This document shows positions 1-64,000 of a stretch of 64,000 nt of DNA, one piece after another; position 1 is the first letter of the stretch; every line of letters begins with the position of its first letter. Below the pieces are notes generated by a model. It was given only the letters and a program-made list of their open reading frames with translations. It ran no database searches and was not told where the DNA came from. The DNA comes from Acidobacteria bacterium SCN 69-37 (lineage in GTDB: Bacteria; Acidobacteriota; Vicinamibacteria; Vicinamibacterales; SCN-69-37), in NCBI GenBank assembly GCA_001724025.1, contig MEDJ01000009.1, positions 427,302-491,301 on the forward strand, in the 5' to 3' direction. The position numbers were made by a program, and so were the translations under genes.

Positions 1-47
1 CCGGCACTGCTGCCGGTCGCGCCCGTTCGTGTGGACTGGCGACGCGC

Positions 48-539
48 CTACTCGGCGGCCGGGGTGGTGTCGGCCGCGGGCGCCGGTGCATCGGCCGCCA
101 CGACCTTGACCTTGATGTCGGCGCTCACGTCGCGCGTGAGCTTGACCGGCACCACGAACTCGCCGAGCGCCTTGATCGGCTCGTCGAGCTGGATGCGGCG
201 GCGATCGACGACCAGATCGCGTGCGGCCAGCGCCTCGGCGATGTCCGACGACGTGACCGACCCGTAGAGCGCGTCGTGCTCGCCGACACGCCGCGCGAGC
301 ACGACCTCGACCGCCTCGATCCGCGCCCGGACCGCCTCGGCATCGCGACGCTCCTCGGCGTCCCGGGCCTCGGCCCTGGCGCGCTCGAGCTCGATCTGCC
401 GCTTGTTGTTCGCGGTGACCGCCAGGGCCAGCTTGCGCGGCAACAGGTAGTTGCGCGCGTAGCCATCGGCCACCTTGACCACCTCGCCGCGCCGGCCGAG
501 ATGGTCGACGTGTTCCTTCAGGATGACTTCGATTGCCAT
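48..539 (-). CDS. rplI: 50S ribosomal protein L9
   Basis: L9 bridges the two ends of the large subunit and supports translational fidelity. The N-terminal domain is clear: it opens MAIEVILKEHVDHLGRRGEV and continues with the VADGYARNYLLPRKLA segment that binds 23S rRNA. A charged connecting helix (about residues 45-80) leads to a C-terminal domain, then an Ala/Pro-rich tail of about 15 residues. At 163 aa it is slightly longer than the usual 148-150. A GGAG Shine-Dalgarno lies just before the ATG. It is last in the rpsF-rpsR-rplI run. Confidence 0.97.
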   Translation of the reverse strand: MAIEVILKEHVDHLGRRGEVVKVADGYARNYLLPRKLALAVTANNKRQIELERARAEARDAEERRDAEAVRARIEAVEVVLARRVGEHDALYGSVTSSDIAEALAARDLVVDRRRIQLDEPIKALGEFVVPVKLTRDVSADIKVKVVAADAPAPAADTTPAAE

Positions 540-552
540 GAACGTTCTCCCG

Positions 553-849
553 TCAGTCGGTCACGTACGGCACGAGCGCGATCTGCCGCGCGCGCTTGAT
601 GGCCGTCTGCAGCGCGCGCTGGTGCTTCGCACACACGCCCGAGATGCGGCGCGGCTGGATCTTCCCGCGCTCGGGGATGAACGGGGCCAGCAACTTCACG
701 TCCTTGTAATCGATGTAATCGATCTTTTCGACGCAGAACTTGCAGACCCGGCGACGACGGAAGAAGCCCCGGCGACCGCCCTTGTCGCGATCCTTGTCCT
801 TGTCCCTGTCGCCGGCGCCCCGGCCCCCACGATTGGCCATGTCACTCAT
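553..849 (-). CDS. rpsR: 30S ribosomal protein S18
   Basis: S18 pairs with S6 on the platform of the small subunit. The C-terminal two thirds ([20 protein letters not shown], then [20 protein letters not shown]) is typical S18. The CKFC and later Cys residues suggest the zinc-binding version. The N-terminal 30 residues are a Gly/Arg/Asp/Lys-rich basic tail. The ATG overlaps the rpsF stop by 4 bp, so translation is probably coupled. A second in-frame ATG three codons on is also possible. Confidence 0.97.
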
Positions 850-1313
850 CGGTCACCTCCGGCACGGAATCCCTGGTGGTCGCTGTCGTTGTCGTCATCC
901 TCGTCGGAGTGACGGCGACGCTCGTTCTCTGTCGGCTCGGGCGGCAGCCCGCGGCGCACGCGACGCTCGGCCATGTCGGCCTTGCGGCGGGCCTGCGCCC
1001 GCTCGGCGGCGCCCCGCTCCTCGTCGACCCGCACGACCATGTGGCGGATGGCGGTGTCGACAACGCGCAGCCGGCGATCGAGCTCGGCGTTCAACTCGGC
1101 CGGTCCGTCGATGGTGTGCAGGACGTAGGTGCCCTCGCGGTGTCCCGCGATTTCGTACGCGAGCCGGCGACGGCCCCAGTTGTCCGTGCTGGTGATGGTG
1201 CCGCCAAACCGCTCGACAACGGTCTGCACCTGCTGCTGCAGCGCCGCGAGCGCCTCGTCGGTCGTGTCGGGTGGGGTGATGTAGATCAGTTCGTACTGTC
1301 GGACCGTGCTCAT
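846..1313 (-). CDS. rpsF: 30S ribosomal protein S6
   Basis: S6 binds S18 and 16S rRNA. The protein opens [20 protein letters not shown] and keeps the GRRRLAYEI and [10 protein letters not shown] segments of the family. Residues after about 100 form a long, highly charged tail ending in an Asp/Asn-rich stretch, longer than in E. coli. I chose the inner ATG because GGGAGG sits just upstream; an ATG six codons earlier has no such site. In the 60-bp gap from pth, CCGCG and CGCGG can pair; this may relate to autoregulation of rpsF operons but is not a firm S6:S18 leader call. Confidence 0.95.
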
Positions 1314-1373
1314 ATGCCTCCCTGTGGACATCAGGCCGCGATCGTCATGACCGCGGCAAGGAGCGGCTGTTGC

Positions 1374-1967
1374 CTATGTGGCATCCTGGCGATTGAACAG
1401 ATTCATCGCCGGCGCCAGGCCCTCGGTCATCCAGAGGGTGACGGCGTCGGCCGACCGGGTAATCGCCTCCTGAACCCCGGCCGCTTCGTCGGCATCGAAT
1501 CCGCCCAGCACGTGTGCCGCCAGATCGCGCCTGACATCCCCGCGACCCACGCCGATGCGGAGCCGCGCATAGTCGGTGGTGCCCAGATGCCGGGCCACCG
1601 ACTTCAACCCGTTGTGTCCGCCATCCGATCCGCCCGCGCGCAGGCGCAGGCGGCCGATCGGCAGGTGCACGTCGTCGCAGACGATCAACACGTCAGCCGT
1701 GTCGATCCGGTAGTAGCGGCAGAGCGCGCCGATCGCCTCGCCGCTGAGGTTCATGAACGTCAGCGGCTTGACGAGCAGCGCATCGCCGTCCGTCCGCCAG
1801 CGCGCCATGAGCGCGTCGGCGGGCGCCGCGTTCCACGACGTCCCGTGACGCGCGGCCAGTTCGTCGAGCACCTCGAAGCCCACGTTGTGCCGCGTGCCCC
1901 GGTATGTCGCGCCGGGATTGCCGAGGCCTGCGATCAGTTTCACGGTCGGCTGCCGGCGACCGGCCAC
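1374..1967 (-). CDS. pth: Peptidyl-tRNA hydrolase
   Basis: Cleaves peptidyl-tRNA released by stalled ribosomes, recycling tRNA. The N-terminus reads KLIAGLGNPGATYRGTRHNV, containing the family Asn and catalytic His, followed by KPLTFMNLSG and later DDVHLPIGRLRLR and GGHNGLKS. Length (197 aa) is normal. The GTG start used has GGAG nearby; a second GTG eight codons later, giving a start right before KLIAG, is a real alternative. It lies between rplY and rpsF, and rplY-pth adjacency is common in bacteria. Confidence 0.95.
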   Translation of the reverse strand: MAGRRQPTVKLIAGLGNPGATYRGTRHNVGFEVLDELAARHGTSWNAAPADALMARWRTDGDALLVKPLTFMNLSGEAIGALCRYYRIDTADVLIVCDDVHLPIGRLRLRAGGSDGGHNGLKSVARHLGTTDYARLRIGVGRGDVRRDLAAHVLGGFDADEAAGVQEAITRSADAVTLWMTEGLAPAMNLFNRQDAT

Positions 1968-2003
1968 TGGGCTCCGCGTTACCGGTAGCCGGTGGCCACG
2001 TCT

Positions 2004-2645
2004 CTACTTGTCGCCCTTGTCCTCGGCCTTGCCCTTCTTGATGACCTCGGGCTCGGCCGCCGCGGCGCCCTCGGCGGCGTCGTCAGACGCGCGCGGCGCC
2101 ACGATGTGCACGATCATCGTGTCGGCGTCGCTGACGGGCGACCACGTGCCGCCGGTGTCGAGGTCGCGCACGCGGACCGCATCGTGCAGCCCCAGGGCGT
2201 CGATGTCGATCGCCACGTGCTCCGGGATGTTGCCCGGCAGCGCCTGAATCGTGATCTCGCGCTGCACGAAGTCGACCGTGCCGCCCTGCGCCTTCGCCGC
2301 CTTCGCCTCGCCGACGAGCTGCACCGGCACGACGACGGTCAGCAGCTGGTCCATCGCGATGCGATAGAAGTCGGCGTGCATCAGCTCCTGTCGCACGGGA
2401 TCGAGCAGGTAGTCCTTCACCAGCACGCGCGTCTCGGTGCCGTCGAGCTTGAAGTTGATGATGGTGTTGGCGCCCGACTCCGAGTGCAGGATCCTGAGCA
2501 ACGCCTTCGGATCCACCGAGACGGACTCGGCCTGCCTGTCGGCCCCCCCGTAGACAACGGCGGGAATCCGCCCCTGGCGGCGCAGGCGCCCGGCATTGTT
2601 CCGACCGAACGTGTCGCGACGAACCGCTTCGAGTACTACTTCCAT
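2004..2645 (-). CDS. rplY: 50S ribosomal protein L25 (Ctc type)
   Basis: Binds 5S rRNA. The N-terminal L25 domain (FGRNNAGRLRRQGRIPAVVY) is followed by the TL5/Ctc beta domain (about residues 95-185, with LPGNIPEHVAIDIDALGLHD), making it the long 213-aa form rather than the 94-aa E. coli form. The Lys/Asp-rich tail is common in this group. AGGAA precedes the ATG at good spacing. It follows prs in the same direction, the usual prs-rplY-pth order. Confidence 0.95.
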   Translation of the reverse strand: MEVVLEAVRRDTFGRNNAGRLRRQGRIPAVVYGGADRQAESVSVDPKALLRILHSESGANTIINFKLDGTETRVLVKDYLLDPVRQELMHADFYRIAMDQLLTVVVPVQLVGEAKAAKAQGGTVDFVQREITIQALPGNIPEHVAIDIDALGLHDAVRVRDLDTGGTWSPVSDADTMIVHIVAPRASDDAAEGAAAAEPEVIKKGKAEDKGDK

Positions 2646-2668
2646 GATCGTTCCTCAGTTTCCCCTGC

Positions 2669-3613
2669 TCAGACGAACAACTTCGAGACCGACGTTTCCT
2701 CGTGAATGCTCCGGATGGCCTGCGCCAGCAGCCGGGCCACCGACAGCACCACGATCTTGCCGCACGCCGCCTTCTCGACCGGCAGCGGAATCGTATTGGT
2801 GACGATCAGCTTGTCGATCGGCGCCGACTCGATGCGCTGCAGCGCCGGCCCCGATAGCACGCCGTGGACGGCGCTGGCCACCACGCGCGCAGCGCCGTTG
2901 TCGATCAGGGCCTGCGCCGCCTTCTGGATCGTGCCGGCCGTGTCGATGATGTCGTCGGCCAGCACGCAGACCCGGCCGCGCACGTCGCCCACCACGTTCA
3001 TCACCTCGGCCGTGCCGTCCTCGGACCGCCGCTTGTCGACAATCGCCAGGTCGGCATCGAGCCGCTTGGCATAGGCCCGCGCCCGCTCGGCCCCGCCCGC
3101 ATCGGGCGAGACCATGGTCACCGGCCCCATGTTCAGCTTCGCCAGGTGTTCGATGATGACCGGGGCGGCAAAGAGGTGATCGACGGGAATGTCGAAGAAT
3201 CCCTGGATCTGCGCCTTGTGCAGGTCCATCGTGAGCACGCGGTTCGTCCCGGCGGCGCTCAGCAGGTTGGCGACGAGCTTGGCCGAAATCGGGACGCGCG
3301 GCTTGTCCTTGCGGTCCTGCCGCGCATAGCCGTAATACGGCACGACCGCGGTGATGCGCGAGGCCGAGGACCGGCGGAACGCATCGATCATGATGCAGAG
3401 CTCGACCAGGTTCTGATCGACGGGCGAGCTCGTCGGCTGCACGATGAACACGTCGGCGCCGCGGATGTTCTCGTCGATCTGGAACGACACCTCGGAATCC
3501 GGGAACCGGTGCAGCCGCGCCGCGCCGAGCGGCTGCCCGAGGCTCTCGGCAATCTCGCGCGCCAGGGCGGGGTGTGCGCTGCCGGTGAACAGTTTCAGGG
3601 GACCGTGAGACAT
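2669..3613 (-). CDS. prs: Ribose-phosphate pyrophosphokinase
   Basis: Makes PRPP from ribose 5-phosphate and ATP, feeding purine, pyrimidine, His and Trp synthesis. Family signatures are present: KLFTGSAHPALAREIAESLG at the N-terminus, FPDSEVSFQIDENIRGADVF, the DLHKAQIQGFFDIPVDHL metal/ATP region, and VLADDIIDTAGTIQKAA, the PRPP-binding loop. I start at MSHGPLK because the upstream 13 residues are not conserved in the family. It is immediately downstream of tRNA-Gln and upstream of rplY. Confidence 0.96.
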   Translation of the reverse strand: MSHGPLKLFTGSAHPALAREIAESLGQPLGAARLHRFPDSEVSFQIDENIRGADVFIVQPTSSPVDQNLVELCIMIDAFRRSSASRITAVVPYYGYARQDRKDKPRVPISAKLVANLLSAAGTNRVLTMDLHKAQIQGFFDIPVDHLFAAPVIIEHLAKLNMGPVTMVSPDAGGAERARAYAKRLDADLAIVDKRRSEDGTAEVMNVVGDVRGRVCVLADDIIDTAGTIQKAAQALIDNGAARVVASAVHGVLSGPALQRIESAPIDKLIVTNTIPLPVEKAACGKIVVLSVARLLAQAIRSIHEETSVSKLFV

Positions 3614-3704
3614 GGAATGTGTCGGGGTTGGTGTGCCTGTGTCGTCTCTCACTGTCGGCTCCGGGCCGGTGCGTCACAGCCAGCCGGGCACCCCGCCGTG
3701 GAGG

Positions 3705-3779
3705 TGGTTGGGGCGGAAGGATTCGAACCTTCGAATACGGGATTCAAAGTCCCGCGCCTTACCGCTTGGCCACGCCCCA
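3705..3779 (-). tRNA. tRNA-Gln (anticodon TTG)
   Basis: The minus strand folds as a tRNA: a 7-bp acceptor stem (TGGGGCG with CGCCCCA), anticodon loop CTTTGAA with anticodon TTG, and T-arm GGTTCGAATCC. Discriminator A is followed by an encoded CCA. It sits between ispE and prs. Confidence 0.96.
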
Positions 3780-3895
3780 GCACGGGTCGCTCGCCCTGTC
3801 CGGCCCCCCGCAGGCCCTCGTCTTCGACGACCGCGGTTCCGACGTCACGCTGCCCTGCCGGCCCTTCGGAGCCGGTATGCAAACGCGAAAGTCTA

Positions 3896-4786
3896 TCACA
3901 GGCCCAGCCGGCGGGCGGCCTCGCGACGCGTGAGCGTCCGCGTCAGCAGCACCAGCCAGTCGGGCCGCTGCAGCCGCGCCGCGGCCCGGCGCGCCGTCGT
4001 CTCGGCAAACACCCCGTAGACCGCCGATCCGCTGCCCGACATCGCGGCTGCCATCGCGCCCTGGCTGACGCAGGCCGCCACCATCTCGTCAATCGCCGGG
4101 TGCCGACGCGCCACCGGCGCCTGGAGGTCGTTGCCGAGCACGATCGGACCGCCGGCCCAGCCGACCTCCAGTTCCTGCCGCCTGGCCGGGGTGACAGCCA
4201 GGCCCTCGGCCCTGTCGCCGTCGAGCCACCCGTACGCCTCGGCCGTGCCCACGCCGAACGACGGCTTGATCACCACCACCCCGAGCCGGGCCACGTCGTC
4301 GACCGGGTAGAGCTCCTCGCCCCGGCCCAGGCCGAGCGCCGTGCCGCCGTGCAGGAAGAACGGCACGTCCGACCCGAGCTGCGCGGCCAGATCGATCAGG
4401 TGACGACGCGACTGGCGCCCGCCCCAGACCTGGTTCAGCCCCACGAGCGCCGCCGCCGCGTCCGCACTGCCGCCCCCGAGCCCGGCCGCGGCAGGAATCT
4501 GCTTCTCCAGCTTGACGTGGACGTCGCGCGGCTCGCCCGCGCGCCCCATCGCCCGCCACAGCAGTTCGGCCGCCCGCCAGATGAGGTTCGTCCGATCGGC
4601 CGGCACGCCCGGCGACCGGCTCATCAACCCGAACGGTCCCGATCGCGGCGTCAGCGTGACGACGTCCGAGAGCCCGATCGACTGCATCAGGGTATGGACG
4701 TCGTGATAGCCGTCCTCGCGTCTGGGGCCGACACGAAGCGTCAGGTTCACCTTGGCCGAAGGACGAAGCACGAGCGCTTGGGACAT
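3896..4786 (-). CDS. ispE: 4-diphosphocytidyl-2-C-methyl-D-erythritol kinase
   Basis: Phosphorylates CDP-methylerythritol in the MEP isoprenoid pathway. GHMP-kinase features are visible: SAKVNLTLRVGPRREDGYH at the N-terminus, the glycine-rich ATP loop AAGLGGGSADAAAAL, and the C-terminal MSGSGSAVYGVF. About 296 aa, normal for IspE. The ATG opening MSQALVL is preferred over a TTG three codons upstream. The nearby prs-tRNA-ispE arrangement is common in bacteria. Confidence 0.96.
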   Translation of the reverse strand: MSQALVLRPSAKVNLTLRVGPRREDGYHDVHTLMQSIGLSDVVTLTPRSGPFGLMSRSPGVPADRTNLIWRAAELLWRAMGRAGEPRDVHVKLEKQIPAAAGLGGGSADAAAALVGLNQVWGGRQSRRHLIDLAAQLGSDVPFFLHGGTALGLGRGEELYPVDDVARLGVVVIKPSFGVGTAEAYGWLDGDRAEGLAVTPARRQELEVGWAGGPIVLGNDLQAPVARRHPAIDEMVAACVSQGAMAAAMSGSGSAVYGVFAETTARRAAARLQRPDWLVLLTRTLTRREAARRLGL

Positions 4787-4816
4787 GGGAGACAACTGGG
4801 ATCGCGACGCCGGCCG

Positions 4817-5626
4817 TCAGAACTCGCCGCCGAACGGGCCGCGCCGGCGGACCTCGTCGAGCGGGTGTTCGACGAACGCCCCGGGCACCTGCAGTCGGAA
4901 CACGGCCGGTGGCAACTGGGAATTGCGCTCGAACTCTATCACCCTGAGGCGCAGGCTCACATCCGTCCCGCGACGCAGGTCGAGATCGCGCGGCGTACCC
5001 GCCTCGAGGTGCCGGTAGTCGACGACCACGTCACGGAACTCGGCGGCCGCCAGCTGCCACCGCCCCTCGCGCTCGCGCAGGTAGATGACGCTGTCAGCCG
5101 TCCGCAGACGGACGAATGCCCCGGCCCGCTCGCTCGACACGACCGCCGGATCGGCCGACACGCACCCGGTCAGCAGCGCCAGCAGGCGCGCCGGCTCGAG
5201 CGGAATCCCGATGAGCGCGTCGGTCACGGCCGCGGCCGTGCCCCGCGTACTGGTGCCCTCGAGCTGATTGAGCCAGATGACCGATGCCGTGTCGCCGGCC
5301 AGGGCGAACACGCGCCGGGCGCCGACCATGGCGACCAGCGAGATCCGACCGGCGTCCAGGCCCACGCCTGTCGTGAGCGACGGCACGCGGCTACCGTGCA
5401 CGCGCCCCGAGACGCGCAACTCGGCACGGACGGCCGTCACCTTGCGACAGGCGTCCGTCAGCGAGGTCCAGACCGCCGCGCCCTCGGGAAACGGCGTGGT
5501 CGGGCCGGCCGGCCGCACGAAGCGTCCGCCCGCACAGCCGGCCGCACCGGCCAGGACGAGGGTGATGAGACACGTGACGGCGACCCGCCGCGCGGCCGTG
5601 CTGCCCGCCGCCCGGCGCCACCATTT
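4817..5626 (-). CDS. LolB-like / DUF4292-like outer-membrane lipoprotein
   Basis: A probable lipoprotein: hydrophobic CLITLVLAGAAGC is a signal peptide with a lipobox Cys. The rest (about 250 aa) looks like the LolB/LppX half-barrel that carries acyl chains or lipoproteins: ITTACRKVTAVRAELRVSGR-type opening, then GARRVFALAGDT, and a C-terminal VVVDYRHLEAGTPRDLDL. There is no ATG, GTG or TTG in frame between the repeat-rich upstream stretch and the signal peptide. The only in-frame GTG close to the neighbour overlaps the TPR stop codon at 5806, which would add about 60 implausible Arg/Ala-rich residues. The start is therefore unresolved, and the 5' limit given is arbitrary. Family assignment is by general resemblance. 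Confidence 0.6.
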   Translation of the reverse strand, partial: KWWRRAAGSTAARRVAVTCLITLVLAGAAGCAGGRFVRPAGPTTPFPEGAAVWTSLTDACRKVTAVRAELRVSGRVHGSRVPSLTTGVGLDAGRISLVAMVGARRVFALAGDTASVIWLNQLEGTSTRGTAAAVTDALIGIPLEPARLLALLTGCVSADPAVVSSERAGAFVRLRTADSVIYLREREGRWQLAAAEFRDVVVDYRHLEAGTPRDLDLRRGTDVSLRLRVIEFERNSQLPPAVFRLQVPGAFVEHPLDEVRRRGPFGGEF

Positions 5627-5671
5627 CGCCGATCGGAGTCGCGGGTTTGTAGATCGGAGCGCCTTATTCGT

Positions 5672-5703
5672 CGGTCGGAGCCCCGGGGCTTCGGCCCCGG
5701 GGA
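5672..5703. repeat. REP-like palindrome (GC-rich variant)
   Basis: The palindrome CCCCGGGGC-TTC-GGCCCCGGGG is preceded by TCGGAG. It is the same design as the CCCCGAGGC-TGAA-GCCTCGGGG elements at 11.9, 36.7, 45.0-45.3 and 59.7 kb. Next to it (about 5706-5795) is a low-complexity run of imperfect GCCGT units. Together they fill the gap between the TPR gene and the lipoprotein gene and obscure the lipoprotein start. Confidence 0.75.
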
Positions 5704-5802
5704 ACGCCGCCGTACCGCCTCGTCGCCCTGCTGCCGTGCTGCCGTGCCGCCGTGCCGCCGCCCTGCGGCCGCGCAGCCGTGCCGCCGTGCGGCCCAAGAA
5801 GA

Positions 5803-7431
5803 TCACTGCCGCCCGGACGCGGACCGGGCGCGGTCGCGCTTCTTCGTCAGCGCCTTGGCATCGACGCCGTCGAGGTCGCCGGCCAGCGCGCGCTCGAACG
5901 CCTCGACCGCCTTGTCGTACTGCTCGACCTTCAGGTAGGCATCCCCCAGGTGTTCCTGGATCACCGACACGTCCGGAGCGCCGCGCGCCGCCCGCTCGAG
6001 CGGATCGACGGCATCCTGGAACCGCGACATCCGGAAATACGCCCAGCCCAGGCTGTCGAGATAGGCCGGGTTCTCGCCGTTGATTTCGATGGCCCGCTCG
6101 ATGAACCCGACCGCCTCGGGCAGTTTCTGCCCGCGGTCGGCCAGCATGTACCCGAGGTAGTTGAGCGCGGCGGCGTGTCCGGGCTCGGCCGCGATGATTT
6201 CGCGGAAGATCCGCTCGGCACGACCCGCCTGGCCGTCGCGCTCGTACGTGGCGGCCAGCGCAAAGGCCAGCCGGGTATCGTCGGGCGTGCGACGACGGGC
6301 GTCCTCGAGCGTCCGCACGGCCCGGCGCATGTCGCGCAGATCCTCGTACGCCCGGCCGAGCGTCGTCGCCATCTCGGCGAAAAGACCGGATTCGACATCG
6401 TGCCCCACCGGCTCGGCCACGCGCGGGGCGAGCGTCGAGACCACGGCGCGATGATCGCCCCGCGCCTCGAGCACCTGCGCGAGCGCGATCGGCCCGCGCC
6501 CATCGTCCGGATCGATCGCCAGGATGCGGCGCGCGGCCGCCTCGGCCTCTGCCGTGCGCCCCGCGGCCTGCTCCACCTGCGCCAGCAGATACCAGGCGCG
6601 CACGTCGTCCGGATGATCGCGCGACACGCCGAGCAGTTCCTCGCGTCCGCGCGCGTGGTCGCCGCTGTTGGCCAGCGCCGCGGCATAGCGCAGGCGATAG
6701 GCCACGTCGTCGGGCTGCTCGTCGACGAGCCGCGCCCACGCGGCCGCGGCCTCGGCCCAGGCGCCGCGCTGTTCGAGCGCCTCGATGCCGCGCAGCCGGC
6801 TGCTCGCCGACGCGCGCGCGTCGCCGCGGAACTCGGCAATCACCGCCTCGGCCATCTCCGGCTGCCCCGAAGCCCTGTAGGCCTGCACCAGCAGCATCAC
6901 GGCCTGCGGATACCCCGGCCGATCGAGCAGGAACTGCTGGAGCGCCGTGATCGCCCTGTCGTACTGCGCGTCCTTCACGTACATCTCGGCCAGCGTGAGG
7001 GACACGATCGGATCCTGGACGCCGTCGGTGCGCGCCTTCTGCAGGTGATCGATGGCGGTGCGCACGCGCGCGCTGACCATCGGCGGCGTCAGGCCATCGA
7101 GCGACGAGGCGGCAATCAGGCCGAGCAGGCGGTGCGCCGGGCGATTGGCCGGCACCGCGGCGATGGCGGCCTCGGCCTCGCGGCGCGCGCCCGCCAGGTC
7201 GCCCTGTTGAGCCAGGATGCCGGCCAGCTCCGCGCGGACCGCCGCCGCGTCGGGCATCAGGACGAGGGCGCGTCGATACAGATCGGCGGCGCCGGCGTAA
7301 TCGTCGCGCTCCTCGCGCGCCTGTCCTTCCACGAACAGGAAGTAGGCTTCACCAACGACGTCCCGTGACGGACCGGTTGGCACAGACGCCGTTTGAAGCG
7401 CCAGAACAACAGCAAGAAGCGCCGTGTGCAT
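5803..7431 (-). CDS. Secreted tetratricopeptide-repeat protein
   Basis: Starts with a signal peptide (MHTALLAVVLALQTASVP) and is then almost entirely TPR helices to the end: for example AGAADLYRRALVLMPDAAAV near the N-terminus, and LDSLGWAYFRMSRFQDAVDP and EHLGDAYLKVEQYDKAVEAF near the C-terminus. About 542 aa with roughly a dozen TPR units. The ATG used gives the signal peptide; an upstream TTG-type start would add nine residues. It probably acts as a periplasmic protein-interaction scaffold. It precedes the lipoprotein and ispE in a TPR-lipoprotein-ispE run. Confidence 0.85.
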   Translation of the reverse strand: MHTALLAVVLALQTASVPTGPSRDVVGEAYFLFVEGQAREERDDYAGAADLYRRALVLMPDAAAVRAELAGILAQQGDLAGARREAEAAIAAVPANRPAHRLLGLIAASSLDGLTPPMVSARVRTAIDHLQKARTDGVQDPIVSLTLAEMYVKDAQYDRAITALQQFLLDRPGYPQAVMLLVQAYRASGQPEMAEAVIAEFRGDARASASSRLRGIEALEQRGAWAEAAAAWARLVDEQPDDVAYRLRYAAALANSGDHARGREELLGVSRDHPDDVRAWYLLAQVEQAAGRTAEAEAAARRILAIDPDDGRGPIALAQVLEARGDHRAVVSTLAPRVAEPVGHDVESGLFAEMATTLGRAYEDLRDMRRAVRTLEDARRRTPDDTRLAFALAATYERDGQAGRAERIFREIIAAEPGHAAALNYLGYMLADRGQKLPEAVGFIERAIEINGENPAYLDSLGWAYFRMSRFQDAVDPLERAARGAPDVSVIQEHLGDAYLKVEQYDKAVEAFERALAGDLDGVDAKALTKKRDRARSASGRQ

Positions 7432-7490
7432 GCGTGACCCCGTCTGATTCTGGCACAAACGCCGGGCGCGAACGCTGGTATAGTCTCGTC

Positions 7491-7661
7491 ATGCCCGTGG
7501 ATCCCGCACTGCTCGAGATTCTGGTTTGCCCCGCCTGCAAGACGCCAGTCGCCCCGGTGCACGACGGCGCCGGCCTCAAGTGCGGCACGTGTCGTCGGGT
7601 GTTCCCCGTGCGGGACGACATCCCCGTGATGCTGGTCGACGAGGCCACGATCGAAGACTGA
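7491..7661 (+). CDS. Trm112/YcaR-like small zinc protein
   Basis: A 56-aa protein of the UPF0434/Trm112 family: LLEILVCPACKTPV and LKCGTCRRVFPVRDDIPVML contain two CxxC pairs that should bind zinc. Homologues activate methyltransferases or accompany lipid A and glycan genes. The ATG is preceded at 6 nt by TATAGT (7479-7484) with no Shine-Dalgarno, consistent with a leaderless transcript. It opens the 7.5-11.1 kb glycan operon. Confidence 0.9.
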   Translation: MPVDPALLEILVCPACKTPVAPVHDGAGLKCGTCRRVFPVRDDIPVMLVDEATIED

Positions 7662-7666
7662 CGCGG

Positions 7667-8740
7667 TTGACGATCCTGCTCGTCCGGCTCCGGTTGATCG
7701 GGGACGTCGTCTTCACGACGCCCATCATCGGGGCACTCAGGCGGCACTACCCGACCGCCCGCCTCCTGTACCTCGTCGAGGACGCCGCCGCCCCCGTCGT
7801 GTCGGCCCACCCCGATCTTTCGTCCGTCATCGTCATCCGTCACAGTCGCGGCGCCGCTCGCCTGCGTGACGACGTGCGGCTCGCCGTGCAGTTGCGACGC
7901 GAACGCGTCGACATGGCGATCGATCTGCACGGCGGCCCGCGCAGCGCGTTCCTCACCTGGGCCACCCGCGCCCCGGTCCGGGTAGGCTACGATGTGCCCG
8001 GACGTTCCTGGATGTATACGCGCGTCGTGCACCGGCCGAGGACCTACCAGCCGCGCCATGCGGTCGAGAACCAGTGGGACCTGCTCGCCGCCGTGGATCC
8101 GGCGCTGGCGGCGCCGCCCGACCGCACGCGCGATCGCACCCGCATGGCGGTCCCCGCCGATGTGATGGCCGAGACGCTCGCGACCCTCGCCGCGCGCGGC
8201 GTGACGGCCGACGATCGGCTCGTCGTGCTGCACGTCAGCGCGGGCAACGCGTTCCGACGATGGCCCGAGGCGTCGTTCGCCGAGGTCGCGGCCACGCTGG
8301 CCAGCGCGCCGCACGCGTGTACCGTGCTCATCACGGCCGGGCCGTCCGATCGCGAGGCCGCCGCGCGCGTGCTGGCGGCGGCCCGCACGATGGCCGGCGC
8401 CGAGGCCGCGCGCATCGTCGACGCCGAACACCTGTCGCTGTGGGCCCTGCGCGCCGTCTGTGACCGCGCGGCGCTGTTCATCGGCGGTGACAGCGGTCCC
8501 CTGCACATCGCCTCCACGTCCGACGTCCCGATCGTCGCCATCTATGGTCCGACGCTCCCCGAGCGTTCGGAACCGTGGCGACCGTCGTCGATCCCGACGG
8601 CGAACGTCGACGGCGGACCGCTGCCCTGCCGCCCGTGCGATCAGCGTGTGTGCGCGCCCGGCGACTTCCGCTGCCTGACGCAGGTGACCGCGTCGGCGGT
8701 AACCGACGCGGCCGTGCGCCTGTTCGGAGCCGCACGATGA
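7667..8740 (+). CDS. Glycosyltransferase family 9 (heptosyltransferase-like)
   Basis: LPS heptosyltransferase fold: ILLVRLRLIGDVVFTTPIIG at the N-terminus, AIDLHGGPRSAFLTWA, and the C-terminal donor-site segment FIGGDSGPLHIASTSDVPIV followed by YGPTLPERSEPW, all hallmarks of GT9. The start is a TTG just 5 nt after the preceding stop; no ATG or GTG precedes the conserved beta-1 strand. About 357 aa. Likely adds heptose or a similar sugar to LPS core on the cytoplasmic side. Confidence 0.9.
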   Translation: MTILLVRLRLIGDVVFTTPIIGALRRHYPTARLLYLVEDAAAPVVSAHPDLSSVIVIRHSRGAARLRDDVRLAVQLRRERVDMAIDLHGGPRSAFLTWATRAPVRVGYDVPGRSWMYTRVVHRPRTYQPRHAVENQWDLLAAVDPALAAPPDRTRDRTRMAVPADVMAETLATLAARGVTADDRLVVLHVSAGNAFRRWPEASFAEVAATLASAPHACTVLITAGPSDREAAARVLAAARTMAGAEAARIVDAEHLSLWALRAVCDRAALFIGGDSGPLHIASTSDVPIVAIYGPTLPERSEPWRPSSIPTANVDGGPLPCRPCDQRVCAPGDFRCLTQVTASAVTDAAVRLFGAAR

Positions 8741-9918
8741 CCCTCGCGACCGCCGATCGCGTCGGCGCCGCGCTGCTCGTCGGCGCCATCGCGCTGGTGG
8801 CGTTCAAGCTGCTGCCGGCGCAGGTGCTGTTCGGGCTGGCGGCCCTGCTCTGGCTCAGACTCGTGTTCGCCGATGCGCGTCGTCCCGAACTGCCGGCCTT
8901 TGCGTGGCCGCTGGCCGGCTACGTGGTGTGGACGCTGCTGAGCGCGATCCTGTCGCTCGATCACGCCGTGAGTCTCGTCGACTGCAAACAGCTCGTGCTG
9001 TTCCTCATCGTGCCGATGGTGATGCGGCTGCTGCGCGGTCCACGCGCGATGACCGCCCTCAGCGCCATCATCGCCGTCGGCGCCACGGCGTCACTCGTGG
9101 CCGTCGTGCAGTATTCGATCTTCGCGTTCGACAACCTCGACAACCGCCCGATGGGCACGCTCTCGCACTACATGACGTACTCGGGCGTCATCATGCTCGT
9201 GCTCGGCGCGACTGTCGCGCGGCTGCTGTACTACCCCGACCAGCGCGTCTGGCCGGGCGTGGCGCTTCCCGCGCTCGTGGCCGCGCTGGCCATGACGCTG
9301 ACGCGCAATGCCTACCTCGGCGCGGGCGCGGCCATCGTCGTGTTGCTCGTGTGCCGCAACGCGCGGCTCCTCCTGGCGGTGCCGATCGTCGCGATCCTCT
9401 TTGCCGTGGCCGCGCCGCAGGGCATGAAGGCCCGCGTCATGTCGATCACCGATCTCCAGGATCCGTCGAATCGCGATCGCGTGCAGATGCTGCAGATGGG
9501 CGCGGCCATCGTGCGCGACTACCCGGTCTTCGGCGTCGGGCCCGACATGGTCGGCCACGTCTACGGCCGGTACCTGCGTCCCGATCCCGTGCACACCTAC
9601 AATCCGCACCTGCACAACGTGCCGGTGCAGATTGCCGCGGAGCGCGGGCTGCCGGCCCTGCTGCTGTGGGGACTCTTCGTCGTCGTGGCCACGCGCGATC
9701 TTGCACGACAGCTGCGCCACGGTCCGGCACGCCCGCTGGCCGGGGCCGGGCTCGCCGCCATCGTGGCCATGGTGGTTGCCGGGCTGTTCGAGTACAACTT
9801 CGGCGACTCCGAGTTCCTGATGCTCTTCCTGTGCCTGGTGACGCTGCCGTTCGCGGCGCGGACGACATCGTCGTCGTCCGACGTCCCGTCACCCACGGCC
9901 CACGCACGACCGGCGTGA
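8737..9918 (+). CDS. O-antigen ligase/polymerase-like membrane protein
   Basis: About 393 aa with 10-12 hydrophobic helices and the Wzy/WaaL-type large periplasmic loop (about residues 235-310: RDRVQMLQMGAAIVRDYPVF, then HTYNPHLHNVPVQIAAERGL). The H-N-x-x-V/L-x-x-x-A-E-x-G motif is characteristic of the O-antigen ligase family. ATGA overlap with the GT9 gene indicates translational coupling. It likely joins or polymerises surface polysaccharide in the periplasm. Confidence 0.88.
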   Translation: MTLATADRVGAALLVGAIALVAFKLLPAQVLFGLAALLWLRLVFADARRPELPAFAWPLAGYVVWTLLSAILSLDHAVSLVDCKQLVLFLIVPMVMRLLRGPRAMTALSAIIAVGATASLVAVVQYSIFAFDNLDNRPMGTLSHYMTYSGVIMLVLGATVARLLYYPDQRVWPGVALPALVAALAMTLTRNAYLGAGAAIVVLLVCRNARLLLAVPIVAILFAVAAPQGMKARVMSITDLQDPSNRDRVQMLQMGAAIVRDYPVFGVGPDMVGHVYGRYLRPDPVHTYNPHLHNVPVQIAAERGLPALLLWGLFVVVATRDLARQLRHGPARPLAGAGLAAIVAMVVAGLFEYNFGDSEFLMLFLCLVTLPFAARTTSSSSDVPSPTAHARPA

Positions 9919-11117
9919 ACGCTTCGCTGCTCTCGCGCCGGGACGTGATCGTCTGGGCGATCGCGTTCGTGCTCGTGGCCACGTGGCTCGTGGCCATCCG
10001 CTTCGCGAGCGACGATCCCGACTCCGCGCTGTACGCCGATCAATCGGCCCGGCTGGCTGCGGAGCCGGTCGCGCACTGGATTGCGCCCGAGTGGTGGGGC
10101 AACTGGGATTCCGACGGGCTGTTCCGCGAGCACCCGGTCGGCGTCCTGATTGCCCCGGTCCTGCTCGCGACGCTCGGCGTCCCCGGCGTACAGGCGGCCT
10201 ACATCGTCGGCATCGCCGCCGGCCTGATCGCGGTGGTGCTCATTGCCTGGCTGATCGCGCGCGTCATGTCACGCGACGACGGGCGGGCGGCGCTGGTGCT
10301 GCTGCAACTGATGCCGATGGCGTTCATCTTCCGGATCCGCGCGAATCACGAGTACCCGATGCTCGTCTGCCTGCTCGTCGCACTGATCGGCATCGAAGCG
10401 GTGCGGCGATCGTGGCGCTGGGCGTGGGTGACGCCGCTGGCGCTCTGCGCGGCCGTGCTCGTGAAAGCAGCGTTCGTCGCAGTGCCGCTGCTGGCCATCG
10501 GCTGGTGGATGCTCATCAATCCGCTCGGCACGAAGGGATCGATCGCCAGGCCAATCGCGACGATCGCGCTGAGCCTGGCGGCCATCGTCGTGATGTCGAT
10601 GGGCTACGACGCGCTCTACCTCCGGGTGACGGGCGAAAGTTTCTGGGGCGGCTACTGGGCGCGACAACTCGCGCCGCTCTCGATTGGCGCCGCGCCTGCC
10701 AATCAGCCCGGCATGCTGCACCACCTCGGGTTCTACGCCGTGCGGATGGCGTGGCATCCCGCGCCGTGGAGCCTGGCACTGGCCGCGACCCTGTGGATCA
10801 CGCGCGGTCGCTGGCGCGCCACGTGGCAGGGGCTGCCGAGCGTCCACCGCCGCGCACTGATATTCGTCGGGCTGTTCGTGATCAGTACCGTGCTGATGCT
10901 GGTGCCGATGAGCCGCTTTGCCGAGCGCTACATCTTTTCCGCCAACTACGCGCTGGCAGCCGCAGGCCTGGTCATCGCGATCCGCCAGTGGCCGCGTCTC
11001 GGCGAGACGCTGCGGCACCTCGACGCCCGCATCCCTGCATTTCCCGCCCTGTGCTGGGCCGTGCTGATGGCCCTGCGCCTGGTGCTCGGCCCGTTCCTGC
11101 CGCGCATCAGCGGATAG
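9915..11117 (+). CDS. Glycosyltransferase family 39-like integral membrane protein
   Basis: About 400 aa, polytopic. The first periplasmic loop after TM1 reads ASDDPDSALYADQSARLAAE, with the acidic pair expected in lipid-linked-sugar glycosyltransferases (PMT/ArnT fold). FRIRANHEYPMLVCLLVALI follows in the middle. A GTG start overlaps the previous stop (GTGA). Shorter than ArnT, without a recognisable C-terminal domain. Substrate unknown; context suggests a polyprenyl-linked sugar transferred to a surface glycan. Confidence 0.8.
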   Translation: MNASLLSRRDVIVWAIAFVLVATWLVAIRFASDDPDSALYADQSARLAAEPVAHWIAPEWWGNWDSDGLFREHPVGVLIAPVLLATLGVPGVQAAYIVGIAAGLIAVVLIAWLIARVMSRDDGRAALVLLQLMPMAFIFRIRANHEYPMLVCLLVALIGIEAVRRSWRWAWVTPLALCAAVLVKAAFVAVPLLAIGWWMLINPLGTKGSIARPIATIALSLAAIVVMSMGYDALYLRVTGESFWGGYWARQLAPLSIGAAPANQPGMLHHLGFYAVRMAWHPAPWSLALAATLWITRGRWRATWQGLPSVHRRALIFVGLFVISTVLMLVPMSRFAERYIFSANYALAAAGLVIAIRQWPRLGETLRHLDARIPAFPALCWAVLMALRLVLGPFLPRISG

Positions 11118-11183
11118 CGAGCGGCGCGTGTCGGCACTCCGCCACGCCGCCCATGGAAGCGGATCCTCGATTAGCGAGGGCTG

Positions 11184-11534
11184 TCATCTGATCGACACAA
11201 CTACCCGATCCGGTTCAACTGGATGATTGGTCCAGATTCGCACGCGGGCGTGAATGGCCGAGACGTGGTGAACGTAGAACGGGGCTCCCGTGACCGGCCG
11301 GATGGCGACCTGCCTGCTGGGTAACGCCAGAACGGCATCGACGACCGGCCCTCCGGCCATGCCTTCTGCGTCCCCGGTGCACACGATCAGTTCGGTCTCA
11401 CCGTCAGGTGCGGGCCGACAGCCAACGGCCACGCAGGACTCGGTCGACGACACCGGCGCGCCCTTCATGGTCTCAGGCGCGCCGCCTCGCGGATCGCCGA
11501 TCAGTATCACGGCGTACGGCACGGCGACTTTCAT
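11184..11534 (-). CDS. Hypothetical protein (about 116 aa)
   Basis: I do not recognise the family. The reading frame has normal composition: it opens MKVAVPYAVILIGDPRGGAP, has Cys in ESCVAVGCRP and ELIVCTGD, and ends in alternating hydrophobic residues typical of beta strands. There is no signal peptide or membrane segment. An ATG five codons upstream is an alternative start. No Shine-Dalgarno or clear promoter seen, and it stands alone between a glycan operon and a repeat-bearing gap. Confidence 0.5.
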   Translation of the reverse strand: MKVAVPYAVILIGDPRGGAPETMKGAPVSSTESCVAVGCRPAPDGETELIVCTGDAEGMAGGPVVDAVLALPSRQVAIRPVTGAPFYVHHVSAIHARVRIWTNHPVEPDRVVVSIR

Positions 11535-11549
11535 GTGCAGTCTGTCCAT

Positions 11550-12041
11550 GGTCTACAGACACCGGTCTCACCCGAGGTGACGAAGTCGTTCGAGGCGTCA
11601 TGGAACGCGCCACTGACCTGCCGGGGACAGCACGCCTCGACGACGGATGGCCCAGGGGCGAAGCGTCGTGGACACTCATGAAATGGGATCCCCGCCGCGG
11701 AGTATCTGCCGCGGTCCAGGCGTTGTCAACGCGCGTTCGGGCCTGCGTTCTTCGGCAGACGTCTGGAGGCCTGGTCACGTGAACAGGGTGGACGACGCGC
11801 GCAGGATGGTGCGACCGGTCGCCGCCACCACACATACCGGTCGCGCCGGTGCTCGACGTGCCCGCCGCGGGTTGCGTCGGCGAGTCCGCCGGGAACGCCG
11901 GCCATCGGATCGAGGGCGGGTTCCCCGAGGCTGAAGCCTCGGGGCTCCGAAGAGCGGAAGCCGCGGGGCACCGAAGAGGCTGAGAGCGCATTTCAAAACT
12001 CTCCGATGGAGCGCAGGGGCTTCAGCCCCTGACGAGCTGCG
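11550..12041. other. Gap without a recognisable gene
   Basis: Open frames here are short, Arg-rich and overlap palindromic repeats, so I reject them as genes. The right third carries REP-like copies; the rest holds nothing I can identify. Confidence 0.6.
11921..12032. repeat. REP-like palindromes (three copies, two degenerate)
   Basis: A perfect copy, CCCCGAGGCTGAAGCCTC plus GGGG, lies at 11923-11944 and is followed by CTCCGA. A degenerate copy follows, and a shorter palindrome CAGGGGCTTCAGCCCCTG lies at 12014-12031. These lie just past the stop of the ArnT-like gene on the minus strand. Confidence 0.85.
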
Positions 12042-13763
12042 CTACCGACACTGGTTGCTGATGAGCAGGACGTCGGCTGGCGGCTGGCGCGAGAGGAGAT
12101 CGCTCAGCTTGGCTTCGAAGAGCGGGCGGCGCGTGACCTCGCACAGGCCGGGAATCGTCGCCGACAGGTTGCGGAAACTCTCGTCGCCCATGATCACCCA
12201 CGCGGCGCGATCGGGTGCGAAGAACGCGCCCGCCTCGTCCGGGCCGGCAATTTCGTGGATCGGCCGTCCCACATAGTACACGAGGCTCGGGAACATCAGG
12301 TGATACGCCCCGACGTGCCCGTCGTCGCCGGCACGCTGCCGGATCTCGGCCGCCAGCGGCACCGCGGGCTTGAGCCGCTCGACGCTCGGCAGGATGACGG
12401 TCACGAACAGATAGTTGAACGCGATGAACGTGACGGCCAGGACGACGACGGCGCGGCGGCGGTGGCCCTGCCATTCACAGACGGCCGTGGCCAGCCCCCC
12501 GGCCACGCACACGACAGCCATCACGCCAATGCCGGCCAGTTGGTAGTAGCCGCTGCCGAACAGCCAGAACGCGGCCGCCCCCAGCACGGCCGCCAACACG
12601 CCCACGCCGATGACGAGTAGTCCAAGCCAGCGATCCGGTGTCGCCAGGTGCGCGAGCATCGCGTGCGCGACGAGCGCGGCGACGGCCGGCACCACGGGAA
12701 AGATGTAGAGATCCTGCTTGCTCTGCGAGAGCGAGAACACGGCCGTGATGGTGACGATCCAGATCCAGAGCAGTCGCCGGATCGACGCGTCACTGGCCGA
12801 TTCCCCGGGCCCGGCCGGCCGCCACGCCCGCACGATCGGCACGAGAAGCAGCGGCGCCCAGGGGAACAGATCGCCGAACAGCACCGGAAGATAGAAGAGG
12901 ATGCCGCGCCCTTCGGACGGCATCTCGCCCGTGTACCGGCCGACGTTCTCGCCGATGAAGAACTGCGTGATCGGGCCCCAACCGTGGGCCTGATACAGCG
13001 CGACGTACCACGGCACGACAATGGCCAGGACGATCAGGGTGCCGGGCACGAGCATCAGTCGCCCGAGATCGCGCCAGCGACGCTCGACCGTCATCCAGAT
13101 CGCGCACGTGAGCGCCGGGAACACGACGGCAATCGGTCCCTTCGTCAGCACGCCCAGCCCCATCGCGACGTACATCGCGATCAGCCACGTCCGCCGGTGC
13201 CGCGGGAACCGCTCGGCCATCGCGAAACAGGCGAGCGTGAGCGCCATGAACGCGGTGATCCAGATGTCGATGGCAATGCGGCGCGCGAACATCGCCACGC
13301 GTGGCGCCGTGGCAACGGCCAGCGCGGCGAGCCACGCCGTCCGCCGCGTGCCGAGCGCGCGGCCGAGCAGCCCGGCCGCGAGCACGATGCCCATGGCGCC
13401 GATCGCGATCCCGATGCGCTCGACGCCGACCGACACGCCGAACGCCCGGTACAGGCCCGCCACGATCCAGTAGCTGAGCACCGGCTTGTTGAGCCGTTCG
13501 AGACCGTTGAAGTACGGGGTGACGTAGTCGCCCGTCTCCACCATGTGCCGCGGCGTATCGACGTAGAACGCTTCGTTGGCGTCCCAGATCGAGTTGGCGC
13601 CGAGCACCAGGAAATAGACGGGCAGCGCGGCCACGAGCAGCCACAGCCACACGCGACCCGCGGCCCGCAGCCCGCGGCCCGCCGCCATCCCGTCCGCCGC
13701 CCGCGGCCCGCCGCCCGCCGCGATCTCGCCCGCGGCCCGCAGCCCGCCGCCCACCGCCATCAT
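12042..13763 (-). CDS. ArnT/PMT-type lipid-linked glycosyltransferase
   Basis: About 12 membrane segments. The first loop motif IWDANEAFYVDTPRHMVETG followed by DYVTPYFNG and RLNKPVLSYW is the classic ArnT/GT83 signature (D-E-A-x-Y, N-KP-L-x-Y-W). It likely transfers a sugar from undecaprenyl phosphate in the periplasm, e.g. aminoarabinose to lipid A or a related reaction. The first about 35 residues (Ala/Gly/Arg repeats such as GGGLRAAGEIAAGGGPRAA) come from a GC-rich simple repeat at 13.65-13.76 kb and may not be translated; a GTG just before WLWLLVAALPVYF is a plausible real start. It follows purH by 3 nt. Confidence 0.9.
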   Translation of the reverse strand: MMAVGGGLRAAGEIAAGGGPRAADGMAAGRGLRAAGRVWLWLLVAALPVYFLVLGANSIWDANEAFYVDTPRHMVETGDYVTPYFNGLERLNKPVLSYWIVAGLYRAFGVSVGVERIGIAIGAMGIVLAAGLLGRALGTRRTAWLAALAVATAPRVAMFARRIAIDIWITAFMALTLACFAMAERFPRHRRTWLIAMYVAMGLGVLTKGPIAVVFPALTCAIWMTVERRWRDLGRLMLVPGTLIVLAIVVPWYVALYQAHGWGPITQFFIGENVGRYTGEMPSEGRGILFYLPVLFGDLFPWAPLLLVPIVRAWRPAGPGESASDASIRRLLWIWIVTITAVFSLSQSKQDLYIFPVVPAVAALVAHAMLAHLATPDRWLGLLVIGVGVLAAVLGAAAFWLFGSGYYQLAGIGVMAVVCVAGGLATAVCEWQGHRRRAVVVLAVTFIAFNYLFVTVILPSVERLKPAVPLAAEIRQRAGDDGHVGAYHLMFPSLVYYVGRPIHEIAGPDEAGAFFAPDRAAWVIMGDESFRNLSATIPGLCEVTRRPLFEAKLSDLLSRQPPADVLLISNQCR

Positions 13764-13766
13764 CTA

Positions 13767-15353
13767 TCAGTGCCGGAAGTGCCGGCGGCCGGTGAAGACC
13801 ATCGCGATGCCGTGTTCGTCGGCCGCGGCAATCACCTCGGCGTCGCGCACCGATCCGCCCGGCTGCACCACGGCCGTGGCGCCGGCCTGCGCCAGGCTGT
13901 CGAGCCCGTCGCGGAACGGGAAGAACGCGTCGGACGCCGCCACCGTGCCCTGCAACCGATCGCCGGCCTTCATGATCGCGGTCTTCACCGCGTCGACGCG
14001 GCTCATCTGTCCCGCACCCACGGCCACCGTGGCATCGCGGTGCGTGAAGATCACGGTGTTCGACTTCACGTGCGCGCACACGCGCCACGCGAACCGCAGG
14101 GCCTGCCACTCGTCGGCCGTGGGCGCGCGCTGCGTGACCACGCGCGCCGCGTCGTGCCCCGGCCAGCGCTCCTGCGCCTCGACGACGCGATCGCGATCCT
14201 GTACGAGCCAGCCGCCCAGGATCGATCGCACGTCGCGTTCGGCGCCGCTCCTGTCGAACGACGCCGTCACCACGCGCAGGTTCGCCTTCGTCGCGAGGAT
14301 CGGTCGCACGATCTCCGGGTGACTCAATCCCGGTGCGACCACGGCTTCGATGAACGTGGAGACCAGCGCGCGCGCCGTCTCCTCGTCGATCGGCCGATTG
14401 AGTCCGACGATGCCGCCGAAGGCGGAGAGCGGATCGGCCTCCCGGGCGCGCACGTACGCGTCGGCCAGGGTGGTGCCGATGGCCACGCCGCACGGATTGG
14501 TGTGCTTGATGACGACGGCGGCCGGTTCGTCGAACTCGAGCGCAATCCGCGCGGCCGCATCCAGATCCAGCAGGTTGGTGAACGACAGTTCCTTGCCCTG
14601 GTGGACGATCGCCTCGCCGAAGCCTGTCGCCGATGCGGCATACCAGGCGCCGGCCTGGTGCGGATTCTCGCCGTAGCGCAGGTCGCGCACCTTCGTCAGG
14701 CGCGGCGTCCAGATCGCGGGCAGCGTCGTCGGCCGCGGCGCCTCGTCGCGGAGGAAGTCGCCGCGCACCTCGTCGACCCGCACGGACTCGAGCGTGGTGG
14801 CGATCATCTGATCGTAGGCGGCGGTGTGCGCGAAGGCGCGCCGCGCCAGGTCGAACCGCAGCGCCGGCGTCGGTCCGCCCTCGGCGGTGATGGCGTCGAG
14901 CACCCGATCGTAGTCACCCGGCTCGACCACGACGAGCACGTCGCCGAAGTTCTTCGCGGCCGCCCGCACCAGGCTGGGCCCGCCGATGTCGATCTGCTCG
15001 ATCAACTCGTCGAACGCGATCCCGGGCGTGGCCGCGGCCTGCGCGAACGGATACAGGTTGACGACCACGAGATCGATCGGCTGGATGTCGTGCGCCGCCA
15101 GCGCCGCCAGGTCGTCCGGCCGCTGCCGGCGGGCCAGGATGCCGGCGTGGACGCGCGGGTGCAGGGTCTTCACCCGGCCGTCGAGCATCTCGGGGAACCC
15201 GGTGACGTCGGACACGGCCAGCACCGTCAGGCCGGCCTCGGTCAGGGTCCGGGCCGTGCCGCCAGTCGAGACCAGGTCCCAGCCGACACGGGCCAGGGCC
15301 GTCGCAAACGGGACCAGGCCCGTCTTGTCGGAAACACTCAGGAGCGCACGCAT
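13767..15353 (-). CDS. purH: Bifunctional AICAR transformylase/IMP cyclohydrolase
   Basis: Catalyses the last two steps to IMP. The N-terminal MGS-like cyclohydrolase domain begins MRALLSVSDKTGLVPFATAL and includes STGGTARTLTEAGL and GFPEMLDGRVKTLHPRVHAG. The transformylase part has RYGENPHQAGAWY, KHTNPCGVAIG, and near the C-terminus FFPFRDGLDSLAQAGATAVV and QPGGSVRDAEVIAAADEHG. 528 aa, normal. The ATG before RALLSVSDK is used because residues upstream are non-conserved. Confidence 0.97.
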   Translation of the reverse strand: MRALLSVSDKTGLVPFATALARVGWDLVSTGGTARTLTEAGLTVLAVSDVTGFPEMLDGRVKTLHPRVHAGILARRQRPDDLAALAAHDIQPIDLVVVNLYPFAQAAATPGIAFDELIEQIDIGGPSLVRAAAKNFGDVLVVVEPGDYDRVLDAITAEGGPTPALRFDLARRAFAHTAAYDQMIATTLESVRVDEVRGDFLRDEAPRPTTLPAIWTPRLTKVRDLRYGENPHQAGAWYAASATGFGEAIVHQGKELSFTNLLDLDAAARIALEFDEPAAVVIKHTNPCGVAIGTTLADAYVRAREADPLSAFGGIVGLNRPIDEETARALVSTFIEAVVAPGLSHPEIVRPILATKANLRVVTASFDRSGAERDVRSILGGWLVQDRDRVVEAQERWPGHDAARVVTQRAPTADEWQALRFAWRVCAHVKSNTVIFTHRDATVAVGAGQMSRVDAVKTAIMKAGDRLQGTVAASDAFFPFRDGLDSLAQAGATAVVQPGGSVRDAEVIAAADEHGIAMVFTGRRHFRH

Positions 15354-15463
15354 ATCAGTCACACACCTCGTTGACGCCGACGCACCGCCGCCGGTCGACC
15401 TGTCGGACAAATCCCTGTCAAATGGTCGGGAAGCAACCGATTACACCGGGGCCCCGCAACACC

Positions 15464-15492
15464 TTGACAGCCATACCCGTCATATGTATAGT
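15464..15492 (+). promoter_or_regulatory. Consensus-like sigma-70 promoter of the cold-shock gene
   Basis: TTGACA at 15464-15469 and TATAGT at 15487-15492, separated by 17 bp. This is the best -35/-10 pair I found. It predicts a start of transcription near 15499 and a leader of about 140 nt before the cold-shock ATG. Confidence 0.85.
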
Positions 15493-15534
15493 CGCGCGTT
15501 GACGTTGGGCGGGCCGGCGTCTCCGTTGAGTCGA

Positions 15535-15557
15535 GACCGCGATCCGCGGTCTTTTTT
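15535..15557 (+). terminator. Intrinsic terminator/attenuator inside the cold-shock leader
   Basis: GACCGCG pairs perfectly with CGCGGTC around an ATC loop (7-bp stem) and is directly followed by six T. It lies about 55 nt after the predicted transcription start and about 85 nt before the coding sequence, so full-length mRNA needs read-through. The short product would be about 60 nt. Confidence 0.8.
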
Positions 15558-15640
15558 GTCCTCCGTCGCGCTCGCGGCGCCCACGACGGGGGATCGGTGC
15601 GGCGGACTCCGCCGCATGTCTCGTAAGGCAGGCAAGTAGT

Positions 15641-15847
15641 ATGCGCATCACTGGTAAGGTCAAGTGGTTCAACAACGCGAAGGGTTACGGATTCATCGAG
15701 CGCGAGGGAGGCAACGACGTGTTCGTCCACTTCTCCGCGATTCAGGGAGCCGGGTTCCGCACGCTCGAAGAGGGCCAGCAGGTCGAATTCGAGATCGTCG
15801 ATGGTCCGAAGGGGCCGCAGGCAGGCAACGTCACCAAGCCCAGCTAG
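15641..15847 (+). CDS. Cold-shock protein (CspA family)
   Basis: 68-aa single cold-shock domain: [20 protein letters not shown] contains RNP1 (KGYGFI) and [20 protein letters not shown] contains RNP2 (VFVHF). These proteins bind single-stranded nucleic acid, melt RNA secondary structure, and can antiterminate transcription. The leader carries an early terminator, so autoregulation by antitermination is plausible. Monocistronic, with a strong hairpin after the stop codon. Confidence 0.96.
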
Positions 15848-15854
15848 ACTCGCA

Positions 15855-15881
15855 GGGACCGGCGCCACTGGCGCCGGTCCC
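15855..15881. terminator. Hairpin after the cold-shock gene
   Basis: GGGACCGGCGCC and GGCGCCGGTCCC form a perfect 12-bp stem with loop ACT, starting 8 nt after the stop codon. There is no U tract, so it may stabilise the 3' end or serve both converging genes rather than act as a classical terminator. Confidence 0.6.
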
Positions 15882-15926
15882 CGCGTCAGCGATGCTGTCC
15901 CCCCCGCCCCCGTTTCCCGTCCCACG

Positions 15927-16367
15927 TCAGCGAATCAGGAACCACACCAGCGGCAGCCAGAGCTCGCGCGCGTACGGCACCAGCCGATCGTCGACGAGCA
16001 CCTCGCTGCCAGGTACCCCGCCCACCAGTTCGTAGAGATCGCGCAGGTCCGCGGCGCGCACGCCCGGATAGAACCGTGCGCGATGGATGGTCTGTCCCCC
16101 GGTCTCGAACTCCGTGTATTCGTCGGCCCTGCGCGCCCGCTCCACCGCCTGCGCGTAGGCCTCGCCCTCGAAGGCCGGAAACGCCAGCGACATCGAGAAC
16201 GGCAGCGCCGGGGTCCCGAACAGCACGGACTTGAGTTCCGGGTGCAGGCGCGCCAGTTCCTCGTCGTCGGGCTCTTCGGCCAGATCGGCGTACGGCCAGA
16301 ACCGCTCCACGGGCCGGTAGTCGGGCCGGTCGGGCAACTCTCGGGTGTGTGTCGTCGGGCGTGTCAT
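15927..16367 (-). CDS. Hypothetical protein (146 aa)
   Basis: Unrecognised soluble protein: opens MTRPTTHTRELPDRPDY, is rich in acidic residues and aromatic residues (RFWPYADLAEEPDDEELARL), and ends in a hydrophobic stretch LWLPLVWFLIR. No motif I can name. The ATG is chosen because the preceding 27 residues are low-quality Arg-rich sequence. It lies downstream of nuoN on the same strand with a 64-bp gap, so it may be the tail of that operon. Confidence 0.65.
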   Translation of the reverse strand: MTRPTTHTRELPDRPDYRPVERFWPYADLAEEPDDEELARLHPELKSVLFGTPALPFSMSLAFPAFEGEAYAQAVERARRADEYTEFETGGQTIHRARFYPGVRAADLRDLYELVGGVPGSEVLVDDRLVPYARELWLPLVWFLIR

Positions 16368-16431
16368 GACTGTCGATCGAACCGGGGCATCGTATCGCGT
16401 CACCCGGGACGCCGCAACGCCGCGGGCCGCG

Positions 16432-17856
16432 TCAGAACACGGCCGCAATCGATCGCGCAGCCGCCGTCAGCATCCCGCCGGGCCACACGCCCACGGCCAC
16501 GATCAGCGCCACCACCACGGCCACGGCCACCGCCCGACCGCCGCCCGCGGGCACGCGCCGACGCGGACCGTGCCGCGTGGTCATGTACATCTGCACGATG
16601 AGGCGCAGACAGGCGATCGCGAGCACGACGCTCGTCAGGCCGATCAGCACGGCCACCGACACGAGCCCTTCCTGGATGGCCGCGCTCACGATCAGCCAGC
16701 GCCCCACGAAGCCGGCCGTCGGCGGCAGGCCGGCCAGCGAGACCAGGCACACGGCCAGCAGGGCGGCGAGCGCCGGCCTGTCGTACGCCAGTCCCGCGAA
16801 GTCCCGGACGTCGTCGTGACGACGTTCGGCCGCGATCAACGCGAGGACCGCGAAGGCCACGGCACTGGCGGCCGCCCAGCCGACGAGCGCGAACAGGACC
16901 GCGATTTTCCCTGTCTGGCTGGCGGCGAGCAGCCCGGCCAGGAAATAGCCCGTGTGCGCCACGCCGATGTGCCCCAGCAGGCGACGGACGTTCGGCTGGC
17001 TGATCGCGACGATCGCGCCGACGACCATCGTCACGCCCGCGATGACGGAGACGACCGGCAGCCAGTCGGTCCGGAGCGGCTCGAAGGCGGTGAGCAGCAC
17101 GCGCAGGAACGTGGCACAGCCGGCCAGCCGCAGGCCCGTGGTCACGAACCCCGCGGCCGGTGCGTCGGTGCCGCCCGCCACGTCCACCGCCCAGACGTTG
17201 AACGGCACGGCCGCCACCACGAACGCGAAGCCCGCCACCACGCACATCACGCCGATGGCGAGCAGGACGTGCGGATCGAGACTCGAGGCCGCCAGGCGCG
17301 CGGCCAGGTCGTCGAGGCGCGTGGTGCCGGCCACCGCACGCACGAGCGCCACGCCGTACCACCAGATCGCCCCGGCAAACGCGCCGACGAGCACGGTCTT
17401 GAAGGCGGTCTCGCCCGCCGCGTCCGGATCTCGGCCGAGCGCGATCATGACGAGACCGGCAAACCACACGACCTGGAGCGCGAGCACCCCGATCAACAGA
17501 TCGCGCGCGGCCACGGCCACCATCATCGCGGCAATCGACGCCAGCAGCAGATCGCCGCGCACGCCGCCCGCCCGCCGCTGCGCCGCCGATGTGGAGGCGA
17601 TGGTGAACAGCCCGAGCGCGCAGCACGCCACGTTGAAAAACGCGGCATAGGTGTCGGCCTCGATCGTTCCGATCGCGTCGGGTCCGCGCGACCAGATCAC
17701 CATCGAGGCCGCGATGGCGGCCACCAGGCCGACGGCAGGCACGGCGGTCATCGCGCTGTCGTCGACCGGCTGACGCCGCTGCTCCAGCGCGAACGCGACG
17801 CAGGCCGCCAGCAGAACCATCAGCACCGGCACGACGGGCACGAGCGCGGCCCACAT
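16432..17856 (-). CDS. nuoN: NuoN-like NADH-quinone oxidoreductase membrane subunit
   Basis: 474 aa, about 14 membrane helices, Mrp-antiporter-like. Recognisable landmarks are ETAFKTVLVGAFAGAIWWYG (TM7 Lys region), AAVPFNVWAVD (usual form PFH-W-PD), QPNVRRLLGHIGVAHTGYFL and LAGLPPTAGFVGRWLIV. Several charged residues expected in proton-pumping NuoN are changed: no acidic residue in the TM5-equivalent LIGVLALQVVWFAG, Val where the TM8 Lys precedes the PFH motif, and Arg for the Lys after GFxG. Last of a J-K-(L tail)-M-N set; it may be structural or non-pumping. Confidence 0.88.
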   Translation of the reverse strand: MWAALVPVVPVLMVLLAACVAFALEQRRQPVDDSAMTAVPAVGLVAAIAASMVIWSRGPDAIGTIEADTYAAFFNVACCALGLFTIASTSAAQRRAGGVRGDLLLASIAAMMVAVAARDLLIGVLALQVVWFAGLVMIALGRDPDAAGETAFKTVLVGAFAGAIWWYGVALVRAVAGTTRLDDLAARLAASSLDPHVLLAIGVMCVVAGFAFVVAAVPFNVWAVDVAGGTDAPAAGFVTTGLRLAGCATFLRVLLTAFEPLRTDWLPVVSVIAGVTMVVGAIVAISQPNVRRLLGHIGVAHTGYFLAGLLAASQTGKIAVLFALVGWAAASAVAFAVLALIAAERRHDDVRDFAGLAYDRPALAALLAVCLVSLAGLPPTAGFVGRWLIVSAAIQEGLVSVAVLIGLTSVVLAIACLRLIVQMYMTTRHGPRRRVPAGGGRAVAVAVVVALIVAVGVWPGGMLTAAARSIAAVF

Positions 17857-17859
17857 GGA

Positions 17860-19359
17860 TCAGCGCCCCAATCCCGCGAAGCCGTCCGCCGACGCGGGCG
17901 CCACCGTCGTCAACAGGTCGCGCACCGGATCGGGCCACAGCCCGAAGACGACAATCGCCACGACGAACGGCGCGATCACGAGCCACTCGCCGCGCGAGAG
18001 ATCGCGCAGGCCGCGATTGCGATCGCGCGTGACGGCGCCGCCCGTCACGCTCCGCACCACCCACCCCATCCCGAGACTCCACGCCACCACGCCGGCAACC
18101 GCCACACCAGCCAGCAGCCGTGCGTGCGGCAACGCCTCGCTGCGGGCCACGGCCTCCAGGCTCGCGGACACGGCCACGAAGCCGACGGTCCCGGGCAGCG
18201 CCATCGACGCCGCGGCCAGCACGATCAGGACGATCGTCAACGCCGGCGTGACGTCCCAGAGTCCACCGAACTCCGCGATGAGCGTTGTCGATCGGCGCTC
18301 GGCCAGCATGCCGACGACCAGCAGCCAGCCGCCACTCCACAGACCGGCGGTCAGCAGTTGCAGCCGCGCCGCATCGAGCGCCTGGGGCGTGCCGACGCAC
18401 GCGGCCAGCGCCGCTACGCTCAGGTGTCCGATGAGCAGGCCCGCTGTCAGCCGACGCAGATCCGCCTGCGCCAGCGCGACGATCGCGCCATACCCGACGC
18501 CCACCGCACCCGCCACCGCCAGCCAGGACACGAGCGTCGACGACGCCGCGGGCAGCAGCGGCACGACGACGCGCAGCAGGCCGTATCCGCTGACGGGCAG
18601 CACCACCCCGCCGATCAGCATGACGGCCGGAGCCGGCGCCTGACCGAACGTGCCCACGGCCCACGTGTGCAGCGGCACCAGCGGCATCCGGATCGCGAAC
18701 ACGAGCGCGAGGGCCATCCACAATCCGCCCTGCACGCCGGCCGGCAGATCGAGCGCGTGCAGATCGGCGATCGCGAAGCTCCACGTACCTGTCGCAATCT
18801 GATACCGCCACGCCAGCCACACCAGCGCCACGAAGAACACGCTGCTGGCCAGGAGTTGGCCAGTCAGGAACTTCGTGGCGGCCTTCACGCGGCGCTCCCG
18901 GCCCCAGCCGCCAATCAGGGCGAAGGTCGTGAGGTTCACGATTTCCGTGGCCACGAAGAACAGCAGGAGATCGCGCGCGACGATGGTGCCGATGGCCGCG
19001 GCTTCCAGCACGAGCATCGCGGCGGCGAGTCCGGCTGGCGCGCGCCGGCCCACGCGCCACGACGCGACCTGCGCGACGAGGCCGATCCAGGTCACGAGCG
19101 TGACGAAGGCCAGCCCTGTGCCATCCACGCCCACGTGATACGAGGCGCCGAGCCGATCCACCCAGCGCGCACGCTCGACGAACTGCACCCCGGCAATGGA
19201 GCTGTCCCACGCGATCCACAGTGCGACGGCGGCCAGGCACGTCCAGAACGCGACCCACACGCCGAGCCGCCGGGCCATCTCGAAGCGGCTCCGCTGCCGC
19301 AGGACGAGCACGCCGGCCGCCCCGGCCAGCGGCGCGACCATCAGCACCGTCAGTGCCAC
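17860..19359 (-). CDS. nuoM: NuoM-like NADH-quinone oxidoreductase membrane subunit
   Basis: About 499 aa with 14 predicted helices. FFVATEIVNLTTFALIGGWG keeps the TM5 Glu and KAATKFLTGQLLASSVFF keeps the TM7 Lys. FAIRMPLVPLHTWAV has Arg where most NuoM have Lys. The usual D-x-H-x-EAP is GTFGQAP, the following LLK is VLP, and the C-terminal GFVGEF (TM12 Glu) is GFVAVS. The GTG start at the beginning of VALTVLMVAPLAG gives a proper first helix and overlaps the upstream gene by 10 bp. Upstream frame sequence is out-of-frame nuoL-tail DNA. Confidence 0.88.
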   Translation of the reverse strand: MALTVLMVAPLAGAAGVLVLRQRSRFEMARRLGVWVAFWTCLAAVALWIAWDSSIAGVQFVERARWVDRLGASYHVGVDGTGLAFVTLVTWIGLVAQVASWRVGRRAPAGLAAAMLVLEAAAIGTIVARDLLLFFVATEIVNLTTFALIGGWGRERRVKAATKFLTGQLLASSVFFVALVWLAWRYQIATGTWSFAIADLHALDLPAGVQGGLWMALALVFAIRMPLVPLHTWAVGTFGQAPAPAVMLIGGVVLPVSGYGLLRVVVPLLPAASSTLVSWLAVAGAVGVGYGAIVALAQADLRRLTAGLLIGHLSVAALAACVGTPQALDAARLQLLTAGLWSGGWLLVVGMLAERRSTTLIAEFGGLWDVTPALTIVLIVLAAASMALPGTVGFVAVSASLEAVARSEALPHARLLAGVAVAGVVAWSLGMGWVVRSVTGGAVTRDRNRGLRDLSRGEWLVIAPFVVAIVVFGLWPDPVRDLLTTVAPASADGFAGLGR

Positions 19360-19718
19360 AGGACGTATCCGATCATCGTCAGCAGGCCGATGAGCATGAC
19401 GAGCAGGGAGACGCGCGCCACGTCGGGCTGCGCGCGACGCAGCATGCGGCTCCAGCCGCCCACCGTTCCGCCCACGCCCTCGATCGCGCTGTCGAGGATC
19501 GACTCGTCGATGGCGCGCCATGCCGCGCCGGCCGCCGCGGCGACCGCGCGCCACTCGCCGTCGGCCGGATCGTGCCGCCTGGCGCGTCGGGCGACCACGA
19601 TCGCGATCGTGGTGACGGCGGCGATCTGCAGGGCCGCCAGCGCGACCGGCCATGCGGGTGCGATCAGCACCAGCGCACCGCCGACCACGCCCCAGAGGAG
19701 TCCAATCAGCACACGCAC
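19350..19718 (-). CDS. NuoL C-terminal-like membrane protein (truncated NuoL)
   Basis: 122 aa with two N-terminal hydrophobic segments, a soluble stretch, and the ending ESILDSAIEGVGGTVGGWSR followed by MLRRAQPDVARVSLLVMLIG and a last helix. That resembles the extreme C-terminus of NuoL (D-x-x-V-D-G-x-V-N-G ... S-R-x-L-R-R-L-Q ... final TM), and it occupies the nuoL position between nuoK and nuoM. The antiporter body of about 450 residues is missing. It could be a functional mini-subunit or a deletion remnant; the frame is intact and both neighbours overlap or abut it, which favours function. Confidence 0.6.
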   Translation of the reverse strand: MRVLIGLLWGVVGGALVLIAPAWPVALAALQIAAVTTIAIVVARRARRHDPADGEWRAVAAAAGAAWRAIDESILDSAIEGVGGTVGGWSRMLRRAQPDVARVSLLVMLIGLLTMIGYVLWH

Positions 19719-19722
19719 GACG

Positions 19723-20034
19723 TCACCACTTCTTCAGGTCCGCGACCTCGTCCGGGTTCAGACTGTTGCGCTGGCGCACGAGCAGGACGGCCACCGCCAG
19801 GCCGACGGCCAGTTGGCAGAGCGCCACCACGATCACCGCCACGGCAGCGATCTGACCGTCGACGCGCCCCAGGTAGCGATCGGCCGAGACGAACGTCAGC
19901 GACGCGCCGGCCAGCATCACCTCGACCGACAGCAGCACGGTGACGATGCTGCGTCGCAGGAAGACGCCGGCGGCGCCGATCACCATGAGCACGGCCGCGA
20001 GCAGGAGATAGGAGTTGAGCGTGGGAACGGGCAT
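19723..20034 (-). CDS. nuoK: NuoK-like NADH-quinone oxidoreductase subunit
   Basis: 103 aa with three helices, normal for NuoK. VTVLLSVEVMLAGASLTFV keeps the first membrane Glu. The second conserved Glu (usual AAAE-x-A-x-GLA) is Gln here (VALCQLAVGLA). The tail NSLNPDEVADLKKW is typical. Stop and start bases overlap with nuoJ (TGATG), so translation is coupled. Confidence 0.92.
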   Translation of the reverse strand: MPVPTLNSYLLLAAVLMVIGAAGVFLRRSIVTVLLSVEVMLAGASLTFVSADRYLGRVDGQIAAVAVIVVALCQLAVGLAVAVLLVRQRNSLNPDEVADLKKW

Positions 20035-20546
20035 CACGGCCCCTCCCGGCGCACGATCGCCGTCACGCCAATCGTGGTCACGAGCAGCAGCAGACCGATC
20101 AGCACGACGACGCCGGCCAGGTCGCCGGTCAGCGCGTGTACGAACGCTGCCGGTCCACGATCGGGCAGCGACGCCAGCGGCGGCAGGGCCACGCCGCGCA
20201 CCTGCCTGAACGCCCAGGCCATCTGCACGAGCAGGATGATGACGCCGACCACGCCGAACCGTCGCGCGCCGGCACTCGACGCCATCTCGACCGGCGCCTC
20301 GGGCTCGGGATTCGGATCGAGGATCATCACGGCCGGCAGCACGATCACCAGCAGCAGGCCCGCATACAGCGCGATCTGCACGAGCGCCGCCATCGGCGCG
20401 GCTACCAGCAGGTACAGGCCGCCCACGACGACGAGCAGCGCCGCGAGCGCGACCACGGCGCGCGCGGCACGGCGCTGCACCACCACCGCCAGGGCCGCGA
20501 CGATGGCCGCGGCGGCCAGTCCCCAGAAGAGCCACGTCTCCAGCAT
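20034..20546 (-). CDS. nuoJ: NuoJ-like NADH-quinone oxidoreductase subunit
   Basis: 170 aa with five helices; ALVQIALYAGLLLVIVLPAV matches the Q-V-x-x-Y-x-G-A-x-x-V-L-F region of NuoJ (TM3). The ATG before LETWLFWGLAAA is chosen because the longer frame upstream is hydrophilic and covers the divergent promoter region. It is first in the J-K-L*-M-N set. No nuoA-I lies in this window. Confidence 0.88.
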   Translation of the reverse strand: MLETWLFWGLAAAAIVAALAVVVQRRAARAVVALAALLVVVGGLYLLVAAPMAALVQIALYAGLLLVIVLPAVMILDPNPEPEAPVEMASSAGARRFGVVGVIILLVQMAWAFRQVRGVALPPLASLPDRGPAAFVHALTGDLAGVVVLIGLLLLVTTIGVTAIVRREGP

Positions 20547-20640
20547 CGACAGGGCGTAACGGTAACGCGAGCGGCCTGCCGGCATCCAGCGAAAACCCCG
20601 CGCCTTCTCGACCGTCGTCGCGGCGGATAGACTGGAGCGC

Positions 20641-22005
20641 GTGCGTCTCGCGTGGTTTTCTCCGTGGCCGCCGCAGACGAGCGGCGTGGCCGGCCGGTCC
20701 GTGGAGGTCACGCGTGCGCTGGCGGCGCGGGGCTGGGGCCTCGACGTGTTCGTCGATCGCGCGCAGGTGCCGTCGGCCACGCGTGCGGCCGATGGGCCAC
20801 CGGCCCCCGGCGAGATCCGCGTGCAGTCGGCGCACGACTTCGTCTGGCGCCATCATCGGCACCAGCACGATCTCGTCGTCTATCAGGCCGGCAACTCCAC
20901 GGCGCACGCGTTCATCTGGCCGTATCTGCTCCGCTATCCCGGCCTGACGATCCTGCACGACGCGCACGTCCACCACGCGCGCGGCGCCGCGCTGATCACG
21001 CCGGCCTCGGCCGCCGCGTATCGAGCCGCGTTCGCGTTCGATCACCCGGACCTGTCGCCCGACCTCGCGGAACTGGCCGTGTGGGGCTTCGACGGGGCGT
21101 ACTCTTTCCTCTGGCCGATGATCCGCAGCGTGATCCTGGCCTCGCGCGCGGTAGGCGTCCACACACGCGGCGGCGCCCGCGCGCTGCAGGCGGCGTGTCC
21201 GGACGCGCACATCGACTACATCGCACTCGGGATGGGACGCGAGGTCCCGCCCGCGACGTCAGACAGGGCCGAGGCACGCCTGGCCCTCGGTCTCGACGCG
21301 GACGCGATCGTGTTCGGCGTGTTCGGCGGGCTGACGGCCGACAAGCGCGTGCCGGTCATCCTGGAATCCTTCGCACGGCTGCGACGTCTCGATCCGCGCG
21401 TGCACCTGCTGCTGGCCGGCGCGCCCGACCCGCGCCTGGGACTGCCGGACCTGATCGCCGCGCTGAACCTGGCGCCTCACGTGACCCTGGCCCCGGCGCT
21501 CGACGACGACGGGTTCGAGCGCGCCATTGCCAGCGTCGACGTCAGCCTGAACCTGCGCTGGCCCACGGCGCGCGAGACCTCGGGCCCGTGGCTCCAGGCG
21601 CTCGCGGCCGCACGCGCGACGGTCGTCATCGATCTCGAGCAGCACGCGCACCTGCCGGCGCTCGATCCGCAGACATGGACGCAACGCCCCGGACCGGGCC
21701 GCAACGATCCGATCACCGTGGCCATCGACGTGCTGGACGAGGCGCACTCGCTGGATCTGGCCATGACGCGCCTGGCAGGCGATGCCGCGTTGCGCGATCG
21801 ACTCGGCCGTGCCGCACGCACCTGGTGGGAACGCGAGCACACGACGACGCGGATGGTCGACGAATACGCGCACCTGATCGCGCGCGTCGCGCAGCAACCC
21901 GCGGGGACGCCGCCGTCGCTCCCCGAGGCTCTTTCCCCCGATCCGCTCGACTACACGCGCGAGTTGGTGCGTCCTTTCGGTGACCTGACATGCACATTGT
22001 TCTGA
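20641..22005 (+). CDS. Glycosyltransferase family 4
   Basis: 454 aa GT-B enzyme. The N-terminal acceptor domain starts MRLAWFSPWPPQTSGVAGRS; the donor domain shows FGVFGGLTADKRVPVILESF (the G-G-x-x-x-x-K-R region), LLLAGAPDPR and a late E-x-x-G-like SLNLRWPTARETSG. It likely adds a sugar to a surface glycan in the cytoplasm. GTG start with TAGACT (20628-20633) 7 nt upstream and no Shine-Dalgarno, consistent with a leaderless mRNA. Divergent from nuoJ. Confidence 0.88.
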   Translation: MRLAWFSPWPPQTSGVAGRSVEVTRALAARGWGLDVFVDRAQVPSATRAADGPPAPGEIRVQSAHDFVWRHHRHQHDLVVYQAGNSTAHAFIWPYLLRYPGLTILHDAHVHHARGAALITPASAAAYRAAFAFDHPDLSPDLAELAVWGFDGAYSFLWPMIRSVILASRAVGVHTRGGARALQAACPDAHIDYIALGMGREVPPATSDRAEARLALGLDADAIVFGVFGGLTADKRVPVILESFARLRRLDPRVHLLLAGAPDPRLGLPDLIAALNLAPHVTLAPALDDDGFERAIASVDVSLNLRWPTARETSGPWLQALAAARATVVIDLEQHAHLPALDPQTWTQRPGPGRNDPITVAIDVLDEAHSLDLAMTRLAGDAALRDRLGRAARTWWEREHTTTRMVDEYAHLIARVAQQPAGTPPSLPEALSPDPLDYTRELVRPFGDLTCTLF

Positions 22006-22190
22006 ACGGCGACGACACGACGCTGCCCGGGCCGATGACGGTGCAGCAACTGCTCGATCACCTCGGCATCGACGGCCGGCTCGTCGCCGTCGAGTGCAAC
22101 CGCGTCGTCATTCGCCGCGCCGAGTACGCGTCGACGGCCATCCCGCCCGACGCCGAGATCGAGATCGTCGCGTTCGTGGGCGGTGGCTAA
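21990..22190 (+). CDS. thiS: Sulfur carrier protein ThiS
   Basis: 66-aa ubiquitin-like protein ending in VAFVGGG; the C-terminal GG is adenylated and thiocarboxylated to donate sulfur for the thiamine thiazole. LDHLGIDGRLVAVECNRVVI is typical. It overlaps the GT4 gene by 16 bp. Its partner thiG is on the other strand about 5.4 kb away. The TAA stop is the first three bases of the repeat island that follows. Confidence 0.95.
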   Translation: MHIVLNGDDTTLPGPMTVQQLLDHLGIDGRLVAVECNRVVIRRAEYASTAIPPDAEIEIVAFVGGG

Positions 22191-22631
22191 GAGCTTCAGG
22201 TACGACAGGTACGACGGGCGAGAGGTGGGCCCGGCAATGCCCTGGGGCCGATGGTTTCAGGTACGACAGGTACGACGGGCGAGGGGTGGGCCCGGCAATG
22301 CCCGGGGCCGATGGTTTCAGGTACGACAGGTACGACGGGCGAGAGGTGGGCCCTTCGGGCCGATTTTTCTCAGGTACGACAGGGACGAGGGGCGACTGGA
22401 TGGTTGCTGCGCGGAGTTCTCGCGTTCGTGGTGGTCGTGCTGTCGATCTGAGGCAAGCGTTCGTACCGGAGATCGTCCCCGAAGAGGCGTCTGTTGCCGG
22501 CCGTACCTGTCGCACCTGAGAAAGCCGGCCCGAAGGGCCCACGCGTCGCCTGTCGTACCCGTCGCACCTGAAAAAGCCGGCCCGAAGGGCCCCCGAGTCG
22601 CCCGTCGTACCCGTCGTACCTGAAGCTCTTA
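22188..22631. repeat. 51-bp-family repeat island A with terminal inverted repeats
   Basis: Copies of a unit containing CAGGTACGACAGGTACGAC, GGGCGAGAGGTGGGCCC and often GGGCCCTTCGGGCC run forward at 22197-22380 (four, the last diverged) and in inverse orientation at 22501-22625 (three). The outer ends are mirror images: TAAGAGCTTCAGGTACGAC on the left and its complement on the right. The left TAA is the stop of thiS and the right one the stop of rmlD. A core (about 22430-22500, including CTGAGGCAAGC) is shared with island B in opposite orientation. Confidence 0.9.
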
Positions 22632-23477
22632 TCTCTCTTCGAGCACATACCGCCGCAGTGCGTCCTGCCAGGTGGGGACGACGATGCCGGTGCGGGTGAG
22701 CTTGTCGTTCGCCAGGGCGGCAAACAGCGGGCGCGAGGCGCGCAGGTGCGCGTCGGCCATGCGTGTTTCCTGAATCACGGCGTCCGCGCGTCCGGTCAGG
22801 CGCGCGAGTTCACGTGCCAGGCCCACCCACGTCGTCCAGCCGCTGTTGACGCAGTGATACAGGCCCGACGGCGCCTGCCGGCGCAGCAGTTCGCTCGTGA
22901 CCATCACCGCGTCGTCGACGAACGTGGGCGACACCGAACGATCGGCGAACGCGCGGACGGGCGTGCCGGCCAAGAGCGATTGCCGGATCCGATCGACACT
23001 GCTGCGCGCGCGTGCGCCGCCGAACAGGCTCTCGACGCGCAGCACGTAGTGCCGCGGCGCGTCGGCCGCGAACCACTCGCCCAGCAGCTTCGACATGCCG
23101 TACGTCCCGCGCGGGTTCGGCGCGTCGTCTTCCGTGTAGGGCCGATCGATCGCACCGTCGAAGACGAAGTCGGTGCTGTAATGCACGAGCGTCGCATCGA
23201 TGGCCGTGGCCGCCTGCGCGAGCAGCCGCACGGCCATCGCGTTGACCTCGAGAGCCGCCACCGGCTGATCCTCGGCGCCGTCCACGTCGGTGCAGGCCGA
23301 GCAGTTCACGATGACGTCGGGCATGACGTCGGTCACGTCCGCCATCACCGCGTCCCTGTTCGTCACGTCGAGCTGCGCGCGCGTGCGCGCCACCACGACG
23401 TGGCGCACCGACAACTGCTCGACCATCGCGTCCCCGAGTTGACCACCCGCGCCCACCACCAGGACGAGCAACTTCAT
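22629..23477 (-). CDS. rmlD: dTDP-4-dehydrorhamnose reductase-like SDR
   Basis: Reduces dTDP-4-keto-L-rhamnose in dTDP-rhamnose synthesis, or a close analogue. NAD(P)-binding VVGAGGQLGDAMVEQL at the N-terminus, NCSACTDVDGAEDQP, STDFVFDG, and the catalytic Y-x-x-x-K in GTYGMSKLLGE. 282 aa, normal. It overlaps the upstream DegT gene by 4 bp. rmlA, B and C are not in this window, so the exact sugar is uncertain. Confidence 0.88.
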   Translation of the reverse strand: MKLLVLVVGAGGQLGDAMVEQLSVRHVVVARTRAQLDVTNRDAVMADVTDVMPDVIVNCSACTDVDGAEDQPVAALEVNAMAVRLLAQAATAIDATLVHYSTDFVFDGAIDRPYTEDDAPNPRGTYGMSKLLGEWFAADAPRHYVLRVESLFGGARARSSVDRIRQSLLAGTPVRAFADRSVSPTFVDDAVMVTSELLRRQAPSGLYHCVNSGWTTWVGLARELARLTGRADAVIQETRMADAHLRASRPLFAALANDKLTRTGIVVPTWQDALRRYVLEER

Positions 23478-24619
23478 GACCTCGCCGCCACGAATGCGGC
23501 GATCGACGTCATCACGTGCTGCTGCTGCGCGGCCGTGAGCTCGCCGTAGATCGGCAGCGCCATCGTCGTGGCCGCGGCCCGATCGGCTTCCGGGTATGCG
23601 GCATCGTCGATCACCAGGTCGCGGAAACACGCCTGCCGATGGAACGGCACCGGATAGTAGATTTCCGTGCCGATGCCGCGGTCGGCCAGGAACGCCCGCA
23701 GCGCATCGCGATCGGCGACGCGCACGACGAACTGGTTGTAGATGTGCCGGTATCCCTCGGGCTCGACAGGCAGGACGACGTGCGGCGTCAGATCGAGATC
23801 GTCGGCCAGCGCGCGGTAACGATCCGCGTTGCGGCGGCGGGCGTCGGTCCACGCCTGGAGGTGCGGCGCCTTCACGCGCAGCACGGCGGCCTGAATCGCA
23901 TCGAGCCGGAAATTGCCGCCGATCCGGGCGTGATGGTACCGCGGCTCCATCCCGTGATTGCGCAGCAGGCGCACCTCGTGCGCGAGTGCATCGTCGTTCG
24001 TCGTGACGAGGCCGCCGTCGCCGAACGCGCCCAGGTTCTTCGACGGGAAGAACGAGAAACAGCCCACGGCCCCAAGACTGCCCACCTGCCTGCCGCCGAC
24101 GCGCGCGCCGATCGCCTGGGCCGCATCCTCGACCACCGGGATCCCGGCGCGATCGGTGACGGCGCGGATCGCCGGCATGTCCACCGCCAGGCCGAACAGG
24201 TGGACGACGACCACGGCGCGTGTGCGTGGGGTGATGGCGCGGGCGATGGCCTCGGCCGTGATGTTGAACGTGACCGGATCCATGTCGACGAAGACCGGCG
24301 TGGCGCCAAGCCGCGCCACCGATCCGGCGGTCGCGAAGAAGGAATACGTCGGCGTGATGACCTCGGCGCCCGGCCCCACGCCGAGCGCCATTAGCGCGGC
24401 CAGCAGCGCATCGGTGCCCGACGAGACGCCGATGGCGTGGGCCACGTCGAGCCGCGCGGCCAGGTCGCGCTCGCAGGCCTCGACCTCGGCACCGAGGATG
24501 TACTGCTGGCTGTCGGCCACGCGCGTCAGCGCGGCCAGCAGGTCGTCGCGGAGAGGCGCGTACTGCGCGTGCAGATCGAGCAGCGGGACCGTGATCGCTG
24601 CCGCGGGCGGCCGGGCCAT
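23474..24619 (-). CDS. DegT/DnrJ/EryC1/StrS aminotransferase
   Basis: PLP-dependent sugar aminotransferase acting on a nucleotide-linked keto sugar. GVSSGTDALLAALMALGVGP (cofactor phosphate loop), VEDAAQAIGARVGG (Asp-His/Gln region) and CFSFFPSKNLGAFGDGGLVT with the Schiff-base Lys are clear. 381 aa. Coupled to rmlD by ATGA overlap, so it probably belongs to a dTDP-sugar pathway for surface glycan. Confidence 0.93.
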   Translation of the reverse strand: MARPPAAAITVPLLDLHAQYAPLRDDLLAALTRVADSQQYILGAEVEACERDLAARLDVAHAIGVSSGTDALLAALMALGVGPGAEVITPTYSFFATAGSVARLGATPVFVDMDPVTFNITAEAIARAITPRTRAVVVVHLFGLAVDMPAIRAVTDRAGIPVVEDAAQAIGARVGGRQVGSLGAVGCFSFFPSKNLGAFGDGGLVTTNDDALAHEVRLLRNHGMEPRYHHARIGGNFRLDAIQAAVLRVKAPHLQAWTDARRRNADRYRALADDLDLTPHVVLPVEPEGYRHIYNQFVVRVADRDALRAFLADRGIGTEIYYPVPFHRQACFRDLVIDDAAYPEADRAAATTMALPIYGELTAAQQQHVMTSIAAFVAARS

Positions 24620-24665
24620 GCGGCTATGCCCCCGCGTTGCGCGTGTGAGCCATCACGCCCCGGCG

Positions 24666-25220
24666 CTAGCGCGCGTACACCGCGGGCGCGCCCCAGACGG
24701 CCAGGTCGCCAGCCGTGTCGTTGACGGGCGGCCGCGACGGCGGGCTCGCGTTCGTGTTCAGGAAGATGTCGATCGTCTCGCCGGAGTATTCCGACAGATC
24801 GATCGAGATGTCGTGCCAGCGGCGATCGCCCTCGTTGCCGTACGGGTCGATCACCAGGTTCAGTACTTCCTCGGGCGGAGCGCCGGCGCCAATCAGGATC
24901 CGGAACAGCACGCCGTCACCCGGCGTCGTCCACGCCTCCTCGAGCAGGCCGAGGCCCACGCGCAGTTCACCGTCCTCGGGCACCTCCACGCGATAGACGA
25001 GACGGCTCGAGTCGCGCGTGAGAATGGCCTCGCGCGTATCGCCCGCGATCGTGGCCCTGATGACCTCGAAGGTCTCGGGCGACGGGCGGCGATCGACGGC
25101 TGACGGGAACTCGTCGATCAGGTCGGCGACCACGCGGCCGTCACCGCTCGGCCGGAGCGCGAACCAGACCACGACCACCGCAAGGACGACACCGATCAGC
25201 AGCCAGGCAGGACGCTTCAT
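24666..25220 (-). CDS. Membrane-anchored hypothetical protein
   Basis: 184 aa: a single N-terminal helix (AWLLIGVVLAVVVVWFAL) then an extracytoplasmic beta-rich domain. The part DRRWHDISIDLSEYSGETID followed by IFLNTNASPP resembles carbohydrate-binding-like jelly-roll domains found beside glycosyltransferases (w-H-x-x-S-I-D-L-S-x-Y-G). Function unknown. TATAAT sits 7 nt before the ATG (25228-25233 on the minus strand), so the mRNA may be leaderless. Confidence 0.75.
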   Translation of the reverse strand: MKRPAWLLIGVVLAVVVVWFALRPSGDGRVVADLIDEFPSAVDRRPSPETFEVIRATIAGDTREAILTRDSSRLVYRVEVPEDGELRVGLGLLEEAWTTPGDGVLFRILIGAGAPPEEVLNLVIDPYGNEGDRRWHDISIDLSEYSGETIDIFLNTNASPPSRPPVNDTAGDLAVWGAPAVYAR

Positions 25221-25227
25221 CCGACGG

Positions 25228-25233
25228 ATTATA
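25228..25233 (-). promoter_or_regulatory. -10 element (TATAAT) close to a start codon
   Basis: Perfect TATAAT on the minus strand, ending 7 nt before the ATG of the membrane-anchored hypothetical gene. No clear -35 was seen. The position puts the transcription start at or next to the ATG. Confidence 0.55.
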
Positions 25234-25248
25234 GCGGAACGCCCGGCG

Positions 25249-25722
25249 TCATCGCTGGCGTTCCTTCACCGCCGCGCGCGCCTCGCGGTCGAGTTCGCGG
25301 CGCCGGATCGTCTCGCGCTTGTCGATGGTGTTCTTGCCCTTCGCCAGACCGATGGCCAGCTTGACGCGCCCCTTCTTCAGGTACATCCGGAGCGGCACGA
25401 CGGTGAGGCCCTTCTCGGTGGTCTTGCCGAGGAGCTTGTTCAACTCGTCGCGATGGAGCAGCAGCTTCCGCTTGCGGACCGGATCGTGCGTGGCGTACCC
25501 GGCATGGCTGTACGCACCGACGTGCATGCCGAGCACCCACGCTTCGGCGCCCTCGAGGCGCACGTACGTATCCCGCAGGTTCACGCGCCCTTCGCGGATC
25601 GCCTTCACCTCCGTCCCCTCGAGCACCATCCCGGCCTCGAACGTCTCGAGGATGTGGTAGTCGTGGCGGGCCTTCCGATTGTCGGAGATGAGCTCCTCGG
25701 CGGCGGGCGCAGGGCGGGCCAT
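25249..25722 (-). CDS. smpB: SsrA-binding protein SmpB
   Basis: Delivers tmRNA to stalled ribosomes. DNRKARHDYHILETFEAGMV, LEGTEVKAIREGRVNLRDTY, and the C-terminal RVKLAIGLAKGKNTIDKRET are diagnostic. 157 aa, normal. TATCAT (25729-25734 on the minus strand) ends 6 nt before the ATG, suggesting a leaderless transcript. No tmRNA gene is seen nearby. Its upstream side borders repeat island B. Confidence 0.97.
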   Translation of the reverse strand: MARPAPAAEELISDNRKARHDYHILETFEAGMVLEGTEVKAIREGRVNLRDTYVRLEGAEAWVLGMHVGAYSHAGYATHDPVRKRKLLLHRDELNKLLGKTTEKGLTVVPLRMYLKKGRVKLAIGLAKGKNTIDKRETIRRRELDREARAAVKERQR

Positions 25723-25740
25723 CGGACGATGATACAGGGA

Positions 25741-26080
25741 TCAGGTACGACAGGTACGACGGGCGAATGGGGCCCCCTTCGGGGGGACAATCTCAGGTAC
25801 GAGGGCTTGCCTCAGCTCGACAGGACGCCCACACGAACAGCAAAACCAGACGCAGCCCCTGCCCCGTCGTACCTGAACGACCGGCCCGAAGGGCCCACCA
25901 CTCGCCCGTCGCACCCGTCGTACCTGAACAACCGGCCCGAAGGGCCCACCTCTCGCCCGTCGTACCCGTCGTACCTGAACGACCGGCCCGAAGGGCCCAC
26001 CTCTCGCCCGTCGTACCCGTCGTACCTGAATGACCGGCCCGAAGGGCCCACCACTCGCCCGTCGTACCTGTCGTACCTGA
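25741..26080. repeat. 51-bp-family repeat island B with 25-bp terminal inverted repeats
   Basis: A perfect 25-bp inverted repeat bounds the island (25742-25766 and 26055-26079; outer end CAGGTACGACAGGTACGAC). There is one forward unit, a core at about 25795-25866 (including GCTTGCCTCAGCTC), then four and a half inverse units of exactly 51 bp, each with the hairpin GGCCC-GAA-GGGCC. The core matches that of island A in reverse. It fills the gap between smpB and the methyltransferase gene. Confidence 0.92.
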
Positions 26081-26083
26081 GCA

Positions 26084-27556
26084 CTATTCCCGTGTGCCAA
26101 TCACCGCGTAGTCCTGATAGCCGAACAGCGTGGCGTTGAGGGCGGACGTGTTGCCGTTGACCACCTCGATGACGCGGCGCAGCACGGGGGCGTCGATCGT
26201 GGCCAGGTCGGCGGGGATCGACGCCAGGCACGCGGCCGGATCGACGGGCGACGAGTACTGGAGGCGGACGTGCGCGAAGCCGCTCACGCGCAGCAGGTAC
26301 TGCATCGTCTCCGGGTGCAGCGGCCTGACGTGCGTCAGGTCGCGGATGTAGCTCGAGAAGAACGCCATCCAGCACGTCGGATTGATCGTCTCGAGCACGA
26401 TGAGCCCGCCGGGCCGGATCTTCGTCGCCGCCACCTCGATGAAACTCGTCAGGTAGTCCGGCGGCAGGTGCTCGATGACCTGCGCGGCAAACAGGCCGCC
26501 GAGCGACGCGTCGGGCAGCGCGGCCACGTACGCCAGCGCATCGGCCTTCTCCACCGCGAGGCCGCGCGCCCGCGCTTCCTCGACCATCGCGTCGTTCGAG
26601 TCGATCCCACGCGCGCCCACGCCGGCCGACCGCAGCAGATCGAGGAACTCGCCGCGGCCGCAGCCCACGTCCAGCACGTCCTGCCGCCCCTCGAACAACG
26701 GCAGATACGCTTCGAGCCGCCGCCGGATCTCCTCGACAGGCCCGCGGAACTGGTTCTCGAAGCCGAGATATTTGAAGCTGTCTAGATCCGCCCCCGGCAC
26801 CGGCACCGCGGCCGTCGTCGACGTCGACGGTGATGTTGATGACGACGCGTCGGGGGTGGCGGAAGAGACGGCGAGCACGCGCGCCACCTCGCGCTTGAGG
26901 GACAGGGCCGTCTGCTGCGCCAGGACGGCCGTGGCCCGCAGATCCTCGACGGACGCCAGCAGCGTCTCGCGCTCGCCGGCCACGCGCGCGTCGCGCACGG
27001 CGAGCGATTCCCAGCGCCTGTGGAAATCCGACGCCATCGCGTCCACCGATGTGTTGAGCACCTCGGCGCCGACCATGGCCGCGCGCGACCGCGTGTCGAC
27101 GTACGCCGTGATCGTCTGCAGGTACTGCATCAGGTGCGACTGGAAGCGCGCGATCGCGTCGATGCGCTCGCCGAGCGCCGCAATCGTCGTCTCGGCCGCC
27201 TTGCGCCGCTCCTCGTGGACGTCGACATTGCGATTCAGGTGATCGACGAGCGCGGCGTTGAAGCGGAGCTGCGATTCGAGCGGCGGACCGATCAGCCGCC
27301 AGATGAACCCGCGCAGCCGGCCCTTGAGCGACCGATCGATCGGCGGCGCGCCGGCCGGCAGCAGGTTCCAGTGCGCGTTGAGGGCGTCGAGACCGGTGAC
27401 GTCGAAGGCCGGCGGCGGGTGCGGCAGATCGGGCCGCTCGCCGATCGATCGATCGAGAGCGGTCAGGGCGTCGTTGTAACGGCGATCGGCCTCGAGGCGC
27501 TCGCGCTCGATCCGATCGATCCGCTGCGGCAGGGTCTCGGGGGCCGGCACGCTCAC
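26084..27556 (-). CDS. Coiled-coil protein with C-terminal SAM methyltransferase domain
   Basis: Residues 1-250 are mostly charged helices, probably coiled coil, including ESQLRFNAALVDHLNRNVDV. A Ser/Thr linker (ASSSTSPSTSTTAAV) follows. From about 270 comes a class I methyltransferase: FKYLGFENQFRGP, VLDVGCGRGEFLDLL (SAM loop), VIEHLPPDYLTSF and PGGLIVLETINP. The layout resembles methyltransferases that cap or modify O-antigen chains (WbdD-like) but has no kinase domain. GTG start, 490 aa. Confidence 0.85.
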   Translation of the reverse strand: MSVPAPETLPQRIDRIERERLEADRRYNDALTALDRSIGERPDLPHPPPAFDVTGLDALNAHWNLLPAGAPPIDRSLKGRLRGFIWRLIGPPLESQLRFNAALVDHLNRNVDVHEERRKAAETTIAALGERIDAIARFQSHLMQYLQTITAYVDTRSRAAMVGAEVLNTSVDAMASDFHRRWESLAVRDARVAGERETLLASVEDLRATAVLAQQTALSLKREVARVLAVSSATPDASSSTSPSTSTTAAVPVPGADLDSFKYLGFENQFRGPVEEIRRRLEAYLPLFEGRQDVLDVGCGRGEFLDLLRSAGVGARGIDSNDAMVEEARARGLAVEKADALAYVAALPDASLGGLFAAQVIEHLPPDYLTSFIEVAATKIRPGGLIVLETINPTCWMAFFSSYIRDLTHVRPLHPETMQYLLRVSGFAHVRLQYSSPVDPAACLASIPADLATIDAPVLRRVIEVVNGNTSALNATLFGYQDYAVIGTRE

Positions 27557-27563
27557 GCGGCCC

Positions 27564-28340
27564 TCATCGTCCGATGAGCCCGTCGAGCGGGCTGCTGGCC
27601 GTGGCGTAGCGCTTGCGCGGAATGCGGCCGGCGAGGAACGCCATGCGGCCGGCTTCGATCGCCCGCTTCATCGCGCCGGCCATCAGCACCGGATCGCCCG
27701 CACCGGCGATGGCCGTGTTCATCAGCACGCCGTCGGCGCCGAGCTCCATCGCCACCGCCGCGTCGGACGCGGTCCCCACCCCCGCATCGACGATCACGGG
27801 AACCCTGGCCTGTTCCTTGATGATGATCAGGTTGTTCGGGTTCTGGATGCCGAGTCCCGAGCCGATCGGCGCGCCCAGCGGCATGACCGCCGCGGCGCCG
27901 GCATCCTCGAGCTTGCGGCAGACGATCGGATCGTCGTTCGTGTAGGGCAGCACGACGAACCCTTCCTTCACCAGGATCTTCGTGGCCGCGATCAGGCCCT
28001 CGTTGTCGGGAAAGAGCGTACGCTCGTCGCCGATGACCTCGAGCTTCACCCAGTTCGACAGACCGGCCTCGCGCCCGAGCCGCGCCGTCCGCACCGCGTC
28101 GTCCGCCGTGTAGCAACCGGCCGTGTTCGGCAGCAGGAAAATGTGCGATTGATCGATCCAGGAGAGCAGCGCGCCCTCGCCCCGGGCCGTGAGGTCCACC
28201 CGGCGCACGGCCACGGTCGCCATCCCGGTGCCCGACGCCTCGTGCGCAGCCTTCATGATCTCGTGCGACGCGTATTTCCCGGTCCCCACGACCAGACGCG
28301 ACTCGAACGATCGCCCTGCAATGATCAGCGGATCTGCCAT
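27564..28340 (-). CDS. thiG: Thiazole synthase ThiG
   Basis: Forms the thiamine thiazole from DXP, dehydroglycine and ThiS thiocarboxylate. Present: [67 protein letters not shown], and [20 protein letters not shown]. 258 aa, normal. TAAGCT ends 6 nt before the ATG, suggesting a leaderless mRNA. thiS is distant and on the opposite strand, an unusual separation. Confidence 0.97.
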
Positions 28341-28435
28341 TCAGACAGCTTAACAGGAAGACTGGAAGGCGGCAGGCGGGGAGGAGGCCGGAAGCCCTTC
28401 GCCCGCTGCCGTGCCGCCGTCGACAATACTTCCCC

Positions 28436-30826
28436 ATGGCCCTTCGCTGGCTCGGTCCCGGTCTCTTCCTCGCGACGCTCGCCACGCTGCTGCTCGAAAC
28501 GCTCAACGCGCGGCTGCTCTCGGTGCTGACGTGGTACCACCTCTCGTTCTTCGCCGTCTCGCTCGCCATGCTCGGCATGGCCGCCGGCGCAGTCCACGTA
28601 TTCCTGCGCCCCGACCGCTTCGCACCGGACCGCGCGCCGTCCGCGCTCGCCCGCACGGCGTTCTGGTTCGCCGCGTCGATTCCCGCCTCGCACCTGTGCA
28701 CGCTCGTCATCCCCTTCACGCCCATCAACAGCCTGACCACGATGGAAGTGCTGCCGGTGGCGGTGTTCACGATCGTGCTGGCCGTGCCGTTCGTGCTGTC
28801 GGGCGTGCTGGTGACGCTGGCGCTCACGCGCCTGGGCGGGCCGATCGGCCGGATCTACGCGTGGGACCTCATCGGCGCGGCCACCGGCTGCCTGCTCGTG
28901 ATCGTGCTGCTCGACCGGATGAACCTGACGTCCGCGTTCTTCGTCGCCGCAGCCGCCGCGGCCCTGGCCGCGTGGAGCTTCCATCGCGGCGCCGGCCTGG
29001 CGCACGGCCGGCGCGCGCTCGTGCTGGCCGTCACCTGCGCGCTGGTCGCCGTCGTCAACGCCCAGGGCATGGGCCAGTTCCAGATCGTCTACCCGAAGAA
29101 CCGGCAGTTGTGGCTGCAGAACAGCGCGAACGCCATCGCCCGCTGGAACAGCCACTCCTACGTCGTCGTCCATCGGCCCGGTGACAGCCAGGCATTCATG
29201 TGGGGACCGGCCATCGGCGCCGACCGGTTCCGCACGACCATCGCGTGGCTCGTGATCGACGGCGAGGCCGGATCGCCGATCACGCAGTGGGATGGCCGGC
29301 GCGAGTCACTCGACTGGGTCAGCTACGACGTGACGACGCTCCCCTACTTCCTACGGCGCGAGGGCGACGTGGCCATTGTGGGCGTGGGCGGCGGTCGCGA
29401 CGTGCTCGCAGCCCTCTGGGCGCGAAGTCGTTCGGTGGTCGGGGTCGAGGTCAACCGCATCATGCTCGACCTGCACCACGACACGCACCGCGACTTCTCG
29501 AAGATCGCGTTGCAGCCCGAGGTGACGCTCGTGCACGACGACGGCCGCGCGTATCTCACGCGGACCGACGCGCGCTTCGACGTGCTGCAGATCTCGCTGG
29601 TCGACACCTGGGCGTCGACGGGCGCCGGCGCGTTCTCGCTCTCGGAGAACGGGCTCTACACGCTCGAAGCCTGGCGCCTGTTCCTCGATCGCCTGAAACC
29701 GGGCGGCGTACTCAGCGTGTCGCGCTGGTTCGATCCCGACAACGTGTCGGAAACCAGCCGTCTGGTGTCGCTCGGGATCGCGGCGCTGATCGACGCGGGC
29801 GTGGAGCGGCCGCGCGATCACCTGGTACTGGCCGTGCGCGAGCGCGTGGCCACGCTGATGGTCTCGTCGACGCCGTTCACCGATGCCGACCGCGCCGTGC
29901 TCGAGGGCACACGCGACACGCGCGGCTACGCGCTGGCGGTTTCGCCCTGGGCCCCGGCCGCCGGGGGTCCGGTCATCGATCGCATTGCCGCCAGCACGAC
30001 GATGCCCGAGTTGCTGGCGGCCACGGCCGATCCCATCTACGACTATCGTCCGCCGACCGACGCGCGCCCCTACTACTTCAACATGCTCAAGCCGCAGGCG
30101 CTGTGGTCCGGCGTGGCGCTGCCGACCGAGGGCACGCTCGGCGGCAACCTGCGGGCCACGCTGATGCTGGTCGTGCTCTTCGGCGTGACGGCGGCGCTGG
30201 TGGCGCTGATCATCGTGTATCCGCTGGCGGCCGCGGGCCGGCCGACGGTGCCGATCGGGCGATTCACGCGGTCGATGAGCTACTTCGCGGTCATCGGCTT
30301 CGCGTTCATGCTGGTGCAGATCGGCTTTCTCCAGCGGTTTGCCGTGTATCTCGGCCATCCCACGTACACGCTGGCCGTCGTGCTGTTTTCGATGCTGCTC
30401 TGCGCCGGGCTCGGCAGTGCGATCTCGGAGCGGCTGTCGATCGCACCAGGCCGCCAGCAATTCCGCCTGATCCCGATCGCGATTGCGATGGCGCTCGCGG
30501 TGACGGCGCTGGCGCTGCCCGTCGTCGTGGCGCGGACGATCACCGCGGGTCTGGCGGCCCGCACGCTGCTGGTGCTTGCGTTCACCGCGCCGGTGGCCAC
30601 GCTGCTCGGCTTCTGCTTCCCGATCGGCATGCGCCTGATCGCCGACACGCCCGCGCTGGCCGCGTGGGCGTGGGGCCTGAACGGCGCCTTCGGCGTCCTG
30701 GCCTCGGTCCTGGCCGTGGGCCTGTCGATCTGGGTCGGCATCGATACGAACTTCTGGCTGGCGGCGGGACTGTACGGGTCGCTTGCGCTGACGATGGGCG
30801 CGATGACAGGGCGAGGGCGAAGTTAG
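28436..30826 (+). CDS. Spermidine-synthase-like membrane protein
   Basis: 796 aa. N-terminal six to seven helices (from MALRWLGPGLFLATLATLLL, including IGRIYAWDLIGAATGCLLVI), a central Rossmann methyltransferase-like domain (VAIVGVGGGRDVLAALWA, VVGVEVNRIM, VTLVHDDGRAYL) and a C-terminal six-helix block. This resembles the multidomain SpeE-like membrane proteins; enzymatic activity is unproven. AATACT sits 5 nt before the ATG. The final CGAAGTTAG (stop) lies in an AT-rich repeat arm. Confidence 0.85.
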   Translation: MALRWLGPGLFLATLATLLLETLNARLLSVLTWYHLSFFAVSLAMLGMAAGAVHVFLRPDRFAPDRAPSALARTAFWFAASIPASHLCTLVIPFTPINSLTTMEVLPVAVFTIVLAVPFVLSGVLVTLALTRLGGPIGRIYAWDLIGAATGCLLVIVLLDRMNLTSAFFVAAAAAALAAWSFHRGAGLAHGRRALVLAVTCALVAVVNAQGMGQFQIVYPKNRQLWLQNSANAIARWNSHSYVVVHRPGDSQAFMWGPAIGADRFRTTIAWLVIDGEAGSPITQWDGRRESLDWVSYDVTTLPYFLRREGDVAIVGVGGGRDVLAALWARSRSVVGVEVNRIMLDLHHDTHRDFSKIALQPEVTLVHDDGRAYLTRTDARFDVLQISLVDTWASTGAGAFSLSENGLYTLEAWRLFLDRLKPGGVLSVSRWFDPDNVSETSRLVSLGIAALIDAGVERPRDHLVLAVRERVATLMVSSTPFTDADRAVLEGTRDTRGYALAVSPWAPAAGGPVIDRIAASTTMPELLAATADPIYDYRPPTDARPYYFNMLKPQALWSGVALPTEGTLGGNLRATLMLVVLFGVTAALVALIIVYPLAAAGRPTVPIGRFTRSMSYFAVIGFAFMLVQIGFLQRFAVYLGHPTYTLAVVLFSMLLCAGLGSAISERLSIAPGRQQFRLIPIAIAMALAVTALALPVVVARTITAGLAARTLLVLAFTAPVATLLGFCFPIGMRLIADTPALAAWAWGLNGAFGVLASVLAVGLSIWVGIDTNFWLAAGLYGSLALTMGAMTGRGRS

Positions 30827-30900
30827 AAGTGAGAAGTACGAAGTTAGAAGTTTCGGAAAGTTCGAAGTCAGAAATTTGAAGTTAGAACTTCGAAGTTGGC
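30819..30900. repeat. AT-rich GAAGT repeat, left arm
   Basis: About eight imperfect copies of GAAGT-T/C-A/C-GAAGT-type units at 8-10 nt spacing in forward orientation (GAAGTTAGAAGTGAGAAGTA). Strikingly lower in GC than the surrounding DNA. It supplies the stop codon of the preceding gene and pairs in orientation with the right arm at 31394-31453. Confidence 0.85.
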
Positions 30901-30975
30901 GACGGACGAGGTCGCGACAGGACATTTGGACGGACAACGCCGAAGTTGGCCTGGCGGTTGCAAAGCTCCGTTGGC

Positions 30976-31329
30976 ATGCCGCGCGAGTCGTTCAGTGACC
31001 GCAGCTTCAGCTTCGCTGTCAGTCTTGTCAGGTTCCACCGGGAACTCTCGCGACGTCATGTCGATGTACCGAAAGCGTTGACCCACCAGATGCTGCGCGC
31101 CGGGACCGCCATCGGCGCAAACATCGAAGAAGCCCGCGCCGCATCATCGAGGCGCGATCTCACGGCGAAGCTCGCCATCAGCCTGCGCGAAGCACGTGAG
31201 TGCCACTACTGGCTGCGCCTGATTGCCGCCGATCGGCCGCAACTCGCGGAGACGATGAACGGCCTCCTCGACGAGTGCGAGCAGCTCATCGCCATGCTGA
31301 CCGCAACCGTGAAAAAGCTCCGCGGGTAG
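30976..31329 (+). CDS. Four-helix-bundle protein (S23/IVP family)
   Basis: 117 aa all-alpha protein of the family first seen inside 23S rRNA intervening sequences: FAVSLVRFHREL, then QMLRAGTAIGANIEEARAAS (the R-S/A-G-T-S-I-G-A-N-x-x-E-A signature), AISLREARECHYWLRLIAAD, and LLDECEQLIAMLTATVKKLR. The ATG opening MPRESFSDRSF fits the family N-terminus better than an ATG ten codons upstream. Biological role unknown; related proteins are associated with structured RNA and retroelements. It sits alone between inverted repeats. Confidence 0.88.
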   Translation: MPRESFSDRSFSFAVSLVRFHRELSRRHVDVPKALTHQMLRAGTAIGANIEEARAASSRRDLTAKLAISLREARECHYWLRLIAADRPQLAETMNGLLDECEQLIAMLTATVKKLRG

Positions 31330-31393
31330 CCGATGCCCGCCGCTCGTTCGTGTCCGCCCGTTGCTACCCGTCCCCGTCCTGGCCCCCCGCCCC

Positions 31394-31453
31394 TGAAGTT
31401 CGAACTTCCAACTTCGAACTTCTCACGTCACCGCCTTCGAACTTCTGACTTCC
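31394..31453. repeat. AT-rich GAAGT repeat, right arm (inverted)
   Basis: Inverse units such as GAACTTCCAACTTCGAACTT and CTTCGAACTTCTGACTTC. Its complement shares GGAAGTCAGAAGT and CGAAGGCGG with the element at 42.29 kb. It lies just before the HEAT-protein stop codon on the other strand. Confidence 0.85.
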
Positions 31454-31461
31454 GCCCCGCG

Positions 31462-32652
31462 CTACCGCGTCAGTTCGACAATCTGCAGCGCTGCGCGAAC
31501 CCGTGTCTCAGGATCGGCAGCGCGTAGAAAGCGCCGCAGCTCGGCGAAGTCGCCGCCGATGGTCTCCGGCAGCACGCGCTGCGCCTCTTCGCGAATCGCA
31601 AGATTCTGGTCGTTGACCAACCCCTGCATCGCCCACCGCGATGCCCCCGGATCGTGTTTCGCCAACAGACGAGCCGCTCCGATACGCACCATTGGATCCG
31701 GCGCCTCCAGCAGTTGCCTGACACGAGCCTCCCAACCAGCGTCGGGATTGACGGCGGCAATCTCGGCGGCCTTCAGCCGGACGTCGGCCGCTTCCGAATC
31801 AAACCAATCTTGGACGAAGCGCAAAGGCGCTTGATTACCCATTCGAAGCAGGCTCGAGGCAGCCGCCATCCGAGGCAGCAACTGCACGTCTGACTCAAGC
31901 ACCTGACTCAACTGCGGCACCGTCGTCCGCGCGTCCAAGTCGCCCAAAGCGAGTGCCGCCGCCGCTCGAATTTCGGGTCGCGGGCTGTCCAGCATTTGCA
32001 GGACCGGCTTGATGGCACTCTGGCTTCTGCTGCGGCCCAACGCGCGAATGGAATCGACCGGTCGCGGATCATCTGGCAACGCTGCAGCCAGTTCCGCAAC
32101 GGCTCTCCCATCACCCGCCGCAGCCAGAGTGCGGGCGTCAACGGACGCCTGCTCGGCAGATAGTCGAACATAGGCGGCCACGTCAGTGTCCCCATCACGC
32201 GCGAGTGCGTTCGCCACATCGGTCCGAAGCTGAATGTTCGTCAGTGACGTCGCGGCATCGTATAGCAGCGCCCGTGCGACACGCCTCAGGACATAGAAAT
32301 CCTCGACGGCTCGGCCGCTTACCCACTGCTCATATGCACCGAGCCCCGCCTCCCATCCCTGCTGCGCAATGGCCGCCTCGACGGCCAGCGCAATCACCGC
32401 AGGATCGCGAGGATGGTTCTGCATCAACCGCCCAGCTACTGCCGCTGCCCGCGCCAGTTGTCCCTGTGCCACAGCAGCCCAGCCTTCAGCGATTGCCGCC
32501 GCCTCCTCCGTGGGCACGGCCCCAGGTACAGTCCGCGTCTGTGCGACAGCAGGCTGAGCGAAGCCGAGTCCAGATACCAGCAGCAGGACGAGCGCGGCAA
32601 GGCGCCCTCCGCCCTGCCGGACACGAGAGGACATCACCATAAGCAGCATCAT
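31462..32652 (-). CDS. Secreted HEAT-repeat protein
   Basis: 396 aa with an N-terminal signal peptide (RLAALVLLLVSGLGFAQPAV, then AQ). A helical N-terminal half (TPR-like, AQGQLARAAAVAGRLMQNHP) is followed by HEAT units: PRPEIRAAAALALGDLDART, DVRLKAAEIAAVNPD, DPMVRIGAARLLAKHDPG, and NLAIREEAQRVLPETIGG. Probably a periplasmic protein-protein interaction scaffold. GAGAGG eight nt upstream supports the start used. Base composition is lower in GC than its neighbours. Confidence 0.82.
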   Translation of the reverse strand: MMLLMVMSSRVRQGGGRLAALVLLLVSGLGFAQPAVAQTRTVPGAVPTEEAAAIAEGWAAVAQGQLARAAAVAGRLMQNHPRDPAVIALAVEAAIAQQGWEAGLGAYEQWVSGRAVEDFYVLRRVARALLYDAATSLTNIQLRTDVANALARDGDTDVAAYVRLSAEQASVDARTLAAAGDGRAVAELAAALPDDPRPVDSIRALGRSRSQSAIKPVLQMLDSPRPEIRAAAALALGDLDARTTVPQLSQVLESDVQLLPRMAAASSLLRMGNQAPLRFVQDWFDSEAADVRLKAAEIAAVNPDAGWEARVRQLLEAPDPMVRIGAARLLAKHDPGASRWAMQGLVNDQNLAIREEAQRVLPETIGGDFAELRRFLRAADPETRVRAALQIVELTR

Positions 32653-32726
32653 GACACTGACCTCTCGTAACAGACGTCGGGATCGCCGACACAGCCGGCT
32701 CGCGTCAAGATATTCTTCCTCGTGCT

Positions 32727-34457
32727 GTGCCTGTCCTGATCCGCTGCACGCTCCTCGTCGTCCTGCTCGCCTTGCGACTTCCCTCGCTCGTCCAGCCGGC
32801 CGGAGCGGATCAGAGCCTGTACGCCTACATCGGGCAGGCGATTCTGAACGGGGGCGCGCCGTACGTCGACGCGTGGGACCAGAAACCGCCGGGCGTGCAC
32901 GTCCTTTACGCGCTGCTCTGGTCGATCTGGCCCGACGAACGCATCGTCAACGTGGCCGATCTCGTGGCGGCCGTCGGCGTCTGCTGGCTGCTGATCGTCC
33001 TGGGACGTCGCGTGGCGACGCCGACCGTCGGCTGGGTGTCGGCCTGCGGCTTCGCTCTGTTGGCCAATCCGTCGCTGCAGCGGCTAAGTGGCGTCTTCGT
33101 GCGAGCGCAATGCGAAACGTTCATCGCCCTGGCCGTGACCGGTGCGCTGGTGCTGGCCACGGTCCGCACGCGCCGCGTGGCCGCGATGGCCGGTGCGGGC
33201 GTGCTGCTCGGCTGTGCGATCTGGCTGAAGTACAACGCCGTGGTGTTCGCCCTGCCTGTCGTCGCCGCGCTCTGGGCCTGGCAGCCCCGACTCACGCGCC
33301 GCGACCGGCGACCGCTCCGCGACCTGCTCGTGCTGACGGCCGCGGCGGCCGTGCTCGGCGTGATCGGCCTGATCTGGCTGGCCTGGCACGGCGCCCTCAC
33401 CGACCTGTGGCTGGCCACGTTCACCTACAACGTCGAGTACTCGAGCGCCGGCTACAGCGGCCCCGGCGCCGTCGTCCGCTACCTGTGGATGCTGCCACTG
33501 CGGCAGGCGCGGCACGAACTGCTGTGGCTGCTCGGCCTCGGCGGTGTCGTCCTTGGCCTGATGACGGCCCCGGCGCGACGCGCGGCGATCGTCGCCGGAG
33601 CCTGGATCGTGGCCGCCGTGGTGGCCATCGCACTCAACGGTCGCGATCTCCCGCAGTACTTCGTGCAGGCCACGCCCGCCCTGGCGTTCGCCGGCGGCGT
33701 CGGCCTGGTGGCCGGCTGGACGTCGCGCGTCCTCGTCCTGCGCGCGGCCATCGTGCTGCTGCTCGTCGCCGGGTTCTGGCGCATCGGGACGGACCGGTAC
33801 GTCCTCGGCGTGGCGCGCCTCGGCGGCCTGCCGGGCCTGGTCGACAACATCGGCTTCGACCTCGCGTACGCCCGCGGCCGGATCGATCGCCGCATGTACC
33901 TCGATCGGTTCGGCGGCAATCGTCCGCAGGACAAGTACTCCGCTGGCGATGTCGAAGACTTGGCTCGCGAAATCGCCGCAGCCACCACGCCGGACGAAAC
34001 GATTCTCGTCTTCGGTTTCTCGCCAGGCGTATACGTCAAGGCACATCGCCGAAGTGCCACCCGCTTCTTCTGGAGCTATCCCGTCGTCATCGAATTCGCT
34101 GCAGACCGGCCCGGTTATGGCAGCCGCGGCCTCCTTGAGGATCTCGTTAGGAACAAGCCGGCGGTCGTAATGTTGCAGAAGGGCGACTGGAAGCCGGATT
34201 CCTACGCATTCTTCATGAGCCGACCCTCGCTCGTCTCCTGGCTGGAAAGCAACTACGAGCGAACGGGCAACTTCCCGCGTTTTTCGGTCTGGCAGCGCAT
34301 TGCCCCAGAGCACCACACGAATTTGATTGGAGACTCGACAAGAGCCGGCTATAATTTCCCGGCTCCTGCCACTATTGCACGTTCGGCGGGCGCCGATAAG
34401 AGTCAACGAGAGAAGTCCACTCACGAATGGCTATCGGCGTCTATGTCACCGCCTTGA
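32727..34457 (+). CDS. GT39-like integral membrane glycosyltransferase (paralogue 1)
   Basis: 576 aa. Motif after TM1: AGADQSLYAYIGQAILNGGA and PYVDAWDQKPPGVHVLYAL, the D-x-S...Y-x-D-x-W-x-x-K-P-P pattern of lipid-phosphate-sugar transferases. About 10 helices, then a C-terminal soluble domain (from about 370: DRRMYLDRFGGN, LVFGFSPGVYVKAHRRSATR, ending in a Ser/Lys-rich tail). The 42.4-43.9 kb gene has the same plan and a close C-terminal match (RATYLEAFGGYANNRGYSAR). GTG start. The last 400 bp drop in GC. Substrate unknown. Confidence 0.8.
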   Translation: MPVLIRCTLLVVLLALRLPSLVQPAGADQSLYAYIGQAILNGGAPYVDAWDQKPPGVHVLYALLWSIWPDERIVNVADLVAAVGVCWLLIVLGRRVATPTVGWVSACGFALLANPSLQRLSGVFVRAQCETFIALAVTGALVLATVRTRRVAAMAGAGVLLGCAIWLKYNAVVFALPVVAALWAWQPRLTRRDRRPLRDLLVLTAAAAVLGVIGLIWLAWHGALTDLWLATFTYNVEYSSAGYSGPGAVVRYLWMLPLRQARHELLWLLGLGGVVLGLMTAPARRAAIVAGAWIVAAVVAIALNGRDLPQYFVQATPALAFAGGVGLVAGWTSRVLVLRAAIVLLLVAGFWRIGTDRYVLGVARLGGLPGLVDNIGFDLAYARGRIDRRMYLDRFGGNRPQDKYSAGDVEDLAREIAAATTPDETILVFGFSPGVYVKAHRRSATRFFWSYPVVIEFAADRPGYGSRGLLEDLVRNKPAVVMLQKGDWKPDSYAFFMSRPSLVSWLESNYERTGNFPRFSVWQRIAPEHHTNLIGDSTRAGYNFPAPATIARSAGADKSQREKSTHEWLSASMSPP

Positions 34458-34468
34458 GTCTTGAATCC

Positions 34469-36655
34469 ATGGCAACAAATTTTCTTCGCTTGACCTCGTT
34501 GCTTCTGTTCATCACTGCCGCGACATTGCACCCGGCGGCGGCGCACGCCCAGATTACGCCAGCCAGCGGTCCATCAAAGGTGCTCATTGAGGGCACGGCC
34601 TTTCACGGAGGTTCCGCTAAAGGAACGAACGTGGCGTACGACTCGAAAAATTCCGTCTTCTTGGTCGTATCTGGGTACGGAGCGGCGTACGGGACTTTTG
34701 TGGACTCGGTCGGAAATCCCAGGACTGGCCCTTTCCCGATTCTCGGCGGAACTGGCTTCGGCCATTTTCCAAGCATCATCTACAGCCCAGATTTGACGGA
34801 CGGCATGGGAGGGACAGGGGCGTTCCTGGTCACGTGGAACTCGGCACCAGTGTCCGGGAACAACGTCTACGGCCAGGTCGTTTCGTACCGCGCCCAGAGC
34901 ACGGGTTACGTCGTCGGTTCACCGTTTATGATTTCTGACGGTGAACCAACCTATTGGGAGGTCAACCCACCTGCGGTTGCGTATTCGCCAGCGAGCAAGT
35001 CATTCATGACGGTGTGGCGAACGCTCGCCGCCGGAATCAAGGTTCGACAGGTTCTTCTCAATGGTGCCGGTGTGCCGAGCGTCGGAGCGTTGGTGGCAGT
35101 TCATGTCCCGTCGGCAAATGCACTGGCACAGTTTCCGAGTATCGCCTACAACCCAGTGGCAGACCATTTTGGAGTCAGCTACAGCGCATATCCACCTAAC
35201 TCGAAGACCATCCTGCCTTGGGTGTCATTTGCACGCCTTACACCGAGCGGGACGATTGTGTCGAACGTAACGTTCGACAACGCGGCTGGCACGTTCGTTA
35301 CGGATGTTGCTGTCAATAGCTCTAACGGCAACTACCTCGTCAGCTGGTCACCGGGCCCCGGAACCAGAGGCACCGAGTTCAACTCGGCTGGGCAGATTCT
35401 TGGTGCGGGATGGCTTTCTCCGAGAGTGGGGAGTACAGATTCCGGCACCCTCGCGTTTTCGCCCGTCTCGAAGACCTTTCTGTTGACCGGACAAGATCAG
35501 CAATCCTACGCCGCAGTGGCGGTCGAACTAAGTTCGAGAGGCAGCCCCGTTTCCAATACCGTGGTGATCAACTCACCCGTGCCAGCAAAGGGGACATATT
35601 TTCCAGAGGTTGCGGCGAGTTCGAGCACCCCCGCCTGGCTGGCCACGTTCAGTGCCTGGGAGGCGAAGAGCAGTTCCGTTTCTTCCCACTTGTTGGTGAC
35701 CACGAGCACGAACGGTGCCGGCAATTCCGCCCTGGGCACGGCCGGCGGCACGGGTGGCGGCACGACGACGCCTCCGCCGGCAACGGGCTGCAGCACACCA
35801 TCCCCGGGCTCGGGCTGGACGTGCGTCAACGGCGGCTGGCTGCCGCCCCCGTCGTCGGGCGGCGGCACGGGGAGCACGGGGAACACGGGTGGCTGCCCCG
35901 GCACCGCCCCGTTCGCCGGCGCCGTTTGCCAGAATGGCGGCTGGGTCCCCGGTACGGGCGGTAGCACGGGCAACACGGGGAATACGAGCGGTTGCCCCGG
36001 CACCGCGCCGTTTGCCGGCGCCGTTTGCCAGAACGGTGGCTGGGTCCCGGGCACGGGCGACAGCACGGGCAACACGGGGAATACGAGCGGTTGCCCCGGC
36101 ACCGCGCCGTTCGCCGGTGCGGTCTGCCAGAACGGCGGCTGGGTCCCGGGCACGGGCGGCAGCACGGGCAACACGAGCGGCTGCCCCGGCACCGCGCCCT
36201 TTGCCGGTGCGGTCTGCCAGAACGGTGGCTGGGTCCCGGGCACGGGCGGCAGCACGGGCAGCACGGGGAACACGAGCGGCTGCCCCGGCACCGCGCCCTT
36301 TGCCGGTGCGGTCTGCCAGAACGGTGGCTGGGTCCCGGGCACGGGCGGCAGCACGGGGAACACGAGCGGCTGCCCCGGCACCGCGCCGTTCGCCGGTGCG
36401 GTCTGCGTGAACGGCGGCTGGGTTCCCGGCTCCGGTGGCAGCGGCGGCGGCTCGACGTCGAGCTGCACCACGGCCTCCCCCGGTGCGGGCTGGACCTGCC
36501 GCAACGGCGGCTGGCTGCCGCCCGGCATGGCGTCGACCTCGTTCGAGCCGATGGCCACCGTCGCGCAGGCGTTCGCCCCGGCAGCGAACGTCGCCGCAGG
36601 ACGTCAGCCCCTGCCCGCGGCAATCGCGTCTGTCGTTCGTCACGAGCGCACCTGA
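34469..36655 (+). CDS. Secreted protein with C-terminal tandem Cys-pair repeats
   Basis: 728 aa. Signal peptide FLRLTSLLLFITAATLHPAA, then AHAQ. Residues about 30-430 are beta-rich, with repeated F-L-V/V-W patterns (NSVFLVVSGYGAAYGTFVDS, GAFLVTWNSAPVSGNNVYGQ) suggesting a propeller or sandwich. From about 440, six near-identical 30-34-residue units CPGTAPFAGAVCQNGGWVPG linked by GST/GNT, flanked by degenerate C-x10-C-x-NGGWLPP units. Each has two Cys. I prefer this ATG over one 14 codons upstream because it begins the signal peptide. The first half is AT-richer than its surroundings. Function unknown; surface adhesin is a guess. Confidence 0.8.
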   Translation: MATNFLRLTSLLLFITAATLHPAAAHAQITPASGPSKVLIEGTAFHGGSAKGTNVAYDSKNSVFLVVSGYGAAYGTFVDSVGNPRTGPFPILGGTGFGHFPSIIYSPDLTDGMGGTGAFLVTWNSAPVSGNNVYGQVVSYRAQSTGYVVGSPFMISDGEPTYWEVNPPAVAYSPASKSFMTVWRTLAAGIKVRQVLLNGAGVPSVGALVAVHVPSANALAQFPSIAYNPVADHFGVSYSAYPPNSKTILPWVSFARLTPSGTIVSNVTFDNAAGTFVTDVAVNSSNGNYLVSWSPGPGTRGTEFNSAGQILGAGWLSPRVGSTDSGTLAFSPVSKTFLLTGQDQQSYAAVAVELSSRGSPVSNTVVINSPVPAKGTYFPEVAASSSTPAWLATFSAWEAKSSSVSSHLLVTTSTNGAGNSALGTAGGTGGGTTTPPPATGCSTPSPGSGWTCVNGGWLPPPSSGGGTGSTGNTGGCPGTAPFAGAVCQNGGWVPGTGGSTGNTGNTSGCPGTAPFAGAVCQNGGWVPGTGDSTGNTGNTSGCPGTAPFAGAVCQNGGWVPGTGGSTGNTSGCPGTAPFAGAVCQNGGWVPGTGGSTGSTGNTSGCPGTAPFAGAVCQNGGWVPGTGGSTGNTSGCPGTAPFAGAVCVNGGWVPGSGGSGGGSTSSCTTASPGAGWTCRNGGWLPPGMASTSFEPMATVAQAFAPAANVAAGRQPLPAAIASVVRHERT
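35883..36460 (+). repeat. In-frame tandem DNA repeats (90-102 bp units)
   Basis: Six tandem units encode the CPGTAPFAGAVC-x-NGGWVPG module. Unit length varies by multiples of 6 bp through GST/GNT linker number, and third-codon bases differ little (TTTGCCGG versus TTCGCCGG), suggesting recent expansion by slippage or recombination. Confidence 0.9.
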
Positions 36656-36735
36656 GACACGAACGCCGGGGCCGACTGACGGTCCCGGCGTCGTTTCAAG
36701 GAACAACGCGTCGTAGCCCTCGTGGCCTTGTAGCC

Positions 36736-36770
36736 TTCCCCGAGGCTGAAGCCTCGGGGCTCCGAAAAGC
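36736..36770. repeat. REP-like palindrome
   Basis: CCCCGAGGCTGAAGCCTC plus GGGG (36738-36759) followed by CTCCGAAAAGCGCAG, in the gap between the secreted protein and gmd. A degenerate second half-copy follows. Confidence 0.85.
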
Positions 36771-36847
36771 GCAGCCTCTGGGCGCCGAAAAGAGCAGCGT
36801 CCAGCCTTCCGGCCTCCTCCCAGCCTGCAGCCTCCCAGCCTTCGTAG

Positions 36848-37828
<981 letters not shown>

Positions 37829-37925
37829 GCCCCGGAAACTTGCTTCTCAACCATGAAGAGCATGGAGGACATGGAAAGATCCCTTTTTTCATGCTCTCCA
37901 TGCCTCCAAGGTCAGCGCGATCGAC

Positions 37926-38216
37926 GGTGAGCACGATCGCCCGTTGCTCATAGACCTCGGACAACCAGCGTTTGTCGAGCGCAGCGCACGAGCTTTCAGC
38001 GCGTGCGAGCGCCGTCGAAGCCTGGAGAACCCACCTTTCTTTTCTCCATGCTCCCCATGTCCTCCATGGTGAGAGTGCCCGCCCGTCGCGTGGAGCCCCC
38101 GAACAGCCGGCGTTTGCCGAGTGGCGCGCAGGAGTTTTCAGCGCGTCCGAGCGCCGTTGAAGCATAGAGAACCCAAAATTCTTTTCTCCATGCTCCCTAT
38201 GTCCTCCATGGTGAGC
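37926..38216. repeat. 142-bp repeat, two tandem copies
   Basis: GGTGAG-start units begin at 37926 and 38068, and the next partial start is at 38210 (period 142). Shared segments include GCGTTTGTCGAGCG/GCGTTTGCCGAGTG, GGAGTTTTCAGCGCG and TTTTCTCCATGCTCCCCATG. A third, 108-bp copy is at 40200. Just upstream, AGAGCATGGAGGACATGG at 37858-37875 is complementary to the end-of-unit motif. No gene is supported in 37830-38258. Confidence 0.88.
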
Positions 38217-38258
38217 GCGTCTGGAAGCGGTCTCAAAATCGGCGTAGCTGGATGAGGG

Positions 38259-38894
38259 TCATCGTCCTCGTCCAAGCGTCTGAAGATAGGCGCAGAACAT
38301 GTCAGCCATTGCATCGGCATAGGCTTTGATTTCCGCCCTGGTTCGCCGTGTCTGGGAAAAGCTGCTGCCAACGGTGCTGAGCGTCGTGAAGATGAGATCG
38401 CCCGCCAACTCGCGGGACGCAGCGGACGCCCGTGGCAAGGCTTCCATCATGAAGGCATCGACCATCCGGTCGCCTTCGGCGCGGGCTCGGCGCGCCTCCG
38501 GGCTGTCGCGATAGAGCGGGGCCGCGTCATTGAGCGCACCGCGAACCTGGGCCTCTTCGCACTCGGAGCGAAGGAAGGCGTGCACGAGGGTACGCAGGCG
38601 CTCCGGGCACGACGCACTCGCATCTTCGAGGATGTTTCGCAGCATCCGGGTCGTCTGCATCCACTCATCGACCTGGAGACGGAACAGGATCGACGCCTTG
38701 TTGGGGAAATATTGATAGATCGACCCGACGCTGACGCCGGCCTTCTCGGCGACGCGCGCGGTAGTGAATCGGGTGGCCCCTTCCCGGGCCAGAACTTGCG
38801 CGGCGGCTTCCAGGATGGCTGCGACCAGTTCGGTCGAACGCGCCTGTTGCGGCTGCTTGCGCGAGGCGATCTGCGGACGGCGGCGGGTAGTCAT
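38259..38894 (-). CDS. TetR-family transcriptional regulator
   Basis: 211 aa. HTH region: TTARVAEKAGVSVGSIYQYF followed by PNKASILFRL, classic TetR. The C-terminal ligand domain is generic (a TetR_C type). Divergent from the SDR gene at 39285 across a 390-bp AT-rich gap that contains a good inverted repeat, so it probably represses that gene and itself. Start at MTTRRRP; an ATG six codons earlier is possible. Confidence 0.92.
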   Translation of the reverse strand: MTTRRRPQIASRKQPQQARSTELVAAILEAAAQVLAREGATRFTTARVAEKAGVSVGSIYQYFPNKASILFRLQVDEWMQTTRMLRNILEDASASCPERLRTLVHAFLRSECEEAQVRGALNDAAPLYRDSPEARRARAEGDRMVDAFMMEALPRASAASRELAGDLIFTTLSTVGSSFSQTRRTRAEIKAYADAMADMFCAYLQTLGRGR

Positions 38895-39284
38895 CGTGGT
38901 ATGGCGATGCAAGGCTCAGTGCGCGGAAATCCGATCGGCTTGCCGGCATCACCTCGCCCCTTGGTCGATGGTCTGCGTGGTCGCTTTACGTCTCAACCAG
39001 GTGCCCGTTCATTTCTGACGGAAAACCTGAGCTCTTGGCGCCACCTCGACCTCCGTGGACGCAACTGAACCAGCGCAACCACAGTGTTTTCATGGAAGGC
39101 ACGGGGTTTTGTGCCTCGGATCGGGACGGAAGAAAACACGAACCCGAACGCGAATTCAAAATGTGAATTTTACGTCATATCATTTCAATAACGCGAATGA
39201 TTAATCGCGTTTAACCATCTCACGGCGAGGACGTGGAATGTCGATTCGCCTGGGCTGAATCAACGTCCAACAGGAGATTCTGCA
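38895..39284. promoter_or_regulatory. Divergent TetR/SDR intergenic region
   Basis: A 390-bp gap, AT-rich between 39070 and 39240, with no gene. It contains the candidate operator at 39190-39211 and AGGAG just before the SDR ATG. The composition contrasts with the high-GC genome and suggests DNA from elsewhere. Confidence 0.6.
39190..39211. promoter_or_regulatory. Candidate TetR operator
   Basis: Perfect 7-bp inverted repeat AACGCGA-N8-TCGCGTT with an AT-rich centre (ATGATTAA), 73 bp before the SDR start. Size and symmetry fit a TetR dimer site. Confidence 0.6.
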
Positions 39285-40148
39285 ATGCACGTCTTTGTCA
39301 CTGGCGCCACGGGTTGGGTCGGCTCTGCCGTGGTTGACGATTTGCTCGCTGCCGGCCACCAGGTCACGGGCCTGGCCCGTTCCGCCGACAAGGCCGCCTC
39401 GCTTACGGCAGCGGGCGCGAAAGTTGTCCAGGCCACGCTCGATGATCTGGAAACGCTGCGTTCCGTCGCGTCGACGGCGGACGCGGTGATCCATACCGCA
39501 TGGGGCAGCGACTACTCCACGTTCATCGAGAACTGCGAACAGGACCGTCGCGCGATCGACGCGCTGGGCGCTGCGCTGGAAGGCTCGAACCACCCGTTGC
39601 TCGTCACTTCCGGTCTGCTCGGATTACCGGTCGGGGCCACGGAATCGGATCTGCCCAACCCGGCCTCGCCACGCAGGTCCGAAGCGACCGCACGCCTGTG
39701 GGCCGAACGCGGTGTGCGTGCAGCGACGGTGCGCCTCGCCCCATCGGTGCATGGCCTCGGCGATCACGGCTTTGTGCCAATCCTGATCCGCACGGCGAAG
39801 CAGAACGGCGTATCGGCCTACCTCGACGGTGAGAACCGCTGGGCCGGCGTGTACCGACTGGATGCCGCGCGTGTCTTCCGTCTTGCGCTGGAGCAGGGGG
39901 TCACCGAATCGGTCTATCACGCCGTCGCGGATGAAACGGTGCCCTTCAAGGCCATCGCCGAAGTCATCGGCAGCCGCCTGGGCCTGCCGGTCGAACCGCG
40001 CGCCCCTGAGCACTTCGGCTGGTTTGCCCACTTTGCCGGCGCGAACCTGTCCGCCTCCAGTGCCCGCACGCGCGAACGGCTCGGCTGGACGCCCGAAGGC
40101 CCGAGCCTGCTCGCTGACCTCGATCAGCCCGCCTACTACGCCGGGTGA
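39285..40148 (+). CDS. NAD(P)-dependent epimerase/SDR family oxidoreductase
   Basis: 287 aa atypical SDR. HVFVTGATGWVGSAVVDDLL is the nucleotide-binding loop; DAVIHTAWGSDYSTFIENCE, LLVTSGLLGLPVG and APSVHGLGDHGFVPILIRTA follow; the C-terminus has ARTRERLGWTPEGPSLLADL. The usual catalytic Y-x-x-x-K is replaced by S-P-R-R-S-E around residue 128, as in some epimerase-like subfamilies. Substrate unknown. AGGAG 10 nt before the ATG. It is paired with the divergent TetR. Confidence 0.88.
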   Translation: MHVFVTGATGWVGSAVVDDLLAAGHQVTGLARSADKAASLTAAGAKVVQATLDDLETLRSVASTADAVIHTAWGSDYSTFIENCEQDRRAIDALGAALEGSNHPLLVTSGLLGLPVGATESDLPNPASPRRSEATARLWAERGVRAATVRLAPSVHGLGDHGFVPILIRTAKQNGVSAYLDGENRWAGVYRLDAARVFRLALEQGVTESVYHAVADETVPFKAIAEVIGSRLGLPVEPRAPEHFGWFAHFAGANLSASSARTRERLGWTPEGPSLLADLDQPAYYAG

Positions 40149-40199
40149 TCCATCGTGCGCAATTCCTGAGTGTGCCAATGTCTCGAGAACAGTCTCCAT

Positions 40200-40313
40200 G
40201 GTGAGAGCGACCACCGGTTGCGTGGAGCCGCCGAACGACCGGCGTTTGCCGAGTGGGGCGCAGGAGTTTTCAGCACGTCTTTTCTCCATGCTCCCCATGC
40301 CCTCCATGGTGAA
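40200..40313. repeat. 142-bp repeat, third copy (internally deleted)
   Basis: Same orientation as the copies at 37926-38216: GGTGAGAGCG, CCGGCGTTTGCCGAGTGG, CAGGAGTTTTCAGC and TTTTCTCCATGCTCCCCATG, missing about 34 bp in the second half. Together with the left copies it brackets the TetR/SDR pair. Confidence 0.88.
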
Positions 40314-40370
40314 AATGCTCGCCCGTGCCGGCGCCGAGAAAGGCCTGGAGCGGCCCCACGGCTACACGGT

Positions 40371-41267
40371 TCAGCGACCTGCCGCGAGCCGCGCGGCGAG
40401 CAGGATCGCCTCGACCATGCTGCCAGCGTCGGCCTTGCCCTGGCGGGCGATGTCGAACGCGGTGCCGTGATCGACGGACGTGCGGACGATCGGGAGCCCG
40501 ATCGTCACGTTGACCGATCGCCCGAACGCCAGCAGCTTCACCGGCACCAGGCCCTGATCGTGATACGCGGCAATGACGACGTCGAAGTCGCCGCGGGCCG
40601 CACGCACGAACAGCGTGTCGGCCGGGAACGGCCCGTCGACGTCGATGCCCGAGGCCTGGGCCCGCGCGATGGCCGGGCGCATCACCTCGATCTCTTCCCT
40701 GCCCATCAGCCCGTCTTCGCCCGCGTGCGGATTCAGGCCGGCCAGGGCAATCCTCGGCGTCGCGATCCCGAACCGCGGCAGCGACCGCGCCGTGAGCGCA
40801 ATGACCCCGGTCAGTCCGTCGAGCGTGATCGCCCGTGGCACATCGGCCAGCGCGATGTGCACGGTGGCCAGGACGACGCGCAGTTCGTCGGACCAGAACA
40901 TCATCGCCACCTCGGACGCGTCGCACAGGTGCGCGAGCAGGTCCGTGTGGCCCTTCCAGGCGAGCCCCGCGGCCGCGAACGACGCCTTGTTGATCGGCGC
41001 GGTGGCCATCGCGTCCACGCGGCCGGCCAGGGCGTCGGCCACGGCGCGCTCGATCGTGTCGTACGCCGCGCGGCCGGAACGGGCATCGATCTCCCCCACC
41101 GGAAACATCGCCACATCGTCGTCTGCGATCGGACCGTAGACGATCGGTTCGCACACCGCGCGAACGCGGCGATCGGCGATGGCCGCGCGGACGATCTCGG
41201 GTCCGATTCCCGAGGGGTCGCCCGTGGTGACGGCCACGCGCGGCAGGCGACCGGATGCCGCGCTCAC
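40371..41267 (-). CDS. pdxA: 4-hydroxythreonine-4-phosphate dehydrogenase
   Basis: Oxidises 4-phosphohydroxythreonine in DXP-dependent pyridoxal phosphate synthesis. RVAVTTGDPSGIGPEIVRAA, ATAPINKASFAAAGLAWKGH with the catalytic Lys/His region, GLNPHAGEDGLMGREE (metal His), and VIAAYHDQGLVPVKLLAFGR, then DHGTAFDIARQGKAD. 298 aa. GTG start overlapping the holB stop by 4 bp. Confidence 0.96.
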   Translation of the reverse strand: MSAASGRLPRVAVTTGDPSGIGPEIVRAAIADRRVRAVCEPIVYGPIADDDVAMFPVGEIDARSGRAAYDTIERAVADALAGRVDAMATAPINKASFAAAGLAWKGHTDLLAHLCDASEVAMMFWSDELRVVLATVHIALADVPRAITLDGLTGVIALTARSLPRFGIATPRIALAGLNPHAGEDGLMGREEIEVMRPAIARAQASGIDVDGPFPADTLFVRAARGDFDVVIAAYHDQGLVPVKLLAFGRSVNVTIGLPIVRTSVDHGTAFDIARQGKADAGSMVEAILLAARLAAGR

Positions 41268-42259
41268 AGCGTCACCGCCAGCAGGTCGGCCACGATCTTC
41301 GGGCTCGCGTAGCGGGCGAGATCCGCTTCGGCGCGCCGAACGGCCCCGAACGCAGCCACGAGGCGGTCGGCCGGGAACTTCGGCACGAGCGGCTCGAGGT
41401 GCGAAACCAGATCGCTGTTGGCGACCGCGCCGGGCCCGCGGACGTCGATGGCGAGCAGATCCCGCAGGAGCGACGCGAGGATGGCCAGGCGCGACGCCAC
41501 GGCCTCGCGGCTGCGGCGCTTCTTCTCCACCTGCGAGAACGCGGCCGCCGCTTTCAGGCGCGACGGCAGGTGCCGATCGGCAGCCGCGTCGAGCAGGCCG
41601 AGCGCCGCGGCCCTGTCGTCGACGAACGCCTTTCCATCGGCCGCCAGCGCCCGCGCGATGCTGCCACCGGCCACCAGCGCGCGGTGGCGGGCGTCCACCG
41701 GATCCAGCCCGCAGACCGGCCCCGTCAGCACGCGGACCACGTCGTCCTCGTCGAGCGCGCCGAAGCGCACGCGCCGGCAGCGCGACCTGATGGTCCCCAG
41801 CAGACTGTCGGGAAATGCGGTGACGAGAATCAGGATGGCGGCCGGCGGCGGTTCCTCGAGCGTCTTGAGCAGCGCGTCCTGCGCCTGCGGCGTCAGGTCG
41901 TCAGCCGGATCGATGATGAAGACGCGCCGGCGTCCCTCGAATGGCCGGTATCCGATCTGCAGCAGCACCTGATCGCGCAGCGGCTCGATGCCGATCGACG
42001 CCCTGTCGCCGCGGTCGAGCGTGATCACATCGGTGTAGGTGCCGGCCGCGATGCGCCGGCAGGTATTGCACGCGCCGCACGCGTCGCCCTCGGTCGACTG
42101 CGGGCAGTTGATCGCCTGCGCCAGCGCCACGGCGGCCGTGTATTTCCCGACGCCCTCGGGCCCCGCAAACAGCAGGCTCTGCGGCACGCTGCCGCGGATC
42201 ACCGCCCGACGCAGCAGCTCGAGCACCCGGGTATGACCGGCGAGATGAGCAAAGGACAC
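41264..42259 (-). CDS. holB: DNA polymerase III delta' subunit
   Basis: Clamp-loader subunit. N-terminal AAA+ region: LLFAGPEGVGKYTAAVALAQ (Walker A-like), the zinc cluster C-G-A-C-N-T-C (DACGACNTCRRI), VFIIDPADDLTPQAQDALLK (Walker B-like), and LEEPPPAAILILVTAFPDSL with the sensor-1 area, then TIRSRCRRVRF. 331 aa. GTG start; TACAAT (42266-42271 on the minus strand) ends 6 nt before it, consistent with a leaderless pdxA-holB mRNA. Confidence 0.94.
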   Translation of the reverse strand: MSFAHLAGHTRVLELLRRAVIRGSVPQSLLFAGPEGVGKYTAAVALAQAINCPQSTEGDACGACNTCRRIAAGTYTDVITLDRGDRASIGIEPLRDQVLLQIGYRPFEGRRRVFIIDPADDLTPQAQDALLKTLEEPPPAAILILVTAFPDSLLGTIRSRCRRVRFGALDEDDVVRVLTGPVCGLDPVDARHRALVAGGSIARALAADGKAFVDDRAAALGLLDAAADRHLPSRLKAAAAFSQVEKKRRSREAVASRLAILASLLRDLLAIDVRGPGAVANSDLVSHLEPLVPKFPADRLVAAFGAVRRAEADLARYASPKIVADLLAVTL

Positions 42260-42286
42260 GGGGGAATTGTACGAGGAGATCGACTC

Positions 42287-42358
42287 GGAAGTCAGAAGTG
42301 AGAAGTCAGAAGTACGAAGGCGGAAAAGTTCGAACTTCGAACTTCTGACTTCTCACTT
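42287..42358. repeat. AT-rich GAAGT repeat, gene-less copy forming a near-perfect hairpin
   Basis: 24-bp arms at 42296-42319 and 42335-42358 (AAGTGAGAAGTCAGAAGT and its complement) match at 23 of 24 positions, with a 15-nt loop. It fills the gap between the start of holB and the end of the GT39-like gene. Same family as the arms at 30.8 and 31.4 kb. Confidence 0.9.
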
Positions 42359-42359
42359 G

Positions 42360-43946
42360 TCAGTCGTCTCTCCTGTAGACCGCGAAGTCTTCGATCTGGA
42401 CCTCGAACGTGTAGTCGTCGAGCAGCGCGAGGACGGATGGTTCGGTCGTGAGGTGGCTCAGGGCGTCGCCGATGACCGATGCCGCGTGCAGGTTCTCGAA
42501 GATCAGGTACCGCGGACGACGCGCGGCCAGGTCGCTGGTGACGGCGCTGATGTGGAAGCGCGGGTCGGGGAACCCGTCCGGATAGAAGAAATTCAGACGC
42601 AGGAACCTGTGCGCCGTCAGCCGCCCGGCCAGGAAGTAGACGCCGGCCCCATTGATGCCGAACAGGAACACCTGCTCATCGACCGTCGTGTGGCGTGCGA
42701 GATAGTCGGCCAGTTCCTGATTGGCCCGGGCCGAATATCCGCGGTTGTTCGCGTAGCCGCCGAACGCCTCGAGGTACGTCGCCCGATCGATCTGCCCCGT
42801 CAGCCGATGCCAATCGTCCGCCGTGCGCGCGGCCGCCCGCCCGGGGTACGACCCGAACACGAGCAGCACGGTCATGACCGTCGCCAGCGCCGCGCGCCCC
42901 ACCCTGGCCAACCGCGGCGCGTGCACGGGCCGCTCGACCAGCCACCAGGCCGCGGCCAGACACAGCGGCGCGTGCGCCTGCAGGAAGTACGAATTGAACA
43001 GGCGTGCGCCGTTCACGAAAATCACGACCAGCGACGCCCCGCCCCAGCACAACGCCAGCGCCGCCAGCGGCGGCACGGTGCGCGTGCGCAGCAGGCGCGC
43101 GCAGGCCACGAGGGCCGCCACCACGCCGCCGGCCCAGACCGGGTCCGTCTTCACCCGCAGCCACACCGCCTTGGCCAGCGCTACCAGGTGCTCAGGCGTA
43201 GCGAGCCCCAGCGCCACGTAGTACCTGTTGAAATCGACAATCGCTGTACGGGCCTCGGCCAGCGCGCCGACAGACCACAGCCAGGCGAACGTCAGCACGA
43301 CAGGCAGCAGCGCGCCCGCCACCATCACCACGCCCACACGCACGGCCATGCGCAGCGGCCGCTGCCCCGCCGGCAGGACGTACCACCACCAGGCCCACAC
43401 CGCCGGCAGATACACCGCGGCGTTCGGCTTGTAGAGCGCGGCCACGCCGCCGAACGCGCCGGCCGCCATCGCCCACCCCAGACCGCGGCCCGTGCCGATC
43501 CGCGTCGCACACAGCGCGATCGCGCCCACGCAGACGACGATGAAAGTTTCGCAGACGCTCCGCTCGAGGAAGCCGCCATAGCCATAGAGGCCGGCCGGCA
43601 TCGTCAAGGCGGCAAAGAGCACGGCGGCCACCGCGCCCGTCATCCGATCCGCCAGCCTCGTGCCGAGTCGCCACAGCAGCCACGTCGTCAGCGCGGCGGC
43701 GATCACGTCGAGCCAGGCGACCGTGGCTTCGGTCCAGCCGAGCGTGGTGAAGCCGGCGAGATACGTGAGGTAGATGGCAGGGGGCCGCTGTTCCCAGACG
43801 TCGACGTAGAGCGTCTGCCCGCGGCCCATCCCGTACACGGCCGACGCCCACAGGCTCTGATCGATGCCGAGCGGTTCGACGACAGCCACCGCCCGTGCGA
43901 TCAGGGCGGCCACGGCCAGCAGCAGGAGAACGGTCCGGAGCACCAC
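42360..43946 (-). CDS. GT39-like integral membrane glycosyltransferase (paralogue 2)
   Basis: 528 aa. LGIDQSLWASAVYGMGRGQT then LYVDVWEQRPPAIYLTYL gives the same D-Q-S...V-D-x-W-x-Q/R-P-P motif as the 32.7 kb paralogue; about 11 helices and a C-terminal periplasmic domain (ATYLEAFGGYANNRGY, FLFGINGAGVYFLAGRLTAH). Likely transfers a sugar from a polyprenyl carrier. GTG start. TATCCT lies 10 nt upstream. Divergent from the WxcM-like gene. Confidence 0.82.
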   Translation of the reverse strand: MVLRTVLLLLAVAALIARAVAVVEPLGIDQSLWASAVYGMGRGQTLYVDVWEQRPPAIYLTYLAGFTTLGWTEATVAWLDVIAAALTTWLLWRLGTRLADRMTGAVAAVLFAALTMPAGLYGYGGFLERSVCETFIVVCVGAIALCATRIGTGRGLGWAMAAGAFGGVAALYKPNAAVYLPAVWAWWWYVLPAGQRPLRMAVRVGVVMVAGALLPVVLTFAWLWSVGALAEARTAIVDFNRYYVALGLATPEHLVALAKAVWLRVKTDPVWAGGVVAALVACARLLRTRTVPPLAALALCWGGASLVVIFVNGARLFNSYFLQAHAPLCLAAAWWLVERPVHAPRLARVGRAALATVMTVLLVFGSYPGRAAARTADDWHRLTGQIDRATYLEAFGGYANNRGYSARANQELADYLARHTTVDEQVFLFGINGAGVYFLAGRLTAHRFLRLNFFYPDGFPDPRFHISAVTSDLAARRPRYLIFENLHAASVIGDALSHLTTEPSVLALLDDYTFEVQIEDFAVYRRDD

Positions 43947-44001
43947 GAGGAGCCGCAGGATACCATCGGCCGTGGCAATGAATCGGATAGCATCGTCAGC
44001 G

Positions 44002-44970
44002 ATGTCTGCCGCGCCGGATCGAGACGGGCCCGCCGAGATTCACCCGCACGCACTCTGTGAGAGCCCGCACGTCGGGGCCGGCACGCGCGTCGGGGCCTTC
44101 GCGCACGTACGGCCGGGCGCGCGGATCGGCGGCCACTGCCAGATCGGCGATCACGTCGTCATCGAGAACGACGTGGTGATTGGCGATCGCGTGACGATCG
44201 AGGGCGGTGCGCGGATCGTCGACGGCGTGCGCATCGGCGACGACGCGCGGATCGGCCCGGACGTCACGTTCTCGCCCCACCCGCCGGACAATGGTCACAG
44301 CGGATCGCTCACGCCGATCGTTGTTGGTGCGGGCGCGTCGATTGGCGCGGCGGCGGTCGTGCTGCCGGGACTGAAGATCGGCGCGCAGGCAGTCGTCGGC
44401 GCGGGGGCCGTGGTCACGCACGACGTGCCGCCGCGGGCAATCGTGTCCGGGCCCCCGGCGGGCATCGTCGGCTACGTCGACGCGCAGCGCCGGCCCGGAT
44501 CGGCTTCGGGCGCGCGCACGCCCGGAGCGCACGCGTCGGCGGTGCGTGGCGTCCACGTGCAGCAGATGCCGCTGTTCGAGGACCTGCGCGGGGTGCTGAC
44601 CGTCGGACAGGCCGACGCCGATCTGCCCTTCGTCCCGCAGCGGTATTTCCTGGTGTTCGACGTGCCGGGTCAGGACGTCCGCGGCGAGCACGCGCACCGC
44701 GTCTGCCACCAGTTCCTCGTCTGCGTGCACGGGTCGGTCGCGGTCGTGGTCGACGACGGGCGGACATCCGAGGAGATCGTGCTGGATCGGCCGGATCTCG
44801 GGCTCCACGTACCGCCGATGGTGTGGGCCGTGCAGTATCGCTACTCGTCCGACGCCGTGCTGCTCGTCCTGGCGTCGCACGCCTACGACGCGGCTGACTA
44901 CATCCGCGACTACGACGAGTTCCTCGCCCTGGTCGACGCGGCGCCGCTGCCTCCCCGGCCGGAGGCCTGA
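44002..44970 (+). CDS. WxcM-like fusion: hexapeptide acyltransferase plus cupin ketoisomerase
   Basis: 322 aa. N-terminal left-handed beta-helix (VGAGTRVGAFAHVRPGARIG, VVIENDVVIGDRVTIEGGAR, VVGAGAVVTHDVPPRAIVSG) is a sugar O/N-acetyltransferase. From about residue 180 a cupin of the FdtA/QdtA/WxcM type follows: FEDLRGVLTVGQADADLPFV, FDVPGQDVRGEHAHRVCHQF with the His cluster, VPPMVWAVQYRYSSDAVLLV and YIRDYDEFLAL. It likely isomerises a dTDP-4-keto-6-deoxyglucose and acetylates its amine product. TAGCAT ends 8 nt before this ATG; another ATG lies eight codons upstream. Confidence 0.88.
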   Translation: MSAAPDRDGPAEIHPHALCESPHVGAGTRVGAFAHVRPGARIGGHCQIGDHVVIENDVVIGDRVTIEGGARIVDGVRIGDDARIGPDVTFSPHPPDNGHSGSLTPIVVGAGASIGAAAVVLPGLKIGAQAVVGAGAVVTHDVPPRAIVSGPPAGIVGYVDAQRRPGSASGARTPGAHASAVRGVHVQQMPLFEDLRGVLTVGQADADLPFVPQRYFLVFDVPGQDVRGEHAHRVCHQFLVCVHGSVAVVVDDGRTSEEIVLDRPDLGLHVPPMVWAVQYRYSSDAVLLVLASHAYDAADYIRDYDEFLALVDAAPLPPRPEA

Positions 44971-44984
44971 GGCTTCAGGGGCGC

Positions 44985-45289
44985 GGGTCGGCGCGTTCCC
45001 TGGGGCTGAAGCCCCAGGGCTCCGAGCGTCGGGGAGAGCGCCTCGACGATGATCCCCCGAGGCTGAAGCCTCGGGGCTCCGAGCGTCAGGGGGAGCGCCT
45101 CGACGATGTTCCCCCGAGGCTGAAGCCCCAGGGCTCCGAGCGTCAGGGAGAACGCCTCGACGATGTTCCCCCGAGGCTGAAATCTCGGGGCTCCGAGCGT
45201 CAGGGGGAACGCCCTCGACGATGTTCCGCGCGTCGGGGCTCCGCGCGCTCAGTCTGTCGGAGCCCCGAGGCTTCAGCCTCGGGGAGGAG
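44985..45289. repeat. Tandem REP-like array, 57-bp period
   Basis: GGCTGAA is repeated at 45004, 45061, 45118 and 45175, exactly 57 bp apart, each within a CCCCGAGGCTGAAGCCTC-type palindrome followed by CTCCGAGCGTC and CGCCTCGACGATG spacer. A degenerate fifth unit follows, and one inverted copy closes the array at about 45258-45287. The closing copy contains the stop codon of the GT2 gene. Confidence 0.92.
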
Positions 45290-46217
45290 ATCCCTCGAAC
45301 GTCTCGGTCTGCCGCACGATCGCGGTAGGCCTGCCGCGCGTGTTCTGCAGCGACAACCACTGATACTGGCCGATGATGCCGAGGCCGAGGGCCGTGAGCC
45401 CGCCGAACGAGATGATCGCGAGCATCAGCGGCGTGTAGCCGAGGACCGGCACCAGACCGAGCCACCACGCGACGATGACGTACAGGCCCCCGACGGCGGC
45501 ACCGAGCGTGGCGAACAGGCCGAGCGCGAGCAGGGCGCGGATCGGCAGATCGGTGAACGAGAACACGCTGTCGAGCGCGTACCGCAGCTTGCGGCCAATC
45601 GTCCACGCGCTCTGTCCCTCGAGGCGCGGACGCCGCGTATACGGCACATACGCACGCCGGAATCCCAGCCACAGCAGCAGGGCGATGAGGTTCGTGTTCA
45701 CCTCGCGCAAGTCGACCAGTTCGTCGCGCACGCGCCGGGTACAGGCGAATACGTCGATGCCGCCGCGCGGCATGTCGGGCACGACGAACCGCCGGTACAG
45801 CGCCCAGAAGGTCTGTGACAGCGTGCGCGAGAGCCAGGGATCGGCACGTCCTTCGCGGTAGCCGAACACCACGTCGGCCTCGCCGGCCGCCAGGATCCGT
45901 TCGAACTCGACGACGAGGTCGGGCGGTTCCTGCAGATCGGCCGCGATCACCGCGCACCAGGCTCCGCGCGCGGCCCGCAGACCGGCGCCGATCGCGGCAA
46001 ACGATCCGAAGTTCCTCGACAGCTCCAGCAGCTGGGTCGGCACCGGCCAGCCGGGCAATCGCTCCCGCAGCCAGGCCAGCGAGCGATCGGGGCTGCCGTC
46101 CACGACGAAGACCACCTCGAGCGGGTGGCGGAGACGCGGAGCCAGCCGCTCGAGTTCCTCGAGGAGACGCGGCAGGTTCGCCTCGTTGCGATAGACGGGG
46201 ATGACGAGCGACAGCAT
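45273..46217 (-). CDS. Glycosyltransferase family 2 with C-terminal membrane helices
   Basis: 314 aa DPM/ArnC/GtrB type: LSLVIPVYRNEANLPRLLEE, VVFVVDGSPDRSL, NFGSFAAIGAGLRAARGAWC and IAADLQEPPDLVVEF (D-x-D-like Q variant), then two C-terminal helices. It makes a polyprenyl-phosphate sugar, a likely donor for the GT39-like proteins here. TATAAT lies 14 nt before the ATG. The last codons (SPPRG and stop) come from the REP palindrome. Confidence 0.9.
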   Translation of the reverse strand: MLSLVIPVYRNEANLPRLLEELERLAPRLRHPLEVVFVVDGSPDRSLAWLRERLPGWPVPTQLLELSRNFGSFAAIGAGLRAARGAWCAVIAADLQEPPDLVVEFERILAAGEADVVFGYREGRADPWLSRTLSQTFWALYRRFVVPDMPRGGIDVFACTRRVRDELVDLREVNTNLIALLLWLGFRRAYVPYTRRPRLEGQSAWTIGRKLRYALDSVFSFTDLPIRALLALGLFATLGAAVGGLYVIVAWWLGLVPVLGYTPLMLAIISFGGLTALGLGIIGQYQWLSLQNTRGRPTAIVRQTETFEGSPPRG

Positions 46218-46315
46218 GCGATCGTGCCGCGATTATAGAACCGTGCGGCGCATGAGCGGTGTGAGCAGTTGCGCGGGCGCGCTTCGGATGTCATAATCGC
46301 CTGATGCCGGTCGCC

Positions 46316-46390
46316 GGGCGGTTAGCTCAGAGGTAGAGCACCGGCCTTACACGCCGGCTGTCGCAGGTTCGATCCCTGCACCGCCCACCA
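46316..46390 (+). tRNA. tRNA-Val (anticodon TAC)
   Basis: Acceptor GGGCGGT pairs with ACCGCCC; anticodon stem CCGGC/GCCGG encloses loop CTTACAC with anticodon TAC; T-arm GGTTCGATCC; CCA is encoded. Followed 45 bp later by tRNA-Asp. Confidence 0.97.
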
Positions 46391-46435
46391 GACCGGGCGT
46401 TGCACGAATCTTCGTCACGCGCAGCAGACCATTGC

Positions 46436-46512
46436 GGGGTCGTAGTTCAGTTGGTTAGAACGCTGGCCTGTCACGCCAGAGGTCGCGAGTTCGAGTCTCG
46501 TCGGCCCCGCCA
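46436..46512 (+). tRNA. tRNA-Asp (anticodon GTC)
   Basis: Acceptor GGGGTCG with CGGCCCC (one G-T pair), anticodon loop CTGTCAC with anticodon GTC, T-loop GTTCGAGTC, encoded CCA with discriminator G. Confidence 0.97.
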
Positions 46513-46619
46513 CTTCCCGATAGTCCATCCATCGCACGTCCCAGGCCGCCTCATCCAGGCCATCAGGGTTCCTGTGCCTCAGCCAGTTGCACACGGCCTC
46601 CGCTGCCGTACACGAAAGC

Positions 46620-46649
46620 GGCCCGCCGACGCTGTCACATCGGCGGGCC
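46620..46649. terminator. Hairpin between tRNA-Asp and sulP
   Basis: Perfect 10-bp stem GGCCCGCCGA/TCGGCGGGCC with a 10-nt loop. No U tract. It lies in a 240-bp gap without genes (46513-46754) and may end both converging units. Confidence 0.5.
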
Positions 46650-46754
46650 AGGGGTGTCCAGTGGACGTTGGTGCCAAGCAGCAGCGCGCGGTCCGTTCGT
46701 CAAGGGCGCGCGCCTCGCTCGTCGCTTCGAGTCTAGGAACGGGCCGCACCGCAA

Positions 46755-48515
46755 TCAACTGACGTTCTCTTCAGGTTCGTCCACGGGCGGCGTCATCCGT
46801 CCGGGCACTCGGGCCGAGGCCTGCTGCTCGAGCCGCGCCGCCTCGATCTGCCGCGCGCGGACGAGACCGGCCTTGACGTGCGCGGTGACGTTTTCCGGTC
46901 CCAGGCGGGCCGGGAACTCGGCGCGCTCCAGGAACATCGCGGGCTGGCGACGCGCGCCGCACAGGACGAGCGTCCGGCCCGACTGCCGGAGCCGATCGTT
47001 GAACTGCTCGAGCGCGTGCAGGCCGGTCGCGTCGATCGCGGTCATGTTCCGCAGCCGCAGCATCACGACCGAGCCGAAGTCGTCGAGATTCTCGGTCGCT
47101 TCCAGCAGCTTGTCGCTCGTGCCGAACAGGAACGGGCCGTGGATGCGCAGGATGCTGACGTACGCCGGGATGTCCTTGTCCTGCAGTATGTGCGGCTGGC
47201 CCTCCACCAGGTACTCCGGCGTCACACGCATCACGCTCGTCGTCTCGGTGACCCGCCGGATGTAGAGCAGCGCGGCCAGCGCCACGCCCGTCTGCACGGC
47301 CACCGTCAGGTCGGCCATGACGGTGAGCGCGAACGTGATGATCCAGACGAGCTTCTCCGCGAAGTCGAGCCGCAGGATGTCGCCGATCTGCCGCCACTCG
47401 CCCATGTTCCACGCCACGACGAACAGCACGGCCGCCAGCGTGGCCAGCGGGACCGACGTGGCCAGCGGCGCCAGCACAAGCACGATGACGAGCAGCGTCA
47501 GCGCGTGGATGATGCCGGCCACCGGCGTACGCGCGCCGGACTTGAAGCTGGTCGCCGTGCGCGCGATCGCGCCGGTCACCGGGATACCGCCGAAGAACGG
47601 TACCGCGAGGTTCGCCACGCCCTGCGCCATCACCTCGGCGTTCGAGTTGTGACGATCGCCGGCCATGCCATCGGCGACCACCGCCGAGAGCAGGCTCTCG
47701 ATGGCCGACAGCAGGGCGACGGTGAGCGCCGAGGGCAGCAGCGGGATGATCAGGCTCCAGCGGAACTCGGGCACGTCGATCGCCGGCAGGCCCGACGGAA
47801 TGCCGCCGAACCGCGTCCCGATCGTCTCGACGGGCAGCCCGAACGCGGCAACCGCCGCGGTGCCCGCGACCAGGGCGACGATCGATCCCGGCACCCGCGG
47901 GGCGATGCGCGGCATGATCAGAATCAGCGCCAGCGACGCGACGCCGAGTCCGGCGGCCGCCGGCTCGATCGTGCCGATCGCCCGGGCGATGGCCTCCATG
48001 CGGCCCAGGAACTCGCTCGGCGCATCGGCCATGCGCAACCCGAGGAAGTCCTTGATCTGCGTCGACGCGATCAGCAGGGCGATCCCGTTGGTGAAGCCGA
48101 TCACCACCGGTCGCGGCATGTACTTCACCGCCTGCGCGAGCCCGGTGAACGCGAAGACCAGCAGCAGGATGCCGGCCATCATCGTGACGACGAGCAGCCC
48201 GGACAGACCGTGCGCGCTGATGATGCCGGCCACGATGACGACGAATGCGCCCGTCGGCCCGCCAATCTGGATGCGCGATCCGCCGAGCGCCGACACCAGG
48301 AAGCCGCCGATGATCGCGGTGTAGATGCCGGCCTGCGGTGTGACACCGCTGGCGATGCCGAACGCCATGGCCAGCGGCAGCGCGACCACGCCGACGGTGA
48401 GGCCGGCAACGAGGTCGGCGGCAAAGATCTGGCGCGTATACCCCGGCAGCGTCTCGAACAGACGGGGCATGAAACGCCGCCACCCGCGGGTGGCGGAATC
48501 GACGGGCCGGGTCAT
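46755..48515 (-). CDS. SulP-family anion transporter with STAS domain
   Basis: 586 aa. N-terminal signature VAGLTVGVVALPLAMAFGIA, SGVTPQAGIYTAIIGGFLVS, then about 12 helices including HNSNAEVMAQGVANLAVPFF and GGIPVTGAIARTATSFKSGA. Residues about 430-550 are the cytoplasmic STAS domain (ILRIHGPFLFGTSDKL, VVMLRLRNMTAIDATGLHAL). Imports sulfate, bicarbonate or a similar anion. Overlaps arsR by 4 bp, so expression is probably controlled by it. Confidence 0.92.
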   Translation of the reverse strand: MTRPVDSATRGWRRFMPRLFETLPGYTRQIFAADLVAGLTVGVVALPLAMAFGIASGVTPQAGIYTAIIGGFLVSALGGSRIQIGGPTGAFVVIVAGIISAHGLSGLLVVTMMAGILLLVFAFTGLAQAVKYMPRPVVIGFTNGIALLIASTQIKDFLGLRMADAPSEFLGRMEAIARAIGTIEPAAAGLGVASLALILIMPRIAPRVPGSIVALVAGTAAVAAFGLPVETIGTRFGGIPSGLPAIDVPEFRWSLIIPLLPSALTVALLSAIESLLSAVVADGMAGDRHNSNAEVMAQGVANLAVPFFGGIPVTGAIARTATSFKSGARTPVAGIIHALTLLVIVLVLAPLATSVPLATLAAVLFVVAWNMGEWRQIGDILRLDFAEKLVWIITFALTVMADLTVAVQTGVALAALLYIRRVTETTSVMRVTPEYLVEGQPHILQDKDIPAYVSILRIHGPFLFGTSDKLLEATENLDDFGSVVMLRLRNMTAIDATGLHALEQFNDRLRQSGRTLVLCGARRQPAMFLERAEFPARLGPENVTAHVKAGLVRARQIEAARLEQQASARVPGRMTPPVDEPEENVS

Positions 48516-48859
48516 GAGGACTCGCGGGCGGGGTCCCCGGCCCCGGTCTCGGCCAGGACGGCCACGGTGTCCTGCACGTGGGTCGCGATGTAGGCCTTGA
48601 GCCGGTCGAGCACCTCGATCAGGACGGGATCGCGGACCGCGTAGAACACCTGGTTGCCGACCTTGCGTCCGAGGACGACGTGCCGGGTGCGCAGGACGGC
48701 CAGGTGCTGCGACAGGTTCGCCTGCTCCACCTGGAGCTGCTCGCTGAGCGCCCCGGCGCTGACCTCGCCATCACGGAGCGCTTCGACGATGGCAATACGC
48801 GTGGGATGCGCGAGCGCCTGGAAGAGCTGGGCTTTGAACTCCCGGATGGCAGCAGACAC
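48512..48859 (-). CDS. ArsR-family transcriptional regulator
   Basis: 115 aa winged helix: LFQALAHPTRIAIVEALRDG, EVSAGALSEQLQVEQANLSQ followed by HLAVLRTRHVVLGRKVGNQV, the standard ArsR fold. There is no C-x-C metal motif on the recognition helix, so it may sense something other than As/Cd (e.g. sulfur or redox state). GTG start. A 38-bp palindrome overlaps its promoter. First in the arsR-sulP pair. Confidence 0.93.
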   Translation of the reverse strand: MSAAIREFKAQLFQALAHPTRIAIVEALRDGEVSAGALSEQLQVEQANLSQHLAVLRTRHVVLGRKVGNQVFYAVRDPVLIEVLDRLKAYIATHVQDTVAVLAETGAGDPARESS

Positions 48860-48865
48860 AGGACG

Positions 48866-48905
48866 ATCGTATGCCTACTTGCGAAGATTCGCAAATAGGC
48901 ATACG
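48866..48905 (-). promoter_or_regulatory. arsR promoter and overlapping 38-bp operator palindrome
   Basis: Arms 48868-48885 and 48888-48905 match at 17 of 18 positions around a 2-bp centre; the inner part is TTGCGAA-GA-TTCGCAA. On the minus strand TTGCGA (48889-48894) and TACGAT (48866-48871) are 17 bp apart and TACGAT ends 6 nt before the GTG. A bound dimer would cover -35 to -10, giving autorepression. Confidence 0.75.
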
Positions 48906-48913
48906 AAAATAAT

Positions 48914-49018
48914 AAGTTCGAAGTACGAAGTTAGAAGTGTCGGGATTTCGAAGTTCGAAGTTCGAACTTCGAGGTTGGCCGCACTTCTGACTTCAGACTT
49001 CGAACTTCTAACTTGTCA
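48914..49018. repeat. AT-rich GAAGT repeat, second gene-less copy
   Basis: AAGTTCGAAGTACGAAGTTA-type units run forward and then in reverse (GACTTCGAACTTCTAACTT), with the palindrome CGAAGTTCGAACTTCG in the middle. It lies between the arsR operator and the sulfatase stop. Confidence 0.87.
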
Positions 49019-49024
49019 CTCTCT

Positions 49025-50530
49025 CTACCTGATTGCCGCGTCCGGCAATTCCTGGCCGATGCCCTCGTCGAGGGGCATGACGTCGGGCCAGGCGCCCAGG
49101 GCCTTGAGCTCCCGGTCGAGCTCACCGTGCATCTCGGCCACCCGCGCGCGCTGGCGCGGCTCGTCGATCAGGTTCACCAGCTCGTTCGGATCGTCCTGCA
49201 GATCGTACAGCTCCGACTTGTGTTCGGGCGTGTGATTCGGATAGCGGATGTACTTGTACCGATCCTGCCGCAGCGCACGCACGTTCGGCGTGTACGGGAA
49301 CTGCCGCTCGTAGTTGTAGAGATACACGTAGCTCGTGCGCCAGTCGGCCGCGGCCTGCCCCTGTGCCAGCGACTTCCACGACCGTCCGTGCTTGAACCCG
49401 GCCACCGGCTCGATGCCGGCGATGTCGACGATCGATGGCGCGAAGTCGGTCGTCAGCACCATCCGGTCCACCACGCGCGGCGCGTTGGGCGCCGTCAGAC
49501 CCGGGTACCGCACCACGAGGGGCGTGCGGATGCTCTCCTCGTGCGCCGTGCGCTTGTCGATCATGCCGTGCTCGCCGTTCAGGATGCCGTGATCCGACGT
49601 GAAGATGAACACCGTGTTGTCGAGCTGCCCGATCTCCTCGAGCGTGTGGTACAGACGGCCGACGCTGTCGTCGACGCTCAGGATCGTCCGCCAGTACGAC
49701 CGCACCATTTCCTCGAAGGCGGTCACGCCGGCCGGCGTGCGATCGGGGAACTGCTTGCGGTAGTCGAACAGCGGGCCGTAGATGCCGTGCCAGGTCGGCA
49801 GCCGATCGCGATACCAGTCGGGCTTGTCGTCGAGCATGAACGCCGAGGCGGGATACGGGATCTGGACGTCGGAGAAGCGATCCTTGTACTTCTCCTCGGG
49901 GAAGTAGAAACTGTGCGGGGCCTTGTGGCCCACCATGATCGCCCACGGGCGCTCGGCCGACCGGCCGCGGATCCAGCGATCGGCCAGATCCGTGACGATC
50001 GTCGTGTAGTAGCCCGGGATCACGGCGCGTTCGCCCCCGTTGATGCGCCACTCGGTGTCGAAGTACTGGCCCTGCCCACGGTGCGTGGCGAAATAGTCGA
50101 AGCCGGGACGCGGCTCGTCGTTGTTCTCGCCCATGTGGTACTTGCCGACGTAGGCCGTCTCGTACCCGTGCTGCTGGAGGACGAGCGGCCAGGTGGCCGT
50201 GTCGGCCGGGAATTCCGTGAAGTTGTCGGTGACGCCGTGCGCGTGTGCGTACTGCCCGGTGAGGATGGACGCCCGGCTCGGCGAACAGAGCGCCGTCGTC
50301 GCGAACGCGTTGGGGAAGTAGACGCCCTCGTGACCGAGCCTGTCGATGTTCGGGGTCTCGAGCGGACCGGCGTGCCCCGAGATCGAGATGGCGTCCCACC
50401 GCTGATCGTCGGTCAGCACGAACACCACGTTGGGCTGGCGGGACGTGGTCGTCGACGACTGGCTGCCCGCGCAGCCGACGACCGTCAGCGAGACGAGGAG
50501 GGTCATCGCAAGCAAGCGAAAATGCGGCAT
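49025..50530 (-). CDS. Sulfatase (arylsulfatase family) lipoprotein
   Basis: 501 aa. Lipoprotein signal LLAMTLLVSLTVVGC. NVVFVLTDDQRWDAISISG (metal Asp pair), then LCSPSRASILTGQYAHAHGV: the C-x-P-S-R motif whose Cys becomes formylglycine. VGKYHMGE, GHKAPHSFYF and FTSDHGILNGEHGMIDKRTA complete the active site. Likely removes sulfate esters from glycans outside the cytoplasm. It needs a formylglycine-generating enzyme, not seen here. TATCTT ends 7 nt before the ATG. Upstream frame is rejected as Arg-rich. Confidence 0.94.
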   Translation of the reverse strand: MPHFRLLAMTLLVSLTVVGCAGSQSSTTTSRQPNVVFVLTDDQRWDAISISGHAGPLETPNIDRLGHEGVYFPNAFATTALCSPSRASILTGQYAHAHGVTDNFTEFPADTATWPLVLQQHGYETAYVGKYHMGENNDEPRPGFDYFATHRGQGQYFDTEWRINGGERAVIPGYYTTIVTDLADRWIRGRSAERPWAIMVGHKAPHSFYFPEEKYKDRFSDVQIPYPASAFMLDDKPDWYRDRLPTWHGIYGPLFDYRKQFPDRTPAGVTAFEEMVRSYWRTILSVDDSVGRLYHTLEEIGQLDNTVFIFTSDHGILNGEHGMIDKRTAHEESIRTPLVVRYPGLTAPNAPRVVDRMVLTTDFAPSIVDIAGIEPVAGFKHGRSWKSLAQGQAAADWRTSYVYLYNYERQFPYTPNVRALRQDRYKYIRYPNHTPEHKSELYDLQDDPNELVNLIDEPRQRARVAEMHGELDRELKALGAWPDVMPLDEGIGQELPDAAIR

Positions 50531-50699
50531 GCGCGCGAAGATACCACGCCGGCCGGCCGCAGGCCGCCTCGGGCCCGCCCAATCACGCGTCACGCGCGTC
50601 GAAAAGGGGCGATGGTCGCTCCAGAATCCGGGCGACCGATCCGATACAGGGAGAAGGGGACGCCACGCCCCGCCATCTTCGGTACTATTGAACGACGCC

Positions 50700-52238
50700 A
50701 TGCAGATCAGACGACCCACGATCCATCGTTCGGCGGCCCTGGCCGTCGTGCTGGCGGCTCTGCCCGCGCTGTCGGCGGCCCAGACGCATCCGACCGCTGT
50801 CCAGGCCCGCGCGTCCCTCGAGACCCCGACCGAGGCCAGCGCCGCGATCGGCGCCACCTCGTCGGTCGAGCTGGTCCAGCTGCGCACGCAGGCCCGCTTC
50901 CAGGACGACCTGAAGGCCATGCAGACGTTCAGGCCGGGCTACACGTTCTGGCAGCACGTCTTCAAGATTCCCGACGGATCGGTGGCCTACGGCAGCGCGA
51001 GCGACGGCCGCCTGCTGGCGGTCTTCCCGGCGCGCGGCGACTGGTCGAACGACGGCGTGTGGGGCGACCCGACGCTCAAGTCGCTCCTCGCCAATCACTC
51101 GCTGTCGAACCGCCTGGCCGACCGGCGTGACGAGGTGGCGCACCTGCTCCAGCAGTCCGCGGGCCCCGTGGTCCACAACGCCACACGCGGCCTGTTCGTC
51201 GCGCCCAACGCGGATCGCTACGGCCGCTTCCTGGAGGAGTGGGGGCGCATCTACGAGCGCTTCGGCGTTCCGGCCGAGCTCGGGCTGGCGCAGGGGCTCG
51301 TCGAATCGGGCCTGAACGGCACGGTCACGTCCGAAGCGCGGGCCATCGGCTTCTGCCAGTGGCTCGCGGGGAACTGGAACACGCTCAAGCGGCTCTCGCC
51401 GCACGTCATCGAGGGCTACAACCAGACGACGCAGGCGCCCTACTGCGCGGCGTACCTGACGATTCTCGCGACGAAGTACGGCAGCTTCATCCCGGCGCTC
51501 TCCGAGCACCACGCGGGCGGGACGAACGTGGGCCGCATGCTGAGCAACGGCGAGCGGCTCGGCGGCCAGGACGTGCGCGAGTACTACTTCCTCGGCGCGG
51601 CGTTCACGCGCGACATCCGCACCATCGCCCCGCGCAGCTACAGCACCGTCTACGGCACCTACGGCCCGCGGTCGTTCTATTACGCCGAGATGATCTTCGG
51701 CAACACCCCGCGCGTGCGGCAGATCCTCGAAACGCAGAAGCAGGTCCACATCTACGCCATGCGCACGACGCGGGCGGTTCCGCTGGCGGACGTGGCGCGG
51801 CGGACGAAGCTGTCGACCGATGAAATCCGTCGCTACAACCCGGCGCTCGTGCGCTCGGTGCCGATCGGCGCCACGCTGTACCTGCCGGTCTACAACCAGG
51901 CGTTCGGCGCGGACGTCTCCTTCTGGCACCGGCCCGCACCGGCGGCGTTTGCCGAGGTCCTGTCGGAGTTCGTGGCCATGGACCGGCGTCCCGAGGAGTG
52001 GGACACGCCGGCGGTCGTCACCGAGCTGCGCGGGTTCGAGCGGCGGTTCCGCGCGACGAAGTCCGAGGAAGGCACGGTCATGGCGACGATGCTCGCCTAC
52101 GTGATCCAGGAGATCCAGACGAGCGGCCGGGGCCGGATTCTCGACGAGTTCCGCCACAGCGCCGAGGTGAAGCGGCAGTTCGATCAGGCCGTCCTCGAGA
52201 TCAAGGCCGCGTTCGGCCCGCTCGACGGCAGCCGCTGA
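50700..52238 (+). CDS. Lytic transglycosylase with LysM-like C-terminal domain
   Basis: 512 aa. Signal peptide HRSAALAVVLAALPALSAAQ. Residues about 175-330 form a transglycosylase SLT domain: YERFGVPAELGLAQGLVESG (catalytic Glu), VTSEARAIGFCQWLAGNWNT, YGSFIPALSEHHAGGTNVGR. At about 350-400, VHIYAMRTTRAVPLADVARR, TKLSTDEIRRYNPALVRS and IGATLYLP is a LysM-type peptidoglycan-binding module. Cleaves or remodels peptidoglycan in the periplasm, similar to MltD. The ATG gives the signal peptide. Confidence 0.88.
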   Translation: MQIRRPTIHRSAALAVVLAALPALSAAQTHPTAVQARASLETPTEASAAIGATSSVELVQLRTQARFQDDLKAMQTFRPGYTFWQHVFKIPDGSVAYGSASDGRLLAVFPARGDWSNDGVWGDPTLKSLLANHSLSNRLADRRDEVAHLLQQSAGPVVHNATRGLFVAPNADRYGRFLEEWGRIYERFGVPAELGLAQGLVESGLNGTVTSEARAIGFCQWLAGNWNTLKRLSPHVIEGYNQTTQAPYCAAYLTILATKYGSFIPALSEHHAGGTNVGRMLSNGERLGGQDVREYYFLGAAFTRDIRTIAPRSYSTVYGTYGPRSFYYAEMIFGNTPRVRQILETQKQVHIYAMRTTRAVPLADVARRTKLSTDEIRRYNPALVRSVPIGATLYLPVYNQAFGADVSFWHRPAPAAFAEVLSEFVAMDRRPEEWDTPAVVTELRGFERRFRATKSEEGTVMATMLAYVIQEIQTSGRGRILDEFRHSAEVKRQFDQAVLEIKAAFGPLDGSR

Positions 52239-53783
52239 TCACATCACGGCACCGATCTGCCACGGCGCGAACTCGGATTCGCCGAAGCCCTGCGTCTCGC
52301 TGCGCGTCGGCTCGCCAGACGCCACGCGCAGCAGGGTGTCGAAGATCCGCTGCCCGCACGCCTCGATCGTGTCGGTGCCCTCGACGATCCCGCCCGCGTT
52401 CAGGTCCATGTCCTCGGGCATGCGTCGCGCGAGCGCCGTGTTCGTCGCCACCTTCACCGACGGCGCGGGCACGCAGCCGAACACGGATCCGCGGCCCGTC
52501 GTGAAACAGACGAGATTGGCCCCGCCCGCCACCTGTCCGGTGGCCGACACCGGGTCGTACCCGGGCGTGTCCATGAACACGAAGCCCTTCGCACGCACGG
52601 GCTCGGCGTACCGTACGACGTCCACCAGGTTGGTCGTGCCCGCCTTGGCCATCGCGCCGAGCGACTTCTCCACGATGGTCGTGATCCCGCCGGCCTTGTT
52701 GCCCGGGCTCGGGTTGTTGTCGAACTCGCCGCCGCTCCGGGCCGTGTAGTCCCGCCACCAGTCGAACAGCGCGAGCAGCTTCTCCCCCACCTCGCGACTG
52801 ACGGCCCGTCGCGTCAGCAGGTGCTCGGCGCCGTACGTCTCCGGCGTCTCGGCGAGCACGACCGTGCCGCCGTGGCGCACGAGCAGGTCCGACGCCACGC
52901 CGAGCGCAGGATTGGCCGTGATGCCCGACATGCCGTCCGATCCGCCGCACTGCAGCGCCAGGATCAGCTCCGAGGCCGGGACCGGCTGCCGGACGACGCG
53001 GTTCGCGTCGGGCAGCAGTTCGCGAATCTGATCGATCCCACGCTCGATCGTCTTGCGCGCGCCGCCCATCTCCTGAATCGTGAACGCCCGCATCGTCGGG
53101 GCCATCTTGAGGCGCTGGGTGGTGATGATGTCGGCCACCTGGTTGGTTTCGCACCCGAGCCCGATGATGAACGTGGCGGCGAAGTTCGGGTGACGCGCGT
53201 ACCCGCCCATCGTCCGGCGCAGCACGTCGATGCCCTCGCCCACGTACGCCTGACCGCAGCCGGTCCTGTGCGTCAGCGCCACCACGCCGTCGACGTTCGG
53301 GAAGTCGGCCAGCAGCCCGTCGCCCGTCACCGGGTGCCGACGGAACGCGTCGGCGATGTGCCGCGAGACCGTGGCCGAACAGTTCACCGACGAGAGAATC
53401 GCCAGGTAGTTCCGCGTGGCCACACGCCCGTCCGGCCGGACGATGCCCTGAAAAGTGGCCTGGGGCGTGATTGGTGCAGTCGGAATCACGGCCGTGCTGA
53501 ATTCGTACTGTCTGTTGAACTCGTGCAGGACGCAGTTGTGCGTGTGGACGTGCTCGCCCGGGGCAATGCCGCGTCCCGCGAATCCGATGATCTCGCCGTA
53601 GCGCCTGATCGGCTCGCCCTCGGCAATGGCCCGCACGGCCACCTTGTGCCCGGCCGGGATGCGGCCGTCCGCGATGATCCCGTCCGTGCCGATCGCCTCG
53701 CCTGTTGCCAGCAGTCTGAGTGCCACGACGACGTTGTCGTCCGCGTGGAGGCGGATGGTCGGGAGCACGGTGGCCGTATCCAT
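52239..53783 (-). CDS. uxaA: UxaA-family altronate/galactarate dehydratase
   Basis: 514 aa. N-terminal SAF domain (VLPTIRLHADDNVVVALRLL, GHKVAVRAIAEGEPIRRYGE, IAPGEHVHTHNC), then the core: ATRNYLAILSSVNCSATVSR, ALTHRTGCGQ, IGLGCETNQ, ALQCGGSDGMSGITANPALG, FVFMDTPGYDPVSATGQVAG, GRGSVFGCVPAPSVKVATNT. Dehydrates a sugar acid, probably D-altronate to KDG; a galactarate or similar substrate is possible. Convergent with the transglycosylase. Confidence 0.9.
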   Translation of the reverse strand: MDTATVLPTIRLHADDNVVVALRLLATGEAIGTDGIIADGRIPAGHKVAVRAIAEGEPIRRYGEIIGFAGRGIAPGEHVHTHNCVLHEFNRQYEFSTAVIPTAPITPQATFQGIVRPDGRVATRNYLAILSSVNCSATVSRHIADAFRRHPVTGDGLLADFPNVDGVVALTHRTGCGQAYVGEGIDVLRRTMGGYARHPNFAATFIIGLGCETNQVADIITTQRLKMAPTMRAFTIQEMGGARKTIERGIDQIRELLPDANRVVRQPVPASELILALQCGGSDGMSGITANPALGVASDLLVRHGGTVVLAETPETYGAEHLLTRRAVSREVGEKLLALFDWWRDYTARSGGEFDNNPSPGNKAGGITTIVEKSLGAMAKAGTTNLVDVVRYAEPVRAKGFVFMDTPGYDPVSATGQVAGGANLVCFTTGRGSVFGCVPAPSVKVATNTALARRMPEDMDLNAGGIVEGTDTIEACGQRIFDTLLRVASGEPTRSETQGFGESEFAPWQIGAVM

Positions 53784-53871
53784 GGATGATCCCATTCTGC
53801 TACAGCCGGCCGCGCGCGCCAACGGCGCAGGTGTCGCGCAGGATGGCATCATGGGTGTTAAGGTGCCCTGC

Positions 53872-55175
53872 ATGATCACGACGTTCGAACGCGTGCCCCT
53901 GGCTGTCGTGCTGATCGGCGGACTCGCGCTGGCAGCGGGACCAGGTGCGGCCGCGGCCCAGACCTGTCCCGAACCGGCGTCGCTCACCGCGGGCCTGACG
54001 CTGCCGATGGCGGCGGTACGCTACCTGGCTGACGACGCCCTGGACGGCCGGCTGGCGGGCAGTGCGGGGGAACAGTGCGCCGGCGACTACATCGCGCGCG
54101 AATTCGCCCGCATGGGCCTGCGGCCCGGCGGCGAGCACGACACGTTCTTCCAGGCCGTCCCGCTCGCGTCGGCCATCAATCCGCACGCGCCCGCCGGCAC
54201 GGGCCGCAACGTCATCGCGATTCTCGACGGTGCCGACGACCGACTGACGCACGAGTGGGTCGTCGTGGGGGCGCACTACGATCACCTGGGCGAGGGCGCG
54301 CCAGGATCGCTCGCCCCGGGCGAGCGGGCGATTCACAACGGCGCCGACGACAACGCGTCGGGCGTGGCGGCCATCCTCTGGACGGCCGAGACGCTGGCGC
54401 GCGGGCCGCGCCCGGCGCGCACCATCGTCTTCGTCGCGTTCACGGGTGAGGAATCGGGCCTGCTCGGATCGGCGCACTACGTGGCGCATCCCGCGAGCGG
54501 CGGCGATCCGATGGTCGCGATGATCAATCTCGACATGGTCGGCCGCCTCGGCGCCGGTCCACTCATCGTCTATGGCGTGGGCACGGCCGAGGAGTGGACG
54601 TCGCTCGTCGAGCCGGCGGCCGCGCGGGCGGGCGTGGCCGTCGCGACGCGGACCGAAGGCTACGGCCCGAGCGATCACACGTCGTTCTACCTGAAGGACG
54701 TGCCCGTGCTGCACTTCTTCACCAACACGCACGGCGACTATCACAAGCCGTCCGACGACTGGCCGAAGATCGACACGGCCGGCCTGTCGCGCGTCGCGGC
54801 CATGGTCGCCGACGTCACGGCGGCCGTGGCCAGCACGCGTCCGGCCCTAACCCTGCGTCGCGGGGCCGGCGAGCCGCCGCGGCCGGCATCGGAGCCGGGC
54901 CAGGGCTACGGCGCGTGGCTGGGCAGCGTGCCGGACTTCACGCCTGTCGATCGCGGCGTGAAACTGAGTGGCGTCACGGTCGGGTCGCCAGGGGCGACGG
55001 CAGGCCTCCGCGCCGGCGACGTGGTGCTGGCGATCGGCACGCACGAGGTGACCGATCTCCAGGCGATGACCGACGCGCTGCGCGCGCACAAGGCCGGTGA
55101 TGTCGTGGACGTCCGCGTACTGCGTGGCGACGAGATGGTGACGCTGCGCGTCACGCTGGGCGATCGATCGACCCG

Positions 55176-55179
<4 letters not shown>
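53872..55179 (+). CDS. Secreted M28 peptidase with PDZ domain
   Basis: 435 aa. Signal peptide VPLAVVLIGGLALAAGPGAA. M28 zinc residues: VVVGAHYDHLG (His, Asp), NGADDNASGVAAILWTAETL (Asp), FVAFTGEESGLLGSAHYV (Glu-Glu), NLDMVGRLG and SDHTSFYLKDVPVLHFF (His). A PDZ domain at about 345-430 (GVKLSGVTVGSPGATAGLRA, GDVVLAIG). Likely a periplasmic aminopeptidase. TAAGGT lies 7 nt before this ATG; an ATG seven codons upstream is possible. Confidence 0.92.
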
Positions 55180-57348
<2,169 letters not shown>

Positions 57349-57368
<20 letters not shown>

Positions 57369-57391
57369 AGGCCTACTTCTGGCTGGCTCTC
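57349..57391. terminator. Bidirectional hairpin at the glgX/yihY convergence
   Basis: Perfect 17-bp stem (GAGAGCCAGCCAGAAGT and its complement, 57349-57365 with 57375-57391) around a 9-nt loop TAGAGGCCT. The two stop codons lie in or at the edge of the loop, so the arms encode the C-termini of both proteins. No U tract. Confidence 0.75.
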
Positions 57392-58302
57392 CAAGCGCGT
57401 TCTGCGGCGGCGCCGATCCGGGTGCGTTCGCCGGGCACGCGCTCGCCGGGGTCCCGGCCCCACGGTGACGCGTGCTCGATCTCCGCGTTGAGCTCGGCGC
57501 CGATGACGACGGCGATGCCCGAGACGTAGAACCACATCAGCAGCAGCATCATGCCGCCGAGTGCGCCGTACGTCGCGTCGTAGTTGCCGAAGTTCACCGC
57601 GTAGTAGCGGAAGCCGAGCGATCCGGCCAGCCAGAGCGCCGTGGCCAGCACCGATCCCGGCGTGATCCACACCCAGTCCTGCTCGGCGTCCGGCGCGAAG
57701 TAGTAGATGAGCCCGATCCCGATCGACACGAGCCCGAAGACGAGCGGCCACTGCAGCAGCTTCCACGTCCACACGAACACCTGGCTCCAGCCCAGCCAGT
57801 GCGCCAGCAGATCGACCAGCTGCGGCCCGAACACGACGAGCGTGAACGACGTCAGGATGAACAGCGCCAGTCCCGCGCTGAGCGCCATGGCGGTGAGCCG
57901 CACGCGCCACCACGGGCGCGTCTCGGTGATGCCGTACGTCCGGTTCATCACCGTCACCACGGCCACCATCGGCGTCGACGCGCTCCAGAGCGCGACGAGC
58001 ACGCCGACGCCGAGCACGCCGGTGTCGCGACTCTCGCCGATGCGCACCATGAAGTCGCGCAGCAACGCGACGGCGCTCGCCGGCACGAACGGGCCGATCA
58101 GCCGTGCGGTCTCGTCCGTCAGGTCCTGCAGGGGGAACAGGCTGGCCAGCGCAATCAGGCAGACGAGCGCCGGGAAGACCGACAGCACCAGGTAGAACGA
58201 CAACTGCGCGGCCAGTCCCGTGGCGTCGTCGCGCTGGAACTCGGCCCAGGTACGGCGCAACAGGTCGCGCAGGCTGATGGGCAGACGGAACCGGTCGAGC
58301 AT
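57373..58302 (-). CDS. YihY/BrkB-family inner-membrane protein
   Basis: 309 aa, six helices. Landmarks: AAQLSFYLVLSVFPALVCLI, LGVLVALWSAST, WWRVRLTAMAL, YYFAPDAEQDWVWITPGSVL, and YGALGGMMLLLMWFYVSGIA followed by VVIGAELNAEIE. Previously mislabelled RNase BN; true role unknown. Start chosen at MLDRFRLP; the upstream frame is not conserved. Confidence 0.93.
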   Translation of the reverse strand: MLDRFRLPISLRDLLRRTWAEFQRDDATGLAAQLSFYLVLSVFPALVCLIALASLFPLQDLTDETARLIGPFVPASAVALLRDFMVRIGESRDTGVLGVGVLVALWSASTPMVAVVTVMNRTYGITETRPWWRVRLTAMALSAGLALFILTSFTLVVFGPQLVDLLAHWLGWSQVFVWTWKLLQWPLVFGLVSIGIGLIYYFAPDAEQDWVWITPGSVLATALWLAGSLGFRYYAVNFGNYDATYGALGGMMLLLMWFYVSGIAVVIGAELNAEIEHASPWGRDPGERVPGERTRIGAAAERAWRASQK

Positions 58303-58333
58303 GCGGCAGGATCCTGCAAGACGGGCACCAGCG

Positions 58334-59635
58334 TCAGGACTGCTCGAGCCGGTCTCCCATGCGCGCCCGCGTGGCCCAGAGTCCGGCCGACGGGGTGCTG
58401 ATGAAGAACACGCGCTCCCCATCGGGCATCGTGTTCCACCCGTCCGTCATGCGATCGGGCGCGTAGCGTGCCAGCGTGTCGCGCAGGTTGGCGTACTCGA
58501 AGCCGACGCCCTCGATGTCCTCGCGCGTCAGGTGCCCCGGCGCATACGTGATGGTGAAACGCCCGTCCGAGGATCCGTGCACCAGGTGCGCGGCCCCGTG
58601 CGCGAGCGCCTGCAGTTCGGGCTCGCGGCGGTACAGATCGAGAATCCGGTCGCGCCCCGTGTACCCGAACGTCCGGATCAGGCGATCGACGCCCTCCTGC
58701 TCGCCGAAGCGCTCGAGTCCCGGCGCAACGATCAGCAGTTCGCCGCCGTCGCGGATGGCGAGCCTGGTGCGATAGACGGCCTTGTTGGCCACCCACGTGC
58801 TGCGGAACTCGTCGGCCTGCATCACGGCGACGACCTTGTCGACCGACTCGTCGAACACGGTGATGTTCTGGCGCCGGCTGGCGCGCGCAGCCTCGAGGTA
58901 CGTCTCGAGATCGTCGCCGACGAAGATCCCGCTCGTCACCAGGCGGTTGGCCTCGTCCCGGCGCATGACCACCTGCAGGTAGACGTCGGGCAGGTGGCCG
59001 AGCATCCGATCCTCGGCCCAGTTGAAGCAGGCGCGCAGCGGCGTCACGAGCCGGCCGAGGTTGTTCTCGATGCCGTAGATCGCGGCCGCCAGGTGCGACG
59101 TGCAGATCGTCTCCTTCCCGCCGAGGCCGATGAAGTAGTTCTTGTTGTGGTTCGCGAACCCGAGCACCTCGTGCGGCACCACGTGGCCGATGTTGACGAT
59201 GAGATCCCACGGCTCGGTGATGGCCATCGTGTTGATGTCGACAGGGATGTCCCAGTCGGCCAAGCCGCCAGTGGTCTCCTCGACGAGCGAGGCCGGGATG
59301 GTCCCGATCCGCGTGACGCCGCCAATCCAGTCGTGCGCGTGGATCCGCGCGTGCGGGATCGACCCGAACATCCAGCGGTTCTCTTCCTCGGTATGCGGCC
59401 GGTGCTGGCCGAGCGTGGGGATGACGTGCACGTCACACGTCGGCGCGAGGGCCTTGTAGATCGTCTCCGTAATCACGCCGACGCCGCTGTGCGCGCGCGT
59501 CAGATCCGGCGGCAGCAGCAGCACCCGCTTGAACGGTCGCCCGAACCGCGTGCGCGCCTCGTCGACCAGCCGCAGGGCCAGCGCATCAATTTCCTCGCGA
59601 CCGATCTCGTCCGCTTCCTTCGTGAACCATGGCAT
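58334..59635 (-). CDS. LarA-like (DUF2088) racemase/epimerase
   Basis: 433 aa, nickel-pincer lactate-racemase superfamily. VLLLPPDLTRAHSGVGVITE (N-terminal phosphate/NPN loop), PTLGQHRPHTEEE (conserved His), IVNIGHVVPHEVLGFANHNK followed by NYFIGLGGKETICTSHLAAA (Lys and His positions that bind the cofactor). Family members racemise lactate, malate or phenyllactate, or epimerise D-gluconate. Next to a sugar-acid dehydratase and symporter, a sugar-acid 2-epimerase is the best guess. AGAGGGA precedes the ATG. LarB/C/E cofactor genes are not in the window. Confidence 0.85.
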   Translation of the reverse strand: MPWFTKEADEIGREEIDALALRLVDEARTRFGRPFKRVLLLPPDLTRAHSGVGVITETIYKALAPTCDVHVIPTLGQHRPHTEEENRWMFGSIPHARIHAHDWIGGVTRIGTIPASLVEETTGGLADWDIPVDINTMAITEPWDLIVNIGHVVPHEVLGFANHNKNYFIGLGGKETICTSHLAAAIYGIENNLGRLVTPLRACFNWAEDRMLGHLPDVYLQVVMRRDEANRLVTSGIFVGDDLETYLEAARASRRQNITVFDESVDKVVAVMQADEFRSTWVANKAVYRTRLAIRDGGELLIVAPGLERFGEQEGVDRLIRTFGYTGRDRILDLYRREPELQALAHGAAHLVHGSSDGRFTITYAPGHLTREDIEGVGFEYANLRDTLARYAPDRMTDGWNTMPDGERVFFISTPSAGLWATRARMGDRLEQS

Positions 59636-59660
59636 GGTGTCTGTCCCTCTGACGCGCGTG

Positions 59661-59738
59661 TTCCCCCGGGGCTGAAGCCCCGGGGCTCCGGACTGCACTG
59701 TACGTCTTCGGAGCCCCGAGGCTTCAGCCTCGGGAAGG
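59661..59738. repeat. Two REP-like palindromes in inverse orientation
   Basis: CCCCGGGGCTGAAGCCCC (plus GGGG) followed by CTCCGG, and GGAGCCCCGAGGCTTCAG (plus CCTCGGG) reading the other way, 20 bp apart. The second contains the stop codon of the SSS symporter (PSRG then TGA). Confidence 0.88.
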
Positions 59739-61421
59739 CTCCGTCCTCCTCACATAACTCGCCATCGTCCCCACGACCACGACGGCCACGGCGCCGACGA
59801 CGTTGTGCCACAGGAAGGCGACGTCCGTGAAAAAGAAGACCAGCGCCACCGATCCCATGCCGGCCATCAGGCCCAGGAACGCGCCGCGTCCGTTGGCGCG
59901 TGGCACAGCGATGGCCAGGATGAACACGCCGAGGATCGATCCGTAGAAGAACGACCCGAAGCGGTTGACGACCTCGATGAGCGATCCCAGTTCGGCCGCC
60001 CACACGGCCACGCCGCAGGCGAACAGGCCCCAGAGCCCTGTCGTGAGCTTGGAGACGCGCAGGTAGTGGGCGTCGCTGGCCACGGGCCGGTAGTGGCGCT
60101 TGTAGAAGTCCATCACCGTGGCGGTCGACAGGGAATTGAGCTCGCCGGCAATCGTATCGGTGGCCGCCAGGATGATCGCCACCAGCATCAGCCCGATCAG
60201 CCCGACGGGCACGTGATCGAGGATGAAGGTGGGGATGATGTAGTTCGTGTCGTTGAAGCGGCCCTCGCCGTCGACCCGGCCCACGAGCGACGCGGCGCGC
60301 GCGCGCACGTCGGTCAGCGCGCGATCCTCGTCGGCGAACCGGGCCGCGGCCGCGTGCATCGCCGTCTCGTCGCCGGCCGCGTGCGCGCGCGCCGCGTCGC
60401 CCGCCGCCTGCCGACGCGTCTCGAACACGGTGTCGTACTCCTGCTGGAGCGCCGCGTAGTCGCCCGCCGCGGCCCCCGTCTGCATGCGCTGTTCGTGCAC
60501 GCTGCTGAAGACCATCGGCGGCTTCGTGAACACGTAGAAGATGAACACGAAGATGCCGAGCAGCAGCACGATCACCTGCAGCGGAATCTTCCAGTACGCG
60601 CTCATCAGCAGCGAGTGCCGCGCCTCGTCCACCGACCGCGCGGTGAGGTAGCGCTGCACCTGGCTCTGGTCCGTCCCGAAGTACGAACAGAACAGGAACA
60701 GCGCCGCGATCGTGCCCGACCACACGGTGTACTGGTTGGTCAGGTCGAACGAGAAATCGAAGCTCTCGAGCCGGCCCGTGGCCGCGGCCACGCGGAGGCC
60801 GTCCGTCAGGCCGACGCCCTCGGGCAGGCCGAAGACCGCCGTCGCCATCATCGCCAGCAGCGCCCCGACGATCAGCACCATGATCTTCACGTCGGTCCAC
60901 GTGACGGCCTGCACGCCGCCGAACATGGTGTAGATGACGGCCGGCACGGTGATGGCCAGCGTGGTGGCCGTCAGATCCCAGCCGAGCACGAGCGACAGGA
61001 CCACGGCCGGTGCCGCGATGACCGCGCCGCACGACATCCCGCGCGACAGCAGGAACAGGATACTCGTGAAGGTGCGGGTCCTCGCATCGAAACGGCGCTC
61101 GAGGTACTCGTACGCCGTGAAGACCTTCGAGTTGTAGAAGAACGGGACGAGCGTGACCGACAGGATGATCATCGCCAGCGGCAGGGCGAAATAGAACTGG
61201 ATGAACCGCATCCCGTCCGTGTAGCCCTGGCCGGTGGTGCCGATCATCGTGATGGCCGACAACTGCGTGGCCATCACCGACAGGCCTGCGGCCCACCACG
61301 GGATCGATCGGTTGGCGAGGAAGTAGCCCTCGATCTCATGGCTGTCGCGCGTCCGCTTCAGGCCGTCGTAGATGATCCAGCCGCCGACGACCAGGAGGAT
61401 GAGCCAGTCGATGATGTGCAT
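59724..61421 (-). CDS. Sodium/solute symporter (SSS family)
   Basis: 565 aa, 13-14 helices. DWLILLVVGGWIIYDGLKRT, DSHEIEGYFLANRSIPWWAA, GLSVMATQLSAITMIGTTGQ, FTAYEYLERRFDARTRTFTS, and AAIILAATDTIAGELNSLST (consensus A-x-M-S-T/S-x-D-S) are SSS hallmarks. An unusual soluble insert between helices (about residues 315-390, Ala/Arg-rich, probably coiled coil) is longer than usual. Likely imports the sugar acid processed by the adjacent enzymes. Confidence 0.9.
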   Translation of the reverse strand: MHIIDWLILLVVGGWIIYDGLKRTRDSHEIEGYFLANRSIPWWAAGLSVMATQLSAITMIGTTGQGYTDGMRFIQFYFALPLAMIILSVTLVPFFYNSKVFTAYEYLERRFDARTRTFTSILFLLSRGMSCGAVIAAPAVVLSLVLGWDLTATTLAITVPAVIYTMFGGVQAVTWTDVKIMVLIVGALLAMMATAVFGLPEGVGLTDGLRVAAATGRLESFDFSFDLTNQYTVWSGTIAALFLFCSYFGTDQSQVQRYLTARSVDEARHSLLMSAYWKIPLQVIVLLLGIFVFIFYVFTKPPMVFSSVHEQRMQTGAAAGDYAALQQEYDTVFETRRQAAGDAARAHAAGDETAMHAAAARFADEDRALTDVRARAASLVGRVDGEGRFNDTNYIIPTFILDHVPVGLIGLMLVAIILAATDTIAGELNSLSTATVMDFYKRHYRPVASDAHYLRVSKLTTGLWGLFACGVAVWAAELGSLIEVVNRFGSFFYGSILGVFILAIAVPRANGRGAFLGLMAGMGSVALVFFFTDVAFLWHNVVGAVAVVVVGTMASYVRRTEPSRG

Positions 61422-61428
61422 GGCGTCC

Positions 61429-61521
61429 TCAGGCGAAGTACGCCTGCAGCAGATAGAGCCCCGCGAGTGCGGCGGCCCACGCCACGATCACGCGGACGTA
61501 CGTCCGTTCCATCGCCGTCAT
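61429..61521 (-). CDS. 30-aa single-helix membrane protein
   Basis: [20 protein letters not shown] then [10 protein letters not shown]: a basic N-terminus and one membrane helix. Its ATG overlaps the dehydratase stop codon (ATGA) and its stop is 7 nt before the symporter ATG, so it lies in the operon and is translationally coupled. A second in-frame ATG three codons on is possible. Small proteins next to SSS transporters are known in other bacteria; function here is unknown. Confidence 0.6.
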
Positions 61522-63539
61522 CGCGCCTCCCCCGTCCCGCCCGCCTCGTCTGCCGCCTCGGCAGCCAGGGCGCGGCGTCCGGCCTCGAGGACCTTCACGA
61601 TCGCGTCGACGTCGTAGACGCAGCCGCCCCAGACGCCTCCGCTCGCTGCCTGCAATGCGGCCCAGAGCCGCGTGTCGTCGGGCAGGGCGCGGTCGGGCCG
61701 CAGGTCGTCGCGCAGCGGCCTGGCGGCCAGGCGCCTCGTCGCCTCGTCCCGATCGAGCGCCACACCCGCTTCGCCCACCACGTTGACGGATCCGTCGAGC
61801 GTGCGCCGGTCGATCACGATCTCGATCAGGTCGCCGTCGCGCACCTTGCCGATGGGCCCGCCCGCCAGCGCTTCCGGCGACACGTGGCCGATGCACGCGC
61901 CCGTGGAGACGCCGCTGAATCGCGCGTCGGTGACCACGGCCACGTGCTTGCCGCCGGGCAGATACTTCAGCGCGCCCGTGAGCTGATACGTCTCCTCCAT
62001 GCCCGTGCCCATCGGCCCGCGGCAGATCAGGACGACGACGTCGCCCGGTCCCACGCGCTTGTCCTTGATGGCGGCAATCGCGTCGCGCTCGGTGATGAAG
62101 ACGCGCGCCGGTCCGGTCATGCGATAGACGCCGTCGGCATCGGTCACGGACGGGTCGATGGCCGTGGCCTTGATGACCGATCCCTCCGGCGCGAGGTTGC
62201 CGTGCGGAAAACAGATGGTCGACGTCAGGCCGCGCGCGGCCGCCACGTCGGGCGCCATGATCACGTCGTCCGGATCGATGCCGTGCACGTCGCGCAGGCG
62301 CGTGCGCAGGGCGTGTCGACGGGCGGACTGCTCCCAGGCGTCGAGCTGGGCATCGAGCGTCAGGCCGCTGACCGTGGCCACGCGCGTGTCGAGCAGACCG
62401 GCCCGCCGCAGGTGCAGCATGACCTCGGGCACGCCGCCGGCGAGGAAGACGTCGACGGTCGGGAAGAACCGCGGCCCGTTCGGCAGGGCATCGACCAGGC
62501 GCGGGACCTGACGATTGACGGCCGACCAGTCGGCGGCCGTTGGCCGCGCCAGCCCGGCCGCATGGGCGATAGCCGGGACGTGCAGGAGCAGGTTCGTCGA
62601 TCCGCCAAAGGCCGCGTGCGTCACCATGGCGTTGCGCACGGCTGCGTCCGTCAGGATGTGCCGCAGCGAGGTCCGACGCGCGTGCAGACCGACGAGCGCC
62701 TCGGCCGACCGCCGCGCCATCGTCGTCCAGATCGGCAGGCCCGATGGCGCGAGCGCCGCGTGGCCGACCGTCAACCCGAGCGCCTCGCCCACGACCTGGG
62801 CAGTGGCCGCGGTGCCGAGGAACTGGCAGCCGCCGCCGGCCGACCCGCAGGCGCGACAGCCGAGATCGGCGGCCTCCTCGAGCGTGATCTCGCCGTGCGC
62901 GAAACGTGCGCCAATCGTCTGCACGCGACCGGCGTCCTCGCCGTCGCTGGCCGGCAGCGTCACGCCACCGGGCACGAGCACGGACGGCAGGTCGGCGGAT
63001 CCGGCCAGGGCCACCATCATCGCCGGCAGGCCCTTGTCGCACGTCGCCACGCCGAGCACACCGCTGCGCGTCGGCAGCGATCGAATCAACCGCCGGAAGA
63101 CCGTGGCCGCATCGTTGCGATACGGCAGGCTGTCGAACATGCCCGTGGTGCCCTGCGTGCGGCCGTCGCACGGATCGGTGCAGGCGGCCGCAAACGGAAT
63201 CGCCCCGAGGCCCGTGAACGTCCGCGCCGCGGCCTCGACGAGCAGGCCGACTTCCCAGTGGCCGGTGTGATAGCCGAGCGCGATGGGCGTCCCGTCGGGC
63301 GCGCGCACGCCACCGTGCGTGGACAGGATGAGGAACTCAGCCCCGCCGAGCGCGGCCGGCTCCCAGCCCATGCCGGCGTTCTGCGTCCACCCGAACAGAT
63401 CGCCCGACGGACGATGGCGCAGCATCTCGGGCGTCAGCGGGAGACGGCCTTTCGGCCCGGGCGCGCGCACGGGCACCTCGAGCTCATGCGCGTCGTCGAT
63501 GGCAAACGGATCGAAGGGCATGGCAGAGAACTTTCTCAT
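61518..63539 (-). CDS. YagF/YjhG-like sugar-acid (xylonate) dehydratase
   Basis: About 673 aa, IlvD/Edd superfamily, YagF/YjhG branch: [80 protein letters not shown] (Fe-S Cys), [40 protein letters not shown], and [20 protein letters not shown]. Converts D-xylonate or a similar aldonate to its 2-keto-3-deoxy acid. An ATG six codons downstream (MPFDP) is an alternative start. First of the dehydratase, small protein, symporter, LarA-like run. Confidence 0.92.
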
Positions 63540-63560
63540 ACCGCACCCGATAATGTCCCG

Positions 63561-64000
63561 GTGTCCGTGAGGCTGCGCTTCGATTTCGCCGATCCGTCGG
63601 GCCGCGTGACCACGCGGATCTTCGAGAAGCCCGTGGCCGTCATCGAGGCTACGCGGCTGGCCGACGTCGTGCCCGCGCTGGCCGCTGCCGAGGCCGCGCG
63701 GGCGACCGGACGGTTCGTGGCGGGCGCTGTCGCGTACGAAGCCGCGCCGGCCTTCGATGCCGCGCTCGCGACGCGGCCGCCCGGACCGCTGCCGCTCGCC
63801 TGGTTCGCCGTGTTCGATGCGCCGATCGATCCCGGACCGGAGGTCGATCCCGACATCACGAAGATACGGGTCGATGCCGGCAACGCCTGGACGGCCGACG
63901 TGACGCCTGCGGCGCACGCGGCGGCGATCGCGCGGGTGCGCGCCGCGATCGAAGCGGGCGACAGCTATCAGGCGAACTACACGTTCCGGCTGCGATCGCG
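63561..64000 (+). CDS. pabB: Aminodeoxychorismate synthase component I (5' part)
   Basis: Makes 4-amino-4-deoxychorismate for folate; truncated by the window end. Visible: [53 protein letters not shown], and [20 protein letters not shown], typical of the N-terminal half of PabB. The GTG start at 63561 (or one two codons later) is chosen since the nearby ATG at 63553 leads to a stop after five codons. GATAAT (63549-63554) ends 6 nt before the GTG. Divergent from the dehydratase. Confidence 0.88.

Follow-up and report, generated by a model that had tools for sequence, protein, structure and literature searches.

What is a gene for a small four-helix-bundle protein doing between inverted repeats, when the same repeats also stand elsewhere without any gene? 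The question is raised by a stretch of 64,000 nucleotides (the window) from the genome of Acidobacteria bacterium SCN 69-37. An earlier note on this DNA described inverted AT-rich GAAGT repeats around a gene of the S23/IVP family and two gene-less copies with both arms, and compared the whole to a non-autonomous element with MITE-like forms and to the intervening sequences of 23S rRNA.

The Hairpin and Its Gene in the Window

The sequence GAAGTNNGAAGT, with up to one mismatch allowed, occurs 35 times in the window, whereas dinucleotide shuffles of the window gave 0.95 expected matches and a maximum of 3. All matches except one fall in three clusters, 30819–31452 and copies B and C of Table 1. 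GAAGTNN heptad arrays occupy exactly three sites of the window, one with the S23/IVP gene inside and two without a gene, so that both the inverted repeats around the gene and the two gene-less copies proved real. The repeats are not loosely AT-rich, as had been thought, but consist of GAAGTNN heptads. The left and right arms of the gene-bearing copy are inverted relative to each other (e.g., 27 nt at 89% complementarity). Its left outer arm, spacer and inner block are arranged as in the gene-less sites, and the gene lies in the loop. On its 3′ side, a spacer separates the inner block from an outer arm that is shorter than the one on the left. The transcript folding proposed earlier gave a predicted fold in which the arms are paired (z −3.9). 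An Rfam search of window positions 30000–50000 returned two tRNAs only and no family for the hairpin.

Table 1. Components of the gene-bearing hairpin and positions of its gene-less copies in the window.
Feature	Position	Strand	Remarks
Left outer arm	30819..30851	+	five heptad cores, GAAGTTA-GAAGTGA-GAAGTAC-GAAGTTA-GAAGT
Spacer	30852..30856	+	5 nt, TTCGG, divides outer from inner heptads; tcggg, gcggg etc. in gene-less copies
Left inner heptad block	30857..30896	+	
S23/IVP four-helix-bundle gene	30946..31329	+	hairpin loop; stop TAG 31327-31329
Right inner heptad block	31397..31429	-	GAAGT on minus strand
Right outer arm	31434..31452	-	three heptad cores
Gene-less hairpin copy B	42288..42359		GAAGT x4 ... 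ACTTC x4, end ACTTG
Gene-less hairpin copy C	48913..49015		flanking genes collinear in same-genus G001, hairpin absent there

The gene is a member of the S23/IVP four-helix-bundle family, matching PF05635 (E 1.2e-15, 58.1 bits against a cut-off of 33.8) and TIGR02436 (E 9.8e-22, 77.2 bits against 24). Its frame opens with TTG at 30946, and the in-frame ATG at 30976 is the likelier start. IVP is the only Pfam match of the gene, and no Y1 (HUH) transposase lies between the repeats. At orthologous sites the dN/dS of IVP genes is 0.06–0.14; this purifying selection indicates that the protein is functional. IVP matches the Avd family in PHROG and the five-chain structures 2GSC and 2RLD, of which 2GSC (XCC0516) is also matched by the IVP protein found between accB and accC in Xanthomonas. 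2GSC is described as five four-helix bundles (reference list of PMC10053308), and IVP is homologous to Avd, the protein of diversity-generating retroelements (DGRs; PMC10053308). A link to defence was sought with PADLOC, which gave no match.

Copies across the Source Genome

The two gene-less copies reported earlier are correct for the window but not as a number, as the exact triple heptad has 139 matches across the 4.43 Mb of the genome (25 contigs), and its reversed control has none. About 35 genomic sites were inspected, and they have one composite architecture that goes beyond a tandem array. An outer arm of about 33 nt is followed by a spacer of 5–7 nt, self-folding inner heptads, a second spacer and the mirror arm. 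The outer arm comprises three to four GAAGTNN heptads, and the mirror arm ends in ACTTG or ACTTC; at many sites the terminal heptad is CAAGT or CAACT, and CAAGT/ACTTG termini are frequent. Array lengths vary, and the total length ranges from 70 to 175 nt. Since outer arm, spacer and inner block match those of the IVP copy, the gene-less sites represent the same hairpin minus the gene.

The source genome encodes a second IVP (L001, G000 C9:134325), which is flanked by inverted 8-nt units AGGCTNNN and runs antisense to both neighbours. This unit has 3 matches in the genome and is hardly dispersed, which counts against a dispersal reading.

Inverted Arms as a General Trait of IVP Loci

PF05635 is present in 42 of 60 relatives, and four-helix-bundle genes do lie between arms there, as the earlier note had suggested checking. 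Inverted arms were scored by locally aligning the 400 nt on the left with the reverse-complemented 400 nt on the right, with a score of at least 36 as the threshold. They accompany 55 of 71 IVP loci in the home order and 55 of 78 in other phyla, the latter collected with one conserved peptide pattern from a closer six-sequence alignment and biased to one subfamily. Among the controls, arms were found at 3/128 pseudo-genes set at an offset of 1.7 kb within these loci and at 0/29 ParE toxin genes in related genomes (Fisher p about 1e-27). Of the 55 other-phylum loci that pass, 50 have arms with a period of 7 or 14; these periods also dominate in the home order, where 8- and 9-nt units are found as well. 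The arms are polar: the G-rich one is on the left and the C-rich one on the right in 86 of 94 informative units. Additionally, 12 of the 13 IVP loci in a sample of annotated cyanobacterial plasmid records have inverted arms exceeding all 50 shuffles; AGTAGGG and GTGACAG are among their units. Inverted heptad-type arms are a general property of IVP genes across phyla.

Lineage Specificity of the Units

It had been considered that the arms might occur widely without association with four-helix-bundle genes. GAAGT arrays (at least 5 matches) were found in 12 of 42 IVP-positive genomes and in none of the 18 IVP-negative ones (Fisher p 0.008). The GGGAGTC unit has 65, 235 and 72 matches in three congeners (G016, G028 and G038) and almost none elsewhere, and in G028 and G038 the arms of an IVP gene are built from it; GACGAGT is found in 2 of 60 genomes. 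The units differ by lineage and are confined to few genomes, of which nearly all are IVP-positive. Three observations count against a dispersal reading. G016 has its 65 GGGAGTC matches, yet the IVP at the orthologous site carries a different unit; G017 has 3 GGGAGTC matches without an IVP match; and G005, whose genome is 87% complete, has half-sites without a detectable IVP. At the G005 loci (L229–L233), GAAGT half-arms stand singly and share a conserved GACAAGT terminus; with no PF05635 match in the genome, they are either relics or the trace of an IVP that escapes detection.

The unit tends to follow the protein. Matches of at least 6/7 positions are seen in 2% of pairs with 30–40% IVP identity, 27% of pairs with 60–80% and 6/6 pairs above 80%. 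The similarity of units is correlated with that of proteins (Mantel r 0.18, 11/2000 permutations) in a set that includes three masked loci whose unit is N, and common descent partly explains this correlation. In two guaB/guaA copies (L107 and L122) with 60% identical IVPs, the units are AGGGACT and AGACGTA, and the arms pair in each. In three congeners, IVPs occupy one common genomic site (L038, L044, L046); at L046 the unit is another one, with only about 50% IVP identity and flanks about 80% identical, and either replacement of the IVP or very fast change in place has occurred there.

Gain and Loss between Congeners

Congeners differ by gain or loss of array sites. Aligned by their flanks, three of three G028 GGGAGTC sites are absent from G038, while in G016 the middle one of the same three is present and the third absent. 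Hairpin C is missing between collinear genes in same-genus G001. The earlier note had suggested checking relatives for empty sites; for the gene-bearing copy none was found, as synteny on its right side is broken in G001, G003 and G005. There is no target-site duplication, as the mean direct repeat in the flanks is 4.2, against 4.0 in shuffled pairings. In the Xanthomonadaceae and some Betaproteobacteria, IVP is kept at one conserved site over family-level divergence and hence does not hop freely in these groups. Both the missing duplication and such lasting residence, seen in some families, disfavour a classic transposon. Of the comparison with a non-autonomous element and its MITE-like forms, the internal IVP gene and the gene-less versions of the same hairpin stand. 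Mobility as such is favoured indirectly, by gain and loss of array sites, genome-restricted units and the common non-repeat architecture.

Residence in Operons

Outside the home order, IVP genes sit between co-directional partner genes confirmed with Pfam. The host operons include accB/accC, guaB/guaA, ruvA/ruvB, dnaK/dnaJ, pheS/pheT, carA/carB, ahcY/metF, thyA/folA, atpA/atpG and pdhA/pdhB, in a set of other-phylum loci biased by its origin from one conserved peptide pattern. In E. coli, the accB–accC, guaB–guaA and carA–carB gaps measure 10, 68 and 17 bp, respectively, with no insert. On cyanobacterial plasmids, IVP is found at cas6/cas4, cas10/cmr3, an AAA ATPase/ParB pair, nrdB/nrdA (in antisense) and in a conjugation operon. 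The IVP gene has the direction of its co-directional neighbours at 40 of 40 called loci outside the home order, the neighbours having been predicted with a composition-scored caller that was checked against the window genes and missed the minus-strand ORF 31462–32652. There is no co-orientation in the home order (++15, --16, +-20, -+5); hence, operon residence is not universal.

Relation to Known Systems

The 23S rRNA intervening sequence of Coxiella burnetii contains an S23/IVP ORF within complementary flanks that form a 28 bp stem (PMC4990558), and a CPR survey placed IVP ORFs within 16S and 23S insertions. The window element likewise has an ORF of this family between flanks pairing into a long stem. 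In contrast, its host is an intergenic region or operon, its stem is built from heptads in tandem, and copies without the gene are scattered over the genome. The 23S motif is absent from all 278 loci fetched, and Rfam finds tRNAs only, so that an intervening sequence proper is rejected on location; the kinship supposed earlier, with an intergenic version here, is upheld by the common protein family and the pairing flanks.

In RAYT/REP systems, one protein gene lies between inverted repeats and is vertically retained, and the lineage-specific repeats have many gene-less palindromic copies. The window system also has dispersed gene-less copies of its flanking repeat, but a four-helix bundle without a transposase domain takes the place of the RAYT protein and heptad arrays that of the REPs. 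RAYT/REP proper is rejected, as there is no Y1 transposase in the window element and no Y1_Tnp match in G020 and G030, and a MITE proper is rejected on the target-site duplication. DGRs offer a homologous fold and family in Avd (PMC10053308). Avd acts with a reverse transcriptase (RT) and TR/VR, whereas IVP genomes often have no RT match; RVT_1 gave no match in seven heptad-rich IVP-positive genomes, and a DGR proper is likewise rejected.

Heptads of GGGAATC in Xanthomonas and GGGGA(C/T)T in Nostoc have been reported, with 70–75 convergent inverted pairs per genome; the repeats were described as generally not associated with mobile elements, and S23/four-helix proteins are unmentioned in that text (PMC4692102). 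The Xanthomonas unit is identical to that of the arms of the Xanthomonas accB/accC IVP, and the orphan heptads of Xanthomonas and cyanobacteria belong with the IVP heptad hairpins. The TAACTGA heptads of Beggiatoaceae are abundant intergenic direct repeats with only one indirect repeat and no IVP link reported (PMC4679880); by this description, they resemble the window arrays as intergenic heptads. Within the open-licence PMC literature, we found no report tying IVP genes to heptad repeats or operon junctions.

A Probable Two-Part System and Its Alternatives

The recurrence of gene plus hairpin in many phyla, often in essential operons, and the many gene-less hairpins genome-wide look like an undescribed repeat-spreading system. 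The window element is probably one copy of such a widespread two-part system, dispersed in a RAYT/REP-like way. One part would be IVP, a small pentameric four-helix-bundle protein related to Avd, and the other a lineage-specific array of roughly 7-nt repeats forming a hairpin. The master copy would hold the IVP gene in its hairpin loop, with gene-less copies scattered across the genome. The protein may recognise the heptad hairpin of its own element in single-stranded form, either transcript or ssDNA, and this recognition could let host enzymes copy the hairpin into new intergenic sites. The outcome would be like that of RAYT proteins spreading REPs, but with a protein that has no transposase domain. 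Once transcribed, the arms would form a long stem, possibly processed as in 23S rRNA intervening sequences, whose stems are excised by RNase III, and such a stem could make the cassette harmless inside operons.

Could the system instead be a domesticated one, in which IVP binds heptad stems and tunes operon-mRNA stability or differential expression, the dispersed hairpins being regulatory sites and not selfish copies? The conserved positions in core operons, the co-orientation (40 to 0) of IVP genes with co-directional neighbours outside the home order, the strong purifying selection, the predicted stem folding and the guaB/guaA arms, replaced with their pairing kept, are all consistent with it. 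We nevertheless regard it as unlikely: array sites turn over between congeners, the home order lacks co-orientation, and the operon partners are unrelated between lineages, so that insertion fits better than a single regulatory role.

Still less probable is a spread of the arrays by slippage, recombination or host repair, with IVP genes as passengers that happen to insert into heptad hairpins or persist there. The IVP-less arrays of G005, varying array lengths and the lack of target-site duplication point that way, but at most IVP loci the gene is flanked by inverted arms of its own whose polarity is conserved, protein and unit are correlated, and heptad-rich genomes are IVP-positive. Mobilisation of the hairpins in trans, as REPs or MITEs, with either a Y1 transposase (RAYT/IS200) or a DGR-type RT as the agent, would agree with the homology of IVP to Avd (PMC10053308) and with the one Y1_Tnp and two RT matches of the source genome. 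It seems very improbable, as heptad-rich G020 and G030 have no Y1_Tnp match, G016, G028, G038, G023, G046, G048 and G052 no RT match, and the Y1_Tnp of the source genome no GAAGT triple heptad nearby; dependence on RAYT or RT is thus unsupported.

There is about an even chance that IVP and its heptad hairpins constitute a new mobile or self-propagating class across phyla, driven by a pentameric protein and not by a transposase, with co-evolving unit specificity and insertion into core operons, and that this class is the origin of the Xanthomonas, cyanobacterial and other heptamers. If IVP drives dispersal, the repeats would be spread by a mechanism that lacks any recognisable transposase. A protein family familiar for decades mainly through rRNA intervening sequences gains a testable role, and orphan heptamers reported separately in Xanthomonas and Nostoc are brought together. 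The results also suggest that long-stem intervening sequences occur in messenger operons as well as in rRNA.

Other Repeats in the Window

A further tandem repeat, distinct from the heptads, lies at 44980–45200; its repeat length is about 55 bp, and it includes a GC-rich palindrome (CCCTGGGGCTGAAGCCCCAGGGCTCC). Short segments of G005 and of other relatives match its copies. An ORF at 34427–36655 carries the repeated motif GCPGTAPFAGAVCQNGGWVPGTGGSTGNTGNTS, and similar repeats are found on contig C2 of G001. Beside hairpin C, at 48867–48906, a near-perfect 19-bp palindrome (TCGTATGCCTACTTGCGAA / TTCGCAAATAGGCATACGA) stands directly 5′ of a minus-strand gene and is possibly an operator.
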